From: an uncultured Bacteroidota bacterium
GTDB taxonomy: Bacteria; Bacteroidota; Bacteroidia; Flavobacteriales; Flavobacteriaceae
NCBI GenBank assembly: GCA_902517895.1
Contig: CABYEA010000001.1
Coordinates: 1-64,000, forward strand
Length of the DNA stretch: 64,000 nucleotides
Direction: 5' to 3'
In this document: positions 1-64,000 of the stretch, piece after piece
How positions within the stretch are numbered: position 1 is the stretch's first letter
Layout of the letters: each line of letters begins with the position of its first letter
The notes under the pieces: model-generated
What the model was told of the DNA's origin: nothing
Seen by the model: only the letters and a program-made list of their open reading frames with translations
Database searches by the model: none
Program-made: the position numbers and the translations under genes

Positions 1-1815
1 ATGATGTCTCGTTTATTTATTTTTTTTCTTTTTTGTTTTTGTGCTTCCTTTTCTCAAAACAACTATTGGCAACAGAAGGTTGACTATGAAATGGTTATAG
101 ACGTAGATGCAGAAAACCACACTTATAATGGCACCCAAAAACTGGTGTTCACAAATAACTCACCTGAAACGCTTGATCGGGTTTTTTATCACTTATACTT
201 CAATGCCTTTAAGCCGGGCACTGACCTGGAGCAAAATTCTAGATACTCAACAGACGATTCTCGAACAATGTCAAAAAATATTCTAATGTTGGATGACAAA
301 GATTGGGGAGATGTTCAAATTAAATGGGTGTTACAAGACGGCAAACCAATAGAGTTTAAAGTCGAAGAAACCATTTTAGATGTTGCTCTTGAAAAAACTA
401 TAAGACCTGGGGAAAGTACAACCCTGGAGATGGCGTTTTTTGTTCAAACTCCTGCAATGATTAGAAGGTCCGGTAAAAATAGCGAGGATAATGTTGCTTT
501 TTCAATGTCTCAGTGGTATCCAAAACTTTGTCAATATGATGAAGAAGGCTGGCACGCTAACCCATATATAGGTAGAGAATTTTATGGAGTCTGGGGGGAT
601 TTTGATGTTACTATTAATATAGATAAAGACTATACAGTTGCTGGCTCTGGATACCTTCAAAACGCAGAGTTAATTGGTCATGGGTACGCTCCGCTAAAAG
701 ATGGTATAACGCATGATGATAAGATTTCCTGGCGATTCATCGCTCCTAATGTACATGATTTTAGTTGGGCTGCAGACCCGCTATTTACTCATGACTATAT
801 AGATGTTGAGGATGGTCCACGGGTACATTTCTTTTACAAAAGCGATTCAAAATATGTTAGTCTTTGGCAAGAATTCCAACCAAACTCTGTGGAGTTTTTA
901 AAATTCTTTAGTGAAACCATTGGTGAATACCCATACGATCAATATTCAATAATTATGGCTGGTGACGGAGGTATGGAATATGCAATGTGTACATTTATTG
1001 ATGGTGTTGGTCATCCTACTTTAAGAAGTCTTTATTCAGTAACCTCACACGAAATTGCACATACATGGTTTCAGTTTTTAATGGCAACCAATGAGTCCAA
1101 ACACTCATGGATGGACGAAGGGTTTACAAGCTACATTGATGATGTGGCTTTGAATGTTGTTTTAGAAGAAGGTAAAGATCTTCCAAATGCCGGGGCGTAC
1201 AAAGATTATTTTAAGTGGGTTGCTACGGGTCTTGAAGAACCGATGACAACACATGCGGACCGTTTTAAATACAATGATGGTTACGGGATGTCTGCATACG
1301 ATAAAGGGTCTGTCTTTTTGTCCCAATTACAATATGTAATCGGAAAGGAAAACTTTGACAACACTTTAAAAAGATACTTTGATGATTGGTCTTTTAAACA
1401 TCCTAAACCAAATGATTTTATAAGGTCCGCTGAAAAGGTTTCAGGATTAGAATTAGATTGGTATTTGCTAGACTGGGCCCAATCAACGATGACTATTGAT
1501 TATTCTGTTAATTCTGTTTACGGTGTTGATAATAAAACCCAGGTTGTTTTAAAACGAATTGGTCAAATGGGTATGCCTATTGATTTAAGAGTAGAGTTAA
1601 TTTCTGGCGAAACATTAGATTATAATATTCCTATGACAAAAATGCGTGGATCTAAGCCTGTAGGGTCTTCAACCCTTTTAAAGTCTTGGAGTTGGGCAAA
1701 ACCTTATTATCAATTTTGGGTAGATGTAAATTCAAATAATATTTCTAAAATTACAATTGATCCAAAAAATGAGATGGCCGATATTAACAGAGGTAATAAT
1801 TCATTAAGCCTATAA
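1..1815 (+). CDS. M1 family metallopeptidase (secreted aminopeptidase-like)
   Basis: This is a zinc aminopeptidase of the gluzincin M1 family, 604 residues. It begins with an N-terminal signal peptide (hydrophobic stretch at about residues 4-18, likely cleavage after CASFS). The zinc-binding motif HEIAH lies at residues 350-354 and the third ligand E373 follows with the canonical 18-residue spacing inside WMDEGF. A GGMEY motif at 323-327 stands for the GAMEN exopeptidase motif of the family. The protein is expected in the periplasm or outside the cell, trimming peptides from their N-terminus. The start is at the first bases of the window (tandem ATG), so its promoter is not visible and a longer N-terminus cannot be excluded, although the signal peptide makes this start credible. 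rnpA follows after one base. Confidence 0.9.
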   Translation: MMSRLFIFFLFCFCASFSQNNYWQQKVDYEMVIDVDAENHTYNGTQKLVFTNNSPETLDRVFYHLYFNAFKPGTDLEQNSRYSTDDSRTMSKNILMLDDKDWGDVQIKWVLQDGKPIEFKVEETILDVALEKTIRPGESTTLEMAFFVQTPAMIRRSGKNSEDNVAFSMSQWYPKLCQYDEEGWHANPYIGREFYGVWGDFDVTINIDKDYTVAGSGYLQNAELIGHGYAPLKDGITHDDKISWRFIAPNVHDFSWAADPLFTHDYIDVEDGPRVHFFYKSDSKYVSLWQEFQPNSVEFLKFFSETIGEYPYDQYSIIMAGDGGMEYAMCTFIDGVGHPTLRSLYSVTSHEIAHTWFQFLMATNESKHSWMDEGFTSYIDDVALNVVLEEGKDLPNAGAYKDYFKWVATGLEEPMTTHADRFKYNDGYGMSAYDKGSVFLSQLQYVIGKENFDNTLKRYFDDWSFKHPKPNDFIRSAEKVSGLELDWYLLDWAQSTMTIDYSVNSVYGVDNKTQVVLKRIGQMGMPIDLRVELISGETLDYNIPMTKMRGSKPVGSSTLLKSWSWAKPYYQFWVDVNSNNISKITIDPKNEMADINRGNNSLSL

Positions 1816-1816
1816 T

Positions 1817-2182
1817 ATGCCTTCTTTTTCTTTAAATAAAAGTAATTCTTTAAAAAGCACTTCAGACATAGATGCTGTTTTTAAAAGTGGTCAAAAGATT
1901 TCTTCAGAATTAATTTCTTTATACTATGTTAAGTCCAGTGATAAAAAATTAAAAACTGCATTTTCGGTTGGTAAAAAATCTCATAGGCTTGCTTCAACGA
2001 GAAATAAATTAAAGAGGTTAATGAAAGAGGCCTTTAGACTAAACGTTGTGAGCCTTCTTGTTGATGTGGTTAACTATGATTTTGTATTTATATACTTTGG
2101 TTCGGATAAGGTTAGTTTTGTTCAAGTAGAAGAATGTGTGAAATCATTACTTTTGTCTTTCAGAAAAAAAGTGTTGTCTTGA
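1817..2182 (+). CDS. rnpA: Ribonuclease P protein component
   Basis: This is the basic protein subunit that helps the RNase P RNA cleave 5' leaders from pre-tRNAs. The 121-residue length is normal. The family signature, a basic helix around residues 61-73 of the type RNKLKRLMKEAFR (the RNR motif), is present and preceded by a GKK segment. The N-terminal part starts with the usual SFSLNKSNSLKS-type region. It sits one base after the M1 peptidase stop, so the two are probably co-transcribed. The usual neighbour rpmH is not next to it, which is common in Flavobacteriia. Confidence 0.93.
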   Translation: MPSFSLNKSNSLKSTSDIDAVFKSGQKISSELISLYYVKSSDKKLKTAFSVGKKSHRLASTRNKLKRLMKEAFRLNVVSLLVDVVNYDFVFIYFGSDKVSFVQVEECVKSLLLSFRKKVLS

Positions 2183-2967
2183 AAAACTTTTATATACTTT
2201 TTTGTTTTCTTTTTGTATGTAATTTATATTCTCAATTTAATGTTGAACACTCTGTATATTTTGATACTGACGTTTACAATCTTACAAAAACTGAAACAAC
2301 TAGACTCCAAAAGTTTCTATCTTCAAATACAAAAGATGATGTTTTAAAAATTGAAATTTATGGCTTTTGTGATGATAGAGGCACTAATAATTATAATTTG
2401 ACTTTATCTCAAAACAGAGCTGATGCTATTAAATCAATCTTTGTTGAAGCTAATTTTTTTCCTGAAAAAATTATGACAGTTGATGGTAAGGGTGAGCTTT
2501 TATTAAATATTGTTGATGAAACAAACCCTTCTATAATTAGAGCGCTTAACCGAAGAGTTGATGTTGTGATAAGCTACCCTGAAAAAAATGAAGAAATAAT
2601 AAAAGAGGTAGGTAAACAAGAAAATAAAATTTTGCTTGATAATGTATTATTTATTACTGGATATAGTTATTTGACCCGAAGCTCTAAAAAAATATTAGAT
2701 GATGTGGCAGAAACCCTAACAAAAGAAAAGTTCTCTTTTATAGTTCAAGGTCACGTATGTTGTACTGAGGGTGATTTGGATGCTATTGACAGAAAGACAA
2801 ATAAAAGAAATTTATCTGTATCAAGAGCCAAATATGTTTATGATTATTTATTAAAAAAAGGAATTAAAAAGTCTAGGATGTCTTACGAAGGTATGGCTCA
2901 TAAATTTCCTTTAGGAGGAAGTGAAGATAAGGACAGGCGTGTGGAAATTTTGATTTTATCAGACTAG
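2179..2967 (+). CDS. Protein with two OmpA-like peptidoglycan-binding domains
   Basis: I place the start at TTG 2179, overlapping the rnpA stop by 4 bases. This gives 262 residues beginning with a clean signal peptide (MKNFYILFCFLFVCNLYSQ); an in-frame ATG at 2134 would add 15 unlikely residues. Two OmpA/MotB-type domains follow. The first, about residues 28-135, has the GFCDDRG loop, the NxxLSxxRA-type helix and an NRRVDVVI end. The second, about residues 155-262, has a divergent loop with two cysteines (GHVCCTEGD), then LSVSRAKYVYDYLLKKGI and DRRVEILI. Such domains bind diaminopimelate peptides of peptidoglycan. The protein probably sits in the periplasm and tethers the cell wall. The domain duplication is unusual. 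Confidence 0.75.
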   Translation: MKNFYILFCFLFVCNLYSQFNVEHSVYFDTDVYNLTKTETTRLQKFLSSNTKDDVLKIEIYGFCDDRGTNNYNLTLSQNRADAIKSIFVEANFFPEKIMTVDGKGELLLNIVDETNPSIIRALNRRVDVVISYPEKNEEIIKEVGKQENKILLDNVLFITGYSYLTRSSKKILDDVAETLTKEKFSFIVQGHVCCTEGDLDAIDRKTNKRNLSVSRAKYVYDYLLKKGIKKSRMSYEGMAHKFPLGGSEDKDRRVEILILSD

Positions 2968-3402
2968 ATTAAAATACATTCTTTGATGTGGAATTCCATC
3001 CTCTAAATATTCTTCCCCTTTTGAATAAAATCCTAAATCTTTGTAAAAATTATCTAAATACATTTGTGCAGAAAGCTCTATTTTTTCTCCTTTTATATTG
3101 TTCTTAATATATTTCATTGATTCTAACATTATTTCCTTACCTAAATCTTTACCTCTTTTATTTTTTGAAACTACCACTCTTCCTATACTAGGATTTTCAT
3201 AATAGTCTCCTTTTTTAAATATTCTAGTGTAAGCTATTATTTCTTCCTCTTTCTTATATAATAAGTGTATCGCTATTTGATCTTTATTATCTATATCTTG
3301 ATATACACAGTCCTGTTCTACTACAAAAACTTCAGACCTTAATCTCAATATTTGATAAAGCTCATCTTTATCTAATTCAGAAAATATTTTGGTTACTATC
3401 AT
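2959..3402 (-). CDS. elaA: GNAT N-acetyltransferase, ElaA family
   Basis: This 147-residue protein belongs to the GCN5-related acetyltransferases and resembles ElaA. It has the family's N-terminal LRSEVFVVEQDCVYQDID segment and the IGRVVVSKNKRGKDLGKE acetyl-CoA-binding loop (motif A, R/Q-x-x-G-x-G/A). The natural substrate is not known. Its 3' end overlaps the convergent OmpA-like gene by 9 bases. It starts directly after the rpiB stop, so the two form a minus-strand operon. The family assignment is firm; the gene symbol is by similarity. Confidence 0.8.
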   Translation of the reverse strand: MIVTKIFSELDKDELYQILRLRSEVFVVEQDCVYQDIDNKDQIAIHLLYKKEEEIIAYTRIFKKGDYYENPSIGRVVVSKNKRGKDLGKEIMLESMKYIKNNIKGEKIELSAQMYLDNFYKDLGFYSKGEEYLEDGIPHQRMYFNLV

Positions 3403-3822
3403 TTATATTTTATTGACTCTTCTTTCATGTCTTCCTCCCTCAAATGCAGTTTTAATAAAAGATTTTACAATCTGTAAAGCTTCTTCTTTTGAAATAAATC
3501 TGGCTGGAATACAAATAATGTTTGCATTATTATGTTGTTTAGCTAACACGGCTAATTCCTCATTCCAACATACTGCAGCCCTTACTTTTTTATGTTTATT
3601 TGCTGCCATTGCAACACCATTTCCACTTCCACAAACTAATATTCCTATATCACTTTTATTATTATCAACATCCTTTGCAACTGGGTGTGCGAAGTCTGGA
3701 TAATCAACACTACTTTCTATATCTGTACCATGATTATTTATATCATGTTTGTCATTTAAGCTTTCTATTATATAATTTTTATAGTCAACTCCTGCGTGAT
3801 CATTACCGATTGATATATTCAT
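3403..3822 (-). CDS. rpiB: Ribose-5-phosphate isomerase B
   Basis: RpiB interconverts ribose-5-phosphate and ribulose-5-phosphate in the non-oxidative pentose phosphate pathway. The 139-residue length is typical. Visible signatures are the N-terminal SIGNDHAG (D8, H9), the catalytic cysteine C64 in VCGSGNG, the KVRAAVCWN strand, and a C-terminal GGRHERRV segment, all canonical for the LacAB/RpiB family. It is followed without gap by elaA. Upstream is the large AT-rich gap shared with rnr on the other strand. Confidence 0.95.
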   Translation of the reverse strand: MNISIGNDHAGVDYKNYIIESLNDKHDINNHGTDIESSVDYPDFAHPVAKDVDNNKSDIGILVCGSGNGVAMAANKHKKVRAAVCWNEELAVLAKQHNNANIICIPARFISKEEALQIVKSFIKTAFEGGRHERRVNKI

Positions 3823-4242
3823 AACTTGTTTGTTGGTTGTTTATATTGTTTAATAAAATACTCTTTATGGTTTTTTAATATTTTTTTTATATAGTTTTCA
3901 TTTTTAGTTTAAAAGTTATCAAAGCTCTTTAGCTATTTTTTAAAAATTATATAAGTTTTATTTTTTAAGTTTTCTTAAATATTTAATTTTATTATCATTG
4001 TTAATATACTATTTAAGATATTGATAAATAAATATTTAACTATAATTATTATGTTTATTAAATATTAATGTATTCTTAATAACATTAAAAAAAAATTTCT
4101 TGTAAAAAGTTATAGTATATACTAACACACTATAATATATAATCAATCTATTTTAAAATTTATTATAATTATATTATTAAATGTTTATAAGTAAAAAATC
4201 ATTAAATATTCCTTAGTAATTTTAGTTATACTTTTGCATTAA
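3823..4242. other. Extremely AT-rich intergenic gap between divergent rpiB and rnr
   Basis: By hand count this 420-bp gap has 54 G or C bases (about 13% GC), far below the neighbouring genes. It is by far the longest gap in the window. It contains no ORF, tRNA or clear hairpin. Its right end carries a TAnnTTTG promoter box for rnr. I found no perfect DnaA box (TTATCCACA or complement); the closest is TGTTTATAA near 4182 with two mismatches. It could be a divergent promoter region, an unwinding element, a silenced region, or an unrecognised RNA. Confidence 0.8.
4229..4236 (+). promoter_or_regulatory. Putative -7 box of the rnr promoter
   Basis: TACTTTTG matches the Bacteroidota -7 consensus TAnnTTTG exactly. 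Only six bases separate it from the rnr ATG, so transcription would start at or next to the start codon. No clear -33 TTTG is seen at the usual distance. Confidence 0.6.
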
Positions 4243-6207
4243 ATGAAAAATTACGACAGAAAAAAAAATAGTAAAAAATACTTTCAAGGAACAATAAACT
4301 TTTCTAATAAAAGAGATCCTGTAATTGAATGTGATAAAATTAATCACATAATTAAATTAAAAAGTTCTATTGTTAATTTTTTACATGGTGATTTAGTAGA
4401 TTTTGAAATACTTAGTAGAAAAAGAAAAGGATTTTATTTGGGTAATATTATTTCTCTAATAAAAAGGGAAATAAATGAATATGTAGGTATTATTCAAATC
4501 AATAAGAACTTTGCCTTTACTATCATAGATGATAGAAAGATTCACTCAGATATTTTTATTCCAAATAATAATATTGGAGAAGCAGAAGATGGAGATAAAG
4601 TACTTGTAAAAATATTAGAATGGAAAAAACAAGATCTTTCACCCATTGGAAAAATTATAAAAGTTTTAGGCAAACCTGGTGAACATGAAACAGAAATTGA
4701 TTCAATTATAAGTAAAAATAATATTAACTTATTGTTCCCCTCCGAAATTTTAGAACACACTAAAAGTATAAATGAAAAAATTTCAAACGAAGAGATAAAA
4801 AAAAGAAGAGACTACAGAAACACACTAACATTTACTATTGACCCAGTAGACGCAAAAGATTTCGATGATGCCCTTTCATTTAAAAAAATTGATGAAGGAA
4901 ACTATGAAATAGGAATTCACATTGCCGACGTATCACATTATGTAAAAACAGGGACGCTATTAGACAAGGAAGCCTACGACAGAGCAACTTCAATTTATTT
5001 GGTAGATAGGGTAATTCCAATGTTACCAGAAAAATTATCAAACAAAGTTTGTTCTCTAAGGCCAAATGAAGAAAAGCTAACTTTTTCAACCTCAATAATT
5101 ATAGATAAAAAAGGTAATATAAAGGAACACTGGTTTGGGAGAACTATTATAAAAAGTAACCACAGATTTTCCTACCAAGAAGCTCAAGAAATTATTGAAA
5201 CAAAAAAAAATAAAATAAGCAAGGAAAACTCACTAACAGAAAAGAGTTATAGTGTTGATAATGATATTGTTGAAGCTATTTTGATAATGGATGAAATAGC
5301 TAAGGAAACAAGAAAAAAAAGAGAACAAAAAGGGTCAATTAACTTTAATAAAAAAGAAGTTTATTTCAAGTTAAATGAAAAAAAAGAGCCTATAGGGGTT
5401 TTTACAAAAGAATCTAAAGATGCAAATAAGCTTATTGAAGAGTTTATGTTAATAGCAAACAAGAAAGTTGCGGAACTTTTTAGTGAAATTAAGAAGCAAA
5501 AATATATTTATAGAGTACATGATCTGCCAGATAATGAAAAATTAAAATCCCTAAAACACATTGTTAAAAGTTTTGGATACACACTAGATCTTACCAGCTC
5601 TAAAGGAATCTCAAAATCTTTAAATAAACTATTGGAACAAATTAGAGGAAAGGAAGAGCAAAACCTTATTGAATCTTTAGCCCTTAGAAGCATGAGTAAA
5701 GCAGAATACTCTACTAATAATATTGGTCATTATGGATTAGCATTTGTAAACTATACACATTTTACCTCCCCAATAAGAAGATATCCTGATGTATTAGTTC
5801 ATAGACTTGTACAGGACATATTAGATAAAACTTATGGTAAGATGGATAAAAACTTACAAAAAAAAGCAACTCACTGTTCGGAACAGGAAAATAATGCCGT
5901 AAAAGCAGAAAGAGACTCCATAAAATTTATGCAAATAAAATTTATGGAGAATAAAATTGGTGAGAGCTTCAGTGGAATAATATCAGGTGTTTCAGATTGG
6001 GGCATATACGTCGAATTAGAAGAAAATAAGTGCGAAGGAATGGTACATGTTAAAGATATTAAGGATGACAGGTATTACTATAATAGCGAAGAAGCATCCT
6101 TAATAGGTAAGAAAAACAAGAATAAATTTCAACTAGGAGACAGCATTAAAGTTGAAGTTAAAAATGCAGATTTAATAAAAAAGCATCTAGATTTTATAAT
6201 TATTTAA
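4243..6207 (+). CDS. rnr: Ribonuclease R
   Basis: RNase R is a processive 3'-5' exoribonuclease that degrades structured RNA. The 654-residue protein has N-terminal cold-shock-like domains, a central RNB domain with the metal-binding aspartates D200, D206, D208 and D209 (spacing identical to the E. coli enzyme), and a C-terminal S1 domain from about residue 575 (GIISGVSDWGIYVEL). It is shorter than E. coli RNase R (about 813 residues), mainly at both termini. The strongly basic start (KNYDRKKNSKKY) is AT-rich but in frame. The gene is preceded by a promoter box six bases upstream and followed 12 bases later by the DUF2807 gene. Confidence 0.93.
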   Translation: MKNYDRKKNSKKYFQGTINFSNKRDPVIECDKINHIIKLKSSIVNFLHGDLVDFEILSRKRKGFYLGNIISLIKREINEYVGIIQINKNFAFTIIDDRKIHSDIFIPNNNIGEAEDGDKVLVKILEWKKQDLSPIGKIIKVLGKPGEHETEIDSIISKNNINLLFPSEILEHTKSINEKISNEEIKKRRDYRNTLTFTIDPVDAKDFDDALSFKKIDEGNYEIGIHIADVSHYVKTGTLLDKEAYDRATSIYLVDRVIPMLPEKLSNKVCSLRPNEEKLTFSTSIIIDKKGNIKEHWFGRTIIKSNHRFSYQEAQEIIETKKNKISKENSLTEKSYSVDNDIVEAILIMDEIAKETRKKREQKGSINFNKKEVYFKLNEKKEPIGVFTKESKDANKLIEEFMLIANKKVAELFSEIKKQKYIYRVHDLPDNEKLKSLKHIVKSFGYTLDLTSSKGISKSLNKLLEQIRGKEEQNLIESLALRSMSKAEYSTNNIGHYGLAFVNYTHFTSPIRRYPDVLVHRLVQDILDKTYGKMDKNLQKKATHCSEQENNAVKAERDSIKFMQIKFMENKIGESFSGIISGVSDWGIYVELEENKCEGMVHVKDIKDDRYYYNSEEASLIGKKNKNKFQLGDSIKVEVKNADLIKKHLDFIII

Positions 6208-6219
6208 TAATTTTAAGAT

Positions 6220-6897
6220 ATGAAAAATACTATTTATATATTATTACTTTTTACAATCCCAACCCTTTCCCAGGTTAAAATAGACAGAGATTTAGGGGAG
6301 TTTTCAAAAGTTGCCGTTTATGACGGAATAAATCTTGAGCTTGTAAAATCAGAAGAAAACAAAGTAGAAATCACAGGAAAGAACACCAGCTTCGTAGTTG
6401 TCAAAAACAAGAACGGGGATTTAAAAATCAGATTAAATCTAGAGCGCAGATTTTCTGGAGACAGAACAAAGGTTACACTTTATTATAAAACCTTGTACAA
6501 CATAATTTCACACGAAGGGTCAAATGTTTTCTCTAAAGACACCATAAATCAAGCAGACCTAAATATTAAAGCCAACACAGGGTCTACTCAAAATATGCTT
6601 ATCAACCTAAACACCTTTAACACAACAGCAGCAACTGGGGCAAATATTAATATCTCAGGAAAAACAGAGTATCATGATAGTTCAGTTTCAACAGGTGCTG
6701 AGATAAACGCAGAAAACCTAATGACAACAGAAACATATGCAAGTGCAACAACTGGAGGAGTGCTTAATGTCTCTGCAACCAAAGAGCTTGAAGCGAACAG
6801 TAAATTAGGTGGAATTATTAACGTTCATGAAAAAACGGATAAAATAACTGAAAGCATCTCCGTTGGAGGGGTTGTTAATTATATTTACGATCAATAG
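6220..6897 (+). CDS. Secreted DUF2807 (head-GIN domain) protein
   Basis: The 225-residue protein begins with a signal peptide (MKNTIYILLLFTIPTLSQ). The mature part is a repetitive beta-helix-like sequence rich in Gly, Thr, Asn and Ser, with short recurring units such as ATGANINIS, STGAEINAE, TTGGVLNVS and VGGVVNYIY. This matches the DUF2807 or head-GIN family, common in secreted Bacteroidota proteins and of unknown function. It lies between rnr and a LysE-type exporter and overlaps the latter by one base, so the three genes are probably one transcription unit. Confidence 0.8.
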   Translation: MKNTIYILLLFTIPTLSQVKIDRDLGEFSKVAVYDGINLELVKSEENKVEITGKNTSFVVVKNKNGDLKIRLNLERRFSGDRTKVTLYYKTLYNIISHEGSNVFSKDTINQADLNIKANTGSTQNMLINLNTFNTTAATGANINISGKTEYHDSSVSTGAEINAENLMTTETYASATTGGVLNVSATKELEANSKLGGIINVHEKTDKITESISVGGVVNYIYDQ

Positions 6898-7514
6898 TGG
6901 ATTTTAGTGTTTTAACTCCAATAACAGTAGGGTTTTTTACAGCGTTTATTATGGGCCCTGTGTTTTGGGTTCTTTTAGAAACAAGCATTACCAAAGGGTT
7001 TAAAGCAGCAGTTGCGTTTGACTTAGGAGTTATGTTTGCTGACGTATGTTTTATCGGCGTATGCTATTTAGGAAGCTTTCAGCTTTTAGAAGACGAACAA
7101 AATAAGCAAGGACTATTTGTTTTAGGAGGAACAATTCTTCTCTTGTATGGTCTTTTCTCTTGGATAAACAGAGCTAAGAAAAATAAAGAAAACCTGGACC
7201 TTCAAGAATCAAAAGAAAATTATTTTGGACTAGCGGCTAAAGGTTTTGCAATTAACATTTTGAATGTCGGAGTGTTTATTTTTTGGGGCGGCGTTACTAT
7301 TGTCTCATCTCCTGCAAGTGGAAAATCATTTACAACATTTGTTTTATTTTTTTCAATTGTCTTGCTTTCATATTTTATGACAGACTTGCTGAAAATTTCA
7401 GTTGCAAACAGATTCAAAAACTTACTGACAGGAAAAGGAATAGTGATTGTAAACTCAATAGTTTCTTTAATTCTTGTCGTCTCAGGTGTTGTTTTGATAT
7501 TAAAAGGAGTTTAA
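6897..7514 (+). CDS. LysE/RhtB family amino-acid exporter
   Basis: This 205-residue inner-membrane protein has about six hydrophobic segments and the LysE-family N-terminal signature around residues 8-30 (TVGFFTAFIMGPVFWVLLE then S-x-x-x-G). Members export amino acids or related metabolites; the substrate cannot be told from sequence. The start codon is GTG, whose G is the last base of the preceding TAG stop, so it is translationally coupled to the DUF2807 gene. Confidence 0.82.
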   Translation: MDFSVLTPITVGFFTAFIMGPVFWVLLETSITKGFKAAVAFDLGVMFADVCFIGVCYLGSFQLLEDEQNKQGLFVLGGTILLLYGLFSWINRAKKNKENLDLQESKENYFGLAAKGFAINILNVGVFIFWGGVTIVSSPASGKSFTTFVLFFSIVLLSYFMTDLLKISVANRFKNLLTGKGIVIVNSIVSLILVVSGVVLILKGV

Positions 7515-7584
7515 CAACCTAATCATAACATTGGAAATCTAATAATTAAGTATATTTAAGCCACTAATCAATAACATTTATCAT

Positions 7585-8088
7585 ATGAAAAAATCAATTT
7601 TTACAATACTAACCTTTGCCGTTGTGTTTTCTTGCTATCAGGGCCCAACCGTTGAGTTCGAAGACGAAAAATCTAAAGCGATACTTGCTGTTTTTGATGC
7701 TTATATGGCAAACGACATGCAAGCTATTGCAGATGTTTACGCAGAGGACGCTTACGTATTTTCAAACAGTACAGACTCTATACCAATTGCCGAAAACCTA
7801 GCGCTTGTTGCCTCTCATCATGAAATGTTCGACGACATAAAGTGCGTTTGGGGGGACAAAGGAAGAACAGCATGGGTCGAAACAACAACCTACGAGTTTG
7901 GCTCGGTAAGCAGAGCTTTCTTTCTGTGGACAGGCGTAGGAAAGGCAAGCGGTGTTGCCGTAGAAGTTCCAACACAAATCTCATACATGTGGGGTGATGA
8001 CAACAAAATCCGAAGATCAATCTTGAGAAATGATACTAGCGCAATGCTTGAGGAGCTAGAAGCTGCTCAGTCAATGGTTTCAGAATAG
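7585..8088 (+). CDS. NTF2-like (SnoaL/DUF4440-type) lipoprotein
   Basis: The 167-residue protein has a lipoprotein signal peptide ending in the lipobox VFSC (Cys at about residue 17). The rest resembles the NTF2/SnoaL fold: an N-terminal helix pair (KAILAVFDAYMANDMQAIADVYAEDAYVF) followed by beta strands with W-rich segments (CVWGDKGRTAWVETTTYEF). Such proteins may bind small ligands or catalyse isomerase-type reactions, but no catalytic residues can be assigned. It stands alone in the plus direction and is followed by a good terminator. Its G+C content looks clearly higher than that of rnr or of sprE. Confidence 0.7.
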   Translation: MKKSIFTILTFAVVFSCYQGPTVEFEDEKSKAILAVFDAYMANDMQAIADVYAEDAYVFSNSTDSIPIAENLALVASHHEMFDDIKCVWGDKGRTAWVETTTYEFGSVSRAFFLWTGVGKASGVAVEVPTQISYMWGDDNKIRRSILRNDTSAMLEELEAAQSMVSE

Positions 8089-8107
8089 CGCTTAGCTTAT
8101 CAAAAAC

Positions 8108-8139
8108 AAAAACCCCTTCTTAATCGATGGGGTTTTTTT
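8108..8139. terminator. Rho-independent terminator
   Basis: A stem AAAAACCCC (8108-8116) pairs with GGGGTTTTT (8129-8137) across a 12-base loop and runs into seven T. It terminates the NTF2-like gene on the plus strand, and the A-rich left arm could also serve the tRNA-Cys transcript coming from the opposite side. Confidence 0.8.
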
Positions 8140-8143
8140 GTTG

Positions 8144-8214
8144 AGGCGCCTGGCGGATTCGAACCGCCGTACAAGGTTTTGCAGACCTCTGCCTAGCCAC
8201 TCGGCCAAGGCGCC
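8144..8214 (-). tRNA. tRNA-Cys (anticodon GCA)
   Basis: The minus strand folds into a 71-nt tRNA. The acceptor stem GGCGCCT pairs with AGGCGCC, the T arm is GGCGG-TTCGAAT-CCGCC, and the anticodon loop CTGCAAA gives GCA. The discriminator base is U73, as required by cysteinyl-tRNA synthetase. The CCA end is not encoded. It lies between the terminator and folB. Confidence 0.96.
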
Positions 8215-8249
8215 AGTTTAGTTGAGGGGGCAAATTTATGATAAATTTT

Positions 8250-8621
8250 TTATTTAACTGCCCCCCTCTTTTTATCCATCGACACAGAAACAGACTCAAC
8301 ATCTGCATCAATTGGAGGGTTAAGCTTGGAAACTGTTACTGAAACCTGTTCTAAGACAGAGATTTCATTAATGCAGCAATCAATAATTCTTTTCACAACA
8401 GCTTCTAAAAGTTTTGATCTTACAGACATTTCTCTCTTTGCTATTCTTGCCAAATCTACATAATCCACGGTGCCCCCAATTTGGTCATCAAAAGCTTTTT
8501 TACCAACGCTACACACTGCACAAATATTGACAACATAGTCACCTCCTATTATTTCTTCTTCTTCCATACAACCATGAAACGCGTATATTTTAAGATTTTC
8601 AACTTTAACTGTAGCCTTCAT
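8250..8621 (-). CDS. folB: Dihydroneopterin aldolase
   Basis: FolB converts 7,8-dihydroneopterin to 6-hydroxymethyl-dihydropterin and glycolaldehyde in folate synthesis. The 123-residue protein has the family start (IYAFHGCMEEEEIIGG) with the glutamate cluster at 20-23, the DQIGGTVDYVDLARI segment that contacts the pterin, and the catalytic lysine K99 in VSKLNPPI. It precedes tRNA-Cys on the same strand and is divergent from glnS, with which it shares a 47-bp upstream region. Confidence 0.93.
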   Translation of the reverse strand: MKATVKVENLKIYAFHGCMEEEEIIGGDYVVNICAVCSVGKKAFDDQIGGTVDYVDLARIAKREMSVRSKLLEAVVKRIIDCCINEISVLEQVSVTVSKLNPPIDADVESVSVSMDKKRGAVK

Positions 8622-8636
8622 TTATTATTCTTTTGA

Positions 8637-8644
8637 TAACTTTG
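8637..8644 (+). promoter_or_regulatory. Putative -7 box of the glnS promoter
   Basis: TAACTTTG matches TAnnTTTG. It lies 24 bases before the GTG start of glnS, which would give a leader of about 18 nt. No -33 TTTG at the right distance. Confidence 0.5.
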
Positions 8645-8668
8645 TAAACTTATTAAAAACAAACTATT

Positions 8669-10342
8669 GTGGAAAGCAAACCAGAAAATTTTATTGAGCA
8701 AATTATTAAAGATGATTTAAGCTCGGGATTTGACTATAAAAAGCTAAAGTTTAGGTTTCCCCCTGAACCAAACGGCTACCTACATATTGGGCACGCCAAA
8801 GCAATAGGCTTAAATTTCGGACTTGGAGAAAAATATGGAGCACCAGTCAACTTAAGATTTGACGACACCAATCCTGAAAAGGAAGAAACCGAATATGTAA
8901 AAGCCATAAAAGAAGATGTTAAATGGCTTGGCTATAACTGGTCTGAAGAAACATACTCTTCAGATAATTTTCAACAATTGTATGAGTGGGCTCTTTTCTT
9001 AATTGAAAACGGAAAAGCATATATTGACTCACAAACCTCGGGGGTAATGGCAGAACAAAAAGGAACCCCTAAAACAATCGGTAAAAACAGCCCTTTTAGA
9101 AACAGAAGCACTGAAGAAAATCACAAAATTTTTAACGAAATGAAAAACGGCTTTCATAACGAAGGCACCCATGTCCTTAGAGCAAAGATAGACATGACAC
9201 ACCCCAACATGTTGATGAGAGACCCAATAATATACAGGGTTTTAGACAAACCTCACCACAGAACAGGACACGATTGGAAAATATATCCTATGTACGATTG
9301 GGCTCACGGCCAATGCGACTATATCGAACAGATTTCACACTCACTGTGTTCACTAGAATTTAAACCCCACAGAGACCTATATGACTGGTTTATTGACGCC
9401 TTAAAACTAAACACAAAAACCCTTCCTGTTTTTCCTAAACAAAGAGAGTTTGCAAGACTTAACTTAAGCTATACAATAATGAGTAAAAGAAAGCTTTCAG
9501 TTCTTGTTGAGAAAAAACTAGTAGATGGTTGGGATGATCCGCGAATGCCAACCATTTCTGGTCTTAGAAGAAGAGGGTATACTCCAAAGTCTATAAGGGA
9601 GTTTATTAATAAGGTTGGTGTTGCAAAGAGAGAAAATGTAATAGATTTTTCATTGCTAGAGTTTTGTGTTAGAGAAGACCTAAACAAAGAAGCAGATAGA
9701 AAAATGGTTGTCCTTGACCCCATTAAGCTAACGATAGCAAACTATCCAGAAAACAAAACGGAAATTTTAGAATCCGAAGACAACCCAGAAAAAAACTTAA
9801 ACAAAAAAAGAAAAATACCATTTGGTAAAAACCTATATATAGAAAGAGAAGATTTTAAAGAGGAAGCAAACAGAAAGTTTTTTAGGTTAACCATAGGAAA
9901 AGAAGTTAGACTAAAAAGCGCATATATAATAAAAGGCTTAGGTGTTAAAAAAGACGGCGAAGGAAATATATCTGAAGTAATCTGTGAATATGATCCTAAA
10001 AGCAAGAGCGGCTCCGGAACAGAACAAAGCTTAAGAAAGGTAAAAGGAACTCTTCACTGGGTTACACAGAAAGAGAGCATAGATATTGCCATAAACAGTT
10101 ATGACAGGCTTTTCAAAGAAGAAACACCAGGCGCAAACGAAGAGGCAGACTTTCTAAAAGATGTAAACCCAGACTCACTTCAGCTTATAAGCGCAAAAGC
10201 AGAACCATCATTAAGTTCAGCTTTTGAAGGTGAAACCTTTCAATTTCAAAGAAAAGGATATTTTACGGTTGATAAAAAAAGTAAAGCCGACGACATTATC
10301 TTTAATAAAACCGTCAGCCTTAGAGACTCTTGGAAACAGTAA
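8669..10342 (+). CDS. glnS: Glutaminyl-tRNA synthetase
   Basis: This class I synthetase charges tRNA-Gln with glutamine. The 557-residue length agrees with bacterial GlnRS (about 555). The ATP-binding HIGH sequence is at residues 39-42 in PEPNGYLHIGHAKAI, and the second signature is MSKRK at 271-275. The DDTNPEKE segment and the GLRRRGYTPKSI region are typical of the GlnRS/GluRS group. The start codon is GTG. Its presence means that this organism charges Gln directly. The stop is five bases from the stop of the convergent band-7 gene. Confidence 0.96.
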   Translation: MESKPENFIEQIIKDDLSSGFDYKKLKFRFPPEPNGYLHIGHAKAIGLNFGLGEKYGAPVNLRFDDTNPEKEETEYVKAIKEDVKWLGYNWSEETYSSDNFQQLYEWALFLIENGKAYIDSQTSGVMAEQKGTPKTIGKNSPFRNRSTEENHKIFNEMKNGFHNEGTHVLRAKIDMTHPNMLMRDPIIYRVLDKPHHRTGHDWKIYPMYDWAHGQCDYIEQISHSLCSLEFKPHRDLYDWFIDALKLNTKTLPVFPKQREFARLNLSYTIMSKRKLSVLVEKKLVDGWDDPRMPTISGLRRRGYTPKSIREFINKVGVAKRENVIDFSLLEFCVREDLNKEADRKMVVLDPIKLTIANYPENKTEILESEDNPEKNLNKKRKIPFGKNLYIEREDFKEEANRKFFRLTIGKEVRLKSAYIIKGLGVKKDGEGNISEVICEYDPKSKSGSGTEQSLRKVKGTLHWVTQKESIDIAINSYDRLFKEETPGANEEADFLKDVNPDSLQLISAKAEPSLSSAFEGETFQFQRKGYFTVDKKSKADDIIFNKTVSLRDSWKQ

Positions 10343-10347
10343 AAAGC

Positions 10348-11283
10348 TTATTTAGACTGTTTTCCTTTTTCCTTCTGCACCCTTGCCTTTTTCATCTCTT
10401 CCCCTATTTGGTTGCTTGCTGTAAAGGACGCCACCATGTTGTTTAACATTTCTGATCCTGCTTGAGGGGAGTTAGGCATTAAGATTAAATTACTGTTTGC
10501 CTCGGCGCCAACAGACTGAAGGGTGTCATAGTGCTGCGTTACAACAATTAGCGCAGATGCCTCTTGAGAATTTATATCTACCCCATTCAACACTTTTACA
10601 GAGTCCTCAAGCCCTCTTGCAATTTCGCGCCTTTGGTCGGCAATACCTTGACCCTGAAGTCTTTTGCTTTCAGCTTCAGCTTTCGCTTTCTCAACAATTA
10701 AAATCTTCTGAGCTTCTCCCTCAAATTGCGCAGCAACCTTTTCTCTTTCAGATGCGTTAATTCTGTTCATTGATTCTTTAACCTGCGCATCAGGATCAAT
10801 GTCTGTCACAAGGGTTTTAATTATTTGAAACCCATATTCTGTCATTGCTTCTTGAATTTCTGATTTTACTGCAATAGCAACATCGTCTTTTTTAATAAAC
10901 ACGTCGTCAAGGATAAGCTTTGGAACCTCCGCACGAACAACATCAAAAATAAAACTCGTGATTTGGTCTGCCGGGTTGTCAAGCTTATAAAAAGCATCAT
11001 ACACTTTTTCTTTTATAACCTTAAATTGAACAGAGACTTTAAGCTTAACAAAAACGTCGTCTTTTGTTTTTGTCTCAACAACAACATCTAGTTGTTGAAT
11101 TCTTAAGCTTAGCCTTCCGGCAACATTATCAATGATTGGAATTTTCAGCTGAAGACCAGACTGCCTTACGCTAACAAACTTTCCAAACCTTTCAACAACT
11201 GCAGCAGACTGCTGCTTAACAATAAAGAAAGTAAAGAAAAGCAATAAAAACCCTAAAGGGAGCACTATAGTGTAAAATAACAT
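10348..11283 (-). CDS. SPFH/band-7 membrane protein (stomatin or QmcA-like)
   Basis: The 311-residue protein has one N-terminal membrane segment (about residues 4-22) and then a band-7 domain (QQSAAVVERFGKF through LVTDIDPDAQVKESM), followed by a long charged helix rich in Ala, Glu and Lys (about residues 180-215). It ends with a low-complexity Lys-rich tail. Such proteins oligomerise at the inner membrane and often organise proteases or lipid domains. No NfeD partner is next to it. It lies between convergent glnS and gltX on the same strand as gltX. Confidence 0.87.
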   Translation of the reverse strand: MLFYTIVLPLGFLLLFFTFFIVKQQSAAVVERFGKFVSVRQSGLQLKIPIIDNVAGRLSLRIQQLDVVVETKTKDDVFVKLKVSVQFKVIKEKVYDAFYKLDNPADQITSFIFDVVRAEVPKLILDDVFIKKDDVAIAVKSEIQEAMTEYGFQIIKTLVTDIDPDAQVKESMNRINASEREKVAAQFEGEAQKILIVEKAKAEAESKRLQGQGIADQRREIARGLEDSVKVLNGVDINSQEASALIVVTQHYDTLQSVGAEANSNLILMPNSPQAGSEMLNNMVASFTASNQIGEEMKKARVQKEKGKQSK

Positions 11284-11360
11284 TTTTAAAAGTTTTGGTT
11301 CGTAAAGAGCAAGATAAAGAAAAGGTCAGCTTTTAAAAAAATTTTTATTTTAAAATAATG

Positions 11361-12851
11361 TTAAATATGCTTTTCTGTAAAAACTTCGGCTCGGCGACAC
11401 ACACTGACTAAGCCAATAAAGGACACAATTTTTTGAAGGTCTATTCCACTTAATCCACCTACTAAAATAGTACGAGTTGTCATCATTATTTGTCCCGCAC
11501 CAACGCCGTTTTCCCCCCCCCAAAGCTTTAGGCTTTCAATCAACTCATTAGGGGTCTTCGTATTGTGGCAGAAGGAAATTATCTCAGAACATATTTTATT
11601 AAGCCCATCCTTTTTTATTTTTTTTAAGCTCTTTTCGTCATAATCTTTTGGCTCAAAAAACAAATATTTCACAAGGCTCCACAGCTCAGAGACTGTATTT
11701 GCGCGCTCTTTAACCAACCCTATTGCTTCTGCTAGCCTTGCTCTATTTGTCTTTCGCGCTAAAACATTTAGGCTTTGAAGCTCTTCAACAAGAAGATCGT
11801 TTTCGGCTTCTTGAATATGTTTGTGGTTGAACCACTTAAGTTTTTCTAAATCAAAGTTTGCACCAGCAGAAACAACATTATCTAGTTGAAACACCTCTAT
11901 AAGCTCTGTTAAAGAAAGCACTTCAGACCCCTCGTCAGGTGACCACCCTAAAGTAGCTAAATAGTTTACCAATCCACTCGGAAGCACCCCATAATCTCTA
12001 AAACCATCTTGCTTAACTTCTCCAACCCATTTAATCGGAAAAACAGGGTAGCCGCCTTGCTCCCCACTTCTCTTGCTAAGCTTTCCTTTTCCATTAGGAT
12101 TTAGAATTAGAGGTAAATGTGCAAAGCTAGGCTTGTCCCACCCAAAAGCTTCATACAAAAGAAAGTGTAGTGCCAAAGATGGCAGCCATTCTTCTCCTCT
12201 AATTACATGTGTTATTTTCATTGAGTGATCATCTACAACATTAGCAAAATGATATGTCGGTGTTCCATCAGCTTTCATTAGAATTTTGTCATCTAACAAA
12301 CTAGAATCAATAGTAGACTCACCTCTAATCATGTCTGATGTTTTAACTGTTTTATTTTTCGGCGATAAAAACCTTACAACATGCCTCTCGCCCTTTTCAA
12401 GCAATTTCCCAACCTCTTCTACGCTTAATGAAAGGGAGTTTTTTAGTGAAAGACGGTTGCTATAATTATATATAAATGTTTCACCTCTTTTTTTACATTC
12501 TTTTCTACATAACGCAAGCTCTTCTTCTGAATCAAAGGCGTAATAGGCATGTCCAGACATAACCAGCTTCTTTATTTCTTTGTCGTAAAAATGATTTCTT
12601 TCGCTTTGCCTGTATGGACCAAAAGAGCCTTTTATTCCTGGACCTTCATCAGGGATAATCCCACACCAACTTAAAGCATCAATAATATACTGTTCAGACC
12701 CAGACGCCTCTCTTTTTTTGTCAGTATCTTCAATGCGAAGTATAAACGTCCCACCCACTTTTTTAGCAAACAAGTAATTAAACAATGCTGTTCGAACCCC
12801 CCCGATATGAAGCGGTCCTGTTGGGCTTGGCGCAAATCTTACTCGTCTCAA
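11361..12851 (-). CDS. gltX: Glutamyl-tRNA synthetase
   Basis: GltX charges tRNA-Glu. I choose the TTG at 12851 as start, giving 496 residues beginning MRRVRFAPSPTGPLHIGG, where the family's N-terminus normally begins a few residues before RFAPSPTG. A longer frame to TTG 12878 exists but that codon is inside the putative promoter box. The HIGH-like motif HIGG is at 15-18 and the second signature is KLSKRSGE. The C-terminal anticodon-binding part is of normal size. It is divergent from ybeY with overlapping promoter regions. Confidence 0.95.
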   Translation of the reverse strand: MRRVRFAPSPTGPLHIGGVRTALFNYLFAKKVGGTFILRIEDTDKKREASGSEQYIIDALSWCGIIPDEGPGIKGSFGPYRQSERNHFYDKEIKKLVMSGHAYYAFDSEEELALCRKECKKRGETFIYNYSNRLSLKNSLSLSVEEVGKLLEKGERHVVRFLSPKNKTVKTSDMIRGESTIDSSLLDDKILMKADGTPTYHFANVVDDHSMKITHVIRGEEWLPSLALHFLLYEAFGWDKPSFAHLPLILNPNGKGKLSKRSGEQGGYPVFPIKWVGEVKQDGFRDYGVLPSGLVNYLATLGWSPDEGSEVLSLTELIEVFQLDNVVSAGANFDLEKLKWFNHKHIQEAENDLLVEELQSLNVLARKTNRARLAEAIGLVKERANTVSELWSLVKYLFFEPKDYDEKSLKKIKKDGLNKICSEIISFCHNTKTPNELIESLKLWGGENGVGAGQIMMTTRTILVGGLSGIDLQKIVSFIGLVSVCRRAEVFTEKHI

Positions 12852-12875
12852 AATATAGATAAAGATAATTTTTAT

Positions 12876-12883
12876 CAAATATA
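12876..12883 (-). promoter_or_regulatory. Putative -7 box of the gltX promoter
   Basis: On the minus strand the sequence reads TATATTTG, an exact TAnnTTTG. It lies 24 bases before the chosen TTG start. This argues against the in-frame TTG at 12878, which is part of the box. Confidence 0.5.
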
Positions 12884-12909
12884 AAACATTAATTCATCAA
12901 TTGATTGCG

Positions 12910-12917
12910 TAATTTTG
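12910..12917 (+). promoter_or_regulatory. Putative -7 box of the ybeY promoter
   Basis: TAATTTTG matches TAnnTTTG exactly and ends five bases before the ybeY ATG at 12923, predicting a leaderless transcript. Confidence 0.55.
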
Positions 12918-12922
12918 TTTGT

Positions 12923-13345
12923 ATGATTGAGTTCGTATATTATACAAGCTTTACATTACAAAACCAGAAACCTGTTTCTGAATGGCTACTTTCATTAGCA
13001 CATAATGAAGGCTTTACAATAAAAAAACTTCTTTATAACTATATCTCCGCTGATCAAATCCAATCTTTGAACAATGAATTTCTAAACCACAATTATCCTA
13101 CAGACGTAATAGCTTTTGACTATTGTGAAGGAAATGAGATCTCTGGAGAGGTTTTTATATGCCAAAAAGAAGTTGAAGCAAACGCATCAATACACTCTCA
13201 AAGTGTTGAAAATGAAACACTTAGGGTTTTGTGCCACGCGCTATTTCATCTCTGCGGCTATAATGACAAGACAGACAAAGATCAAGCTAACATGCGATCA
13301 ATTGAAGACAGAGCCATAGCTTCTTTTCAAAGAAGTCATAAATAA
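12923..13345 (+). CDS. ybeY: Endoribonuclease YbeY (16S rRNA maturation)
   Basis: YbeY is a single-strand RNase that matures the 16S rRNA 3' end and takes part in ribosome quality control. I use ATG 12923 (140 residues) rather than the in-frame TTG 18 bases upstream, because the promoter box lies between them. The NYPTDVIAFDY segment is the family signature. The metal site is H105-x3-H109-x5-D115 in CHALFHLCGYND: the third ligand is Asp where most bacteria have His. A Lys-Asp at this point is frequent in Bacteroidota as far as I recall, so activity is still expected. A parS-like site separates it from mnmG. Confidence 0.92.
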   Translation: MIEFVYYTSFTLQNQKPVSEWLLSLAHNEGFTIKKLLYNYISADQIQSLNNEFLNHNYPTDVIAFDYCEGNEISGEVFICQKEVEANASIHSQSVENETLRVLCHALFHLCGYNDKTDKDQANMRSIEDRAIASFQRSHK

Positions 13346-13361
13346 ATTATATTTATACAAA

Positions 13362-13377
13362 TGTTCCACGTGAAACC
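13362..13377. promoter_or_regulatory. parS-like ParB-binding site, left copy
   Basis: TGTTCCACGTGAAACC matches the conserved parS sequence TGTTNCACGTGAAACA at every position but the last. It lies in the 37-bp gap between ybeY and mnmG. parS sites load ParB for chromosome segregation. Confidence 0.85.
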
Positions 13378-13382
13378 TTTAT

Positions 13383-15254
13383 ATGTTTAATCAAGAATAT
13401 GACGTAATAGTTGTAGGCGGAGGCCATGCCGGCAGTGAAGCGGCGGCCGCTGCTGCAAATCTAGGCGCAAAGACTCTTTTGGTTACGATGAATCTTCAAA
13501 CTATTGGTCAAATGTCTTGCAACCCTGCTATGGGTGGCATCGCAAAAGGACAAATAGTTAGAGAGATTGATGCTATTGGAGGATACAGTGGAATAGTAAC
13601 AGACAAATCCGCAATTCAATTTAAGATGCTTAATCTTTCCAAAGGCCCAGCCATGTGGAGTCCTCGTGCTCAAAATGATCGAGCCCTTTTTGCTCAATAT
13701 TGGCGAGAAATGCTTGAAGCCACACCAAACCTTGATTTTTATCAAGAAATGGTGAAAAATATTTGGATCGAAAAAGACAAACTTCGTGGTGTTATCACAG
13801 GCCTTGGTCAAAAGATTAAAGGGAAGTCAGTCGTACTTACCAATGGCACATTTCTTAATGGACTAATTCATGTAGGTGACAAAAATTTTGGTGGTGGTCG
13901 GGCTGGTGAAAAGGCTGCAACTGGAATTACAGAGCAATTAGTGTCTCTTGGTTTTGAGTCGGGAAGAATGAAAACTGGCACTCCGCCCAGAGTTGATGGA
14001 AGATCTCTAGATTATTCAAAAATGATAGAACAACCCGGGGATGTTAACCCACAAAAATTTTCTTACTTAAATACTACAAAAACACTTACTAATCAGCTTT
14101 CTTGTCATATGACATACACAAGTCCCGAGGTCCATGATTTGCTCAGACAAGGATTTGACAGATCTCCAATGTTTAATGGCAGAATAAAAAGTGTAGGCCC
14201 AAGATATTGCCCATCAATTGAAGACAAAATACATCGTTTTGCAGAAAGAGAAAGACACCAGCTGTTCGTTGAGCCCGAAGGCTGGAATACCGTTGAAGTT
14301 TATGTAAACGGTTTTTCCACCTCTCTTCCTGAGGAGGTTCAATTTACTGCTTTACGAGCTGTTCCTGGCTTTGAAAATGTAAAGTTTTTCAGACCAGGCT
14401 ATGCAATTGAGTATGACTATTTTTACCCAACCCAGCTTAAATATTCTTTAGAAACCAAAACCATTGAAAATCTTTTTTTCGCCGGCCAAATTAACGGAAC
14501 AACCGGTTATGAAGAGGCGGGGTCTCAGGGGCTAATGGCTGGAATTAACGCTGTCTTAAAAATTAAAGAAAAACCCCCATTTGTCTTGAAAAGAGATGAA
14601 GCTTATATCGGAGTTTTAATTGACGACTTAATCACCAAAGGAACAGAAGAGCCTTATAGGATGTTTACATCAAGAGCAGAATACAGAATGCTCCTAAGAC
14701 AAGATAATGCAGATCAAAGACTAACAGCGTTTAGCCATTCGTTAGGTCTTGCCAGTGATGAACGATTAGCCGCTTGTGAGTTAAAACATAAGCAATCTCA
14801 CAAGCTAATAGGTTTTTTAAAATCTCAAAGTATTCTTCCTGCCGAAATCAACCCCATATTAACCGCTAAAGAATCAGCTCCAATAAAACAATCGGGCAAA
14901 GCAGACAAAATATTATCTAGACCTAATATATACCTTGACGACCTAAAAGAGTGTACTAGCGTAGAATCATATATTTCTACCAACCACTTTTCTACAGAGG
15001 TTCAAGATCAGGCAGAGATTCAAATAAAATATAGCGGCTACATTCAAAAAGAGAAAAATAATGCCGACAAGCTGAATCGACTAGAGTCTGTAAAAATCCC
15101 AAAAGATTTTGACTACAAAAAGCTTAAATCCATCAGTGCTGAGGCTTTGGAAAAATTAAACAAAATTAAACCAGAAACCATTTCACAAGCATCAAGAATT
15201 AGCGGCGTATCTCCTAATGATATCTCAGTTCTTCTTGTTTATATGGGGCGCTAA
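13383..15254 (+). CDS. mnmG: tRNA uridine-5-carboxymethylaminomethyl modification enzyme (GidA)
   Basis: MnmG with MnmE builds the cmnm5 group on U34 of certain tRNAs; it binds FAD, NADH and methylene-THF. The 623-residue length is normal. The dinucleotide-binding motif GGGHAGSEAA is at residues 11-20, the SCNPAMGG motif with its conserved cysteine at about 47, and the FRPGYAIEYDY and GQINGTTGYEEAGSQGL signatures are intact. The C-terminal helical domain that binds MnmE and tRNA is present. The gene is bracketed on both sides by parS-like sites and is followed directly by a methyltransferase whose start overlaps the second site. Confidence 0.97.
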   Translation: MFNQEYDVIVVGGGHAGSEAAAAAANLGAKTLLVTMNLQTIGQMSCNPAMGGIAKGQIVREIDAIGGYSGIVTDKSAIQFKMLNLSKGPAMWSPRAQNDRALFAQYWREMLEATPNLDFYQEMVKNIWIEKDKLRGVITGLGQKIKGKSVVLTNGTFLNGLIHVGDKNFGGGRAGEKAATGITEQLVSLGFESGRMKTGTPPRVDGRSLDYSKMIEQPGDVNPQKFSYLNTTKTLTNQLSCHMTYTSPEVHDLLRQGFDRSPMFNGRIKSVGPRYCPSIEDKIHRFAERERHQLFVEPEGWNTVEVYVNGFSTSLPEEVQFTALRAVPGFENVKFFRPGYAIEYDYFYPTQLKYSLETKTIENLFFAGQINGTTGYEEAGSQGLMAGINAVLKIKEKPPFVLKRDEAYIGVLIDDLITKGTEEPYRMFTSRAEYRMLLRQDNADQRLTAFSHSLGLASDERLAACELKHKQSHKLIGFLKSQSILPAEINPILTAKESAPIKQSGKADKILSRPNIYLDDLKECTSVESYISTNHFSTEVQDQAEIQIKYSGYIQKEKNNADKLNRLESVKIPKDFDYKKLKSISAEALEKLNKIKPETISQASRISGVSPNDISVLLVYMGR

Positions 15255-16103
15255 ATGTTTCACGTGGAACAAAAAGAAATACATATTGAAGTTATAGATC
15301 ATTTTATAACCAAAGAAACTTTTAAAATTCAAAGAACTTGGCTTCCAGGGATGCTACAAACCCACCCACCACCTTCTAAAAACGAAATTCAAAAATACTA
15401 TAACTCAGACAAATATATTTCTCACGACTCAACTGGTTCTGGCGCTTTTCACTTTATATATAGGTTAATTAGAAGGATTAATTTTTGGTTTAAAATCCGA
15501 CTTATAAGCAAAAAAGAATTGTTTAGCGAGCTACTTGACTTTGGTTCAGGAGACCAATATTTTAAACAAAAGCTACAACGAAGAAACTACAATGTTTTTG
15601 GAATAGATCCCTTAAAACCTAATCTGTCAAAACAGGTTTTTGACTCTATTTTTAATAACTCATTAGACAACAAAAAGTTTAGCTGTATCACTGCCTGGCA
15701 TTCCCTTGAGCACGTACACGAACTAGAAAAGGTTATTAAACGGTTTTATCAAATACTAGATGATAATGGAATCGTGATTGTTGCCGTACCCAACTACCGT
15801 TCCTTTGACGCTAAGCATTATAAAAGCTTTTGGGCAGCTTATGATGCCCCAAGGCATTTGTGGCATTTTGACAAACAGTCAATAAAAAAAGTTTTTAATA
15901 ATCACGGCTTTAGTTTTATGAAATCCACCCCATTATTATTCGATGCATATTATGTTTCTTTACTTTCAGAAAAATATAAAAAATCACGGTTTAAAATTTT
16001 TAATTCAATTATGGTTGGCACAATTTCAAACACTAAGGCTTTTTTTACAAAAGAATACTCATCCAATATTTTTGTGTTTAAAAAAACTAAGACAAATACC
16101 TAA
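15255..16103 (+). CDS. Class I SAM-dependent methyltransferase
   Basis: The 282-residue protein has a Rossmann methyltransferase core: motif I LLDFGSGDQYF at about residues 95-105, an acidic strand end in FGIDPLK, and the WHSLEHVHE segment typical of the methyltransferase type 11/12 group. The target is unknown; this gene often follows mnmG in Flavobacteriia. Its first codons form the second parS site, so the N-terminus reads MFHVEQ. It follows the mnmG stop without gap. Its 3' end overlaps the convergent lipid kinase gene by 17 bases. Confidence 0.83.
   Translation: MFHVEQKEIHIEVIDHFITKETFKIQRTWLPGMLQTHPPPSKNEIQKYYNSDKYISHDSTGSGAFHFIYRLIRRINFWFKIRLISKKELFSELLDFGSGDQYFKQKLQRRNYNVFGIDPLKPNLSKQVFDSIFNNSLDNKKFSCITAWHSLEHVHELEKVIKRFYQILDDNGIVIVAVPNYRSFDAKHYKSFWAAYDAPRHLWHFDKQSIKKVFNNHGFSFMKSTPLLFDAYYVSLLSEKYKKSRFKIFNSIMVGTISNTKAFFTKEYSSNIFVFKKTKTNT
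15256..15271. promoter_or_regulatory. parS-like ParB-binding site, right copy
   Basis: TGTTTCACGTGGAACA is, on the reverse strand, TGTTCCACGTGAAACA, a full match to TGTTNCACGTGAAACA. It covers the start codon and first five codons of the methyltransferase gene, about 1.9 kb from the left copy. Confidence 0.9.
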
Positions 16104-17001
16104 GCCCTTTTTTAATAACAGAATATTCAATTTTACCTACGCCAAAAATTTCCCCATCGCCCTGGCACACCAAATCTCCGTTTTTAGCGTGTATTTTTAA
16201 CGAAGAGTCTAATAGCGTCAAAACCTTACGTTCTTTAAAAATAGACCCATTAAAAAGATTAAAAAAATTTCGAATTATATCAAATTTGCTGAATTCTTGT
16301 GCTATTGTAATATTCAGCAACCCGTCATTGCCTTTAGGGTTTTTGATTAGCTGCATCCCTCCGCCTGTGTATTTGCAAATACCAACGCCAAGCAAAAAGA
16401 CCTTAGTTTCTATTTCTGTTTTTGAAGTCACAACTTTTAACGCAACATTTTTATATTTTGTAAAATTCCTAATCGCACAAACCAAGTATGAAAGCTTTCC
16501 TAACCACTTATAATCCTCAATTTTTTTTAACATAAATGAGTCAAAACCAACACCTGAATAGGTTACAAAATATCTGGTTTTTACCCCTGAAGTATTGATT
16601 ATTTTAGCCACCCCTACATCTTGTTCATTAATTGAGCCACTGATCAACACATCAACAGCCTTTATAACATTTGAAGGAATTTGTTTAGATTTTGCCCAAT
16701 CGTTTCCTGTACCAGACGGGATTAAACCAAAGACTATTTTTTCTAAAGGAATATTTTTTTGGATAGTTATTCCAGCAACAACCTTTTGCACAGTGCCATC
16801 TCCACCAATTGCTAAAATTTTGTTATAACCAGCTAGCGTTGCTTCTTCTACGATTCTTATCTCATCTCCAGAACATTTCGTTGGCTTAACTCGATAATTT
16901 ATTAGATTAGATTTAAGCTTCTCTAAAACTAAATGAATAACCCTTGCTGTTTTTCCTGAGTTTGAAATAGGATTAGCTACTATAAACCATCCATCAAACA
17001 T
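16087..17001 (-). CDS. Diacylglycerol/lipid kinase family protein
   Basis: The 304-residue protein belongs to the DAGK catalytic-domain family (YegS/DgkB-like), soluble enzymes that phosphorylate diacylglycerol, sphingoid or related lipids with ATP. The nucleotide-binding GGDGT is at residues 66-70, followed by LIPSGTGNDWAKS, both canonical. The N-terminal NPISNSGK motif is also present. It overlaps holB by 8 bases on the same strand, so the two are translationally coupled. The lipid substrate cannot be inferred. Confidence 0.87.
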   Translation of the reverse strand: MFDGWFIVANPISNSGKTARVIHLVLEKLKSNLINYRVKPTKCSGDEIRIVEEATLAGYNKILAIGGDGTVQKVVAGITIQKNIPLEKIVFGLIPSGTGNDWAKSKQIPSNVIKAVDVLISGSINEQDVGVAKIINTSGVKTRYFVTYSGVGFDSFMLKKIEDYKWLGKLSYLVCAIRNFTKYKNVALKVVTSKTEIETKVFLLGVGICKYTGGGMQLIKNPKGNDGLLNITIAQEFSKFDIIRNFFNLFNGSIFKERKVLTLLDSSLKIHAKNGDLVCQGDGEIFGVGKIEYSVIKKGLRYLS

Positions 17002-18022
17002 TTTGAGTTGGCTTTACGTGGAGAAGCTTGGTTAGCTTTATTGACATATCAAGAAAAATAATTTTAGGGTTTCCGTTTCTTCCGATATCTGTAAAACCTT
17101 TTTGAATTTCACAGTAAAAGTCTTCTATATTTTCTTCATGAACAAATGGCGCAAATTTTTCTAATATTAGACCATTTAAATATCTTTCTGAATTATTCAC
17201 AACTTTGTAACCGTACAGAAAAGAGTCTCTAAAAACAGCCGAGCAATAAGCCAAAAAATCTTTTTGGTCCTCCCGGGTTTTGTTGCTTATTTTTTCTGAA
17301 AACAGAATGAGGTCGTTAATGGCAGATTTATTGCCTTTTACTTTAAAAGCAGCCCTGACCCAATCTAAAAACAAAACCTCATATTCTGATATAACATTAT
17401 GATTATCAGCGCTTTGAGAATTAATATAAACTTTTTGACACCTTGACGTTATTGTTGGCAGAAGCCTTCCTTCATTCTCACATATCAATATGAAAACTGT
17501 GTTTTTTGCCGGCTCCTCGAAAAGCTTTAGCAACTTATTTGATGCACTCAAATTCATTTTTTCAGCCATCCAAATTAGAAATATTTTCACCCCTCCTTCA
17601 TAAGACTTCAACGAAGCTATTCTTGAAATTTCTTCAGCCTCATCCTTATTAATCGCCGCCTGCTTATTGCCAAGCCCTATTTTGTTATACCAATCAACTA
17701 AAGTTATTTTTGTTCCAGCGCCTACAAGTTCCCTCCAATTATTTATAAAGTCTTTTGAGCTTGCTTTTGTTTTTACCTTGGCGGTAGTATTAACCGGGTA
17801 AAAGTAATGTACATCCGGATTCGTTAAAGTTTTCAGTTTTTCCAAAGCAGCCTGCTGCGCGTGTGTTTCCATATCTGCAAAGGGGCTTTTTATAATGTCT
17901 TTTACCAGATCAAACCCCGACCCTAAAACATCTGAATCAGCTTTTCCAACTAATAAATAGGTGTTTGCAACCCTTCCTTTTTTTACAGACTCTTTTAATG
18001 TATTTAACTGAATTTGCTCCAT
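16994..18022 (-). CDS. holB: DNA polymerase III subunit delta'
   Basis: This 342-residue protein resembles the delta' subunit of the clamp loader, which stabilises the complex that loads the beta sliding clamp. The AAA+ part has the KMNLSASNKLLKLFEEPAKN helix typical of delta'/gamma and the sensor segment LLPTITSRCQ containing the SRC motif. The P-loop is degenerate (VGKADSDVLGSG), as expected for a non-hydrolysing delta'. The C-terminal collar region is divergent. It is transcribed away from pgk, with back-to-back promoter boxes between them. Confidence 0.83.
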   Translation of the reverse strand: MEQIQLNTLKESVKKGRVANTYLLVGKADSDVLGSGFDLVKDIIKSPFADMETHAQQAALEKLKTLTNPDVHYFYPVNTTAKVKTKASSKDFINNWRELVGAGTKITLVDWYNKIGLGNKQAAINKDEAEEISRIASLKSYEGGVKIFLIWMAEKMNLSASNKLLKLFEEPAKNTVFILICENEGRLLPTITSRCQKVYINSQSADNHNVISEYEVLFLDWVRAAFKVKGNKSAINDLILFSEKISNKTREDQKDFLAYCSAVFRDSFLYGYKVVNNSERYLNGLILEKFAPFVHEENIEDFYCEIQKGFTDIGRNGNPKIIFLDMSIKLTKLLHVKPTQNV

Positions 18023-18038
18023 CTAATTTGACTTAAAA

Positions 18039-18046
18039 CAAAGATA
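18039..18046 (-). promoter_or_regulatory. Putative -7 box of the holB promoter
   Basis: On the minus strand this is TATCTTTG, an exact TAnnTTTG, 16 bases before the holB ATG. It lies only six bases from the pgk box facing the other way, so both promoters share the same 55-bp region. Confidence 0.5.
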
Positions 18047-18052
18047 AAGAAT

Positions 18053-18060
18053 TATATTTG
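18053..18060 (+). promoter_or_regulatory. Putative -7 box of the pgk promoter
   Basis: TATATTTG matches TAnnTTTG, 17 bases before the pgk ATG. A TTTG at 18027-18030 lies 22 bases upstream and could serve as the -33 element. Confidence 0.6.
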
Positions 18061-18077
18061 ACACGTATCTTCTCACA

Positions 18078-19262
18078 ATGAAATCAATTAACGAAATTTC
18101 TTTTAACGGCAAAAAAGTTTTTATTAGAGTTGACTTTAACGTACCCTTTAATGATTCTGGAGAAATAACAGATAGCTCGAGGATTGTTGCGGCACTCCCA
18201 ACAATTGAATATGTTTTATCAAATGGAGGGTCCTGTATTTTGGCATCCCACCTAGGTAGACCTGTTGGAAAAGATACTGAGCTATCACTAAAGAAAATAA
18301 TTCCAGAGCTAAAAAAATTATTACGTAAAGACGTAATGTTTTTAGAAGACTCAACAGGGCCTCAAACTAAAGAAACTTGTTCTAACTTACAAAATGGTGA
18401 GATAGTTCTTTTAGAAAACCTTAGGTTTTATAAAGAGGAAACAAAAGCTGACATTGGTTTTGCTAAAGAACTTTCCAGCTTAGCAGACATATATATCAAT
18501 GATGCCTACGGAACAACCCATAGGGAACATGCTTCAACAGCAACAATTGCACAATTCTTTGATGAAAAAGCACCAGGCATGCTTTTAGAGAAAGAGATCG
18601 GGAGTTTAAAAAAACTAATGGAAAAACCTAACAAACCTGTTACTGCAATAATTGGCGGCGCTAAAGTTTCCTCTAAAATCTCTGTAATAGCAAACATACT
18701 GGGCTTTGTTGACAACTTGATCATTGGAGGAGGAATGGCATATACATTCATAAAAAATAATAGAGGTAGGATAGGGGACTCAATTTTTGAGGCCGACAGA
18801 CTCAAAGATTGTAGCGAGATCTTATCTAAAGCAAAACACGAAAACGTTAATGTTTTTTTACCAGAAGACATATTGTGCTCAAATGAATTCTCAAATTCTG
18901 GATTACAAAAAGTGACAAACATATATGAAGTGCCTGAAGGATGGCAAGGCTTAGATATTGGACCAAAAACAATGGAAAAATTTGAACAAGTAATCCTGGG
19001 TAGTAGTACTATTTTATGGAACGGGCCTATGGGTGTTTTTGAAATACCTTCTTTTGAAAAAGGAACTCATGCTGTAGCAAAAGCTGTAGCAAAAGCCACA
19101 CAAAGTGGAGCTTATTCATTGATAGGAGGGGGTGACTCTGTTGCGGCAATTACAAAGTTTGGCTTACAAAATCAAGTTAGCTTTATTAGTACTGGTGGAG
19201 GCGCAATGCTCGAAAGCCTAGAAGGAAAATTGCTGCCAGGTATTAACGCTCTTTCGCAATAA
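18078..19262 (+). CDS. pgk: Phosphoglycerate kinase
   Basis: Pgk transfers phosphate from 1,3-bisphosphoglycerate to ADP in glycolysis. The 394 residues match the usual length. Signatures include RVDFNVPFND near the N-terminus (residues 18-27), LASHLGRP in the substrate site, the NDAYGTTHREHAST loop, GGAKVSSKI, and the C-terminal GGGDSVAA nucleotide site. The three downstream genes continue on the same strand; the next begins five bases after the stop. A short AVAKAVAKA repeat near residue 340 comes from a 12-bp duplication but stays in frame. Confidence 0.97.
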   Translation: MKSINEISFNGKKVFIRVDFNVPFNDSGEITDSSRIVAALPTIEYVLSNGGSCILASHLGRPVGKDTELSLKKIIPELKKLLRKDVMFLEDSTGPQTKETCSNLQNGEIVLLENLRFYKEETKADIGFAKELSSLADIYINDAYGTTHREHASTATIAQFFDEKAPGMLLEKEIGSLKKLMEKPNKPVTAIIGGAKVSSKISVIANILGFVDNLIIGGGMAYTFIKNNRGRIGDSIFEADRLKDCSEILSKAKHENVNVFLPEDILCSNEFSNSGLQKVTNIYEVPEGWQGLDIGPKTMEKFEQVILGSSTILWNGPMGVFEIPSFEKGTHAVAKAVAKATQSGAYSLIGGGDSVAAITKFGLQNQVSFISTGGGAMLESLEGKLLPGINALSQ

Positions 19263-19267
19263 TAATA

Positions 19268-20413
19268 ATGCAAATTAAACGACTATTCTTAATTATTTTC
19301 TTCTTTATAATCGAGCACAATTATTGTCAGGTCAACAGCTTTGAAGGCGATATAATTGATTACAATTTTGATTCTGACACAATCAAAAATAGACTTGCAA
19401 GACTAGATGCTAAAACTCCTTTAGAGCTGTATTTTACCCCAGAGGTTGAAAAAATAATAAAAAGATATTTAAAAACAAGGGTAGATTTTTACAACGATAA
19501 TATTGAAAAAATCAGATTTTATCTTCCTCTTTTCGAAGAACATTTGCAAAACAATCAAATTCCGATAGAAATAAAATATCTTCCGATAATTGAGTCTAGG
19601 CTAGACCCAACCGCCGTCTCAAAAGTTGGTGCTACAGGCCTCTGGCAATTTATGTTTTACACCGCACTTGAAAATGACCTGAAGATGAATAGTTATATTG
19701 ATGAAAGAATGTCCCCTTTAAAGTCTACAATAGCAGCAGCAACGTATTTGAAAAAACTCTATAAAATACATTCCGACTGGAACCTTGTTCTTGCTTCTTA
19801 TAACGCGGGTCCAAGAACAATATCTAGAGCAAAAAAACAGTCAGGGGGACATACAAATTACTGGAACATAAGACCGTTTTTACCAACAGAAACAGCCAAC
19901 TATGTTCCCTCATTTATCGCCACGATGTATATATTAGAATATGCTGACGAGCACGGAATTAATTTGCATATTTCAAAAAGACCTATCTTAAAAACTGAAA
20001 AAGTCTTAATAAAAGAAAAATTTGCATTTGAACATTTTTCTAAATTTTTTAACTATTCAATAGATTCAATAAAAGCATTAAACCCTTCTTATATTCATGA
20101 AATTATTCCTGGGCAAAATGTTAATTCAGTTACTCTACCTATAAACTTAGCTGATAAACTAATTGAAAACGAAGATGAATTTTACATTTTTTCAAAAGCT
20201 GAATTTGATAAAAGGGAAAAACCTCTACCAGACCTATACTCAATAGATTCAAAACTTATATACAAAGTGAGGTATGGGGAATTTCTTGGAAAAATTGCAA
20301 GAAAATTTGGAGTTAAAATTGCGGATATTAAACGCTGGAATAATCTTAAAAATGACAACATAAAGGAAAACCAAAAACTAATTATATTTCCTAAAAGAAT
20401 TCCCAAAAATTAA
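19268..20413 (+). CDS. MltD-like lytic transglycosylase with LysM domain
   Basis: The enzyme cleaves peptidoglycan glycan strands to 1,6-anhydro products. After a signal peptide (about residues 1-20), the SLT domain carries the catalytic glutamate E109 in IIESRLDPTAVS, then GATGLWQFM at 121-128 and LASYNAGP. A degenerate LysM-like segment follows (about 240-290), and a clear LysM domain closes the protein at about 332-378 (YKVRYGEFLGKIARKFGV). The 381-residue size fits flavobacterial MltD homologues. It sits between pgk and the DUF4837 gene in the same transcription unit. Confidence 0.9.
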   Translation: MQIKRLFLIIFFFIIEHNYCQVNSFEGDIIDYNFDSDTIKNRLARLDAKTPLELYFTPEVEKIIKRYLKTRVDFYNDNIEKIRFYLPLFEEHLQNNQIPIEIKYLPIIESRLDPTAVSKVGATGLWQFMFYTALENDLKMNSYIDERMSPLKSTIAAATYLKKLYKIHSDWNLVLASYNAGPRTISRAKKQSGGHTNYWNIRPFLPTETANYVPSFIATMYILEYADEHGINLHISKRPILKTEKVLIKEKFAFEHFSKFFNYSIDSIKALNPSYIHEIIPGQNVNSVTLPINLADKLIENEDEFYIFSKAEFDKREKPLPDLYSIDSKLIYKVRYGEFLGKIARKFGVKIADIKRWNNLKNDNIKENQKLIIFPKRIPKN

Positions 20414-20444
20414 TTATTGTAAATTGGTCTTATAGTTTTAAAAA

Positions 20445-21392
20445 ATGAAGAAAAAAGCATTGATTTTGTTTTTTTTAGTCTTATTCTTATCATGTTCTGA
20501 TAACAATGAAAAGCTTTTGCCGAATTCAAGCGGAAACATTAATAATATTTCGGTAGTCTCAAGTGATGAGATCTGGGAAGGGAAAGTTGGAGAAGCTATT
20601 AGACAAAATTTTGGTCGCCCAATCTATGGCCTACCACAAATCGAGCCTGTTTTTAACCTTAGTCATATTCCAAGTAAGATATTTACAGGTTTTGCAACAA
20701 AATCAAGAACAATTTTAAAGATTGATATTTCTGAAATAGAAGGAGTTTTTAATTTCAAAAACACTTACGCTTCACCTCAAAGAATAATTCAGGTAACCGG
20801 CGCAACACCAGAACAGATAATTACAATTATTAACAAAAACATCAACTCTATATACTCCGCCTTATATTTTAATGAGATTCAAGAGAAGCAAAGAAGAATT
20901 GCAAAAAACTTAAATCAAACACAAGCCATCAAAAAAAGTATAGGCTTGACACTACGATTTCCTTCTGCTTACAGAGTCGCAAAAGTTGACAGTAACTTTG
21001 TCTGGATAAGAAGAGATATAGAAACAGGTTCGGTTAATCTTTTTGTCTCAAGATATAGTGACAAAAACAACAGCTCTGTTGTGAAAATAAGAGACTCAAT
21101 TTCTAAGCATCATATTCCTGGGCCTATTGAAAACACATTTATGTCAACAGACCCTATATATACACCAAGTTCACAGCAGATTAATATAAGAGGTAAACAA
21201 ATATTAGAAACAAGGGGTTTATGGGAAATAAAGGGACAATTTATGGCTGGGCCGTTTTTAAACTATCAATTTGAATCTAACACGAAACAGGATGAATATA
21301 TAATGTTGGACGGATTTGTTTATTCGCCCGGGTCAAGTAAAAGGGATTATGTCTTTGAGATAGAGGCTATTATGAGAAGTCTTAAAAATTAG
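20445..21392 (+). CDS. DUF4837 family lipoprotein
   Basis: This 315-residue protein has a lipoprotein signal (LFLSC, Cys at about 17). The mature part matches the Bacteroidota-restricted DUF4837 family, recognised from the IWEGKVGEAIRQNFGRPIYGLPQIEP start and the C-terminal GLWEIKGQFMAGPF region. Function is unknown; the protein is expected on the periplasmic face of a membrane. In Flavobacteriia the order MltD-like, DUF4837, TatA, M23 peptidase, GH3 is conserved, which suggests an envelope role. It overlaps convergent tatA by 4 bases. Confidence 0.82.
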   Translation: MKKKALILFFLVLFLSCSDNNEKLLPNSSGNINNISVVSSDEIWEGKVGEAIRQNFGRPIYGLPQIEPVFNLSHIPSKIFTGFATKSRTILKIDISEIEGVFNFKNTYASPQRIIQVTGATPEQIITIINKNINSIYSALYFNEIQEKQRRIAKNLNQTQAIKKSIGLTLRFPSAYRVAKVDSNFVWIRRDIETGSVNLFVSRYSDKNNSSVVKIRDSISKHHIPGPIENTFMSTDPIYTPSSQQINIRGKQILETRGLWEIKGQFMAGPFLNYQFESNTKQDEYIMLDGFVYSPGSSKRDYVFEIEAIMRSLKN

Positions 21393-21577
21393 CCTTCTTT
21401 TTCTTCATCATCCTCATCTTCTTCTTTTAAAGCCTTTTTAAACTCTCTTATGCCCTTACCAGTTCCCCTCATCAACTCACTGATTTTTCTTCCACCACCA
21501 AAAAGTATCAAAACAACAATTGCAATTAAAACTAATTGGCCAGGACCCAAAGCAAGAGGTATAATAAATAAATCCAT
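21389..21577 (-). CDS. tatA: Twin-arginine translocase subunit TatA
   Basis: TatA forms the membrane pore of the Tat system, which exports folded proteins. The 62-residue protein has the single transmembrane helix (about residues 9-24), the hinge glycine pair in LFGGGRKISELMRG, the amphipathic helix, and a very acidic C-terminal tail. No tatC is in the window. The gene overlaps the DUF4837 3' end by 4 bases. Confidence 0.9.
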   Translation of the reverse strand: MDLFIIPLALGPGQLVLIAIVVLILFGGGRKISELMRGTGKGIREFKKALKEEDEDDEEKEG

Positions 21578-21664
21578 TGCTAAATATTTTCAGCTAAGTT
21601 AATAATAATAGACGTAATAGTTACTATATGTTTAACTTGTATTAATGAGTAAGCTATTTTTAAG

Positions 21665-21672
21665 TATTTTTG
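21665..21672 (+). promoter_or_regulatory. Putative -7 box of the M23 peptidase/GH3/polysaccharide transcription unit
   Basis: TATTTTTG matches TAnnTTTG. It ends six bases before the GTG at 21679 and includes the alternative TTG 21670, which makes GTG the better start and the message leaderless. Confidence 0.55.
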
Positions 21673-21678
21673 AATACC

Positions 21679-22545
21679 GTGAAAAACAAAAAACAAAATA
21701 AAACCTTTTTAAAAAGAATATTTAACGACTATAAGGTTGTTGTTTCAAACGAAGACACATTCGAAGAGAAAATTTCCTTCAAGGCTAATAAAATAAATGC
21801 ATTTATTATAATATTATTATACTCCATAATATTGATTGCATTTACAATTAGCATTGTTTTTTTTACCCAAATCAGAGAAATGGTGCCAGGATATTCTTCA
21901 TCAGATCTTTTGAATAGAGCCATATATCTTACAAAAAAAACAGATTCATTAGAACAACAAATAACCCTTAATAATAAGTTTTATAAATCGATTGAAGATG
22001 TTCTTTCTGGAAATGTAGATGAGTTTATCTCTAGAGATGAGCTATCAATAGAAAGCAATTTAATTAACACAGATGTTTTTACAATTTTACCAAACCTTCA
22101 AGATTCTATTCTTAGAAAATATGTTGAAAACGAGGATAAGTTTAACTTGACTAACAATGAGCTTGTTATTGAAAATAAAATGTTTTTTTCTCCAATTAAA
22201 GGTGAAATAACACAAAGCTTTAACCTTAATGAAAATCATTTTGCTATTGATATAGCAGCTGATGTTGGCACACCAGTTAAGTCTGTACTTGATGGAAAAA
22301 TTATTTTTTCAGAGTGGTCACTTGATACAGGCTATGTTGTTGTCATTGATCATGGAGAAAACATAATTTCAGTTTATAAGCATAATTCAAAAATATTAAA
22401 AGAACAAAATGATTTCGTTCAAGCTGGAGAAGTGATTGCTTATTCAGGTAATCAAGGAAATTTAAGCTCTGGACCACATTTACATTTTGAACTTTGGAAA
22501 AACGGCATCCCAATAGACCCAGAGCCCCTATTAAATTTTAAATAA
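21679..22545 (+). CDS. M23 family metallopeptidase (LytM-type endopeptidase)
   Basis: The 288-residue protein has a cytoplasmic basic start, one transmembrane segment (about residues 40-62), a helical stem, and a C-terminal M23 domain. All zinc and catalytic residues are present: H187 and D191 in HFAID, and HLH at 267-269 in SGPHLHFELW. It should cleave peptide cross-links in peptidoglycan from the periplasmic side of the inner membrane. The start GTG 21679 is preferred over TTG 21670 because the latter lies in a promoter box. GH3 follows after two bases. Confidence 0.9.
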   Translation: MKNKKQNKTFLKRIFNDYKVVVSNEDTFEEKISFKANKINAFIIILLYSIILIAFTISIVFFTQIREMVPGYSSSDLLNRAIYLTKKTDSLEQQITLNNKFYKSIEDVLSGNVDEFISRDELSIESNLINTDVFTILPNLQDSILRKYVENEDKFNLTNNELVIENKMFFSPIKGEITQSFNLNENHFAIDIAADVGTPVKSVLDGKIIFSEWSLDTGYVVVIDHGENIISVYKHNSKILKEQNDFVQAGEVIAYSGNQGNLSSGPHLHFELWKNGIPIDPEPLLNFK

Positions 22546-22547
22546 TA

Positions 22548-24050
22548 ATGCTAAAGCATGTTCTTCTAAAAATAGTTTCAAGGCTTGCAAAGAGGCAAGT
22601 TTACAATTGGGCAAACAAGCCAATCGTAACCCAGGAAAACCAATTCAACTATTTAATCAAAAAAGCTCGAAACACTAAATTTGGGCAGGATCATGCGTTC
22701 TCGGAAATATCAAATTACCAAGAATTCAAGAAGAGAGTGCCGATAAGAGATTATGAGGGGCTTAGAGACTACTTTGAAAAAGTTAAATCTGGAAAAAAGG
22801 ATATTTTATGGCCCGGAAAACCAATTTATCTTGCTTTAACTTCCGGGACGACTTCGGGTGCAAAATATATTCCCATCACGAGGGAAAGTTTACCAAACCA
22901 TTTAAACGGAGCAAAAAATGCTTTGTTGATTTACGTTGCAGAAACTAATAAAACAAGCTTTGTCAATGGTAAATATATTTTTGTTCAAGGCAGCCCTATA
23001 CTAAAAGATATTTCGGGTATATTGAGCGGCAGACTTTCAGGGATTTCTGCTCATCATGTGCCGTTTTACATGAGAAGTAACATGCTTCCATCTTGGAAGA
23101 CAAACATCATTGAAGACTGGGAAAATAAGGTCGAAAATATAGTTAAAGAAACAACCAGAGAAGACATGACAATTATTAGCGGCATCCCATCATGGCTTCA
23201 GATGTATTTCGAAGCAATAGTCAGAAAAACCAATAAACAGATTTCAGAAGTATTCCCAAATTTTAGCCTTTTGATTTATGGAGGAGTAAATTTCAAACCA
23301 TATAAAAAAAAGTTCCTTTCGTTAATTGGGAAGGAAGTTGACAGTATTGAGCTTTTTCCTGCAAGCGAGGGTTTTTTCGCCTTTCAAGATAAGCAAGACA
23401 ACAACGACCTTCTTCTAATCCTGAATGCCGGAATTTTTTATGAGTTTATTAATGTTGAGGATTTTAGAGAGAATAGGCTAGAAAGAATATCACTTCAAAA
23501 TGTAAAAAAGGATATAAATTATGTTATGGTTATTTCTAGCTCCGCAGGATTGTGGGGATATAATACTGGCGATACGGTAAAGTTTACAAGCATAAGCCCA
23601 TACAGAATTATTATCACAGGAAGACTTAAGCAGAGCCTATCTGCTTTTGGAGAACACGTAATTGTTAAGGAGGCTGAACAAGCCATTGAACAAGCAATTT
23701 TAAAAACTGGAAATATGGTTGTTGAGTTTACAGTAGCCCCAAGATTTAAATCAGAGTCTTTACCAGCTTGTCACGAGTGGTTTATTGAATTTGACACACA
23801 GTCTGAAAAAATTAATTATTTTAAGGATATTTTAGACTATGAGCTTCAAAAACAAAATAAGTATTATAAAGATTTAATCAAAGGGAAAATTATAAGCAAA
23901 CCTATGATAAGAAAAATAAAAAAAGACGGCTTCAAAAAATATATGAAAACCATTGGAAAACTTGGGGGACAAAATAAAATCCCCAAGATTTCTAATGATA
24001 GAAAAATTGCGAAAGAGTTAGAAAAGCTAAATCTAATTGAAGAACTCTAA
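22548..24050 (+). CDS. GH3 family acyl-adenylate/amide synthetase
   Basis: This 500-residue protein belongs to the GH3 family, known from plants as enzymes that adenylate jasmonate or auxin and join them to amino acids. The ATP-binding loop is TSGTTSG at residues 98-104. Other family features are the SGIPSWLQMYFE region, YGGVNFKPY and FPASEGFFAFQ with its conserved glutamate, and GYNTGDTVKFT. The bacterial substrate is not known. In Flavobacteriia the gene regularly follows an M23 peptidase, as here, which hints at an envelope or lipid substrate. Confidence 0.87.
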   Translation: MLKHVLLKIVSRLAKRQVYNWANKPIVTQENQFNYLIKKARNTKFGQDHAFSEISNYQEFKKRVPIRDYEGLRDYFEKVKSGKKDILWPGKPIYLALTSGTTSGAKYIPITRESLPNHLNGAKNALLIYVAETNKTSFVNGKYIFVQGSPILKDISGILSGRLSGISAHHVPFYMRSNMLPSWKTNIIEDWENKVENIVKETTREDMTIISGIPSWLQMYFEAIVRKTNKQISEVFPNFSLLIYGGVNFKPYKKKFLSLIGKEVDSIELFPASEGFFAFQDKQDNNDLLLILNAGIFYEFINVEDFRENRLERISLQNVKKDINYVMVISSSAGLWGYNTGDTVKFTSISPYRIIITGRLKQSLSAFGEHVIVKEAEQAIEQAILKTGNMVVEFTVAPRFKSESLPACHEWFIEFDTQSEKINYFKDILDYELQKQNKYYKDLIKGKIISKPMIRKIKKDGFKKYMKTIGKLGGQNKIPKISNDRKIAKELEKLNLIEEL

Positions 24051-24096
24051 AATATTTTATAAAAAAAATCGTTTAAAAAAAACCAAAAACAATAAA

Positions 24097-25071
24097 ATGA
24101 AAAAAAATTTTAAAGAAAAAGATGAGCTTGAGATAATTGTTTTAATGCAGAAAATCAAGATAATCTTTCTAAACATTCTACTTCAAATTTTTAGAAAATC
24201 AAAACTATTTTTAACTGCTTGGAAGCAATTATTAGTAATAATTCTTTTAGGGGTCTTTTCAGGGTATTTAAGTACTGACGCAGAAACCCCTATCCCTAAA
24301 GAGGCGACAGTTCTTGTGAAAATCAACTTTGACGCAGGCAATTTTGTTTATGATGCCGTTGATTTAATCAATTTAAAAATCTCAAGTGGGGATACAGAGT
24401 TTTTTATTCAGGAAATGAAGCTAAATTTTGATGAGAAAATTGATAAAGTCTCTATCTCGCCTGTTATTGATATCAAGGATATAATGGCAAAGGACATAAA
24501 AGCAAATGAAATTAGAGTTTTGTTTGAAAACATTGAATATGAGGACGGCCTTGTAGTAGCTGATGGATTTAAATCTGACTATGACTATCATTTTATTAAG
24601 GCTAAAGTGTCAGATAATTCATCGATACTAACGATAAACAAAATAGTTGATTACTTTAATAATAACCCACTATTTAAAGAGCTAAAAGAAAGAAACATTC
24701 AAAGAATTTCAAGTATTATTTCGGACAATGAACAAACCATAAACCAAATTGACAAATTAATAGAATACTATACCTCACACGATAAAAGCAACAGCTCTCA
24801 GCTTTACATTGACAACAAAGATATTAGCCCAAATGACCTTATAGCTACAAAAATTCTGTTACAGAGTGAAAACCAAGAGCTAAAAAAGGAAAGTTTGATT
24901 AGTAAACAGACTGTAATGATGATTAATGAAGCAAACGTTATGATTGAAGACCACTCACTGCTTTCAAATAAAATGATTTTTTACCCAATAGTTTTTTTAT
25001 TATTTTATGTTTTTATCATGTTTATTCGCAGCACCTATTCTTATTTAGACAAATTAGATACAGCCAGCTAA
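24097..25071 (+). CDS. Wzz-like chain-length determinant or polysaccharide co-polymerase
   Basis: The protein has a short cytoplasmic part, a transmembrane segment at about residues 46-58 of the 324-residue form (QLLVIILLGVFSGYL), a large periplasmic region with helices rich in Glu, Lys and Ile, and a C-terminal transmembrane segment (FYPIVFLLFYVFIMFI). This topology is that of Wzz-type co-polymerases, but sequence similarity is weak and the kinase domain of Wzc is absent. The start is ATG 24097; an in-frame ATG at 24037 would overlap the GH3 gene by 14 bases and add 20 very basic residues. It opens the polysaccharide locus. Confidence 0.55.
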   Translation: MKKNFKEKDELEIIVLMQKIKIIFLNILLQIFRKSKLFLTAWKQLLVIILLGVFSGYLSTDAETPIPKEATVLVKINFDAGNFVYDAVDLINLKISSGDTEFFIQEMKLNFDEKIDKVSISPVIDIKDIMAKDIKANEIRVLFENIEYEDGLVVADGFKSDYDYHFIKAKVSDNSSILTINKIVDYFNNNPLFKELKERNIQRISSIISDNEQTINQIDKLIEYYTSHDKSNSSQLYIDNKDISPNDLIATKILLQSENQELKKESLISKQTVMMINEANVMIEDHSLLSNKMIFYPIVFLLFYVFIMFIRSTYSYLDKLDTAS

Positions 25072-25072
25072 A

Positions 25073-26356
25073 ATGCCAATAAAAGACCTTACAAAAAAAA
25101 GTTTATATGTCTTAATCATAAGGTCTATTGGAGTTTTACTTTTATTTGCTTTTACACTTTTCATTACCAATTATTTTAGCGCAGTAGATGTTGGCAGGTA
25201 TGATTTTGTCAGGTCTGTTGTTATGGTTTTGGGCGGCATTGCACTAATGGGGACCAACCAATCAATTATTTATTATTCCGGGTTATTAAAAGCCAGAAAC
25301 AGCATTGAGTCCATAAGAGCGGTGTATTTTAAAATGTTAAGAATAATAGCCTTAATAAGCCTTATTATTTTTTGTTCTTTTGTTCTCTTTTTTAGTGAGA
25401 GATCTATAAACGAACTATTTAATAATGAAGTGTCCTTCAGTCTTTTGCTAAAATCAATTTTAGTATTAATTTTTTTCTCTCTTACTATGCTGAACATTGA
25501 CACAATAAGGGCGCTTCAAAAAACTATTTTATCAGAGATTTATAGAAGTATATTTAGATATCTTCCAGTGTTTTTATTTGCACTACTTTTGATTAAATTT
25601 AACAAAGACTCTTATTTAGTTGAGGCGTATCTTATGGGCTTTATTTTGCTGTCATTTTTTTCCAGTATCACTGTATATAGATTATTGAGGAAGCTTAAAA
25701 AGCCAATTGAAGATACTGAAAAAGTTTCCCTAGCTCAACTTATCAAAACTTCGGCGCCAATGGCGCTTAGCGCAATAGCATATTTCATTATGCAAAGTAT
25801 AGATGTAATTATTCTTTCAATATATGAATCGTTTGAGCAAATTGCCTATTACTCGGTTTCCGTAAAATTGGCAACAACTACAGCTTTGGCCCTAATGTCA
25901 GTAAATATTGTAATTGCCCCTAAAATTGCAGAAATATATGAAAGGGGAAGCACACACGAAATGCAAGAAATAATAATACAATCAACAAGAATTATTTTCT
26001 TTATAAGCCTTTGTATTCTAAGCATTTTGTTTTTATTCTCAGACCAAATATTGAGCTTTTTTGGATCTAGCTATGTTGCAGCAAACAAAGCTCTTTTGTT
26101 TTTATTAGCGGCCCAGTTTTTCAGCGCAGCTTCAGGCCCTGGAGCTATATATTTAAACATGACAGGGCGTCAAATAGTATTGAACAAAATATTATTATTG
26201 GGCCTACTATTAAACATTGGCTTAAATTTTTATCTTATTCCGATTGAGGGAATTAACGGGGCAGCAAAGGCAACCTTAATTAGTTTGGTTTTATGGAATT
26301 CAATAACGATGATGTATATCTATTCAAATGATAAAATAAAAATATTTTTAAACTGA
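25073..26356 (+). CDS. Lipopolysaccharide/polysaccharide flippase (MATE/Wzx-like)
   Basis: The 427-residue protein is a polytopic membrane protein with about 12 to 14 hydrophobic segments and the oligosaccharide flippase architecture: the N-terminal half contains FTLFITNYFSAVDVGRYDFVRS, a typical family opening, and the second half repeats the motif style. It would flip undecaprenyl-linked repeat units across the inner membrane. It starts one base after the Wzz-like gene and is followed two bases later by a sulfotransferase gene. Confidence 0.82.
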   Translation: MPIKDLTKKSLYVLIIRSIGVLLLFAFTLFITNYFSAVDVGRYDFVRSVVMVLGGIALMGTNQSIIYYSGLLKARNSIESIRAVYFKMLRIIALISLIIFCSFVLFFSERSINELFNNEVSFSLLLKSILVLIFFSLTMLNIDTIRALQKTILSEIYRSIFRYLPVFLFALLLIKFNKDSYLVEAYLMGFILLSFFSSITVYRLLRKLKKPIEDTEKVSLAQLIKTSAPMALSAIAYFIMQSIDVIILSIYESFEQIAYYSVSVKLATTTALALMSVNIVIAPKIAEIYERGSTHEMQEIIIQSTRIIFFISLCILSILFLFSDQILSFFGSSYVAANKALLFLLAAQFFSAASGPGAIYLNMTGRQIVLNKILLLGLLLNIGLNFYLIPIEGINGAAKATLISLVLWNSITMMYIYSNDKIKIFLN

Positions 26357-26357
26357 C

Positions 26358-27257
26358 ATGATCAAGCCCAATTTTATAATTGCTGGGTTTCCGAAATGTG
26401 GAACCACATCTCTTCATTATTATTTAGATGAACATCCGGAAATATTTATGCCCAAGAAAAAAGAGCTACACTTTTTTACCTATCAAAATCTATCTCAACT
26501 AAACTCAGGCCCCAAGGATAAAATTGTTATTCAAACTCATGTTGACAGCGCAGAAAGGTATTTAAGTTATTTCAAAGGTGTAAAAGACGAGACTGCTATT
26601 GGAGATACCTCACCATCTTACATTAACCACCCCAGTGTATTTCCAAAAATAAAAAAATATTTGAATGACCCAAAGGTTATAATCATGCTTAGAGACCCGG
26701 TAAATCGCGCATATTCAAATTATTTACACCTTAAGAGAGAGCAGAGAGAAAAGCTTACTTTCAAGCAAGCAATTAAAATCGAGAAAGAAAGAAAAAAATC
26801 AAAATATTCTGATTTTTGGTATTACAAATTTAACTCCATGTATTCTCAAAAAATCATTGGAGCAAATAAGGTGTTTAGTAAAATTTTAATTTTAACCTTA
26901 GAGGAGCTTAATAAAAACCCTACAGAAACAATGAAAAAAGTTTACCTTTTCTTAGATGTTGATGCCAATTTCAAACCGCAAGCTACTGAGAGCAGATATA
27001 ACGTGGGTGGAAACTATGAAAACAACTTTTTTACAAAGATTATCTTCCAGCCCTCACTTTTCAAAAACTATATTAAAAGAATTGTCAAACCATCTCCTTT
27101 CATAAAAAAAATATTAATGTATGCCTCAAGGTTTTTTATTTCCAAAACTGAAAAAATTGACAAGAAATTACTTAATGAGCTAAAAATATTCTTTAAAAAG
27201 GATGTTGGTAAATTATCTGACCTTAATGTCGACATTTCCAATTGGAGAAAATATTAG
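26358..27257 (+). CDS. Sulfotransferase (PAPS-dependent)
   Basis: The 299-residue protein has the 5'-phosphosulfate-binding loop GFPKCGTTSL at residues 10-19 and the 3'-phosphate-binding segment LRDPVNRAYSNY at about 111-122 (R112, S120), both diagnostic of PAPS-dependent carbohydrate sulfotransferases. The KKELHFF segment after the loop is also typical. In this polysaccharide locus the acceptor is most likely a sugar of the repeat unit, so the polymer may be sulfated. No PAPS synthesis genes are in the window. Confidence 0.88.
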   Translation: MIKPNFIIAGFPKCGTTSLHYYLDEHPEIFMPKKKELHFFTYQNLSQLNSGPKDKIVIQTHVDSAERYLSYFKGVKDETAIGDTSPSYINHPSVFPKIKKYLNDPKVIIMLRDPVNRAYSNYLHLKREQREKLTFKQAIKIEKERKKSKYSDFWYYKFNSMYSQKIIGANKVFSKILILTLEELNKNPTETMKKVYLFLDVDANFKPQATESRYNVGGNYENNFFTKIIFQPSLFKNYIKRIVKPSPFIKKILMYASRFFISKTEKIDKKLLNELKIFFKKDVGKLSDLNVDISNWRKY

Positions 27258-27267
27258 AATTTAAGAG

Positions 27268-28629
27268 ATGACTTTAAAAAAAATTATCTTACCCATATTG
27301 CTAATTGGAATTTTCTTTATTCCATTTAATTCATGGTCAGGTCTGGAGTTTTTAGGTGAATACCACAGGGATGCATGTTTTTTGTTTTTTATCATAGCTT
27401 TTGCTTTGACAATTTTTAAAAAGAGAATAAAAATCCCGGTGTATAATTTAACATTTCAACTCTTGATTCTCTTTATCATTTGGGCATTCTTTTCAATGAT
27501 ATTTAATTCTAATAACATAGCAGATTATTACTTCAAACAAACAAACGGATTTTATAGGTTTATCAGCCAATTTGGATCTTTAATTATTGCCGCAATGATT
27601 GTTCCACTGACGTTTTATAATGGGCTTTTTGGATCTAGCCTTAGGCAATCACTAACCATAATACGCAAAATAATTCTTTTTTCCCTTGTAGTAGTTACTA
27701 TCTACGCCGCAATTGAAATAATGATAGTAAAGTTAAACATGCTATATTTAAAAAAACCAATTTTAAATTTATTTGACTACTTTCCTTTTACAGAAGCAAG
27801 AATTGATATTAGAACAAAGAGAATTTCTTCGGTTTCCTTTGAGTCTCCAGCTTTAGCTACATATCTAATATCTATATTTGGCTGGATGTTTAGCTACATA
27901 TTTACCGAGGCAAAAAAAATTAAATATTTACCTGTTATAGTTGTATTGTTATTGTCTTTTATGTCGGGATCTAGAAGCGCGTTTTTCATCATAATTATTC
28001 AGCTTGTCTTTGCGGTTTTTATAACTTTTAATAGCCTAAAACTTAGAAGTGTCTTCTTGAGAACAGGACTTTTTTCTGCAGCTTTGTCAATATTTTTGAT
28101 AATATATTTTTATAAGCCAATAAGCTCTTATTTAAAAAATGAAATAAACTCTTTTAGATTGGATGACTCCACACACGCGCTTTCAAATAAATCTAGATTT
28201 GGAATCCAACAAGCAATGTTCAAAGTTTTTTTAGAGCACCCAATTACAGGGACAGGATATGGGCTACAGGCATTTGAGTCTTGGAAAAAATATCCTGTTT
28301 GGGCAAAAAATAATAATTGGGAGTTTAGATTGCGATATTTAAATCCAAACTATAAATCATTCCCCCCTGGATACAACCTGTATTTAAGAGTTTTAAGTGA
28401 GACGGGTATAATTGGGTTTTTAATTTTTGTAACTTTTCTTGCACAAATCTTCTATGTATGCTTAAAAAACATTAACAAAAACAGGGTTTTAAATTTTATT
28501 ATCCTGACTTCAATGTTAGGGTTCTATTTAAACTGGTTAAAATCAGATTCGTTTAGGGTTTATTTCTTTTGGATATGTATATCCTTGGTTTATTTATCAA
28601 GCACAAATAAATTAATTTATGAAAAATGA
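27268..28629 (+). CDS. O-antigen polymerase/ligase-like membrane protein, copy 1
   Basis: A 453-residue polytopic membrane protein with about 12 hydrophobic segments and a Wzy/WaaL-type long periplasmic loop near residues 290-370, ending with HPITGTGYGL, the short motif seen near the end of that loop in the Wzy_C family. The charged arginine-rich segment MSGSRSAFF is also typical. It should polymerise repeat units or ligate the glycan to a carrier. Its 3' end overlaps the GT2 gene by 11 bases. Confidence 0.7.
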   Translation: MTLKKIILPILLIGIFFIPFNSWSGLEFLGEYHRDACFLFFIIAFALTIFKKRIKIPVYNLTFQLLILFIIWAFFSMIFNSNNIADYYFKQTNGFYRFISQFGSLIIAAMIVPLTFYNGLFGSSLRQSLTIIRKIILFSLVVVTIYAAIEIMIVKLNMLYLKKPILNLFDYFPFTEARIDIRTKRISSVSFESPALATYLISIFGWMFSYIFTEAKKIKYLPVIVVLLLSFMSGSRSAFFIIIIQLVFAVFITFNSLKLRSVFLRTGLFSAALSIFLIIYFYKPISSYLKNEINSFRLDDSTHALSNKSRFGIQQAMFKVFLEHPITGTGYGLQAFESWKKYPVWAKNNNWEFRLRYLNPNYKSFPPGYNLYLRVLSETGIIGFLIFVTFLAQIFYVCLKNINKNRVLNFIILTSMLGFYLNWLKSDSFRVYFFWICISLVYLSSTNKLIYEK

Positions 28630-29410
28630 TTTACTTATTATAATACCGTTTTTTAACGATTCCAGTCAGCTTGTCAAATCATTAAAAACAATAGAAGAGG
28701 ATATTATGGTTGATGTATTGTTAATCGATGATGGAAGTGACAAAAACTTTGACATACCAACAGTCAAAGAACTTAACAGATGTATTTCAAAAATTAAATA
28801 CATACGAAATGAAAGGAACCTAGGAATTTCAAAAACCCTGAATATTGGTCTGGAATATTCTAAAAAGAAACAATACAAATTTATTGCTAGACTAGATGCT
28901 GGCGACTTTTTTTATAAAAACAAACTTACTAAACAGTATAATTATCTAATTGAGAATAAAGAGACAAAATTACTTGGGACTTGGGCTAGGGTTATTGACA
29001 CTAATGGTAAATTTTTATACCACCTTAAACATCCAACAGAATATAATAAAATTAAAAAAAAAATGTTCATAAATTCGATGTTTATTCACCCTTCGGTTAT
29101 GTTCTCAAGCGACATACTCAAAAAAACTAACTTATACCCTACGAATTACAAAGCAGCTGAGGATTATGCATTTTTCTTTAAAGTTATAAATGAATTTAAA
29201 TCAGAGAATTATCCAGAAATATTAATGGATTATACTATTTCAGAAGAATCTATATCATCCAAATTGAGGAATACCCAGGTTATTAATAGGCTTAGAATAA
29301 TTATTGACAACTTTAAGCTTGGGTTTTACCCTCTTTATGGAATATTAAGAAACATCGCCTTGCTATTCCTTTCCAGAAGAGTAACAACAGCTCTAAAGCG
29401 ATTAAAATAA
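28619..29410 (+). CDS. Family 2 glycosyltransferase
   Basis: The 263-residue protein has the GT-A fold of family 2. The N-terminal strand LLIIIPFFNDSSQLVKSL leads to LLIDDGSD, then RNERNLGISKTLNIGLEYS, and ARLDAGD is the DxD-like metal site. It lacks long membrane segments, apart from a hydrophobic C-terminal helix, so it probably adds a sugar on the cytoplasmic face to the lipid-linked repeat unit. The donor and linkage cannot be told. It overlaps the preceding Wzy-like gene by 11 bases. Confidence 0.88.
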   Translation: MKNDLLIIIPFFNDSSQLVKSLKTIEEDIMVDVLLIDDGSDKNFDIPTVKELNRCISKIKYIRNERNLGISKTLNIGLEYSKKKQYKFIARLDAGDFFYKNKLTKQYNYLIENKETKLLGTWARVIDTNGKFLYHLKHPTEYNKIKKKMFINSMFIHPSVMFSSDILKKTNLYPTNYKAAEDYAFFFKVINEFKSENYPEILMDYTISEESISSKLRNTQVINRLRIIIDNFKLGFYPLYGILRNIALLFLSRRVTTALKRLK

Positions 29411-29416
29411 AAGCAA

Positions 29417-30622
29417 ATGAATAAAAAGCTTGATCAAATATATTTAGCACTCGGATGTTTTGTCTGCCTATTTATGCCCCTAACGTCCTATGCAAAGGCA
29501 TTGCCAAACATAATCTCAATATGCATGTTTTTGATTTTATTAATAGCCAAAGAAACATCCTATAAAAACTTTATTAAAGAGTCTTTCATTAAGCCTCTAA
29601 TACTATTTTTAGCATACATTATTTTACTGTCATTGTTTAACCTTTCTACTCTAAAGGATTATTCAGAAATATTAAATATAATACACTTAATTTCTTTGAT
29701 TTTCATTTTTTATAACATCAAAAACAAGAAATATTTGATAAATTTTTTTGTTTTAGGTGTTGCAATAAGCAGTTTGATAACCATTTATAAAATACTATTA
29801 CTAAATCAAAATTTACACAGTCTTGTTTTGGCTGGCGCCGTTGTTGAAGAAGTTTTCGTTACACAAAGATTATATCTTGGCCTATTTATTTTAATCTCTT
29901 TAATATTTTGTGTAGATAGATTGTTTAAATCCAACAAAAAAACTAACATAATATTCAATTTAACTCTGATAGTGTTTTTTAGTTCCCTAATCTTTATATT
30001 TTCGTCAAGAAGCTCAATTATAATATTCCTTGTAGTTTTTTTGACTTTATTGATATATAAACGGCGCTTCTTTTTAAAACAAAAAGTTTATTTGGCTACC
30101 TTTTGCTTTATATTGTCAGTTTCAATAATCGTCAGCTGGAACACATTAGAAAAAAGATTTTTATATTCAGACGACAGAGAATCAAAAGATTTAATTAGCA
30201 AGATAGTAAAGCACGAGCCACGTTTTTTAATTTGGAAGTTCTCTTTTGAAATTTTTTCTGAAAACAAAAATTATTTACTAGGTCTTGGCAATAAACAGAC
30301 TCAAGACTTGTTAATAGGGAAGTATTCAAAGATGGAAAACAAGAAAAGAAGCAGCTGGTTTATTGAAAGAGAATTTAACACACATAATCAGTTTTTAGAC
30401 TTTGCTTTAAACTATGGGTTAATTGGATTAATCTTATTTGCAAACCTCTTCATTAAACTGTTTTTTTCTTTTAAGAAAAATATCTTTGCGGTAAGCCTTA
30501 TATTGACCCTTTTAATTTTTACCTCTTTGGAGAATGCTTTAAACCGTCAAATAGGAATTTATTTATTTGCCTTTTTAATAATTATTTCAGCAGACTTTAT
30601 AAAACAAGAAGCAAATGAATAA
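29417..30622 (+). CDS. O-antigen polymerase/ligase-like membrane protein, copy 2
   Basis: A second, distinct 401-residue polytopic protein of the same general type, with about 10 to 12 hydrophobic segments and an FSSRSSIII segment followed by a periplasmic loop that contains LLGLGNKQTQDLL and a THNQFLDFALNYGLIGL motif. The latter resembles the HNxxLxxxxxxGxxGL signature of O-antigen ligases and polymerases. One of the two copies may be the Wzy polymerase and the other a WaaL-like ligase. Its stop overlaps the GT4 gene by 8 bases. Confidence 0.72.
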   Translation: MNKKLDQIYLALGCFVCLFMPLTSYAKALPNIISICMFLILLIAKETSYKNFIKESFIKPLILFLAYIILLSLFNLSTLKDYSEILNIIHLISLIFIFYNIKNKKYLINFFVLGVAISSLITIYKILLLNQNLHSLVLAGAVVEEVFVTQRLYLGLFILISLIFCVDRLFKSNKKTNIIFNLTLIVFFSSLIFIFSSRSSIIIFLVVFLTLLIYKRRFFLKQKVYLATFCFILSVSIIVSWNTLEKRFLYSDDRESKDLISKIVKHEPRFLIWKFSFEIFSENKNYLLGLGNKQTQDLLIGKYSKMENKKRSSWFIEREFNTHNQFLDFALNYGLIGLILFANLFIKLFFSFKKNIFAVSLILTLLIFTSLENALNRQIGIYLFAFLIIISADFIKQEANE

Positions 30623-31745
30623 GAAAAAAATTCTTCATGTAGCAAATTTAGTAGGTGGCGTTGAGGTCTGTATAAGGCAGATAATAAATAATATTGACCA
30701 TAGTAAAATAATTAGCTTAGTTGCATCACAACCACTGAACGGGAAAGAGAAAATTTTAAATAGTGATCAAAAAGAAGTTAAAGTTTTAAAGATCCCAATT
30801 CAAAGAGAAATAAATTTATTCAGAGATATTGTATGCTTTTTTAAGCTTTTAAGAATAATAAAGACAGAGAACCCTGATTTAATTCACGCCCATAGCGCCA
30901 AGGCAGGAGTTTTGTGCAGAGTCGCCTCAAAATTCATTGATATTCAAGTCTTTTATACACCTCATGCTTTCTCGTTCCTAAGCGCTCAAAACAAGCTCTT
31001 AAAAAAACTCTATTTGAACATCGAGCGTTTAACAATTTCTAAGAGAACTTTAATTGTGGCAACTTCTGAATCAGAGATGAAACTTGCAATTAATGAGGTG
31101 GGATATAAAGCAAAAAATACTTTTGTTTTAAAGAATGCAATTAAAATAGAAACTATTTCAAAATCAAGATCAGAAATTACCAAAGGGATTGAAAACTATA
31201 TTTGTACAGTAGCCAGGCCCTCTTTTCAAAAAAACTTAGAGATGTTGATAGATGTTTTTAAAATAGTTTCTAAAAATGATCAAAACCTACATTTGTTTAT
31301 ACTGGGCGCTGGAGAATACAGTCCACAAAAAGATCATATAAAAAAGCTTATTACAAAAGAAGGTTTAAACAAAAGAGCAACAATTACACCTTGGATTTCA
31401 AGGAATGAAGTGCAAAAAATTTTGATGCACTCAAAGCTTTATGTTTCAACTTCTAGATATGAAGGGTTGCCATACTCTGTGCTAGAGAGTATGCGTTTTC
31501 GGGTACCCGCTGTTCTTACAAACTGTTTCGGGAACAAAGATCTTATTGTTGAAAATAAAACAGGGTTTTTAGTTAAGCTTAATCAAACGAATATTATGGC
31601 AAAAAAAATCTTGGAATTAACATCTGATCAAGTAAAAAGGGAAAAATTTGGCCATTGTGCTTATGAGCTATTAAATAAAAGACATAATTTTGAAGAGTAC
31701 ATAGAAACACTAACAAACCTATATTCGAAGCTTTCGAAAAATTAA
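30615..31745 (+). CDS. Family 4-type glycosyltransferase (GT-B)
   Basis: The 376-residue protein has the two Rossmann-like domains of GT-B enzymes. The N-terminal part has HVANLVGGVEVCIRQII and the DLIHAHSAKAG segment; the C-terminal donor domain has ICTVARPSFQKNLEMLID, GAGEYSPQK and the ExxxE-type STSRYEGLPYSVLESM motif of the glycosyltransferase group 1 family. It probably adds a hexose or related sugar to the repeat unit. It overlaps the Wzy-like gene upstream by 8 bases. Confidence 0.87.
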   Translation: MNKKKILHVANLVGGVEVCIRQIINNIDHSKIISLVASQPLNGKEKILNSDQKEVKVLKIPIQREINLFRDIVCFFKLLRIIKTENPDLIHAHSAKAGVLCRVASKFIDIQVFYTPHAFSFLSAQNKLLKKLYLNIERLTISKRTLIVATSESEMKLAINEVGYKAKNTFVLKNAIKIETISKSRSEITKGIENYICTVARPSFQKNLEMLIDVFKIVSKNDQNLHLFILGAGEYSPQKDHIKKLITKEGLNKRATITPWISRNEVQKILMHSKLYVSTSRYEGLPYSVLESMRFRVPAVLTNCFGNKDLIVENKTGFLVKLNQTNIMAKKILELTSDQVKREKFGHCAYELLNKRHNFEEYIETLTNLYSKLSKN

Positions 31746-31901
31746 CTTTTATTATCACAATTTTTAGAAATCCAATGCGTTCTAAAAAAACTAATTTAAA
31801 TTATTGTTTTTTAGTTTTTTGTATGTATTATTCTTTACACTAAGTCTTGCAACAGTATTTAAAATGCCTACCAAAACAGAAATAAAATAAATAGTTATTT
31901 A
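31746..31901 (+). other. 156-bp gap inside the polysaccharide locus
   Basis: This is the only long break in the plus-strand run from 21.7 to 34.5 kb. It is AT-rich. I see no exact TAnnTTTG box with a sensible position, no strong terminator, and only trivial small ORFs. It may hold a weak internal promoter for the initiating transferase and purD. Confidence 0.5.
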
Positions 31902-33260
31902 ATGGTAAAAAAACAAGCAGGAAGATATTCAAAGTACTTAAGACCGATTTCTATGGCTTTTGATTTACTTGTTATTAATTTTTTTATCTATTTATTTTTA
32001 GACAAAAGCTTATTTAAGTTAGCCCCCGTTCTTATATTTTCTTCCTTTTGGATAACTTCTTCTTTAATTACCAAATTTTATGAGGTATACAGATTTACCA
32101 AATTGATTAGCATTATTTCATATATTTTTTATCAATTATTATTATTCTCAATATTAGTCTTTGCTTTTTTTGGGATTGTTCAAAACGTAGCACCAGGCTT
32201 ATCCCAAACTCTAAAATTTCTGTTAGTTGTATTTACTCTTATTTCTTTGTTTAAGCTCTCCTTATTTTATGCTTTACAAAGTTACAGGCTGGGGTTTGGG
32301 GGGAATTTCAGAAAAACTATTATTATCGGAAACAATGAAGCAGTTAATGAACTTAAAGAATTCTTTAAAACTCAAAAGGAGCTTGGATATGAAAACATTA
32401 AAACATTTAACTTTAATTCTGCGTCGGATTTAAACCTTCAAAATTGTTTTGAATTTATTATATCAAGACATATTGATGAGGTTTATTGTTCAGCTAATGA
32501 ACTAGACGAAAATCAGATAAAACACTTAATTGAGTTTTGTGAAAATAATTTTAAAATTTTAAAATTTATCTCAAAAAGAGGGGGTCTTTTGTCAAAAAAA
32601 CTTAAAACTGACATATACGGGCTTTCAACAGTTCAATCTCTGAGAGAAATGCCCCTATCAAATGATTTTAATACACTATTAAAGCGCTTATTTGATATTG
32701 TCTTTTCTCTGTTAGTAATCTTATTATTACTTTCCTGGCTCACACCAATATTTGCATTTCTTATAAAGATAGAAAGTAAAGGCCCTGTATTTTTTAAGCA
32801 AACTAGAAATGGCATTAAATATAAAGAGTTTATATGTTATAAGTTTAGATCGATGATTCAAAACAATGATGCGGATATACAACAGGCAACTAAAAATGAC
32901 AAGAGGGTAACCAGATTTGGCAGAATTTTAAGAAAAACAAGTCTTGACGAGTTACCACAGTTTTTTAATGTACTAATTGGCAACATGTCTGTTGTTGGAC
33001 CAAGGCCACACATGATTAAAGAAAATGAAAGATATTCAAAGTCAGTTAATAAGTTTATGGTTAGACACTTTGTAAAACCAGGCATTACAGGGTTGGCTCA
33101 GGTAAAAGGATTTAGAGGAGAAGTTGAAACAGATGAAGATATAATAAACAGGGTAAAACATGACATTTACTATTTAGAAAACTGGTCTTTAATCTTGGAT
33201 TTAAATATTGTATTTTTGACAACAATTAATTTTTTAACTGGCCAAAAGAAGGCATATTAA
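31902..33260 (+). CDS. Exopolysaccharide polyprenyl glycosylphosphotransferase (initiating transferase)
   Basis: The 452-residue protein resembles WcaJ/CpsE-type initiating enzymes, which transfer a sugar-1-phosphate to undecaprenyl phosphate. There are four N-terminal membrane segments (about residues 15-110), a CoA-binding-like Rossmann region (KTIIIGNNEAVNELKEF), one further membrane helix at about 270, and the catalytic bacterial sugar transferase domain with FKQTRNG, CYKFRSM, RKTSLDELPQFFNVLIGNMS, VGPRP and FVKPGITGLAQVKGFRGE. It should start repeat-unit synthesis for the locus upstream. Confidence 0.92.
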   Translation: MVKKQAGRYSKYLRPISMAFDLLVINFFIYLFLDKSLFKLAPVLIFSSFWITSSLITKFYEVYRFTKLISIISYIFYQLLLFSILVFAFFGIVQNVAPGLSQTLKFLLVVFTLISLFKLSLFYALQSYRLGFGGNFRKTIIIGNNEAVNELKEFFKTQKELGYENIKTFNFNSASDLNLQNCFEFIISRHIDEVYCSANELDENQIKHLIEFCENNFKILKFISKRGGLLSKKLKTDIYGLSTVQSLREMPLSNDFNTLLKRLFDIVFSLLVILLLLSWLTPIFAFLIKIESKGPVFFKQTRNGIKYKEFICYKFRSMIQNNDADIQQATKNDKRVTRFGRILRKTSLDELPQFFNVLIGNMSVVGPRPHMIKENERYSKSVNKFMVRHFVKPGITGLAQVKGFRGEVETDEDIINRVKHDIYYLENWSLILDLNIVFLTTINFLTGQKKAY

Positions 33261-33273
33261 ATTTTAAAACCTA

Positions 33274-34545
33274 ATGAACGTATTAATATTGGGCTCGGGA
33301 GGTAGGGAGCATGCCTTTGCTCACAAGATCAGACAAAGTTCATTGTGTAAAAATTTATATGTAGCACCTGGGAACTCTGGAACGGGTGAAATAGCATCCA
33401 ATTTAGAAATCAAAGTGAATCAATTCGAACAAATAGTAGATGCTATTAAAAATTTAAATGTTTCATTAGTGGTTGTTGGGCCTGAAGTTCCTTTAGTAAA
33501 TGGCCTAACAGATTTTATAAAAGGTGACAGCGATTTGAAGGACATAATCGTAATAGGCCCAAATAAGCATGCTGCTCAGCTTGAGGGGAGTAAAGATTTT
33601 GCCAAAGATTTTTTAAATAGACACAATATTCCGACAGCTTCACACAAGACCTTTACCGATGAAAATATTAAAGACGCTTTCTCATATATTGATGAAATGA
33701 AGTCTCCGTATGTTTTAAAGGCTGATGGATTAGCGGCAGGCAAAGGGGTATTAATAATTAAAGATCCTGATGAAGCTAAAAAAGAGCTTAAAGAAATGCT
33801 GATAAATTCAAAATTTGGAGAAGCAAGTAAAAGTGTTGTCATTGAAGAGTTCTTAGAAGGTATTGAAGTAAGCTGCTTTATTATTACTGATGGCAAACAT
33901 TACAAGTTATTACCAAGTGCCAAGGATTATAAAAGGATAGGTGAAGGCGATACAGGCCTCAACACCGGAGGTATGGGTGCTGTTTCACCACCAACTTTTT
34001 TGACAAAAGAGTTTATGGAAAAAGTTGAAAATCAGGTTATCAAGCCAACCGTTGAGGGGTTAAAAAAAGATAATATAAATTATCAAGGGTTTATATTTTT
34101 TGGACTCATCAAGGTAAATGAAGAGCCTTATGTTATTGAATATAACGTAAGAATGGGTGATCCTGAATCAGAGGTAGTCTTACCAAGAATAAAATCTGAT
34201 ATTATGGAGATGTTTTTTGCAGTTGGCAAAGGGAATTTAAAAGATCATAAAATTACAATCGATAATAATAAAGCAGCAACTGTATTTTTAGTTTCCGGCG
34301 GATACCCTGAGAAATATGATAAAAATAAGGAAATCTTTGGCCTAGATTTAGTTCAAGATTCTATGGTTTTTCATGCTGGAGCTAAGTATGAAAATGGTAA
34401 ACTCAAAACAAATGGAGGAAGAGTTATCGCTATTACTTCAAAAGCTAATACGATCAAAGAGGCACTAGAAATGTCTTACAAATCAATCAAAAATATCAGC
34501 TTTGAGAAAATGAATTATCGAAAAGACATAGGCTTTGACTTATAA
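33274..34545 (+). CDS. purD: Phosphoribosylamine-glycine ligase
   Basis: PurD (GAR synthetase) joins glycine to phosphoribosylamine in purine synthesis. The 423-residue length is standard. Signatures are the N-terminal LILGSGGREHAFAHKI (residues 3-18), the ATP-grasp region YVLKADGLAAGKGV, and the NTGGMGAVSPP and YNVRMGDPE motifs. It follows the sugar transferase after 13 bases, a common flavobacterial arrangement although the pathways differ. The stop overlaps the convergent DUF6341 gene by 6 bases. Confidence 0.96.
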   Translation: MNVLILGSGGREHAFAHKIRQSSLCKNLYVAPGNSGTGEIASNLEIKVNQFEQIVDAIKNLNVSLVVVGPEVPLVNGLTDFIKGDSDLKDIIVIGPNKHAAQLEGSKDFAKDFLNRHNIPTASHKTFTDENIKDAFSYIDEMKSPYVLKADGLAAGKGVLIIKDPDEAKKELKEMLINSKFGEASKSVVIEEFLEGIEVSCFIITDGKHYKLLPSAKDYKRIGEGDTGLNTGGMGAVSPPTFLTKEFMEKVENQVIKPTVEGLKKDNINYQGFIFFGLIKVNEEPYVIEYNVRMGDPESEVVLPRIKSDIMEMFFAVGKGNLKDHKITIDNNKAATVFLVSGGYPEKYDKNKEIFGLDLVQDSMVFHAGAKYENGKLKTNGGRVIAITSKANTIKEALEMSYKSIKNISFEKMNYRKDIGFDL

Positions 34546-34767
34546 ATAACCATGGGCAGTAATGCTTGTGTCTTCCTCGTTATTGTCATCAAATTTTTTA
34601 AGCTGAACCATCCAATAACAAAAAGCAGCTGTTCCGATTGCGGTAAAAATCCAGCCCATGATATTTGCAAGCCACCAATTATAGTCGCCGACTTCCCTTA
34701 ACACATCAAAGGGAATAAAAAAATAATTAACAAAAAGATTTTCAATACCGTAAAAGAACTCTTTCAT
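34540..34767 (-). CDS. Small membrane protein, DUF6341-like
   Basis: A 75-residue protein with two hydrophobic stretches (about residues 10-22 and 33-53) and an acidic C-terminal tail. It resembles small proteins (DUF6341) that sit next to purD in Flavobacteriia; function unknown. A promoter box lies 24 bases upstream. Confidence 0.6.
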   Translation of the reverse strand: MKEFFYGIENLFVNYFFIPFDVLREVGDYNWWLANIMGWIFTAIGTAAFCYWMVQLKKFDDNNEEDTSITAHGYL

Positions 34768-34791
34768 TGTGAATCATATTTATTTACTTTG

Positions 34792-34799
34792 CAAATATA
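34792..34799 (-). promoter_or_regulatory. Putative -7 box of the DUF6341 gene
   Basis: On the minus strand the sequence is TATATTTG, an exact TAnnTTTG, 24 bases before the ATG at 34767. The divergent DUF6427 gene has only a one-mismatch box (TTACTTTG, 34784-34791). Confidence 0.45.
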
Positions 34800-34810
34800 C
34801 AAATCTTTAA

Positions 34811-35710
34811 ATGATAATAAGGTTTTTTAAATTCACAAAATTACCGCAAGTAATTGTTGCGATAATCGCTTCATTTATAGTCATGATTTCTCTTGAAAAT
34901 AAAAACATACTGATTGATGACTTATATTCTCAAATTTGTGTTTGCGTCATATTTCTTTTATCACTTTTTATCATTTCAAAAAACTCAATTTTAAAAAACA
35001 ATCACTACATAACAATAGGGTTAATATTGTTTTCGGGAATCTATTTAAAAATGCCAAATGATTTAAAGATTACATTTTCGTATTTTTTCTTATTACTAGC
35101 AGTAAGAAAAGTATATAGTTTAAAGACAAACAAGAATCTTGATAAGAAGTTGTTTGATATTGGATTTTGGTTTTCTGCCTCAATATTTTTACACGAAATA
35201 AATATTCTTTTTCTTATAACCATCTTATCGGGATCTTACATGTTTCATAAATTAAACTTTGAAGATTTTTTAAAAATTTTAAGTGGATATCTTACAGCAT
35301 CTTTAATCATTTTTGTGTTTCTAAACTCGACAACTGATATTGAATTTTCCTTCAATTCTTTAGTCGGATATTTAGATTTGATTTGGATCAAATTTGAATC
35401 AATTAAAATTTTACATGAGTTAAACCTTATACACTGGTCTTTTGCTATAATATGCATCTTAATATTTACTTTTTACGCGTTTAATTATTTTGGAAGTAAT
35501 CTTTCTGAAAGAATAAAAAGTTTATTTCTTATGCTCTTTTTTATCAACTCTATGCTTTTGGTCTTCTTAATAAAAGAGTATTCTATTTTCTTATTTTTCC
35601 CATTTCTGGTAACTTTGATAAAAATAATTTCGGAATTAAAAGAGGATTTGTTTTTTGAAATAACAATTTTAACTATTATTTTAATTAACGCTTATCCTTT
35701 TAATTTTTAA
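34811..35710 (+). CDS. Polytopic membrane protein, DUF6427-like
   Basis: The 299-residue protein is almost entirely hydrophobic, with about nine or ten membrane segments and few charged loops. Its position next to purD and the DUF6341 gene, and its opening MIIRFFKFTKLPQVIV, fit the flavobacterial DUF6427 family of unknown function. There are no recognisable catalytic motifs. The DUF6165 gene follows after 13 bases. Confidence 0.6.
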   Translation: MIIRFFKFTKLPQVIVAIIASFIVMISLENKNILIDDLYSQICVCVIFLLSLFIISKNSILKNNHYITIGLILFSGIYLKMPNDLKITFSYFFLLLAVRKVYSLKTNKNLDKKLFDIGFWFSASIFLHEINILFLITILSGSYMFHKLNFEDFLKILSGYLTASLIIFVFLNSTTDIEFSFNSLVGYLDLIWIKFESIKILHELNLIHWSFAIICILIFTFYAFNYFGSNLSERIKSLFLMLFFINSMLLVFLIKEYSIFLFFPFLVTLIKIISELKEDLFFEITILTIILINAYPFNF

Positions 35711-35723
35711 AAATAAACTAACA

Positions 35724-36110
35724 ATGAAAGTAGAGGTGTCTAATGGCGAGTTACTCGATAAATTAACAATTTTAGAATTAAAACTAACCAATATAAGCGA
35801 TGTTCAAAAACTGACTAATATTCAAAAAGAACATGATGAATTAAACCCCTTAGCAGGTCAATTATTTGACTCATATGGTGAAGAACTAAAAAACCTATAT
35901 AAACAATTAGCTGAAATAAATTCAGAATTGTGGACAATTGAAGACGACATAAGAGAATTCGAGAGAAATAAAGATTTTGGATCTGATTTTGTAAGCCTGG
36001 CAAGAGCGGTTTATTTTACAAATGATAAAAGAAGTGAAATAAAAAAATTAATTAATTTACTTACAGGCTCTGGTTTTGTTGAAGAAAAGTCATATGAAGA
36101 CTATGAATAA
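35724..36110 (+). CDS. DUF6165 family protein
   Basis: A soluble 128-residue protein, largely helical and highly charged, beginning MKVEVSNGELLDKLTILELK. This opening and the ELWTIEDDIREFER segment fit DUF6165, a family found beside LPS and glycan genes; function unknown. It has no signal peptide or membrane segment. It is 23 bases upstream of a GT9 gene and is probably co-transcribed with it, so it may be an accessory to that glycosyltransferase. Confidence 0.68.
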   Translation: MKVEVSNGELLDKLTILELKLTNISDVQKLTNIQKEHDELNPLAGQLFDSYGEELKNLYKQLAEINSELWTIEDDIREFERNKDFGSDFVSLARAVYFTNDKRSEIKKLINLLTGSGFVEEKSYEDYE

Positions 36111-36133
36111 TTACTTTAAAAAACCGATCTAAT

Positions 36134-37138
36134 TTGAGTAGTCATATATTAATAATCAGACTATCGGCTTTTGGTGATGTTGCAATGACAGTACCGGCTA
36201 TTAGTGTATTGAGAGACAACTATCCTGCGGTTAAAATTACCATTTTAACAACTGAGTTTTTCTCTGCTTTATATAATCAAATTCCAAATATTAATTTTCT
36301 CTTTTTTAAACCTAAACACAAAAGTATTTATGGCTTGTTTCGTCTTTCAAGAAAAATCAACAATATAAATCCAGACCTTATAATTGATTTACATGATGTT
36401 TTAAGAACTAAAATTCTAAGAATGTTTTTAGTATATAAATTCAACAGAATCTCAGTCATAGACAAAGGAAGAGAAGAAAAAAAATCTTTGATTAATGGGT
36501 CAATCTTTAGAAGGCTAAAACTTATGCATCAAAGATATGCTGATGTGTTTTCTTTAGAAAAAATGAAAATTAAACTAGAACTGTTTAAGACTTACAGCAA
36601 GATTGATATGAGGGATAAGACCTGCGAATTTGATTTAAATACTAAGTTAGTTGGTATTGCTCCTTTTGCCAGACACAAGTGTAAAGAATATTCTGAAGAA
36701 AATATTTTGAAGCTAATTGATTTGATTGACCCTAGCTGTCAAATTTTGATTTTTGGCGCACCCGGAGATGAAGAAAAAAAGATAAAAAAGATTTCCGAAA
36801 AAAAAACCAACACATATATAATTTCTTCTAACTATTCCCTTAATGATCAAATGGCAGTAATATCGAATCTTGATGTAATGATATCAATGGATTCTGCAAA
36901 TGGCCATATTGCTTCTCTATTTGGCATAAATGTAATCACTATTTGGGGCGCAACTCACCCTTTTGCAGGCTACAAACCATTTAATCAGCCAGAAAAAAAT
37001 TCAATTATGCCAGATTTAAAAAAATTTCCCAAAACTCCGGTGACAATATATGGTTCAGATTGCCCTAAAGATTATGTCAATGCGATTAACTCTATTCGTC
37101 CAGAAACAATATTTAAAAGACTTAACGAGTTAGTTTAA
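36134..37138 (+). CDS. Family 9 glycosyltransferase (heptosyltransferase-like)
   Basis: The 334-residue protein is a GT-B enzyme of family 9, like the WaaC/WaaF heptosyltransferases that build the LPS inner core. The N-terminus ILIIRLSAFGDVAMTVPAI is diagnostic, as are the second-domain elements LVGIAPFARHKCKEYS, IFGAPGDEE and ISMDSANGHIASLFGINVITIWGATHP. The start codon is TTG. The substrate may be heptose or another LPS-core sugar. Its end overlaps the convergent ferredoxin gene by 4 bases. Confidence 0.87.
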   Translation: MSSHILIIRLSAFGDVAMTVPAISVLRDNYPAVKITILTTEFFSALYNQIPNINFLFFKPKHKSIYGLFRLSRKINNINPDLIIDLHDVLRTKILRMFLVYKFNRISVIDKGREEKKSLINGSIFRRLKLMHQRYADVFSLEKMKIKLELFKTYSKIDMRDKTCEFDLNTKLVGIAPFARHKCKEYSEENILKLIDLIDPSCQILIFGAPGDEEKKIKKISEKKTNTYIISSNYSLNDQMAVISNLDVMISMDSANGHIASLFGINVITIWGATHPFAGYKPFNQPEKNSIMPDLKKFPKTPVTIYGSDCPKDYVNAINSIRPETIFKRLNELV

Positions 37139-37422
37139 ATATCGTCAGCATCAACATATATTCTCTCTGATGTTGGGTAAGCCTGACATGTAATTATTAA
37201 ACCTTCATCGATTTCATTGTCTGTCAAAATATAATTTTGTTCTAAATTCACAGTTCCGTTTTTAAGCCTTCCAATGCAGGTAGCACAAGCGCCGCCTCTA
37301 CAGGAATAAGGGGCGTCAACATCATTGTCAATCGCAGCGTCTAAAAGTGTTTTATTTTCATCACCTTCGACAGTGGTTTCTATTCCGTCAACCTTAAAAG
37401 TTATTTTAATTGAACCCATCAT
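37135..37422 (-). CDS. 2Fe-2S ferredoxin
   Basis: The 95-residue protein is a plant-type [2Fe-2S] ferredoxin. The four cluster cysteines are C41, C46, C49 (CRGGACATC) and C79, with the canonical spacing. The acidic C-terminus (YVDADDI) is typical. It would carry electrons for a reductase or oxygenase; the partner is not nearby. Two ATG codons at the start (37422, 37419) are equally possible. Confidence 0.92.
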   Translation of the reverse strand: MMGSIKITFKVDGIETTVEGDENKTLLDAAIDNDVDAPYSCRGGACATCIGRLKNGTVNLEQNYILTDNEIDEGLIITCQAYPTSERIYVDADDI

Positions 37423-37537
37423 TATATTTATATACGAATTTATATATTTTAGATTTCATAATGAAAAGATGACTATTTTTGTCATAGACACAATATCATC
37501 ATGTATATAAAGTTTTAATTTTACAAATATTAATAAA

Positions 37538-40051
37538 TTGAAAAAATTATTTACAAATATTTTACTGTTTTTTTTGCTTTCTATTATCGTTGCAGGATGT
37601 TCAAGAAAAAAAGATAAATTTTTAAATAAAAATTTTCACTCACTAACTACTAAGTATAACTTCCTATTTAATGGAAACAATTTATATACTGAAGGCTTAA
37701 CTGACTTAGAAAATGATGTCAAAGAAAATTTTTGGGGATTATTGCCGATTGAAAAATTTAAGTATTATGAGATAGACGATAAGGAGCGAGAAACAAATTT
37801 CACAAGATCTGAAGAGAAGGCAACTTTAGCAATTCAAAAGCACTCTATGAATGTTGATGGAAAAGAAAGAAACCCAATCATGGATCAGGCTTATTTTTTA
37901 TTAGGAAAATCGAGGTATTTTGATAACAGATTTATACCTGCCATGGAGGCATTTAATTACATTTTATTCAAATACCCTTCTAGTAAATATATTAACTTGG
38001 TTAAGATATGGAAGGAAAAAATTAATATCAGGCTTGATCAAAATAAGTATGCAATAGACAATTTAAAAGAAATATTAGAAGAAAATAATCTTCTAATTGA
38101 TGAAAGATCATTAGCAAACTCTTACTTGGCTCAAGCATTCATAAATATAGATCAAATTGATAGTGCAGCCTATTATTTAAATCGATCAAATATACAATAT
38201 AACAACCTGAAGAATAACCCTAGAAAGACCTTTTTACTTGCTCAACTTTTTCAAGAAATGTCTATTAAAGACACGGCACATGATTTATACTCAGAAATAA
38301 TTAAACTTCATAGAAAGACCCCCAGAAAATTTTATATTCAGTCGTTTATTAAAAGGTCTACTATTTCTGATTCAATTGACAATTCAATTTTAGAGTTAAA
38401 AGAATTAACAGAAAACTTTGAGAACAACAATTTCACAGATATTATTTATCACCAGATAGCCATGCTGAATCTTAAGAAAAATGATTTTGACCTTATTTTA
38501 ACAGATTCACTTAAAATTTTAAATGATTCTTTAGCAGCCCTAAACTTTAATAAATCCTTAAGGTCAAATCCTAACGACCAAAGATTAATTGCAAAAAATT
38601 ATAATGAATTAGCTGAATTAAATTTTAGAAATAAAGAATATTTACAGGCAGGGCTTTATTATGACAGTACACTTAGTGAATTAGACGGTAAATCCCGACA
38701 GTTCAGGAAAATAAAAAGAAAAAGGGACAACTTAAATGATCTAATTTTTTATGAATCCATCGCTAAGGAACTAGATAGCATAATTAATTTAATTAATATG
38801 TCGGATGAAAAGAGAAGAGTTTTCTTTGGAGTATACGTAGATCAATTAAAAGCAAGAGTGAGCAAGGCTAAAAAGAATAATGATAATTTTGGCTCATCAA
38901 ACACTATTACTTCTACTATGGATTCGGAATCAGCTTTATTTTATTTTTACAATACAACTGCGGTTGCCTATGGAAAAAATGATTTTAAAAACAGATGGGG
39001 GAATAGAAGGCTTGAAGATAACTGGAGGTGGTCTAATTCAAATGTTAATATTGACAACAATAATACTGAAGGTCAAGAGAATATCTTAAATAAGGACAGT
39101 ATTTTTTCTGCAGACTATTATATCAGCTTAATTCCCAATGACCCAATTATGATAGACAGCATCAATAACAGGCGGAATGATGCCTATTTTAGACTTGGCG
39201 CAATCTACAAAGATCAGTTTGATGAATATCAAATTTCAAACGAGAAATTATTTGGGCTTTTAAGCAATGATCCGTATGAAAATCTAGTCCCACCATCTAA
39301 GTATTTTATTTACAAGAATTTTATATCACTTGATTCTTTAATTAAGGCTGAAGAATTTAAAGAAGATATTATTGTTAATCATAGAGACTCAAAATATGCA
39401 GACATATTGCTTGACCCTAGCTCAATTTCATATGAAAAGCAGAACTCAAATGAAATTTATGAGCAATTATACCTTGACTTTACAAATCAAAAGTATATTC
39501 AAGTGATAAGCGAATGTGATAAGTATATTTTGGATTTTAGCACTGAGGCAATAGTCGCTAAATTTGAATTCCTTAAAGCTTTAGCAATTGCAAGGGTTTT
39601 TGGATTTAAAGAATATAAAAAAGCATTAACTTTTATTAAGCTAAATTATTCAAGTGCTGTTGAAGGAAAAGAAGCAGAATTAATATTAGATGAGGTGTTG
39701 CCACTAGTTGAAAACAACAAGTTTATAAGTAATGATGTCTCAGAAAATTTTAAAATTATTTATCAATTTGAAATAGCTTTGGATAATAAAATTTCAACTC
39801 AAATTAAAGAATTGAGTGAATATATCAATAACATCGATTATCTAGACCTTACAGTATCCAAAGATTTTTACAATAATATTGTTACATTTGTTGTTGTACA
39901 TGGTCTAAAGAGTTACGACGGAAGCTTAGGCTTAGCGGAAAGACTTGAAAAAAACATTGATATTCAGGCAGACTCGTTCTTTGTAGTATCATCTGATAAT
40001 TATAAAACGATTCAAATACACAAAAATTTAGACAAGTATGAAATTAAATAA
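37538..40051 (+). CDS. sprE: SprE/PorW-type gliding motility and T9SS lipoprotein with TPR repeats
   Basis: The 837-residue protein starts with a lipoprotein signal (lipobox VAGC, Cys at about 21) at a TTG codon. The mature start SRKKDKFLNKNFHSL, then TTKYNFLFNGN and ENFWGLLPIEKF, matches the N-terminal region of SprE/PorW, an outer-membrane-associated lipoprotein needed for type IX secretion and gliding. The rest is TPR-like, with helical pairs around residues 110-300 and 530-760. Its position directly before a bactofilin and the ATP synthase operon is, as I recall, conserved in Flavobacteriia. Family assignment is good; the symbol is by similarity. Confidence 0.8.
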   Translation: MKKLFTNILLFFLLSIIVAGCSRKKDKFLNKNFHSLTTKYNFLFNGNNLYTEGLTDLENDVKENFWGLLPIEKFKYYEIDDKERETNFTRSEEKATLAIQKHSMNVDGKERNPIMDQAYFLLGKSRYFDNRFIPAMEAFNYILFKYPSSKYINLVKIWKEKINIRLDQNKYAIDNLKEILEENNLLIDERSLANSYLAQAFINIDQIDSAAYYLNRSNIQYNNLKNNPRKTFLLAQLFQEMSIKDTAHDLYSEIIKLHRKTPRKFYIQSFIKRSTISDSIDNSILELKELTENFENNNFTDIIYHQIAMLNLKKNDFDLILTDSLKILNDSLAALNFNKSLRSNPNDQRLIAKNYNELAELNFRNKEYLQAGLYYDSTLSELDGKSRQFRKIKRKRDNLNDLIFYESIAKELDSIINLINMSDEKRRVFFGVYVDQLKARVSKAKKNNDNFGSSNTITSTMDSESALFYFYNTTAVAYGKNDFKNRWGNRRLEDNWRWSNSNVNIDNNNTEGQENILNKDSIFSADYYISLIPNDPIMIDSINNRRNDAYFRLGAIYKDQFDEYQISNEKLFGLLSNDPYENLVPPSKYFIYKNFISLDSLIKAEEFKEDIIVNHRDSKYADILLDPSSISYEKQNSNEIYEQLYLDFTNQKYIQVISECDKYILDFSTEAIVAKFEFLKALAIARVFGFKEYKKALTFIKLNYSSAVEGKEAELILDEVLPLVENNKFISNDVSENFKIIYQFEIALDNKISTQIKELSEYINNIDYLDLTVSKDFYNNIVTFVVVHGLKSYDGSLGLAERLEKNIDIQADSFFVVSSDNYKTIQIHKNLDKYEIK

Positions 40052-40057
40052 ATTATT

Positions 40058-40447
40058 ATGAGCAATATAAACCAACAAAACATGATTACTCAAGGCACAA
40101 AATTAGTCGGTGACATATTTAGCGAAGGGGACTTTAGAATAGAGGGTGATATTAAAGGGAATATAAAAACATCTGGAAAAATTGTTGTCGGTAAAACAGG
40201 AGTAATAAACGGAAGTCTTAAGGGTGAAAACGCAGACATTGAGGGGAGTTTTTCAGGAAAATTAAAACTTTCTGGAATGCTAACTCTAAGATCATCTGCT
40301 TACATCGAAGGAGATGTAGAAATTGCTAAACTTTCGGTGGAGCCAGGAGCAACATTTAATGCCATATGCTCTATGAAGGGCGGTGTAAAAGAATTAAATA
40401 ATAGTGACGAAAAAACAATCCCAGAAAAGAAAGAAAAATCAGCATAG
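40058..40447 (+). CDS. Bactofilin (polymer-forming cytoskeletal protein)
   Basis: The 129-residue protein has the bactofilin beta-helix core, seen as regular Gly-rich strands at about 12-108 (GTKLVGDIFSEGDFRIEGDI, GKTGVINGSLKG, GSFSGKLKLSG) flanked by short polar tails. Bactofilins self-assemble into filaments without nucleotide at the inner membrane and guide shape or complex placement. It starts 6 bases after sprE. Its last 44 bases also encode the start of the AtpI-like protein in another frame. Confidence 0.92.
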   Translation: MSNINQQNMITQGTKLVGDIFSEGDFRIEGDIKGNIKTSGKIVVGKTGVINGSLKGENADIEGSFSGKLKLSGMLTLRSSAYIEGDVEIAKLSVEPGATFNAICSMKGGVKELNNSDEKTIPEKKEKSA

Positions 40448-40631
40448 TTTTATAATTTATTCTCAACTAGCTTTTCAAATGCTAGTTGTAATTGTAATTG
40501 GTGTATTTTTAGGGCTAAAGCTAGATGAAATTCATCCAAATGAATACTCCTTATTTACACTAATATTTGCAATTTCTTCAATTTTATTGTCAATATATTA
40601 CACCATAATTCAGGTTACTAAAAATGAATAA
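40404..40631 (+). CDS. AtpZ/AtpI family protein
   Basis: A 75-residue protein with a very basic N-terminus and two transmembrane helices (about residues 20-37 and 47-70). The LAFQMLVVIVIGVFLGLKLD segment is characteristic of AtpZ/AtpI proteins, which help F0 assembly or Mg2+ supply. The start is GTG inside the bactofilin gene (44-base overlap); no later start codon precedes the first helix. It overlaps the next small membrane gene by 8 bases, and the ATP synthase operon follows. Confidence 0.75.
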   Translation: MTKKQSQKRKKNQHSFIIYSQLAFQMLVVIVIGVFLGLKLDEIHPNEYSLFTLIFAISSILLSIYYTIIQVTKNE

Positions 40632-41010
40632 TTTTTCAATAGAAATCAAAGGTTTCTTGACTATTACCCTAATAACTCTAGCTCTTTTTTTTATTCATCA
40701 ATATTTGATTTTAGAAATTTTTGAGAATCTAAAAACTCCTTTAATTTCAATATATTTTTTTAACTATTTTGCTGTTCTTCTTTTACTCTCTTTTTTTAAA
40801 CTTAACCTATATTACAAACTGACAAATCCTTTAACTTCTTTTGTAATACTTACATTTATAAAAATGCTTGCAGCTGTTGTTTACTTTATTTATTTAAACA
40901 ACTATGGAGATTTTGATATTACGACACTAGTGTATAATTTTTTTCCAGTGTATTTTTTATTGTTGACAATGGAAATTCTTAATCTCAAAAAATCATTAAA
41001 CAATATTTAA
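40624..41010 (+). CDS. Four-helix membrane protein upstream of atpB (AtpI-like position)
   Basis: A 128-residue hydrophobic protein with four membrane segments, spaced like the AtpI family (about residues 10-30, 42-58, 70-90, 95-118). The sequence is not recognisable beyond that. Its place between the AtpZ-like gene and atpB suggests a role in ATP synthase assembly. It overlaps the previous gene by 8 bases. Confidence 0.6.
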   Translation: MNNFSIEIKGFLTITLITLALFFIHQYLILEIFENLKTPLISIYFFNYFAVLLLLSFFKLNLYYKLTNPLTSFVILTFIKMLAAVVYFIYLNNYGDFDITTLVYNFFPVYFLLLTMEILNLKKSLNNI

Positions 41011-41029
41011 AACTTCTTGATTTATTTTG

Positions 41030-41060
41030 TTTGAAATTTCCTTTAATGTGCTTACATTTG
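41030..41060 (+). promoter_or_regulatory. Promoter of the ATP synthase operon
   Basis: A -33 TTTG at 41030-41033, then 19 bases, then TACATTTG at 41053-41060 (exact TAnnTTTG). This is the best full promoter match in the window. A leader of about 27 nt would precede atpB. Confidence 0.7.
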
Positions 41061-41093
41061 CAACCATATTAATATGAAGAAATTTTAGCAAAA

Positions 41094-42442
<1,349 letters not shown>

Positions 42443-42469
42443 ATATATAAATTTTTTTAATTAATTAAT

Positions 42470-42964
42470 ATGGATTTAGTTACCCCAGATGTTGGTCTTA
42501 TTTTTTGGACAACTATTTCGTTTGCTATCTTATACTTTATTCTTGCAAAATTTGCTTGGAAACCAATTTTAGGAGCAGTGACGGAAAGAGAAAAGTCAAT
42601 TAAAGATGCTCTTTCTGCAGCTGAAAAAGCAAAGGAGGAAATGACAAACTTAAAAGCTGATAATGAGAAGATTTTAAACGAGGCAAAGCTTCAAAGGGAA
42701 TCTTTACTGAAGGAGGCTAGAGAGATTAAATCTAAAATTATTGCTGATGCTGAAACTGAGGCAACAGAAAAAGCCAACAAACTTATCGAATCGGCAAAAA
42801 CTGCTATTGAAAATGAAAAATCTGCTGCGATGAAGGAGTTAAAAAATACTGTTGTTGATTTATCCTTAGATATTGCAGAAAAACTGCTTTCAAAAGAGCT
42901 TGATAACAAATCAAAACAAGCTGAGAATATTCAGGATATTTTAGATAAAACTAAACTTAATTAA
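42470..42964 (+). CDS. atpF: ATP synthase F0 subunit b
   Basis: The 164-residue protein has one N-terminal membrane helix (about residues 8-26, ending WKPILGAV) and a long charged helix (about 35-150) that forms the peripheral stalk. The AWKPILGAVTEREKSIKDAL segment is characteristic. The stop overlaps the atpH start by one base. Confidence 0.94.
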   Translation: MDLVTPDVGLIFWTTISFAILYFILAKFAWKPILGAVTEREKSIKDALSAAEKAKEEMTNLKADNEKILNEAKLQRESLLKEAREIKSKIIADAETEATEKANKLIESAKTAIENEKSAAMKELKNTVVDLSLDIAEKLLSKELDNKSKQAENIQDILDKTKLN

Positions 42965-43494
42965 TGCAATCTAGAGCGGCCATAAGATATTCTAAGGCAA
43001 TTTATGATATTGCCCATGAAGAAAATTCTATAAATGAAGTTTATAAAGACATGAGCTTTATCAATGAATTAGATTGCGGCTCGCTTGATTTCAAAAATTT
43101 ATTATCTAACTCACAGATAAATAATCATGATAAGAAAAAATTTATTTTATCACTGATTAATGAAAGCAATTTCCTTACTGAAAAACTCATGGATTTATTA
43201 ATTCAGAATAAAAGGGTTGAAATAATAGGTGATATTGCCAGAAGTTTTATACAATTATACAATAAACATAATAATATAAAAGAGGCTACAATAATAACAG
43301 CCTCACCCATTAATAATGAGTTCGAATCAAAAATATTATCTATTATTAATATTAAAGACGCAAATTCTGTTAATATAACGAACGTTGTTAATCCAAATAT
43401 TATTGGTGGTTTTATAGTTAGGTTTGATGGTAATGAATATAATGCCAGTATAAAACAAAACTTAAATAACTTAAAAACAGAACTTACAAATTAA
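42964..43494 (+). CDS. atpH: ATP synthase F1 subunit delta
   Basis: The 176-residue protein connects the peripheral stalk to the top of F1. The N-terminus [15 protein letters not shown] is characteristic of the delta/OSCP family, and the C-terminus has the [20 protein letters not shown] motif. It starts at the last base of the atpF stop and is followed by atpA after 5 bases. Confidence 0.92.
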
Positions 43495-43499
43495 AGATT

Positions 43500-45074
43500 A
43501 TGGCCGAAGTAAATCCAGCTGAGATTTCAGCTATATTAAAAAAACAATTAAAAGATTTTGACTCAACATCATCTCTTGATGAAATTGGAAGTGTATTGAC
43601 TGTTGGTGATGGAATCGCCAGAGCCTATGGCCTTTCAAATGCTCAGTACGGAGAATTGGTAGAATTTTCCAATGGAACTCAAGGAATAGTTCTTAATCTA
43701 GAAGAAGATAATGTAGGTATCGTATTATTAGGATCCTCTACAGACATAAAAGAGGGAGACACCGTCAAAAGAACTTCAAGAATTGCATCTGTAAAAGTTG
43801 GTGAAGGTATTGTAGGGAGAGTTGTTGATACTCTTGGGAATCCAATTGATGGTAAAGGAGAGCTTAAAGGTGAATTATATGAAATGCCATTAGAAAGAAA
43901 AGCACCCGGAGTTATTTTTAGACAACCAGTTAATGAGCCATTGCAAACAGGTATAAAATCAGTTGATGCAATGATTCCTATAGGTAGAGGTCAAAGAGAG
44001 CTTGTAATCGGAGACAGACAAACTGGAAAAACCACGGTATGTATCGATACAATTTTAAATCAAAAAGAATTTTATGATGCGGGGGAGCCTGTATATTGTA
44101 TTTATGTTGCCGTTGGCCAGAAAGCCTCAACAGTTGCAGGTATAGCAAAGATATTGGAAGATAAAGGCGCTTTGGCTTACACTACTATTGTTGCAGCAAA
44201 TGCTTCTGATCCTGCTGCAATGCAGGTATATGCTCCATTTACAGGCGCATCAATTGGAGAATATTTTAGAGACACTGGTAGACCAGCATTAATTATATAT
44301 GATGATCTTTCAAAACAAGCTGTAGCTTATCGTGAAATATCACTACTGTTAAGACGTCCACCAGGCAGAGAAGCCTATCCTGGAGATGTTTTTTACTTAC
44401 ATTCAAGGTTATTAGAAAGAGCAGCAAAAGTTATCAATGATGATGCTATAGCTAAAGAAATGAATGATTTACCAGAATCGTTAAAAGCAATTGTAAAAGG
44501 GGGAGGTTCTCTAACTGCACTTCCGATAATTGAAACTCAAGCAGGTGATGTTTCAGCATATATACCTACAAATGTAATTTCGATTACAGATGGTCAAATT
44601 TTCTTAGAATCAGATTTGTTTAATTCTGGTGTTAGGCCGGCAATTAATGTTGGTATTTCTGTTTCCAGAGTAGGTGGTTCGGCTCAAATCAAATCAATGA
44701 AAAAAGTATCAGGAACGTTGAAGTTAGATCAAGCTCAATTTAGAGAATTAGAGGCTTTTGCTAAGTTTGGTTCTGACCTAGATGCCGCAACATTAAATGT
44801 AATCGAAAAAGGAAAAAGAAATGTTGAGATATTAAAACAAGCACAAAATGATCCTTTTAAGGTTGAGGATCAAGTGGCAATTATTTATGCAGGTTCAAAG
44901 AATTTGTTAAGGGATATTCCCGTTAATAGAGTCAAGGAATTTGAGTCAGAATATTTAAGAGTTCTTAACGACAAGCACTCAAAAATTTTATCAACCATCA
45001 AGCAAGGAAAATTAACCGATGAAGTTACTGGTACACTTGAAAAAGTTTGTGCTGATTTGGTTTCAAAGTTTTAA
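43500..45074 (+). CDS. atpA: ATP synthase F1 subunit alpha
   Basis: The 524-residue protein forms the non-catalytic nucleotide-binding subunits of F1. The Walker A motif GDRQTGKT is at residues 171-178. The [17 protein letters not shown] segment is the ATP synthase alpha/beta signature and is complete. No beta subunit gene is in the window: in Flavobacteriia atpD and atpC are normally at a separate locus. Confidence 0.97.
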
Positions 45075-45077
45075 AAA

Positions 45078-45932
45078 ATGGCAAATTTAAAAGAAATCAG
45101 AAATAGGATATCGTCTGTTTCTTCAACCATGCAGATCACAAGTGCTATGAAGATGGTCTCTGCTGCAAAGCTAAAAAAAGCTCAAGATGCCATTACAGCA
45201 ATGCGCCCCTATTCTGATAAGCTTACACAAATGTTAGTAGGCCTATCCGCTTCTGTTGACTTTGAGAATGTTTATTTAAATCCACGAAAGGTTAATAATA
45301 AATTGGTTATTTGCATTACCTCAAATAGAGGCTTGTGTGGCGCATTTAATTCAAACGTTATTAAGCAATGCTCTGAAATAGCTCAGTCTTCAAATGAGAA
45401 AGTTTCTTTCTTTTGTATAGGTAAAAAAGGAGCTGATATATTATCAAAAAACTTTAACGTAATAGAAAAAAATAATGATATTTTTGATGAGCTTACATTT
45501 GAAAATACTTCTTTAATTGGCGAGGTATTAATGAATAAATTTCTTGCTAAAGAGTTTGATAAGATAGAGATTGTATACAATAAATTTAAAAATGCTGCTA
45601 CTCAAATAGTAACTACAGAGCAATTTCTTCCAATTGTAAACAATAATTCTGAGGATGATCAAAATGATTCTGCGGATTATATTTTTGAACCATCTCAAAT
45701 CGAAATTATTTCTGAGCTAATTCCCAAGTCTTTGAAAACACAATTATATAAATCTGTTAGAGATTCTTATGCATCAGAACATGGTGCTAGAATGACAGCT
45801 ATGCATAAGGCAACAGATAATGCAACTGAGTTAAGAGACCAGCTTAAACTGACTTATAACAAAGCTAGACAAGCATCCATTACCAATGAAATTCTTGAAA
45901 TTGTTGGTGGAGCTGAAGCGCTAAATGGATAG
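45078..45932 (+). CDS. atpG: ATP synthase F1 subunit gamma
   Basis: The 284-residue central stalk subunit has the N-terminal helix ANLKEIRNRISSVSSTMQIT and the C-terminal ITNEILEIVGGAEAL signature of the family. It ends the operon here, without the usual atpD and atpC. A flippase gene starts 66 bases later. Confidence 0.95.
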   Translation: MANLKEIRNRISSVSSTMQITSAMKMVSAAKLKKAQDAITAMRPYSDKLTQMLVGLSASVDFENVYLNPRKVNNKLVICITSNRGLCGAFNSNVIKQCSEIAQSSNEKVSFFCIGKKGADILSKNFNVIEKNNDIFDELTFENTSLIGEVLMNKFLAKEFDKIEIVYNKFKNAATQIVTTEQFLPIVNNNSEDDQNDSADYIFEPSQIEIISELIPKSLKTQLYKSVRDSYASEHGARMTAMHKATDNATELRDQLKLTYNKARQASITNEILEIVGGAEALNG

Positions 45933-45998
45933 TTGATTTATACTCTTTTTGTTTTCCAAGTATTATTCCTTTATTTTTAAGAAACAAACCTTCAGATT

Positions 45999-47465
45999 TT
46001 GGGAAAATTTCTGCAATTATTTAAGCAAACATTTATCTATGGAATAGCTACTGTTTTTCCTAGACTAATGAGTGTTATTCTGGTTAGAGTACACACTGAT
46101 AAGAGTGTTATCAGCGAGGTTTCAGAATTTGGCACACTTTCTCTTATTTTCTCATATATTATACTTTTCAATGTTATTCTTTCTTATGGACTAGAAACCT
46201 CCTTTTTTAGATTCTATAATATTGAAAAAAATAAAAAAGATGTATTAAATACAGCTGCAATTTCTATTATTATTACATCTCTGATATTTGCTTCCTTATT
46301 TAGCATTTTTAAATTAAATATTTCTGACTTCACAGGAATCAGTACAAGCTACCTTAGTATTGTAGTATGGATATTAGTTATTGATGCACTTACGGTTATA
46401 CCTTTTGCATATTTAAGATTACAAGGAGCGGCATTCAAATACTCAATAATCAAAATAGTAAATGTTATAATATATTTCTTATTGAATATTTTTCTTTTAA
46501 TTTTCCTAAAGGACCTTTCAGGATCCTCTAATTTTTTACAGTATATATATTTCGAAAATTTTGAAGTTGCATATATTTTTATTGCCAACCTAATTGCAAG
46601 TTGTGTTTCTTTATTATTATTAATACCATTTTATTTTAGAATAAATTATCAAGCTAATTTTAAATTACTTAAAAAAATGCTTGTTTATGCATTTCCAATT
46701 TTAATTTCAGGTTTTGCGTTTACTATTAATGAAACTTTCGATAAAATTCTATTAGATTTTCTATTACCAAGTTCAATAGCAAAAACTGAAATTGGAATGT
46801 ATGCAGCCTGTTATAAATTAGCAATTTTCATGACATTGTTTTCAACTGCTTACAAGCTGGCCATTGAACCCTTTTTCTTTAGTGAGGCTGATAATAAAAG
46901 GGCGAAACAAAGTTATGCTTTAGTTCTTGAGACGTTTGTAATAATAGGCTCCTCTATACTGGTTTTAGTAGTAGTTGCCCTTGATATTTTAAAGGTAATT
47001 TTTATTGGTGATCCTGAGTATTGGCAGGCCATGTATATTGTTCCTATTATTTTGCTTGCTAATTTCTACCTTGGTATATACCAAAATTTATCAGTTTGGT
47101 ATAAAGTTACCGACATGACTAAATTTGCCGCATATATTTCTAGTGTAGGAGCTATAATAACTTTATTATTAAATATAATTTTAATACCTAACTACAGCTT
47201 CTTAGGATCTGCGGTTGCTACACTTATAGCATATTTTACCATGGCCTTATTATCTTACATTATCGGAAAAAAACATTATCCTATCCCATATAACACCTCA
47301 AAAATTTTATTTTACATATTATTATCTATTTGCTTATCATCTATTTCTTTTTACGGATTTAGAGATAATATATTAGTTGGAATCGTATGTATATTGGTCA
47401 TGAATCTCGTAATTTTGGTAAAGGAAAAAAGACAAATAATTAAGTTATTTAATCTGATAAGATGA
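45999..47465 (+). CDS. Polysaccharide biosynthesis protein (flippase, MATE/MOP superfamily)
   Basis: The 488-residue polytopic membrane protein has about 14 hydrophobic segments and the family opening [21 protein letters not shown]. The start codon is TTG. It is a different protein from the flippase at 25.1 kb. Its place next to dut and the DUF4292/EnvC-like genes is conserved in Flavobacteriia, so it may serve a housekeeping glycan rather than the polymer locus. Its stop overlaps the dut start by 4 bases (ATGA). Confidence 0.85.
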
Positions 47466-47893
47466 TTATAGATATAGTAAATATTTCAAATAATGAATTC
47501 CCAAAATATCAAACTCTGCTTTCAGCTGGTATGGACCTAAGGGCATATTTAGAAGACTCAATAGTTCTTAAGCCGCTTCAAAGAGTATTGGTTAAAACAG
47601 GCTTATTTATTTCCTTAAACCCGGGTTATGAAGCACAGATAAGACCTAGAAGCGGACTAGCTTTAAAGAAAGGAATTTCTGTTCTAAATTCACCAGGCAC
47701 AATTGATGCAGATTATCGTGGTGAAATAGGTGTGATATTAATTAATTTATCCGATTCAGATTTTATGATTAATTCTGGAGATAGAATAGCTCAGATGGTT
47801 ATTGCAAAACATGAAACTATTTCTTGGAAAGTTGTAGATAAATTAGATGACTCTTTGAGAGGAGATAAAGGATTTGGAAGTACAGGCAAATAA
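47462..47893 (+). CDS. dut: dUTP pyrophosphatase
   Basis: Dut hydrolyses dUTP to dUMP and keeps uracil out of DNA. All five motifs of the trimeric enzyme can be seen in the 143 residues: [35 protein letters not shown] with the catalytic Asp, GDRIAQMVI, and the C-terminal [10 protein letters not shown] arm. It overlaps the preceding flippase gene by 4 bases, and the DUF4292 lipoprotein gene follows. Confidence 0.97.
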
Positions 47894-47902
47894 AATTTGA
47901 TT

Positions 47903-48658
47903 ATGAAAAAAATTATTCTTTTACTTTCTGTTTTCTCTTTAAGCTCATGTTCTTTCCTTTATAATACATCAAAAGACAATAATGAAAGGAGTAGAAAGTT
48001 TACCCCAAAAAAATCTATACGTATAGCAAATAATAACTTTAATCGTATAGAGTATATTCAAGCTAAAGCTAAAGTTTCTTTTAGAGAGAATAATAAAATA
48101 AAATCTAACACAATAACCATGCGCATTTCCTCAGATGAAAAGATATGGATTAATGCTTCTTTGGGAGCTGCTAGGATATTAATCGATAATGATTCTGTGA
48201 AATATTATAATAAAATTGAAAAAAATTATTTTGTTTCTGATATTAATTATATAAACGAAAAAATTGGCTTTGAATCAAATTTCGAAATATTGCAAAACCT
48301 TGTATTAGGAATTTTAATTCATAAATTCGACCCTTCTTATTTTTATAAAAAAACAGAAAACAGTTATATCTATAAAGATGACAAATTCAATTTAAATTCA
48401 AAAGTTATTCAATCAACTGTTTCTATTAGCCCCTTTAATTCAAGAGTTCTTAAACATTCTTTTAAAGATCAAAATAATTTTTTTGAAGTTTCATATGATG
48501 ATTATACTATTGTTGATCAACAGATTTTACCCACAAAAATTCGCTTTTCTAATAATGGTATAGAAACATTTTATATTGAGATAAAGTCTATTTCTTCTCT
48601 TGAAAAAATTAATATTCCCTTTAGAATCCCTAAAAATTATAATCGTATTAAATTATAA
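47903..48658 (+). CDS. DUF4292 (LolB-like) lipoprotein
   Basis: The start is ATG 47903; a TTG two codons upstream is unlikely. The 251-residue protein has a lipobox SLSSC (Cys at about 16). The mature part has the alternating strand pattern and the KAKVSFRENNKIKSNTITMR region typical of DUF4292. This family has a LolA/LolB-like fold and may take part in lipoprotein placement in the outer membrane. Its stop overlaps the EnvC-like start by one base. Confidence 0.8.
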   Translation: MKKIILLLSVFSLSSCSFLYNTSKDNNERSRKFTPKKSIRIANNNFNRIEYIQAKAKVSFRENNKIKSNTITMRISSDEKIWINASLGAARILIDNDSVKYYNKIEKNYFVSDINYINEKIGFESNFEILQNLVLGILIHKFDPSYFYKKTENSYIYKDDKFNLNSKVIQSTVSISPFNSRVLKHSFKDQNNFFEVSYDDYTIVDQQILPTKIRFSNNGIETFYIEIKSISSLEKINIPFRIPKNYNRIKL

Positions 48659-49848
48659 TGAATCTTACTAGAATACTTTTATTTTTACTATTACTCACAG
48701 CCACTGATATAAGGTCACAATCAAAGCAAGACTTAGAAAAACAAAAAAAGGAAATTCAAAACGAGATAAAATTAATAGAATTAAAGTTTTCTAACTCTTC
48801 TAAAAAAAAGGGATTGATAATTTCTAATGCAGAAGATTTAAATTATAAAATTAAACTTCAACAAAGTTTAATTAGTAATATTAACAATCAGTTAAACCTA
48901 ATATTAAATGAAATTGATTCAAATGAAATTCAACTTTCAAATTTAAAAAATAAAGAGCTTCTCTTAAAAGAGGAGCTTGCCAAGATGCTTTTAACAGGTT
49001 TTAAGAAAAAATCTAACTTAAATAAGTTGATGTTTATATTTTCATCATCATCATTCCGCCAAGCATATAAAAGAGTCCAATATTTTAAACAGTATATAAA
49101 TTTTCAAAATAAAACATTGTCAAAAATTAAATCTACTCGATCTGAAATAGAAAATGTTATTCTTATTCTCGACTCACAAAAGACAAACAAACAGTTATTA
49201 ATTAATGAAAATGAAAATATAAAAATTGAATTAAGTAATGAATATAATAATCTAAATAAGTTAATAGTTGAAATTAACAAAGATCAAAAGAAATATAAAA
49301 ATGAGATTAAACAGAAACAAAAGTTGTCTAAGGATATAGATAAAAAAATTGAGAAATTAATAAGAGAAGCTTTAGCTAAATCAAAAAGAAACGATGGAGG
49401 GTTTAAATTAAGCGAGGAGGCTCAATTAATCTCAAAAAACTTTAATGCAAATAAAGGTAGATTACCCTCACCTGTTATCAGAGGAAATGTAGTTTTGGGC
49501 TTTGGAAAGCAACCTCATCCAATTGTAAAAACTGCTACCATACAAAGCAATGGAGTTAGAATTCGAACATCCAGTGATGTTGAGGCTAGAACTATTTTTG
49601 ATGGCGAAGTTTATTCTGTCATTATTTCTAAAAATAATAGTCGAACTGTTCTTATACAGCATGGAAATTTCTTTACAGTATATAAAAATCTTTCACAAAT
49701 TTATGTGTCAAAAGGTGATAAGTTAAAGACAAAGCAAGTAATTGGGAAAATTGCAACAGACCCATTAAATGGTCAGACAATTTTAAGCTTTAGCATTTTC
49801 TATAATGGGGCACCTCAAAACCCAAGGACTTGGATTTATAAATTATAG
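48658..49848 (+). CDS. EnvC-like murein hydrolase activator with degenerate M23 domain
   Basis: The 396-residue protein has a signal peptide (about residues 1-21), a coiled-coil region of about 220 residues rich in Lys, Glu, Asn and Leu, and a C-terminal LytM/M23-like domain. The catalytic residues are lost: the HxxxD position reads NGVRIRTS and the HxH position reads ILSFSIFY. It therefore cannot be a metallopeptidase and is probably an activator of amidases, like E. coli EnvC. The last stop lies one base from the convergent thioesterase stop. Confidence 0.85.
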   Translation: MNLTRILLFLLLLTATDIRSQSKQDLEKQKKEIQNEIKLIELKFSNSSKKKGLIISNAEDLNYKIKLQQSLISNINNQLNLILNEIDSNEIQLSNLKNKELLLKEELAKMLLTGFKKKSNLNKLMFIFSSSSFRQAYKRVQYFKQYINFQNKTLSKIKSTRSEIENVILILDSQKTNKQLLINENENIKIELSNEYNNLNKLIVEINKDQKKYKNEIKQKQKLSKDIDKKIEKLIREALAKSKRNDGGFKLSEEAQLISKNFNANKGRLPSPVIRGNVVLGFGKQPHPIVKTATIQSNGVRIRTSSDVEARTIFDGEVYSVIISKNNSRTVLIQHGNFFTVYKNLSQIYVSKGDKLKTKQVIGKIATDPLNGQTILSFSIFYNGAPQNPRTWIYKL

Positions 49849-49849
49849 C

Positions 49850-50350
49850 CTATGAAAATAGTGCTTTTAATTCTGTTGCATCATTAGCTTTCATTTTTCC
49901 AGCTAATACAAGACTTAGCTGCCTTCTTCTTAGGGCAGCATCAAACCTTTTTTTTTCCTCTTCTGTTTCTGGGTAGATCTTTTCAATTTTTGTTGGTTTC
50001 CCAGACTTATCTACGGCAACAAAAGTATAGATTGCCTCATTAGCTTTTATTTTTTTACCAATATCATCATCAACCCACACATCAATAAAAACTTCCATTG
50101 ATGTTGTAAACGCTCTTGAAACTTTAGCTTCGATTGTAACTGTAGTTCCTATAGCGATTGCTTTACCAAAAGAGACATTATTAACCGAAGATGTTACAAC
50201 AATTTCTTCAGCATGACGTTTTGCGGCGATACTGGCTGCTCTGTCCATCCTGGCTAATAATTCACCACCAAACAGATTATTTAATGCATTTGTTTCACCA
50301 GGTAAAACGGAATCTGTAAGTATTGTAAGTGAATCTTTAGGAGTTTTTAT
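49850..50350 (-). CDS. Acyl-CoA thioesterase (hotdog fold), probable ATA start
   Basis: The protein hydrolyses acyl-CoA to free fatty acid and CoA. Family hallmarks include NNLFGGELLARMD (catalytic region), SMEVFIDVWV, KANEAIYTFVAVD and a C-terminal LSLVLAGKMKANDATELKALF. The first ATG is at 50248, but that start would cut off conserved sequence. The frame is open 34 codons further upstream and encodes family-like residues (KTPKDSLTIL, LPGETNALNNLFGG). There is no ATG, GTG or TTG there; the only plausible start is ATA 50350 (166 residues), next to an in-frame TGA. It is 11 bases downstream of the HU/SPOR gene. Confidence 0.85.
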   Translation of the reverse strand: MKTPKDSLTILTDSVLPGETNALNNLFGGELLARMDRAASIAAKRHAEEIVVTSSVNNVSFGKAIAIGTTVTIEAKVSRAFTTSMEVFIDVWVDDDIGKKIKANEAIYTFVAVDKSGKPTKIEKIYPETEEEKKRFDAALRRRQLSLVLAGKMKANDATELKALFS

Positions 50351-50361
50351 GTCTCAGAGTT

Positions 50362-51234
50362 TTAATTTTTTATCAAAAGCCAAGCATTTATATCTTCATT
50401 AACCCTAATGTTAGAAAGGGCTAACCTGGCCTCGTCAACTGTATCATAACTGTTGTAAGCAACCTGTAATAATCCGAATTTATTTACACCTACTTTCCTA
50501 GCCTCTATAAATCCTTTTTCTTTAAGTTGAGATATCATTTTTAATGAATTTTCCTCTAGCCTAAATGAGCCTGCAATTATATGAAAGCCTCCATATTGTT
50601 TTCTAATTGACAATTTAACCACCGGTAATGATGTATTGATATTAAATGTTGCTTTTTGTATTTTTTTCTCAATCTCTAGGTTCGCTTTAGCATACGAAGC
50701 TTTATTAAATTCATTTACATTGTCAAAGTAGCTTTTTGTAAATAATCCAGTCAAAGACAAAAGGAATATAAATATTGCTGCATATTTTAAATAGGTATTA
50801 TTAATATTTTTTTGACGTCTTAGTATGTGTGATGAGTCTATTGAGTTAAAGCCATAGGAGCTTTTAAGGAAAATTGAGTTTTGATTGGGAATAAAAATAT
50901 ATTTGGTGTTTTCTAAAGAAATTGAACCTATATTTTTTATTTCAATATATCTTTGTTTTTCAAGTTTCTTGTTTATTCTTGTAACCCAATTTGTGATTTT
51001 TTGTTCTGCAGTCTCATACCTAATATTTTCATTTGATGAAATTGAGTTAATCAATAATCCATCATTTTTAACTACATTTTTATTGAAGGAAAGTTCTTTG
51101 TTAGGAGGATAAATTTTAGATCCATCAGAACTAATTTTTGATGAAATATTTCTTGCAACGAAAGCACCAAAATTTGGAACAATAACGCAATCGTGGCTTT
51201 GTAACAATTCAAAAATATAAGTACTAATTTTCAT
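50362..51234 (-). CDS. HU-CCDC81 domain and SPOR domain membrane protein
   Basis: The 290-residue protein combines two N-terminal HU-like domains of the CCDC81 type (about 1-130, with VIVPNFGAFVARN at 17-29 and the RYIEIKNIGSISLEN region), one membrane segment at about 157-175 (YAAIFIFLLSLTGLF), and a C-terminal SPOR domain (about 210-290, starting GGFHIIAGSFRLEENS). SPOR domains bind denuded glycan strands at division sites. The HU-like part would be cytoplasmic, so the protein could link the division septum with DNA or another cytoplasmic partner. Confidence 0.83.
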   Translation of the reverse strand: MKISTYIFELLQSHDCVIVPNFGAFVARNISSKISSDGSKIYPPNKELSFNKNVVKNDGLLINSISSNENIRYETAEQKITNWVTRINKKLEKQRYIEIKNIGSISLENTKYIFIPNQNSIFLKSSYGFNSIDSSHILRRQKNINNTYLKYAAIFIFLLSLTGLFTKSYFDNVNEFNKASYAKANLEIEKKIQKATFNINTSLPVVKLSIRKQYGGFHIIAGSFRLEENSLKMISQLKEKGFIEARKVGVNKFGLLQVAYNSYDTVDEARLALSNIRVNEDINAWLLIKN

Positions 51235-51283
51235 CTAATGGGCTATTAAAATCTAAGATATAAAATTAAATGAAATTTTTATT

Positions 51284-52264
51284 TTAATATCCTAATTTTT
51301 TGCGTACTCTTCTTAAAACTTTATCTGCTGTAATGCTTGCTTTAGTAGCTCCTTCTATTAGAATTTCTTCCACTTCATTTGGATTTGAAATATAGTGATT
51401 AAATTTCTTTCTTTCCTCTGAATATTTTTCAATGATTAATTGAAGTAGGTCATTTTTAGCATGCCCATAACCATACCCTCCATTTTTATAATTACTTTTC
51501 ATTTTCATTATTTGATTTTCATCAGCTATGAATTTATAAATATTATAGAGATTACAATTCTGCCATTCTTTAGGGTCTTCAAGTGCCGTTGAATCAGTTT
51601 TTATCGATTTAATTTGTTTTTTTAATTCACTTTCTGAAGCAAAAATGTTGATAATATTATTTTTACTTTTACTCATTTTTTCTCCGTCAGTCCCTGAGAT
51701 GAGTTTTGACTCTTCTTGTAAATGTTCATTTGGCAGTGTAAATGTTTCCCCAAAAATATTGTGAAAACGATTAACTACATTTCTAGTAATCTCTAAATGT
51801 TGTAGCTGATCTTTCCCAACAGGAACAATCTCAGCATCGTAAAGTAAAATGTCAGCAGCCATTAGCATTGGATAGTTAAAAAGGCCTGAATTAATATCTT
51901 TTAATCTATCTTTTTTGTCCTTGAAGCTATGCGCTAGCATTAGTCTATTGTATGGGAAAAAGCAACTTAAATACCAAGATAACTCAGTTACTTGTGGTAC
52001 ATCACTTTGCCTATAAAAAATAGTCCGAGATGGATCAAGCCCACATGCTAACCATGCTGACGCGGTATATAGAGTGTTTTGTTTTAATTCTTCAGAGTCT
52101 TTAATTTGAGTAAGAGAGTGAAAATCGGCAATGAATAAATATGTTTCGACGTTATCGTTTTTGGAAAAGTTTATTGCAGGAATAATAGCCCCAAGAATAT
52201 TACCTAAATGAGGTATTCCGGTGCTTTGAACCCCGGTCAGTATCCTTTTAAGTTTTCCACCCAT
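51284..52264 (-). CDS. trpS: Tryptophanyl-tRNA synthetase
   Basis: TrpS charges tRNA-Trp. The 326-residue class I enzyme has the HIGH-like GIPHLGN (HLGN at 19-22) and KMSKS at 196-200, and a normal C-terminal domain. A promoter box ends five bases upstream of the ATG, so the message is probably leaderless. It is divergent from plsC, whose promoter box is only 24 bases away. Confidence 0.97.
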   Translation of the reverse strand: MGGKLKRILTGVQSTGIPHLGNILGAIIPAINFSKNDNVETYLFIADFHSLTQIKDSEELKQNTLYTASAWLACGLDPSRTIFYRQSDVPQVTELSWYLSCFFPYNRLMLAHSFKDKKDRLKDINSGLFNYPMLMAADILLYDAEIVPVGKDQLQHLEITRNVVNRFHNIFGETFTLPNEHLQEESKLISGTDGEKMSKSKNNIINIFASESELKKQIKSIKTDSTALEDPKEWQNCNLYNIYKFIADENQIMKMKSNYKNGGYGYGHAKNDLLQLIIEKYSEERKKFNHYISNPNEVEEILIEGATKASITADKVLRRVRKKLGY

Positions 52265-52269
52265 AATGA

Positions 52270-52277
52270 CAAAGTTA
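52270..52277 (-). promoter_or_regulatory. Putative -7 box of the trpS promoter
   Basis: On the minus strand the sequence is TAACTTTG, an exact TAnnTTTG. Five bases separate it from the trpS ATG. Confidence 0.55.
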
Positions 52278-52301
52278 AATTTTTTATTAAAATAAATTAA
52301 T

Positions 52302-52309
52302 TAGTTTTG
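52302..52309 (+). promoter_or_regulatory. Putative -7 box of the plsC promoter
   Basis: TAGTTTTG matches TAnnTTTG and ends six bases before the GTG at 52316. The alternative start TTG 52307 is part of the box. Confidence 0.55.
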
Positions 52310-52315
52310 AAACTT

Positions 52316-53071
52316 GTGAAAGCAGCAAAATACATTTTCTGGACATTCTACAATATATGGTTTTACTTGTTAGTATTCGTATTTACAATTATAATTATTT
52401 TACCTGCTTTTATATTTATCCTTATAAATAAAAATTGGTATAGAAAGTTTTATGGGATGGGGGTATTGTGGTCTGATTTAATTTTATTTTTTATGGGGAT
52501 GTTTCCTTCTAAAAAAGGAGGCTTAAAAACTAAAAAAGGGGCTCCATACATATTTGTGGCAAATCATGTATCAATGATTGATGTAATGCTGCTTGTCTCA
52601 ACTGTTAGAAAAAACCCACTTGTTTTTATAGGGAAAAAAGAATTGGAAAAAATTCCAATTTACGGATACATTTACAAAAGAACAATGATTTTGGTAGACA
52701 GATCAAGCAGTGAAAGTAAGAAGGAGGTCTTTAAACAGAGCAAAGAAAAATTAAACTCAGGAACTAGCATTGCAATTTTTCCAGAAGGTACGGTACCTGA
52801 ATTAGATGTTGAATTAGCTCCTTTCAAGCACGGAGCTTTTACAATGGCTATTGAACATCAAGTGCCTATCGTTCCGATGACATTTTTGGATAATAAAAAG
52901 CGTTTTCCGTGGAGTTTTGGAGGATTAATTGGAGGATCAAAAGGTACACCCGGAAAATTAAGAGTCAAAATTCATGATCCGATTGATACTAAAGGTATGG
53001 TCAAAGATGACAGAATAAAATTGAGTCAAGATGTAAGGAAATTAATGCTTGAAGACTTGAGAGAATCTTAA
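52316..53071 (+). CDS. plsC: 1-acyl-sn-glycerol-3-phosphate acyltransferase
   Basis: PlsC acylates lysophosphatidic acid at the inner membrane to give phosphatidic acid. I choose GTG 52316 (251 residues) over TTG 52307, because of the promoter box. One or two N-terminal hydrophobic segments (about 14-37) are followed by the catalytic NHVSMID motif (H84, D89) and by FPEGT at 155-159. An HxxxxD acyltransferase of this length is typical of the PlsC group. The 3' end overlaps convergent recA by 4 bases. Confidence 0.9.
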
Positions 53072-54060
53072 ATAATTTCTTTTAGTTTTGTTTCAAGAGT
53101 TTCCATTAAATCTGGATTATCTTTTAAAAGAGTTTTAACCGCATCTCTTCCTTGACCAAGTTTCGTTCCTTCATAACTAAACCATGATCCACTTTTATTT
53201 ATTATCTCTGATTCAACAGCCAGGTCAATGATTTCCCCAACTTTTGAAATACCCTCTCCGTACATAATATCAAATTCGGCTAATTTAAAAGGAGGAGCAA
53301 CTTTGTTTTTGACAATTTTGACTCTTGTTTTATTACCCATAACCACCCCATCACTACTTTTAATCTGTGTTGATCTTCTTATATCAAGTCGAATTGAGGC
53401 ATAAAATTTTAGAGCATTTCCACCAGTTGTTGTCTCTGGATTTCCAAACATAATCCCAATTTTTTCCCTCAATTGATTTATAAAAATTACTGTGCAATTA
53501 GTTTTACTAATTGAGGCGGTAAGTTTTCTAAGAGCTTGTGACATTAGTCTAGCATGTAGTCCCATTTTTGAATCCCCCATTTCACCTTCAATTTCACTTT
53601 TAGGAGTAAGTGCAGCAACTGAGTCAATTATGACCATATCAATAGCTCCAGAACGGATTAAATTATCAGTAATTTCTAAAGCTTGTTCCCCGTGATCAGG
53701 CTGTGAAATTATTAAGTTCTCAATATCAATACCTAAATTTTCAGCGTAAAACCTATCAAATGCATGTTCTGCATCAATGAATGCGGCAATACCACCTTTT
53801 TTTTGACACTCAGCGATTGCATGTAAAGTTAAAGTTGTTTTTCCAGATGACTCAGGTCCATATATTTCAATAACTCTACCTTTTGGGTAACCACCGACAC
53901 CTAAAGCAATATCCAAGCCTAATGAGCCTGATGAAATTGCTTCAACATTTTCGTCAGGTGAATCCCCCATTTTCATGACAGTACCCTTTCCGTATGTCTT
54001 GTCCAGTTTGTCGAGGGTTAATTTTAATGCTTTTAATTTATCTGCTTTGTCGTTGGGCAT
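53068..54060 (-). CDS. recA: Recombinase RecA
   Basis: RecA forms filaments on single-stranded DNA, drives strand exchange and, where LexA exists, triggers the SOS response. The 330 residues show Walker A GPESSGKT at 68-75, the [10 protein letters not shown] Walker B region, the L2 loop with [17 protein letters not shown]-type sequence, and INQLREKIG. The C-terminal acidic tail is short. No LexA-box-like palindrome was noticed in the 111-bp upstream gap, and no exact TAnnTTTG is present. Confidence 0.98.
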
Positions 54061-54141
54061 AATTCAAGTTTTTACATTACTAATTTAGGATATCTTTTTA
54101 CACAATACAATATACTGATAGAGGATTTTTATCTTTTTTTC

Positions 54142-54149
54142 TACTTTTG
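54142..54149 (+). promoter_or_regulatory. Putative -7 box of the trhO promoter
   Basis: TACTTTTG matches TAnnTTTG, 22 bases before the ATG at 54172. It probably drives the trhO-gldH-PBP1A run. Confidence 0.5.
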
Positions 54150-54171
54150 TCATTAAATCAAAAAGTATAGC

Positions 54172-55215
54172 ATGCAACTGTACAATAAATTAAGCGCTGA
54201 TGAACGATCTAGAATTTTAGACGCATCTGGTCAAAAAAGAATTAATCTTTCATTCTATCAGTATGCAAAGATTAGTGATCCCAAAATTTTTAGAGACGAA
54301 TTATATGTTTTTTGGGATTCTATTGATGTATTAGGCCGAATATATATAGCGAAGGAAGGTATAAATGCTCAATTATCACTTCCTGAAAAAAATATAAATA
54401 CTTTTTCTGATCACCTAAAATCAATTTCGTTCTTAAAAAAAGTTAGACTTAACATTGCTTTAAAACATGCGACCAAATCTTTTCTTAAATTAAAAATCAA
54501 AGTAAGGAATAAAATAGTTGCGGATGGACTTAATGATGAGACCTTTGATGTTACAAAAAAGGGTATCCATTTAAACGCTGAAGGTTTTAATAAATTGATG
54601 AAAGAGAAAGACACAATTGTTCTAGACATGAGAAATCATTATGAAAGTGAGATAGGACATTTTAAAAATGCAATTTGCCCTGACGTAGATACATTTAGGG
54701 ATTCACTGGATGTAATTGAAAATAAACTTAAGAATGATAAAGAGGATAAAAATTTACTTATGTATTGTACAGGTGGAATAAGATGTGAAAAAGCCAGCGC
54801 TTATTTTAAACATAAAGGGTTTAAAAAAGTTTATCAACTTGAAGGTGGAATTATCGAATATGTACGTCAGGTAAGAAATAATAAATTAGAAAATAACTTT
54901 ATAGGTAAGAATTTTGTTTTTGACAACAGAAGGATCGAGAAAGTTAGTGATGAGATTATTGCAAATTGTCATCAATGTGGGGCATTATTCGATGTACATA
55001 CAAATTGTGCCAATGATGCATGTCACTTATTATTTATTCAATGTGATGACTGTAAAATAAAAATGAAGAATTGTTGTTCCCAAAGATGTCTTGAAATCAG
55101 TGAAATGCCGTATGAGATTCAAAAAAAGATGAGAAAAGGCCAAAAAAATAGTAATGATATCTTTAAAAAGGGTAGAACAAATAATGTAACAACTTTTAAA
55201 AAAAATGTACCATAA
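54172..55215 (+). CDS. trhO: tRNA uridine(34) hydroxylase (rhodanese-related)
   Basis: TrhO (YceA family) makes 5-hydroxyuridine at the wobble position of some tRNAs using oxygen. The 347-residue protein has the N-terminal YceI-like/ACP-type domain (YVFWDSIDVLGRIYIAKEG, then NAQLS), a rhodanese domain with the active-site cysteine C199 in MYCTGGIRCEKAS, and a C-terminal Cys-rich region (several CxxC pairs between about 265 and 305). The 3' end overlaps the gldH gene by 11 bases. Confidence 0.9.
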   Translation: MQLYNKLSADERSRILDASGQKRINLSFYQYAKISDPKIFRDELYVFWDSIDVLGRIYIAKEGINAQLSLPEKNINTFSDHLKSISFLKKVRLNIALKHATKSFLKLKIKVRNKIVADGLNDETFDVTKKGIHLNAEGFNKLMKEKDTIVLDMRNHYESEIGHFKNAICPDVDTFRDSLDVIENKLKNDKEDKNLLMYCTGGIRCEKASAYFKHKGFKKVYQLEGGIIEYVRQVRNNKLENNFIGKNFVFDNRRIEKVSDEIIANCHQCGALFDVHTNCANDACHLLFIQCDDCKIKMKNCCSQRCLEISEMPYEIQKKMRKGQKNSNDIFKKGRTNNVTTFKKNVP

Positions 55216-55684
55216 AATAGTCTTAATCTCCATTTTTTTATTGGCATCTTGCAATCCAAATGCCGAGTATATTCAATACAATTCGGTCAATGGTATCTGG
55301 CATAAGGACTCTATTCAAAATTTCAGTTTTGAAATAAATTTCTCAAAAGGACAATTATATAAGTCATTTATTAATCTTAGAATAAATGAAAAATACCCAT
55401 TTAATAATATTTTTTTAATTGTTTCACTTAGGGATTCCTTAAATATAATATCAATAGATACCTTGGAATATAAACTCGCAGATAAGTATGGAAATTTTAC
55501 CGGTGAAAGGAGAATTAATATTGTAGAGAATTCACTATTACACAAAGAAAGTATTAGATTAGATGAGAAAACAAAATATTTTGTTTCAATCGAACATGCT
55601 ATTAGAATTATTAACAGGGTGGCGGGATTAGAATCTTTAGACGGAGTTATCGATGTTGGATATAAAGTTGAAAAAATAAAATAG
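55205..55684 (+). CDS. gldH: Gliding motility lipoprotein GldH
   Basis: The 159-residue protein has a lipobox LLASC (Cys at about 16) and a mature part that matches GldH: NEKYPFNNIFLIVSL, then DTLEYKLADKYGNFTGE and YFVSIEHAIRIINRV followed by GVIDVGYKVEK. GldH is a lipoprotein essential for gliding in Flavobacterium johnsoniae. It precedes a PBP1A gene by two bases, as in other Flavobacteriia. Its start lies inside the trhO gene. Confidence 0.88.
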   Translation: MYHKIVLISIFLLASCNPNAEYIQYNSVNGIWHKDSIQNFSFEINFSKGQLYKSFINLRINEKYPFNNIFLIVSLRDSLNIISIDTLEYKLADKYGNFTGERRINIVENSLLHKESIRLDEKTKYFVSIEHAIRIINRVAGLESLDGVIDVGYKVEKIK

Positions 55685-55686
55685 AA

Positions 55687-58002
55687 TTGGAGAACAGGTA
55701 CAAATTTTATTCATCCTTAATGTGGTTATTTTTTTTAACCCCAGTTACTATCATTATATCTATATTTTATTTTGCTTCGGTTGGGGGTTTTGGTGATATG
55801 CCAGATTTAGAGGTTTTAGAAAATCCAAAAACTAACCTGGCAAGCGAAGTAATCAGTTCAGACGGAAAGACACTTGGTAAATATTATTTTAATGATAATA
55901 GAACTCCTGTAAATTTTGATGAGCTTCCTGGTCATCTTGTTCATGCTTTAATAGCGACTGAAGATATTAGGTTTTACTCTCATTCTGGAATTGATTTTAA
56001 GAGGACAATTGGAGCTGTATTAAAGTTAGGAAAAGACGGTGGAGGAAGTACTATTACTCAGCAATTAGCAAAGTTGCTTTTTACTGGTGAGGGCTCAAGA
56101 GATATAATTGAAAGACTCACTCAGAAATTTAAAGAATATATAATAGCTGTTAGACTAGAGAGGCACTATACAAAAGACGAAATTATAACTCAATACTTAA
56201 ATTTATATGATTTCGGAAATAACGGAGATGGGATTAGAAGCGCTGCAAGAATTTACTTTGGTAAAGAGCCAATTGACTTAGACATAAACGAATCAGCAAT
56301 TTTAGTCGGAATGCTAAAAAACTCTTCTTTGTATAATCCAAGACCTCACAGAAATCCAGTTGGGGTTAAGAATAGAAGAAATGTTGTTTTAGGTCAAATG
56401 AAAAAATATGATTATTTAGATGAAGTTTTAGTTGACTCTCTTAGAATGCAACCATTGAACTTAAACTATACTCCTGAGTCACATCGTGAGGGCCTAGCAA
56501 CATACTTTAGGGAATACCTAAGAGCTTATATGAAAATATGGGTAAATGATGAACAAAACAGAAAGCCTGATGGGTCTAAGTATAACTTAAATACTGATGG
56601 TTTAAAGATTTACACAACAATAAATTATTCAATGCAGGAAATGGCTGAAAATGCCGTATTAAAACATATGCCTAGGCTTCAGAAAGAATTTTTTGAACAA
56701 AATAAAACTTTAGATGACTCTATTGCCCCGTTTCGTGAATTAACCAGTGGTGCTGTAGACACCCTATTAAGAGTATCAATGAAAAGATCTGAAAGATGGA
56801 GGAAAATGAAATATGATTTGAAAAAAAATAATGAGGAAATCGAAGAATCATTTTATATACCAAAAGAGATGACCATTTTCTCCTGGAAAGGAGAAATTGA
56901 CACAATGATGACTCCTTTAGATTCAATGAAATATTATAAGTCTTTTTTCAGGCCAGGAATGATGTCTATGGATCCAACAAATGGTTATATCAAGGCCTGG
57001 GTAGGGGGCATGAATTACAGACATTTCCAATATGACATGGTGAAAAAAGGCAAGCGTCAAATAGGATCAACTTTTAAGCCATTTGTTTATGCTGCAGCAA
57101 TAGATCAGCTAAAATTATCACCATGTGACACATTTCCAGACAGCCAGTTTTGTATTGAAAAAAACAAATTTGGTAATGTTGAACAATGGTGCCCAAAGAA
57201 CTCGGGTGATAAGTATGGAAGAACTAGAACCTTAAAAAATGCTTTGGCGAATTCGGTTAATACTATTACTGCCAGATTAATGGATAGAATTGGTCCGCGT
57301 ACCGTTGCGAAATTAGCTAAAGATTTGGGCATAGAACAAAGAATACTGCCTGTTCCATCAATAGCTTTAGGAACACCAGATCTTAGTGTTTATGAAATGG
57401 TAGCGGCCTATTCAACATTTGCAAATAAAGGTGTATATACACAGCCGGTTTTCATTCAAAAGATTGAAGATAAAAATGGAACAACTTTATATGAAAACCA
57501 ACCTGTTACCAGAGACGTATTAAGTGAGGAAGCTGCTTACGTTACTGTTAATTTGTTAGAGGGCGTTACCAAAGCAGGTTCTGGGACAAGGCTGAGAACA
57601 ACCGGGGCTGATGAATTTAACAGGGCATATCAAAATGTTGTAACCGGTTATCCATATGAGTTTACTAACCCCATTGCTGGAAAGACTGGCACAACACAAA
57701 ACCAAAGTGATGGTTGGTTTATTGGAATGGTACCAAATTTAGTCACAGGTGTTTGGGTAGGAGCTGAGGATAGAGCAATTCACTTTGAGGATATAGCATA
57801 TGGCCAAGGTGCGTCAATGGCTTTACCAATTTGGGGGGTTTATATGAAAAGTGTTTATCAAGATTCAACCTTACTAATTTCTAATAAACCTTTTGACCAG
57901 CCAAAAAGATTGAGCATAGAATTAGATTGTAATAAGTTTATATTTGACAGTATCCAATCTGGAAAGACTACCCAACAGGAGATTTTAGATATTGATTTTT
58001 AA
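55687..58002 (+). CDS. Penicillin-binding protein 1A (bifunctional glycosyltransferase/transpeptidase)
   Basis: This 771-residue class A PBP polymerises and cross-links peptidoglycan. After an N-terminal membrane anchor (about residues 10-32) comes the GT51 domain with the catalytic E92 in ATEDIRFYSHSG and GGSTITQQLAKLLF. The transpeptidase domain has SxxK at S461-K464 (GSTFKPF), SVN at 523-525 and KTG at 666-668. The start is TTG. The 3' end overlaps convergent acetoacetyl-CoA synthetase by 35 bases, the longest such overlap in the window. Confidence 0.94.
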   Translation: MENRYKFYSSLMWLFFLTPVTIIISIFYFASVGGFGDMPDLEVLENPKTNLASEVISSDGKTLGKYYFNDNRTPVNFDELPGHLVHALIATEDIRFYSHSGIDFKRTIGAVLKLGKDGGGSTITQQLAKLLFTGEGSRDIIERLTQKFKEYIIAVRLERHYTKDEIITQYLNLYDFGNNGDGIRSAARIYFGKEPIDLDINESAILVGMLKNSSLYNPRPHRNPVGVKNRRNVVLGQMKKYDYLDEVLVDSLRMQPLNLNYTPESHREGLATYFREYLRAYMKIWVNDEQNRKPDGSKYNLNTDGLKIYTTINYSMQEMAENAVLKHMPRLQKEFFEQNKTLDDSIAPFRELTSGAVDTLLRVSMKRSERWRKMKYDLKKNNEEIEESFYIPKEMTIFSWKGEIDTMMTPLDSMKYYKSFFRPGMMSMDPTNGYIKAWVGGMNYRHFQYDMVKKGKRQIGSTFKPFVYAAAIDQLKLSPCDTFPDSQFCIEKNKFGNVEQWCPKNSGDKYGRTRTLKNALANSVNTITARLMDRIGPRTVAKLAKDLGIEQRILPVPSIALGTPDLSVYEMVAAYSTFANKGVYTQPVFIQKIEDKNGTTLYENQPVTRDVLSEEAAYVTVNLLEGVTKAGSGTRLRTTGADEFNRAYQNVVTGYPYEFTNPIAGKTGTTQNQSDGWFIGMVPNLVTGVWVGAEDRAIHFEDIAYGQGASMALPIWGVYMKSVYQDSTLLISNKPFDQPKRLSIELDCNKFIFDSIQSGKTTQQEILDIDF

Positions 58003-59890
58003 TCTTTAAAAAATCATCAATACATTCTGGATTTCTCATTGCACCTTTAGAAACTACATCATTTATGCTTTGTCCCAAAAAAATTTTCTTTATAGGAATC
58101 TCCATTTTTTTACCGCTAATTGTATAAGGTATCTGAGATATTGAAAATATTAAATTTGGTGTGTGTCGAGGAGAGCATTTGTTTTTTATTACTCTATTAA
58201 TTTTGCTTTTGAGATTTTGGTCCAATTCATGTTCTGATTCCACAAATAAAATAAGTTTACTGTTGCCATCCACATTTATATCAATTATCAATGAATCTTT
58301 GATTATTTTGATAGTGTCTAAAGAGGAATAAATTTCAGAGGTGCCAATTCTTATCCCGTTTCTGTTTAATGTTGCATCTGACCTTCCTTGCATTAATATT
58401 CCTTTCAAATCATCAACAAATATCCAATCTCCATGAGTCCACACCCCTGAATTTTTCACAAAATAAGATTCATGATATTTCTTAAAGTCATGATCACCCC
58501 AAAAGTATATTGGCATTGACGGCATGGGTTCTGTAATAACTAACTCACCAGTTTGGCCTTTAACGTTTTTGCCATTTTCATCCCAAGCTTGAATTGATGC
58601 ACCTAACATATTACATTGTAAAAAACCAGCGTAAACGGGCAATTTAGCACAACCCCCAATAAAAGCTGAACACACATCGGTTCCACCACTTAATGAGATT
58701 ATTTGAGTTTTTGGAAGTTTTTTTTGTAACCATTTAAAAGCCTCAATTGATAAGGGAGAGCCAGTTGCTCCAATTGTTTTAATAAACTTTAAATCTTTAT
58801 CATTAACATCATTTATATTTTGCTTCATACTTGCAATAAAGAAAGGGGACCCATTTCCAAAATGATTAATTTTAGCCTCTTTTGCAAATCGCCATTGTAC
58901 TCCGATTTCTGGAAAATTTGCTGAACCATCGTAAATACAAAGAATTGCCCCACAAAGAAACGAACCTATTGAATAGTTCCACATCATCCAACCTGTTGTG
59001 GTATTCCAAAAAAATCTATCACCATTCATTAAATTTTGGTGTAATGAAAGAGATTTATATTGCTCCAATAATATACCACCTGTACTATGAGTTATTGCTT
59101 TTGGTTTTCCAGTTGTCCCCGATGAAAAAAGAACCCATATAGGATGTTTAAAGTTTACCGATTCCAATTTAAAATCAATCCAGTAGTTAGAATTTAGGTT
59201 CCAATTGTCAAAGCTTGAGTCAAACACAATAGTTTTCTTTAATGATGGAAGATTGCGTTTAAGCTCATTAATTTTATCTTCTTGATTAAAGTTTTTTCCA
59301 TTATAAGTGTATTTCTGATGCGCAAAAAGTAGAGAGGGTTTTAATTGACTAAATCTATTTACAATACTTTCTACCCCAAAATCCGGTGAACAGCATGACC
59401 ACACAGCCCCCAGGGAATTAACCGCAATAAAAGCGGCAATGGTATCTGGATGATTTAACAAATAGCCAACAACTACATCACCTTTTTTAATATTATAATC
59501 GATTAAGCTAAACCTTATTTCTTTAACTTTTTCCAATAGGCTGTTCCATGAAATTTCAATTATATTACTTGATTCGCTTTTATATACAATGGCAGTTTTA
59601 TTATTTTTTGCATTACGTAAAATGTGAGCTGAATAGCTAAGTTTTGAGCCCGCAAACCATTTGGTTTTATAAAAAGGGTTTTCTTTATTTAATATAGATT
59701 TATAAGGAGTATCAAAATGGATTTTATAAAAGTTACTTATTGATTCCCAAAAAAATTCCAGATTTTTTATTGACCAATTATGCAATTCAGCGTAATTTGA
59801 AAAATACAAATTATATTTCTTCTCCAAATATTTTTCAAATTGAAATAAATTTGATTTCTCATAATTTTTTGGAATCCAAATTTTATCCAT
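57968..59890 (-). CDS. Acetoacetyl-CoA synthetase (ANL superfamily)
   Basis: The 640-residue protein is an adenylate-forming enzyme that most resembles acetoacetyl-CoA synthetases, which activate acetoacetate to the CoA thioester. The P-loop WVLFSSGTTGKPKAI is at about residues 250-265, followed by HSTGGILLEQYK, the ATGSPLS segment, SGGTDVCSAFIGG and GRSDATLNRNGIRIGTSEIY. The SGGTDVCSAF type of motif and the length fit AACS rather than acetyl-CoA synthetase. The gene overlaps the PBP1A 3' end and is separated by two bases from the ABC ATPase gene upstream. Confidence 0.85.
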   Translation of the reverse strand: MDKIWIPKNYEKSNLFQFEKYLEKKYNLYFSNYAELHNWSIKNLEFFWESISNFYKIHFDTPYKSILNKENPFYKTKWFAGSKLSYSAHILRNAKNNKTAIVYKSESSNIIEISWNSLLEKVKEIRFSLIDYNIKKGDVVVGYLLNHPDTIAAFIAVNSLGAVWSCCSPDFGVESIVNRFSQLKPSLLFAHQKYTYNGKNFNQEDKINELKRNLPSLKKTIVFDSSFDNWNLNSNYWIDFKLESVNFKHPIWVLFSSGTTGKPKAITHSTGGILLEQYKSLSLHQNLMNGDRFFWNTTTGWMMWNYSIGSFLCGAILCIYDGSANFPEIGVQWRFAKEAKINHFGNGSPFFIASMKQNINDVNDKDLKFIKTIGATGSPLSIEAFKWLQKKLPKTQIISLSGGTDVCSAFIGGCAKLPVYAGFLQCNMLGASIQAWDENGKNVKGQTGELVITEPMPSMPIYFWGDHDFKKYHESYFVKNSGVWTHGDWIFVDDLKGILMQGRSDATLNRNGIRIGTSEIYSSLDTIKIIKDSLIIDINVDGNSKLILFVESEHELDQNLKSKINRVIKNKCSPRHTPNLIFSISQIPYTISGKKMEIPIKKIFLGQSINDVVSKGAMRNPECIDDFLKIKNQYLKSPVG

Positions 59891-59892
59891 TT

Positions 59893-61572
59893 CTATATTG
59901 ATGCTTTAATTAGTTTTTTGGTATAATTATCTTTTGGCTTTTTGAAAAGCAAATCAGAATCTTCATATTCAACTATCTTTCCATTATGTAATACTATAAT
60001 TTTATCAGACATGTGTTTAACCACAGAAAGATCATGGGATATAAAAATGTAAGTAAACCCATATTTTTCTTTTAATACATTTAAGAGGTTTAATACTGTC
60101 GCTTGAACCGAAACATCAAGAGCAGAAACAGATTCGTCACATATTAGAACTATAGGATTAACACTGATAGCCCTAGCTATACATACCCGCTGTCTTTGAC
60201 CACCGGAAAGCTCATGAGGATAACGATTTAAAAATCTTTGATCAAGACCGACATCGTTTATTATTTCTTTACATTTTTCATGAACTTTTTCTTTGCTATA
60301 AATTCCGTGAAATTTTATTGGCTCTGATATTGCCTGAAGTATATTTTGAAGAGGGTTCAATGATGCATATGGATCTTGAAAAATAACCTGAACATTTTTT
60401 CTAAATTCCAGTAATTCTCTTCCATTAATTTTCGAGATATCTTTTCCTTTAAATAGTATTTGCCCAGCTTCATATGGTTGAACTTTAACAATTGCATTTG
60501 ATAAAGTAGTTTTACCAGATCCTGACTCTCCAATTAAACCTAAAGTTTCCCCTTTATATAGTTTTAAATTAATATTTGATAATGCCCTAAATCCTTTATT
60601 TTTCTCAAATAATTTTTTTGAAGTATTATAAAACTTTGACAAATTTTTAATTTCCAAAATAGGTTCGCTTGAATATATATTTTTTAATCTTTTATTTCTT
60701 TTATTTTTAGTTTCAGCCTCACCTTTGAAACCCTCCTTAAAACTTTCAACCGTTGGCAACCTTTTTAATCTTTTTTTGTCATCAATTATTAAAGACAATA
60801 GAGCTTTCGTGTAATCTTCTTTTGGTGAATTAAAGATTTTTTTATTTGACCCTTGTTCTATTATTCTACCATTTTTCATTATTATGATTTTTTCTGAAAT
60901 ACTTGAGACAAGTTTTAAATCATGTGAGATAAACAATATTGATAAGTTTTCACTTTTTTTGAGATCTTTCAAAATCTCAATTACCTCCTTTTGTATTGAT
61001 ACATCTAATGCTGTTGTTGGCTCATCTGCTATAAGTAATTTTGGGTTGCATGATAGCGCCATAACAATCATTAATCTTTGTTTTTGGCCGCCAGATATCT
61101 GATGAGGATATTTATCTAGTAAATTTTCCACACCACTTAGTTTGACCTTTTTGATCAGCCTTTTAATTCTTTCACTTGTTTGTTCAAAGGGTAAATTTTC
61201 ATGAGCTTTAAATACCTCATAGAGTTGTTTGCCAATTTTCATTGTTGGATTCAGTGCATTCATGGGCTCTTGAAAAATCATTGCAACACTAGAACCTCTG
61301 ATTTCCTTGATCTCATTTTTATCAAGATTTAAGATGTTTTTTCCGTTAAATATGATTTTTCCAGAAATTTTAAACTTCTTTCTTTCAAGAAGACCAAGAA
61401 TACATAAAGATGTCATAGATTTTCCACTACCTGATTCACCTACAAGCCCAATAATTTCATTTTTTTTGACTTTAAATGAAATGCCTTTAATTAAATTTTT
61501 ACGATTTTCTTTTTCAACAGTTCTAACTCTGAGATTATTTATATTTAGCAGTATTTCTTTATCTAATTTCAA
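59893..61572 (-). CDS. Fused dipeptide-type ABC transporter ATPase (DppD-DppF-like)
   Basis: The 559-residue protein has two complete ABC domains. The first (about 1-260) has Walker A GESGSGKS near residue 45, signature SGGQKQR and Walker B LLIADEPTT. The second (about 300-559) has GESGSGKT, SGGQRQRV and LICDESVSALD. The order matches fused DppD/DppF proteins of peptide importers. No permease or binding protein gene is next to it, so the partner is elsewhere. The start of the protein reads MKLDKEILLNINNLRVRT. Confidence 0.9.
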   Translation of the reverse strand: MKLDKEILLNINNLRVRTVEKENRKNLIKGISFKVKKNEIIGLVGESGSGKSMTSLCILGLLERKKFKISGKIIFNGKNILNLDKNEIKEIRGSSVAMIFQEPMNALNPTMKIGKQLYEVFKAHENLPFEQTSERIKRLIKKVKLSGVENLLDKYPHQISGGQKQRLMIVMALSCNPKLLIADEPTTALDVSIQKEVIEILKDLKKSENLSILFISHDLKLVSSISEKIIIMKNGRIIEQGSNKKIFNSPKEDYTKALLSLIIDDKKRLKRLPTVESFKEGFKGEAETKNKRNKRLKNIYSSEPILEIKNLSKFYNTSKKLFEKNKGFRALSNINLKLYKGETLGLIGESGSGKTTLSNAIVKVQPYEAGQILFKGKDISKINGRELLEFRKNVQVIFQDPYASLNPLQNILQAISEPIKFHGIYSKEKVHEKCKEIINDVGLDQRFLNRYPHELSGGQRQRVCIARAISVNPIVLICDESVSALDVSVQATVLNLLNVLKEKYGFTYIFISHDLSVVKHMSDKIIVLHNGKIVEYEDSDLLFKKPKDNYTKKLIKASI

Positions 61573-61575
61573 AGT

Positions 61576-62721
61576 TTATTCTATTGCAGTTGCTAGTTTA
61601 TATCCTTCAGAAATATAGTTGTATAAATCACCAGACTGATTACTAACCCTTCCTTCAATATTATATTTACCTTGTCTTACGATAATTATATTTTCATCAG
61701 GGAAAGAGATAACAAATTGTCCTCTAAAGCCATTCATTGTAAAAACTCTTTTGCCATTATATTCGTATAGCCACCAGCCATATCCATAGAAGGGGCTATC
61801 ATCAAAAACAGGTTCTAAAGAAAGCTCAACAAAGGACGAATCAAGAATTTCATTCTTACCCCATTTTCCTTTGTTTACATAAAGTTTACCAAACCTTGCA
61901 AAATCTCTCGCTGTAGCTGCAATACAACAGTATGCTTTTTCCATACCATATTCTTCACTGTCAATCTGCCAAAGTGCAGTGCTTTCTGCACCCATCGGTT
62001 GCCAGAATTTTTCGGTTAAATAATCTGAAAGATTTGTTCCTATGGCTTTTTCTAAAACCATGGCTAATAGTTGGGTGTCTCCACTAGAATACCTAAAGCT
62101 TTGACCAGGTTTATTTTCAATTTCTTGCCTTAAAATAACGGACCTTAAATCGTTTGTAAAATAGCTTTCAGATGTAATATTTATAACACTGTAATATTTC
62201 TCATTCCATTTCATTCCAGATGACATTGAAGCTAAATCCCCAACTGTTAATTCAGCTGCTAACCCGTCTTTATATTCTTCAAAAAAATCGCTAACCGGCT
62301 GATCTAAACTTTTTATTTTACCCTCCATAATTGCCTTTCCCAGCATGCTTGTAACAATACTTTTTGCAACAGAAAATGAGTTTGAAATATCGTATTGTTT
62401 ATGACCATCATAATACTTTTCAAAAAGGATACTGTCATTCTTAATGACCAAGAATGATTTTGTTTTTCTTTCTTCATTTAAAAACTTAAGCTTGTCAGAT
62501 TCTTGAATCTCATTATAATATTTATGTAGCGCCCAAGGCTGAGGCTCAGAGCTTGTTATTTCTTTGTTATCAAAATATTCGTAATCAGAAATAAAAGCAG
62601 TATTATTTCCAGTTAGATATATGGTTCGTATTCCTCTAAAGATGTAATCGATATTAAATACATAAATCAATAAAACTATAACCCCTAAAAAAACTATCAT
62701 CCATTTTAAAATCTTTTTCAT
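61576..62721 (-). CDS. Serine hydrolase, class C beta-lactamase-like
   Basis: The 381-residue protein has an N-terminal membrane anchor (about residues 8-24) and a beta-lactamase/transpeptidase-like domain with the catalytic S117-V-A-K120 (FSVAKS), the YSSGD second motif and a C-terminal strand FTMNGFRGQFVISFP in place of the KTG/HTG box. Substrates of such proteins vary (esterase, peptidase, penicillin-binding). It is the first gene of a three-gene minus-strand operon with the ABC ATPase and acetoacetyl-CoA synthetase. Confidence 0.85.
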   Translation of the reverse strand: MKKILKWMIVFLGVIVLLIYVFNIDYIFRGIRTIYLTGNNTAFISDYEYFDNKEITSSEPQPWALHKYYNEIQESDKLKFLNEERKTKSFLVIKNDSILFEKYYDGHKQYDISNSFSVAKSIVTSMLGKAIMEGKIKSLDQPVSDFFEEYKDGLAAELTVGDLASMSSGMKWNEKYYSVINITSESYFTNDLRSVILRQEIENKPGQSFRYSSGDTQLLAMVLEKAIGTNLSDYLTEKFWQPMGAESTALWQIDSEEYGMEKAYCCIAATARDFARFGKLYVNKGKWGKNEILDSSFVELSLEPVFDDSPFYGYGWWLYEYNGKRVFTMNGFRGQFVISFPDENIIIVRQGKYNIEGRVSNQSGDLYNYISEGYKLATAIE

Positions 62722-62738
62722 TTTCCCTTATTTTTTGC

Positions 62739-62746
62739 CAAAGATA
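62739..62746 (-). promoter_or_regulatory. Putative -7 box of the serine hydrolase operon
   Basis: On the minus strand this is TATCTTTG, an exact TAnnTTTG, 17 bases before the ATG at 62721. Confidence 0.5.
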
Positions 62747-62857
62747 TGAATTTAATATTCTAATTATTTGTATATATATGTAATGAAAATTTCTAGATTT
62801 TTAAATTATTACTAAATTTATTTTAAACTAACAGCCCGTATATTCAAAATTATATAA

Positions 62858-64000
62858 ATGCCAAATAACAATATTTCATTAAGCTCAAGAATTTTTTATT
62901 ACATGATGGTTTTTATTGTAGTTGAATCTATAATGATCGGCGGGGTAACCTTATATCAATTCAATAAAAAAAACTCTGAATATCACGAGGGAAGATTAGA
63001 AAGAAAAGAAAATAATCTACTTGTTGATATAAAATATGAGTTAAAAAAAAATGGAATTGATTCTATTGGTTTACTAAATAATAGCACGGTTTTGCAAATG
63101 GCTGATGTACATAATTTGGAATTTGAACTCTATAATTTAGAAGGAGTATTAATAAAAAGCTCAACTGCCTTAACAGGTGTTAGAGGAACTACTTTATTAG
63201 ATGGGAAAATTTTAGATTATTTTAAGGAGTTTAACGCTGGAAGATATGTCGTCAATGATAAAAACTCAAGCTACTTTAAATCATCTTATAATTTAGTTTC
63301 CAATTTTGAAAATCAACCATTAGGTATTATATACATCCCTTATTTTGCAGATGATTCAAGCAGTAAAGAAGAGTTAGGCGGATTTTTAATCAGCCTAGGT
63401 TTTGTTCATGGAAATATGATTTTGATAGCATTTATTATTGCATATTTTATATCAAATTTTGTTACTAAATCATTAGACTCTATTGGAGAAACTATAAAAA
63501 AAACTAATCTTCAAAATCAAAATGTTAAAATTAATGTGAAAAATACACCTCGAGAAGTGGTTGCATTAATTGACTCATATAATACAATGATAGATGAGCT
63601 AAAAAGTAGTGCTGTTAAACTTGCAAAAAGCGAAAGAGAAACTGCGTGGAGGGAGATGGCAAAACAGGTAGCTCATGAAATTAAAAACCCATTAACCCCC
63701 ATGAGATTGAGTATTCAAACATTTGAGCGAGGCTTTAGCAAAGGTGAGGACTTTAGTAAACAAAGAATAAGAGAATTTAGCGAATCTTTAATTCAGCAGA
63801 TTGATACTATGAGCTCTATTGCTACAGCATTTTCAGATTTTGCTGAAATGCCTGAGCCAAAAAAAGAAGAATTAAATGTTGTTGAGGTGGTTGAGCTTGC
63901 TATTGATATTTTTAACAGGGATCATATTAATTTTAAATATTCATCAAAAAAAATTCTTGCAAACTTTGACAGAACACAACTCATTAGAGTTATCACTAAT
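62858..64000 (+). CDS. Sensor histidine kinase, NtrY-like (cut by window end)
   Basis: An open frame of 381 codons runs to the last base without stop. It encodes a first membrane helix (about residues 12-32), a periplasmic sensing region of about 150 residues, a second membrane helix (about 183-202), a HAMP-like linker, and a HisKA domain with the phospho-acceptor H273 in VAHEIKNPLTPMRL. The AWREMAKQVAHEIKNP context is typical of NtrY-type kinases. The HATPase domain starts at the very end (FDRTQLIRVITN, the N box). Signal and response regulator are not in view. Confidence 0.92.
   Translation, partial: MPNNNISLSSRIFYYMMVFIVVESIMIGGVTLYQFNKKNSEYHEGRLERKENNLLVDIKYELKKNGIDSIGLLNNSTVLQMADVHNLEFELYNLEGVLIKSSTALTGVRGTTLLDGKILDYFKEFNAGRYVVNDKNSSYFKSSYNLVSNFENQPLGIIYIPYFADDSSSKEELGGFLISLGFVHGNMILIAFIIAYFISNFVTKSLDSIGETIKKTNLQNQNVKINVKNTPREVVALIDSYNTMIDELKSSAVKLAKSERETAWREMAKQVAHEIKNPLTPMRLSIQTFERGFSKGEDFSKQRIREFSESLIQQIDTMSSIATAFSDFAEMPEPKKEELNVVEVVELAIDIFNRDHINFKYSSKKILANFDRTQLIRVITN

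Follow-up and report, generated by a model that had tools for sequence, protein, structure and literature searches.

A sulfotransferase-bearing Wzx/Wzy glycan locus in a Flavobacteriaceae genome, and a small nucleotidyltransferase beside cysC that may activate sulfate

Introduction

A sulfated capsule and its gene cluster have been published for Cobetia marina KMM 1449, in which glycosyltransferases and a sulfotransferase share one cluster, as in the locus described here; PAPS-supply genes lie in the cluster as well, and sulfation of the polymer has been demonstrated chemically (PMC11766843). A preliminary description of the present DNA remarks that sulfated surface glycans are rare in bacteria, though reported for some marine species. 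In animals, APS kinase and ATP sulfurylase are fused as PAPS synthase (PMC3734648). In addition, phages carry cysC and cysH as auxiliary metabolic genes (PMC10914622, PMC9529941). Phages with cysC are larger on average (PMC10914622), and the gene has been interpreted as serving assimilatory sulfate reduction; neither main text uses the words 'nucleotidyltransferase' or 'sulfurylase' (PMC10914622, PMC9529941).

The window considered here is a stretch of 64,000 nucleotides from an uncultured member of the Flavobacteriaceae. Taken alone, its glycan locus is a good yet unsurprising example of a sulfated surface polymer locus. The genes found for PAPS supply are less usual, and a small enzyme, NT2, whose type has so far had no connection with sulfate activation, may activate sulfate in this bacterium and in many phages.

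Layout and content of the glycan locus

Ten tightly packed genes follow one another on the plus strand: M23 peptidase, GH3, Wzz-like, flippase, sulfotransferase, Wzy, GT2, Wzy, GT4 and initiating transferase. The positions and strand given in the preliminary description are borne out, and Pfam confirms its gene list except for the Wzz-like protein. From the M23 gene onward, the spacing is 2, -14, 1, 1, 10, -11, 6 and -8 bp, followed by the expected 156 bp before the initiating transferase; the earlier figure of gaps of 46 bases or less agrees with a later ATG (24097) for the Wzz-like gene. The space 5' of M23 is 277 bp, purD (33274..34545, plus strand, GARS domains) starts 13 bp past the initiating transferase, and terminator-like sites are at shuffle level (9, vs 7.4 +/- 2.6 in shuffles). 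Because the gene order is repeated in 13 of the 14 other genus loci fetched, the remaining one being truncated by a contig end, it is not due to chance. All 14 have purD after the initiating transferase (as two ORFs in L076), and the left-hand flank, pgk - transglycosylase/LysM - DUF4837 (18078..21392, plus strand), is kept in those loci that extend far enough, with one additional minus-strand ORF in L072.

Of the components of a Wzx/Wzy-dependent locus, the initiating transferase, the flippase and Wzy are present. The initiating polyprenyl-phosphate hexose-1-phosphate transferase (31902..33260) is of WcaJ type (PF02397, Bac_transf, 222.8 bits; TIGR03025 356.2 over 295.55; TIGR03023 397.7, slightly below 410.75), and the flippase (25073..26356) is of Wzx type (PF01554, MatE, 42.3 bits over 24.9; PF01943, Polysacc_synt, 28.8 over 28.2). 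Two Wzy_C membrane proteins, A (27268..28629; PF04932 55.2 bits) and B (29417..30622; PF04932 57.0 bits), are each a polymerase or ligase. They alternate with a GT2 glycosyltransferase (28619..29410; PF00535 61.4 bits) and a GT4 glycosyltransferase (30615..31745; PF00534 116.5 bits). The latter is encoded by the least conserved gene of the locus: across the 14 genus loci, six have a partial match of 20-23%, one (G012) a match of 63%, and seven no blastp match at the same position. The product of 24097..25071 (longest ORF from 24037) is a candidate Wzz-like chain-length protein, as judged from its size, its place in the locus and three hydrophobic stretches, two towards the N terminus and one towards the C terminus; searches of Pfam and NCBIfam (E 0.01) and of PDB sequences (E 1) gave no match. 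Its gene is found in 13 of 14 fetched sulfotransferase-bearing genus loci, the 14th being cut, and the protein is 23-29% identical to glycan-locus proteins in 6 of 20 other relatives.

The M23 family peptidase (21679..22545, longest ORF starting at 21670; PF01551 104 bits) has a single hydrophobic stretch at residues 45-63. The GH3 protein (22548..24050) is not a glycoside hydrolase: its N, central and C domains are those of Gretchen Hagen 3, all above cut-off (PF03321 128.7, PF23571 50.6, PF23572 69.5). It thus resembles acyl-adenylate/amide synthases, suggesting lipid or N-acyl amino-acid chemistry rather than sugar hydrolysis. The model for OlsH, a planctomycete GH3-like lyso-ornithine lipid synthetase (NF052613), aligns with residues 14-492 of its 500 residues, but the score of 401.7 bits lies under the cut-off of 620, so that the protein is OlsH-related and not classed as an OlsH equivalog. 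OlsH homologues outside planctomycetes may act on other amino acids (PMC12493201). The joining of this pair to the glycan locus, put forward in the preliminary description, is real as an adjacency; it is not special to this organism, since M23-GH3 clearly precedes a glycan locus in 8 of 20 sampled relatives. As an old Flavobacteriales synteny, the join does not by itself imply a functional link, and the pair is best described, from gene order, as an older neighbour of the locus.

The sulfotransferase and its product

The PAPS-type sulfotransferase (26358..27257) passes two Pfam cut-offs (PF13469 62.2 over 27; PF00685 51.1 over 22) and matches the solved sulfotransferase 3rnl at E 4.1e-51 (phmmer), and its assignment looks genuine from the sequence. 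Orthologues of 58-67% identity occur in 14 other genus genomes, with the gene between flippase and Wzy in 14/14 loci fetched, and one of 51% in G034, a member of another genus that retains the order sulfotransferase-WzyA-GT2-WzyB-GT4 and shows no M23-GH3 within 10 kb of fetched upstream sequence. In the relatives G034, G048, G049 and G058, a distance of about 4-7 kb separates cysC and cysD from a sulfotransferase gene. Sulfotransferase matches at E <= 1e-3 were obtained in 53 of 119 genomes, the present one included, so that such relatives are not rare in this set. Gene content, genus conservation and this proximity of cysC and cysD back the reading as a Wzx/Wzy glycan locus equipped with a PAPS-type sulfotransferase; the PAPS supply is unusual. 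The locus probably makes a sulfate-decorated surface sugar chain, the sulfation itself being predicted from sequence.

A nucleotidyltransferase behind cysC, with no CysD or Sat found

The preliminary description had proposed a search for PAPS-synthesis genes, which gave a mixed answer. The own genome contains cysC, whose product exceeds the APS kinase cut-offs (TIGR00455 255.7 over 138.7; NF003013 262.8 over 163). It yields no match to CysD (PF01507) or Sat (PF01747), absences that are provisional because the genome is only 68% complete. In their place stands a cysC-NT2 pair, on a different contig from the glycan locus, with NT2, a nucleotidyltransferase of 150 aa, encoded behind cysC. Twelve cysC loci of the genus (own and 11 fetched) comprise ten of the form cysC-(NT1)-NT2 and two, in G005 and G017, in which cysC adjoins cysD; CysC shares 51-53% identity with the cysD-linked form from the same genus. 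NT1, a second nucleotidyltransferase, separates cysC and NT2 in five of the ten; several loci have metK and ahcY next to it, or genes that on visual inspection look like metH and metF. Neither CysC nor NT2 was seen in 5 of 15 genus genomes carrying the sulfotransferase, through incompleteness or true absence.

At E 0.01, NT2 matches only PF01467 (CTP_transf_like) in Pfam; a Sat-type ATP sulfurylase is rejected, the PF01747 domain being absent. In sequence and fold, it is closest to NMN and phosphopantetheine adenylyltransferases (for the former, Z 13.1 against 1f9a, rmsd 2.0 over 121 residues; phosphopantetheine adenylyltransferase tied at 12.7). NT2 has the HxGH nucleotidyltransferase fold and the GR-QP-H-GH motif in common with NMN adenylyltransferase of the NadM type, but differs by a family-specific ES.N..RGVGYEIN stretch, by its sulfur-gene neighbours, and by scores that fall far under the NMNAT cut-offs and do not class it as an NMN adenylyltransferase (NF002243 50.4 under 127; TIGR01527 44.3 under 181.2). 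Model confidence (pLDDT) is below 50 at residues 92-100 and 102-104, likely a substrate loop.

Distribution of NT2 in cellular genomes and viral contigs

CysC was found in 57 of the 119 genomes searched. Forty-seven of them have CysD, none of these with NT2, and the ten without CysD all have NT2 (hypergeometric 2.3e-11 with kinship ignored, 0.015 within the genus), the ten belonging to one genus and being 65-86% complete. Seven other Flavobacteriales (L166-L172) have cysC-NT2 followed by cysQ in 7/7, sulfotransferases in 6/7, and PF01507 or Sat matches in 0/7 (genome completeness not given). On the other hand, G123 (L157) carries NT2 together with a strong CysD-type match (E 7.7e-42), and in two Nitrospirales contigs NT2 follows a gene of the NirA family, which comprises nitrite/sulfite reductases, and one for APS reductase (in L164, TIGR02055 274.5 over 235.3). 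Sat is present in both Nitrospirales genomes and in the bin of L163, and no cysC adjoins NT2 in L163 to L165. The G123 and Nitrospirales cases cut against simple replacement. Cellular NT2 copies fall into two separate groups among the viral NT2s.

The 60 viral NT2 loci form 32 clusters, all of which have an APS-kinase-type gene alongside NT2 and none CysD or CysN. Many of these partners are diverged kinases, 28-35% identical to CysC, and NT1 was matched in one locus. Kinase and NT2 share an ORF in five clusters, of which three (L179, L184, L217) are verified by Pfam as two-domain chains; in L212 the kinase is represented by a short end only, and L203 lay outside the Pfam check. Sulfotransferases are often near, and all 13 viral candidates tested pass a Pfam cut-off. 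In 34 of the 80 cysC loci from viruses, NT2 was not seen. A tblastn search of 50,697 annotated phage records matched NT2 in only 12, each time over less than 80% of its length and at under 60% identity.

Proposed mechanism and alternatives

It is reasonably probable that the Wzx/Wzy surface glycan is sulfated with PAPS from CysC and NT2, the latter acting as ATP sulfurylase. The WcaJ-type transferase would begin the unit on its carrier lipid, GT2 and GT4 would lengthen it, the sulfotransferase would add sulfate from PAPS, the flippase would flip the unit outwards, and the Wzy_C proteins would polymerise and/or ligate the glycan. PAPS would be produced elsewhere in the genome by CysC, the APS kinase, and by NT2, the HxGH enzyme that most likely takes over from CysDN or Sat the reaction ATP + sulfate -> APS + PPi. 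Some phages combine kinase and NT2 in one protein. We infer APS formation by NT2 from its linkage to the kinase, the shared ORFs and the split with CysD.

An ordinary supply, with CysDN or Sat encoded in the third of the genome that is missing, NT2 being just adjacent to cysC, would fit the 68% completeness, the cysC-cysD neighbours of G005 and G017, and G123. A general gene would then be expected in most genus genomes, but strong CysD matches occur in only 2 of 21 (56-86% complete; eight others, which PF01507 matches only weakly at E 7e-5 to 9e-4, are left out of the count). With cysD beside cysC in none of the ten cysC-NT2 loci, no PF01507 or Sat match in the seven other Flavobacteriales, and a shared ORF for NT2 and kinase in some phages, this explanation is unlikely. 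NAD-salvage genes are carried by phages, and the nearest folds and sequences of NT2 include NMNAT, which would suit an NMN-type adenylyltransferase linked to a nucleoside kinase for NAD salvage, directed in phages against NAD-depleting defence. It is hard to credit, as the cellular partner kinase is above APS kinase cut-offs, genes for CysQ, sulfotransferases and APS reductase are found close by, and NT2 scores far under the cut-offs for NMNAT; moreover, 18 of the 21 genomes of the genus already have NadD (TIGR00482) above cut-off, so that NAD can be made without NT2.

Campylobacter jejuni has a CysC-like kinase that serves phosphoramidate donor synthesis, and by analogy the kinase and NT2 considered here might make another 3'-phosphonucleotide donor, whose group the sulfotransferase-like proteins would transfer instead of sulfate. 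NT1 and the metK-ahcY or metH/metF-like neighbours lend this some appeal; it is nevertheless very unlikely, given a CysC above adenylyl-sulfate kinase cut-offs and 51-53% identical to cysD-linked CysC, the lack of NT1 from half of the genus loci and all but one of 60 viral loci, and a Nitrospirales NT2 that comes after APS reductase and not a kinase. As for the acceptor, it is not readable from sequence, and the presence of GH3 among the same genes hints at chemistry on lipids or amides. That a lipid or protein is sulfated rather than the locus glycan, or that the glycan is unsulfated under most conditions, is rather improbable, considering the constant place of the sulfotransferase gene between flippase and Wzy and the order kept in G034 apart from M23-GH3.

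Significance and relation to known systems

Genome annotation usually seeks two ATP sulfurylase families, CysDN and Sat. The chances are slightly better than even that NT2 is a third kind, of about 150 residues and from another family, which stands in for CysDN in certain marine Flavobacteriales and which many phages carry in a portable sulfation kit of sulfotransferase, APS kinase and NT2, with kinase and NT2 sometimes one chain, a miniature PAPS synthase. If so, phage cysC would often serve sulfation and not sulfate reduction; genomes and phages whose small sulfurylase is annotated as a generic nucleotidyltransferase would wrongly appear unable to make PAPS; a compact PAPS-making enzyme would be gained; and the source of activated sulfate in sulfotransferase-bearing bacteria without CysDN or Sat would become directly testable.

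PAPS synthase resembles the phage CysC-NT2 ORFs in having an APS-kinase domain and a nucleotidyltransferase in one chain; its sulfurylase half is Sat-type (PF01747), whereas NT2, at ~150 aa, matches only the broad CTP_transf_like family. The cysC described as a phage auxiliary metabolic gene differs from the present cases in that here the NT2 partner and nearby sulfotransferases point to sulfation. Cobetia marina relies on ABC-transporter (kps) export, a normal cysNC-cysD-cysQ set and a sulfate permease (PMC11766843); by contrast, the window organism has a locus of the Wzx/Wzy type, no CysD found in its 68%-complete genome, and a cysC-NT2 pair on another contig.

Content and flanks of the polysaccharide locus

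All ten genes named in the preliminary description of the plus-strand locus (21679-33260) were recovered at their positions, and Pfam and NCBIfam confirmed the expected families with the exception of the Wzz-like protein, which was recognised by none of the libraries searched (Pfam, NCBIfam, PDB) and, as a 12-sequence profile against the PDB, gave no match at E <= 1. From the M23 peptidase gene to the GT4 gene, intergenic spacing ranges from -14 to 10 bp; a gap of 156 bp precedes the initiating transferase gene, and purD follows another 13 bp on. The left flank consists of pgk, a LysM transglycosylase gene and a gene for a DUF4837 protein. A promoter and terminator scan of the locus stayed near shuffle level and was uninformative. 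Further along the window, the type IX secretion protein PorW/SprE (37538-40051; NF052312, 618 bits) is encoded after genes for a GT9 heptosyltransferase-like protein and a DUF6165 protein. The host appears to be marine.

According to Pfam, the GH3 protein belongs to the Gretchen Hagen 3 acyl-adenylate/amide synthase family, and its nearest relative is the lyso-ornithine lipid synthetase OlsH, yet it scores under the OlsH cut-off; an identity as glycoside hydrolase family 3 was ruled out by Pfam and NCBIfam. Of the 119 genomes searched, the host's among them, 116 encode GH3 proteins. Among 20 further loci selected from these GH3-bearing genomes, 16 have M23 as the upstream neighbour of GH3, separated from it in G042 by a single minus-strand ORF; downstream of GH3, glycan genes are clear in eight, partial in two (G050 and G040) and absent in ten. 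The Rml, GT and Wzz-like labels in these loci come from visual inspection of protein starts or from weak blastp matches rather than from HMMs. In three genomes picked for having a sulfotransferase gene nearby (G048, G049 and G058), M23-GH3 lies at one end of the retrieved sequence, which also carries cysC and cysD. These 16 M23-GH3 pairs, and the eight loci with glycan genes, rule out a join peculiar to this organism. As it recurs in other genomes, the junction with a glycan locus is an old shared arrangement, which alone says little about function.

Conservation and apparent exchange of the inner genes

The PAPS-type sulfotransferase (ST) has orthologues at 58-67% identity in 14 further genus genomes, making 15 of 21 with the host, and one at 51% in a single other genus (G034). 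The full order M23-GH3-WzzL-Wzx-ST-WzyA-GT2-WzyB-(GT4 position)-PGT-purD, where WzzL is the Wzz-like gene, Wzx the flippase gene, WzyA and WzyB the two Wzy_C genes and PGT the initiating transferase gene, is kept in 13 of the 14 fetched genus loci, the remaining one (G015) being cut by a contig end; in seven of the 14, the GT4 position is held by an ORF without a blastp match to the window GT4. In the other-genus genome G034, the order ST-WzyA-GT2-WzyB-GT4 is kept apart from M23-GH3 (L081, G034:C1:950000-969999), and this cassette lies about 4 kb from cysC-cysD.

In three close relatives (G013, G016 and G017), the outer genes, from pgk to GH3 together with PGT and purD, are 83-94% identical to those of the window. 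The inner genes, compared over window positions 24097-31745 with loci L069, L070 and L071, are only 22-73% identical: 70-73% for WzzL and Wzx, 66-67% for ST, 63% for WzyA, 47-48% for GT2, 39-40% for WzyB, and 22-23% or no match for GT4. Because the inner genes are so much less alike than the outer ones, it looks as though the inner cassette has been exchanged between conserved flanks among close relatives. The same flanks enclose a different cassette lacking ST in G008, and in G009 the contig stops after WzzL; G003, G004, G011 and G018 were left out of the locus comparison.

PAPS supply in the host genome and the genus

The preliminary description had named PAPS synthesis genes as a check on its prediction of a sulfated glycan. 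In the host assembly (1.26 Mb, 41 contigs, 68% complete), cysC was found, as the one APS kinase match and above the adenylyl-sulfate kinase cut-offs, but there were no matches to the CysD/CysH family or to Sat. Behind cysC in the genus comes NT1, a second nucleotidyltransferase gene (in five of ten loci), and then NT2, which encodes an HxGH nucleotidyltransferase of 150 residues; several genomes then continue with metK and ahcY or with genes that by eye resemble metH and metF. The host cysC-NT1-NT2 genes (G000:C3:20197-21624; L005:4198-5625), with NT2 itself at G000:C3:21172-21624, lie downstream of genes reading as ftsZ and galE and are followed by metK-ahcY, nucleotide-sugar genes and a gene for an UpxY-like antiterminator (98.6 bits; cut-off 100). 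Elsewhere in the host genome, a second, distant sulfotransferase gene (G000:C9:51331-52254; L006:14332-15255) has a GT4-like gene on one side and a flippase gene on the other; within a few kb are genes that by eye resemble those for proteorhodopsin and a beta-carotene dioxygenase.

Among 11 other same-genus cysC loci, nine have the host order cysC-(NT1)-NT2, and in G005 and G017 cysC adjoins cysD, followed by genes reading by eye as cysN and cysQ. NT2 was detected in 11 of the 21 genus genomes; in the rest of the 119 genomes, matches were limited to three weak ones (E 8.7e-5 to 1.6e-4). CysC is present in 57 genomes: 47 also have CysD, none of them with NT2, and the other ten, without CysD, all have NT2. 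The probability of this split is 2.3e-11 with kinship ignored and 0.015 inside the genus alone; it counts strong CysC (E < 1e-46) and strong CysD-type matches only, accepts as CysD a G102 match that is partial and sits at a contig edge, and leaves out weak matches to the CysD family PF01507 in eight genus genomes. Neither CysC nor NT2 was detected in five of the 15 genus genomes bearing the window-type ST.

NT2 in viral contigs

A scan of IMG/VR, by whose assignment the contigs are viral, gave 60 NT2 loci, which clustering at 90% identity reduced to 32. Every one of the 32 clusters has an APS-kinase-type gene along with NT2, at a distance of up to about 110 bp in 31 and of 0.8 kb in one, and the kinase gene was seen in 59 of the 60 loci, the 60th beginning at a contig edge. 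Kinase and NT2 share one ORF in five clusters; a Pfam scan of the shared ORFs, L203 left out, confirmed a one-chain kinase and nucleotidyltransferase in L179, L184 (5401-6450) and L217, and in L212 found no more of the kinase than a short end. PHROG 10255, labelled "kinase", is matched by CysC at positions 6-85 and by NT2 at positions 134-227, and therefore a two-part protein of this kind also exists within an established phage family. No cluster has CysD or CysN. Sulfotransferase-like genes occur in 12 of the 32, as counted with a profile whose training set included three of the viral proteins; all 13 candidates scanned exceed Pfam cut-offs (12 PF13469, one PF03567) and cover 11 of these 12 clusters, the L177 sulfotransferase being outside the scan. 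In L176, a Sulfotransfer_2 gene stands between cysC and NT2. Two loci of one NT2 cluster, L191 and L187, differ in kinase (normal CysC type versus a shorter, diverged one), and their NT2 genes are similar (L191:5025-5990 and L187:5540-5998), as if either kinase type can work with one and the same NT2.

Conversely, when the best 80 of 139 viral cysC loci were examined, 46 had an NT2 match, 44 of them within 1 kb, and none of these 80 matched CysD or CysN; the query came mostly from NT2-linked loci, and the set contains near-copies. A local Sat profile also hit all 80; three of the four proteins used to train it are long (561-579 aa) and seem to include a kinase part, which presumably accounts for these hits, and they were disregarded. 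Annotated phage records held an NT2 match in 12 of 50,697, none covering 80% of NT2, and in two of these (H1 and H2) no neighbour is labelled cysC.

NT2 in other bacteria

Scanning GTDB genomes turned up 20 NT2 loci, nine of them on contigs already counted (L153-L156, L158-L162) and 11 new; NT2 has cysC next to it in 17 of the 20 and in eight of the 11. Seven are from other Flavobacteriales, with cysQ in all seven and sulfotransferases in six, and their genomes, of unstated completeness, gave no match to PF01507 or Sat. In two Flavobacteriales loci examined in full, cysC-NT2 is followed in order by a deoC-type gene, cysQ, a flippase gene and sulfotransferase genes; in L169, aldehyde-dehydrogenase-like genes lie alongside the deoC-type gene.

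The three loci without an adjoining cysC comprise two Nitrospirales contigs (L164:22-2879 and L165:1-3082), in which NT2 lies directly behind genes for APS reductase and a NirA-family protein, and L163, in which it lies between an epimerase-like and a metH-like gene. Filed under a gammaproteobacterial MAG, L163 (1-4547) carries an NT2 (78%) and a metH-like gene that resemble those of the Flavobacteriales genus, and the contig is possibly misbinned. NT2 is not always the sole possible sulfurylase, because Sat is present in both Nitrospirales genomes and in the bin of L163, and NT2 occurs together with a strong CysD-type match in G123.

Nature and likely role of NT2

Across 45 aligned NT2 sequences, the motif GRxQPxHxGH does not vary, RDI.PD..NPFTT is conserved, and ES.N..RGVGYEIN is invariant almost without a break; R97 and the Y101-N104 stretch are invariant. 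In predicted structure (pLDDT 77.6, pTM 0.75), NT2 comes closest to NMN adenylyltransferase (1f9a; Z 13.1, with an rmsd of 2.0 over 121 residues), tied with phosphopantetheine adenylyltransferase (7yy2; Z 12.7); the model is of low confidence in the stretch that probably determines substrate choice. NT2 falls far under the NMNAT model cut-offs, and NadD exceeds its cut-off in 18 of the 21 genus genomes. No ATP sulfurylase is among the 50 VIA-align matches listed for NT2, which excludes nothing. In the NT2 tree, cellular copies form two groups among the viral ones, which fits separate acquisitions; the tree has several weak deep forks and one very long row.

CysC uses APS, as does APS reductase. 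Since these two partners of NT2 share this substrate, the simplest common role suggested by gene context would be the formation of APS, the ATP sulfurylase step. The window glycan is probably sulfated, with CysC and NT2 as the probable source of PAPS.

Comparison with known systems

Among the open-access PMC papers found in literature searches, no title or abstract opening described an NT2-type nucleotidyltransferase with cysC. Phage cysC has been interpreted in terms of sulfate reduction (PMC10914622, PMC9529941), and the terms nucleotidyltransferase and sulfurylase are absent from the main text of both papers. The published capsule cluster of Cobetia marina has the same general plan as the window locus, but with a normal cysNC-cysD-cysQ set (PMC11766843).
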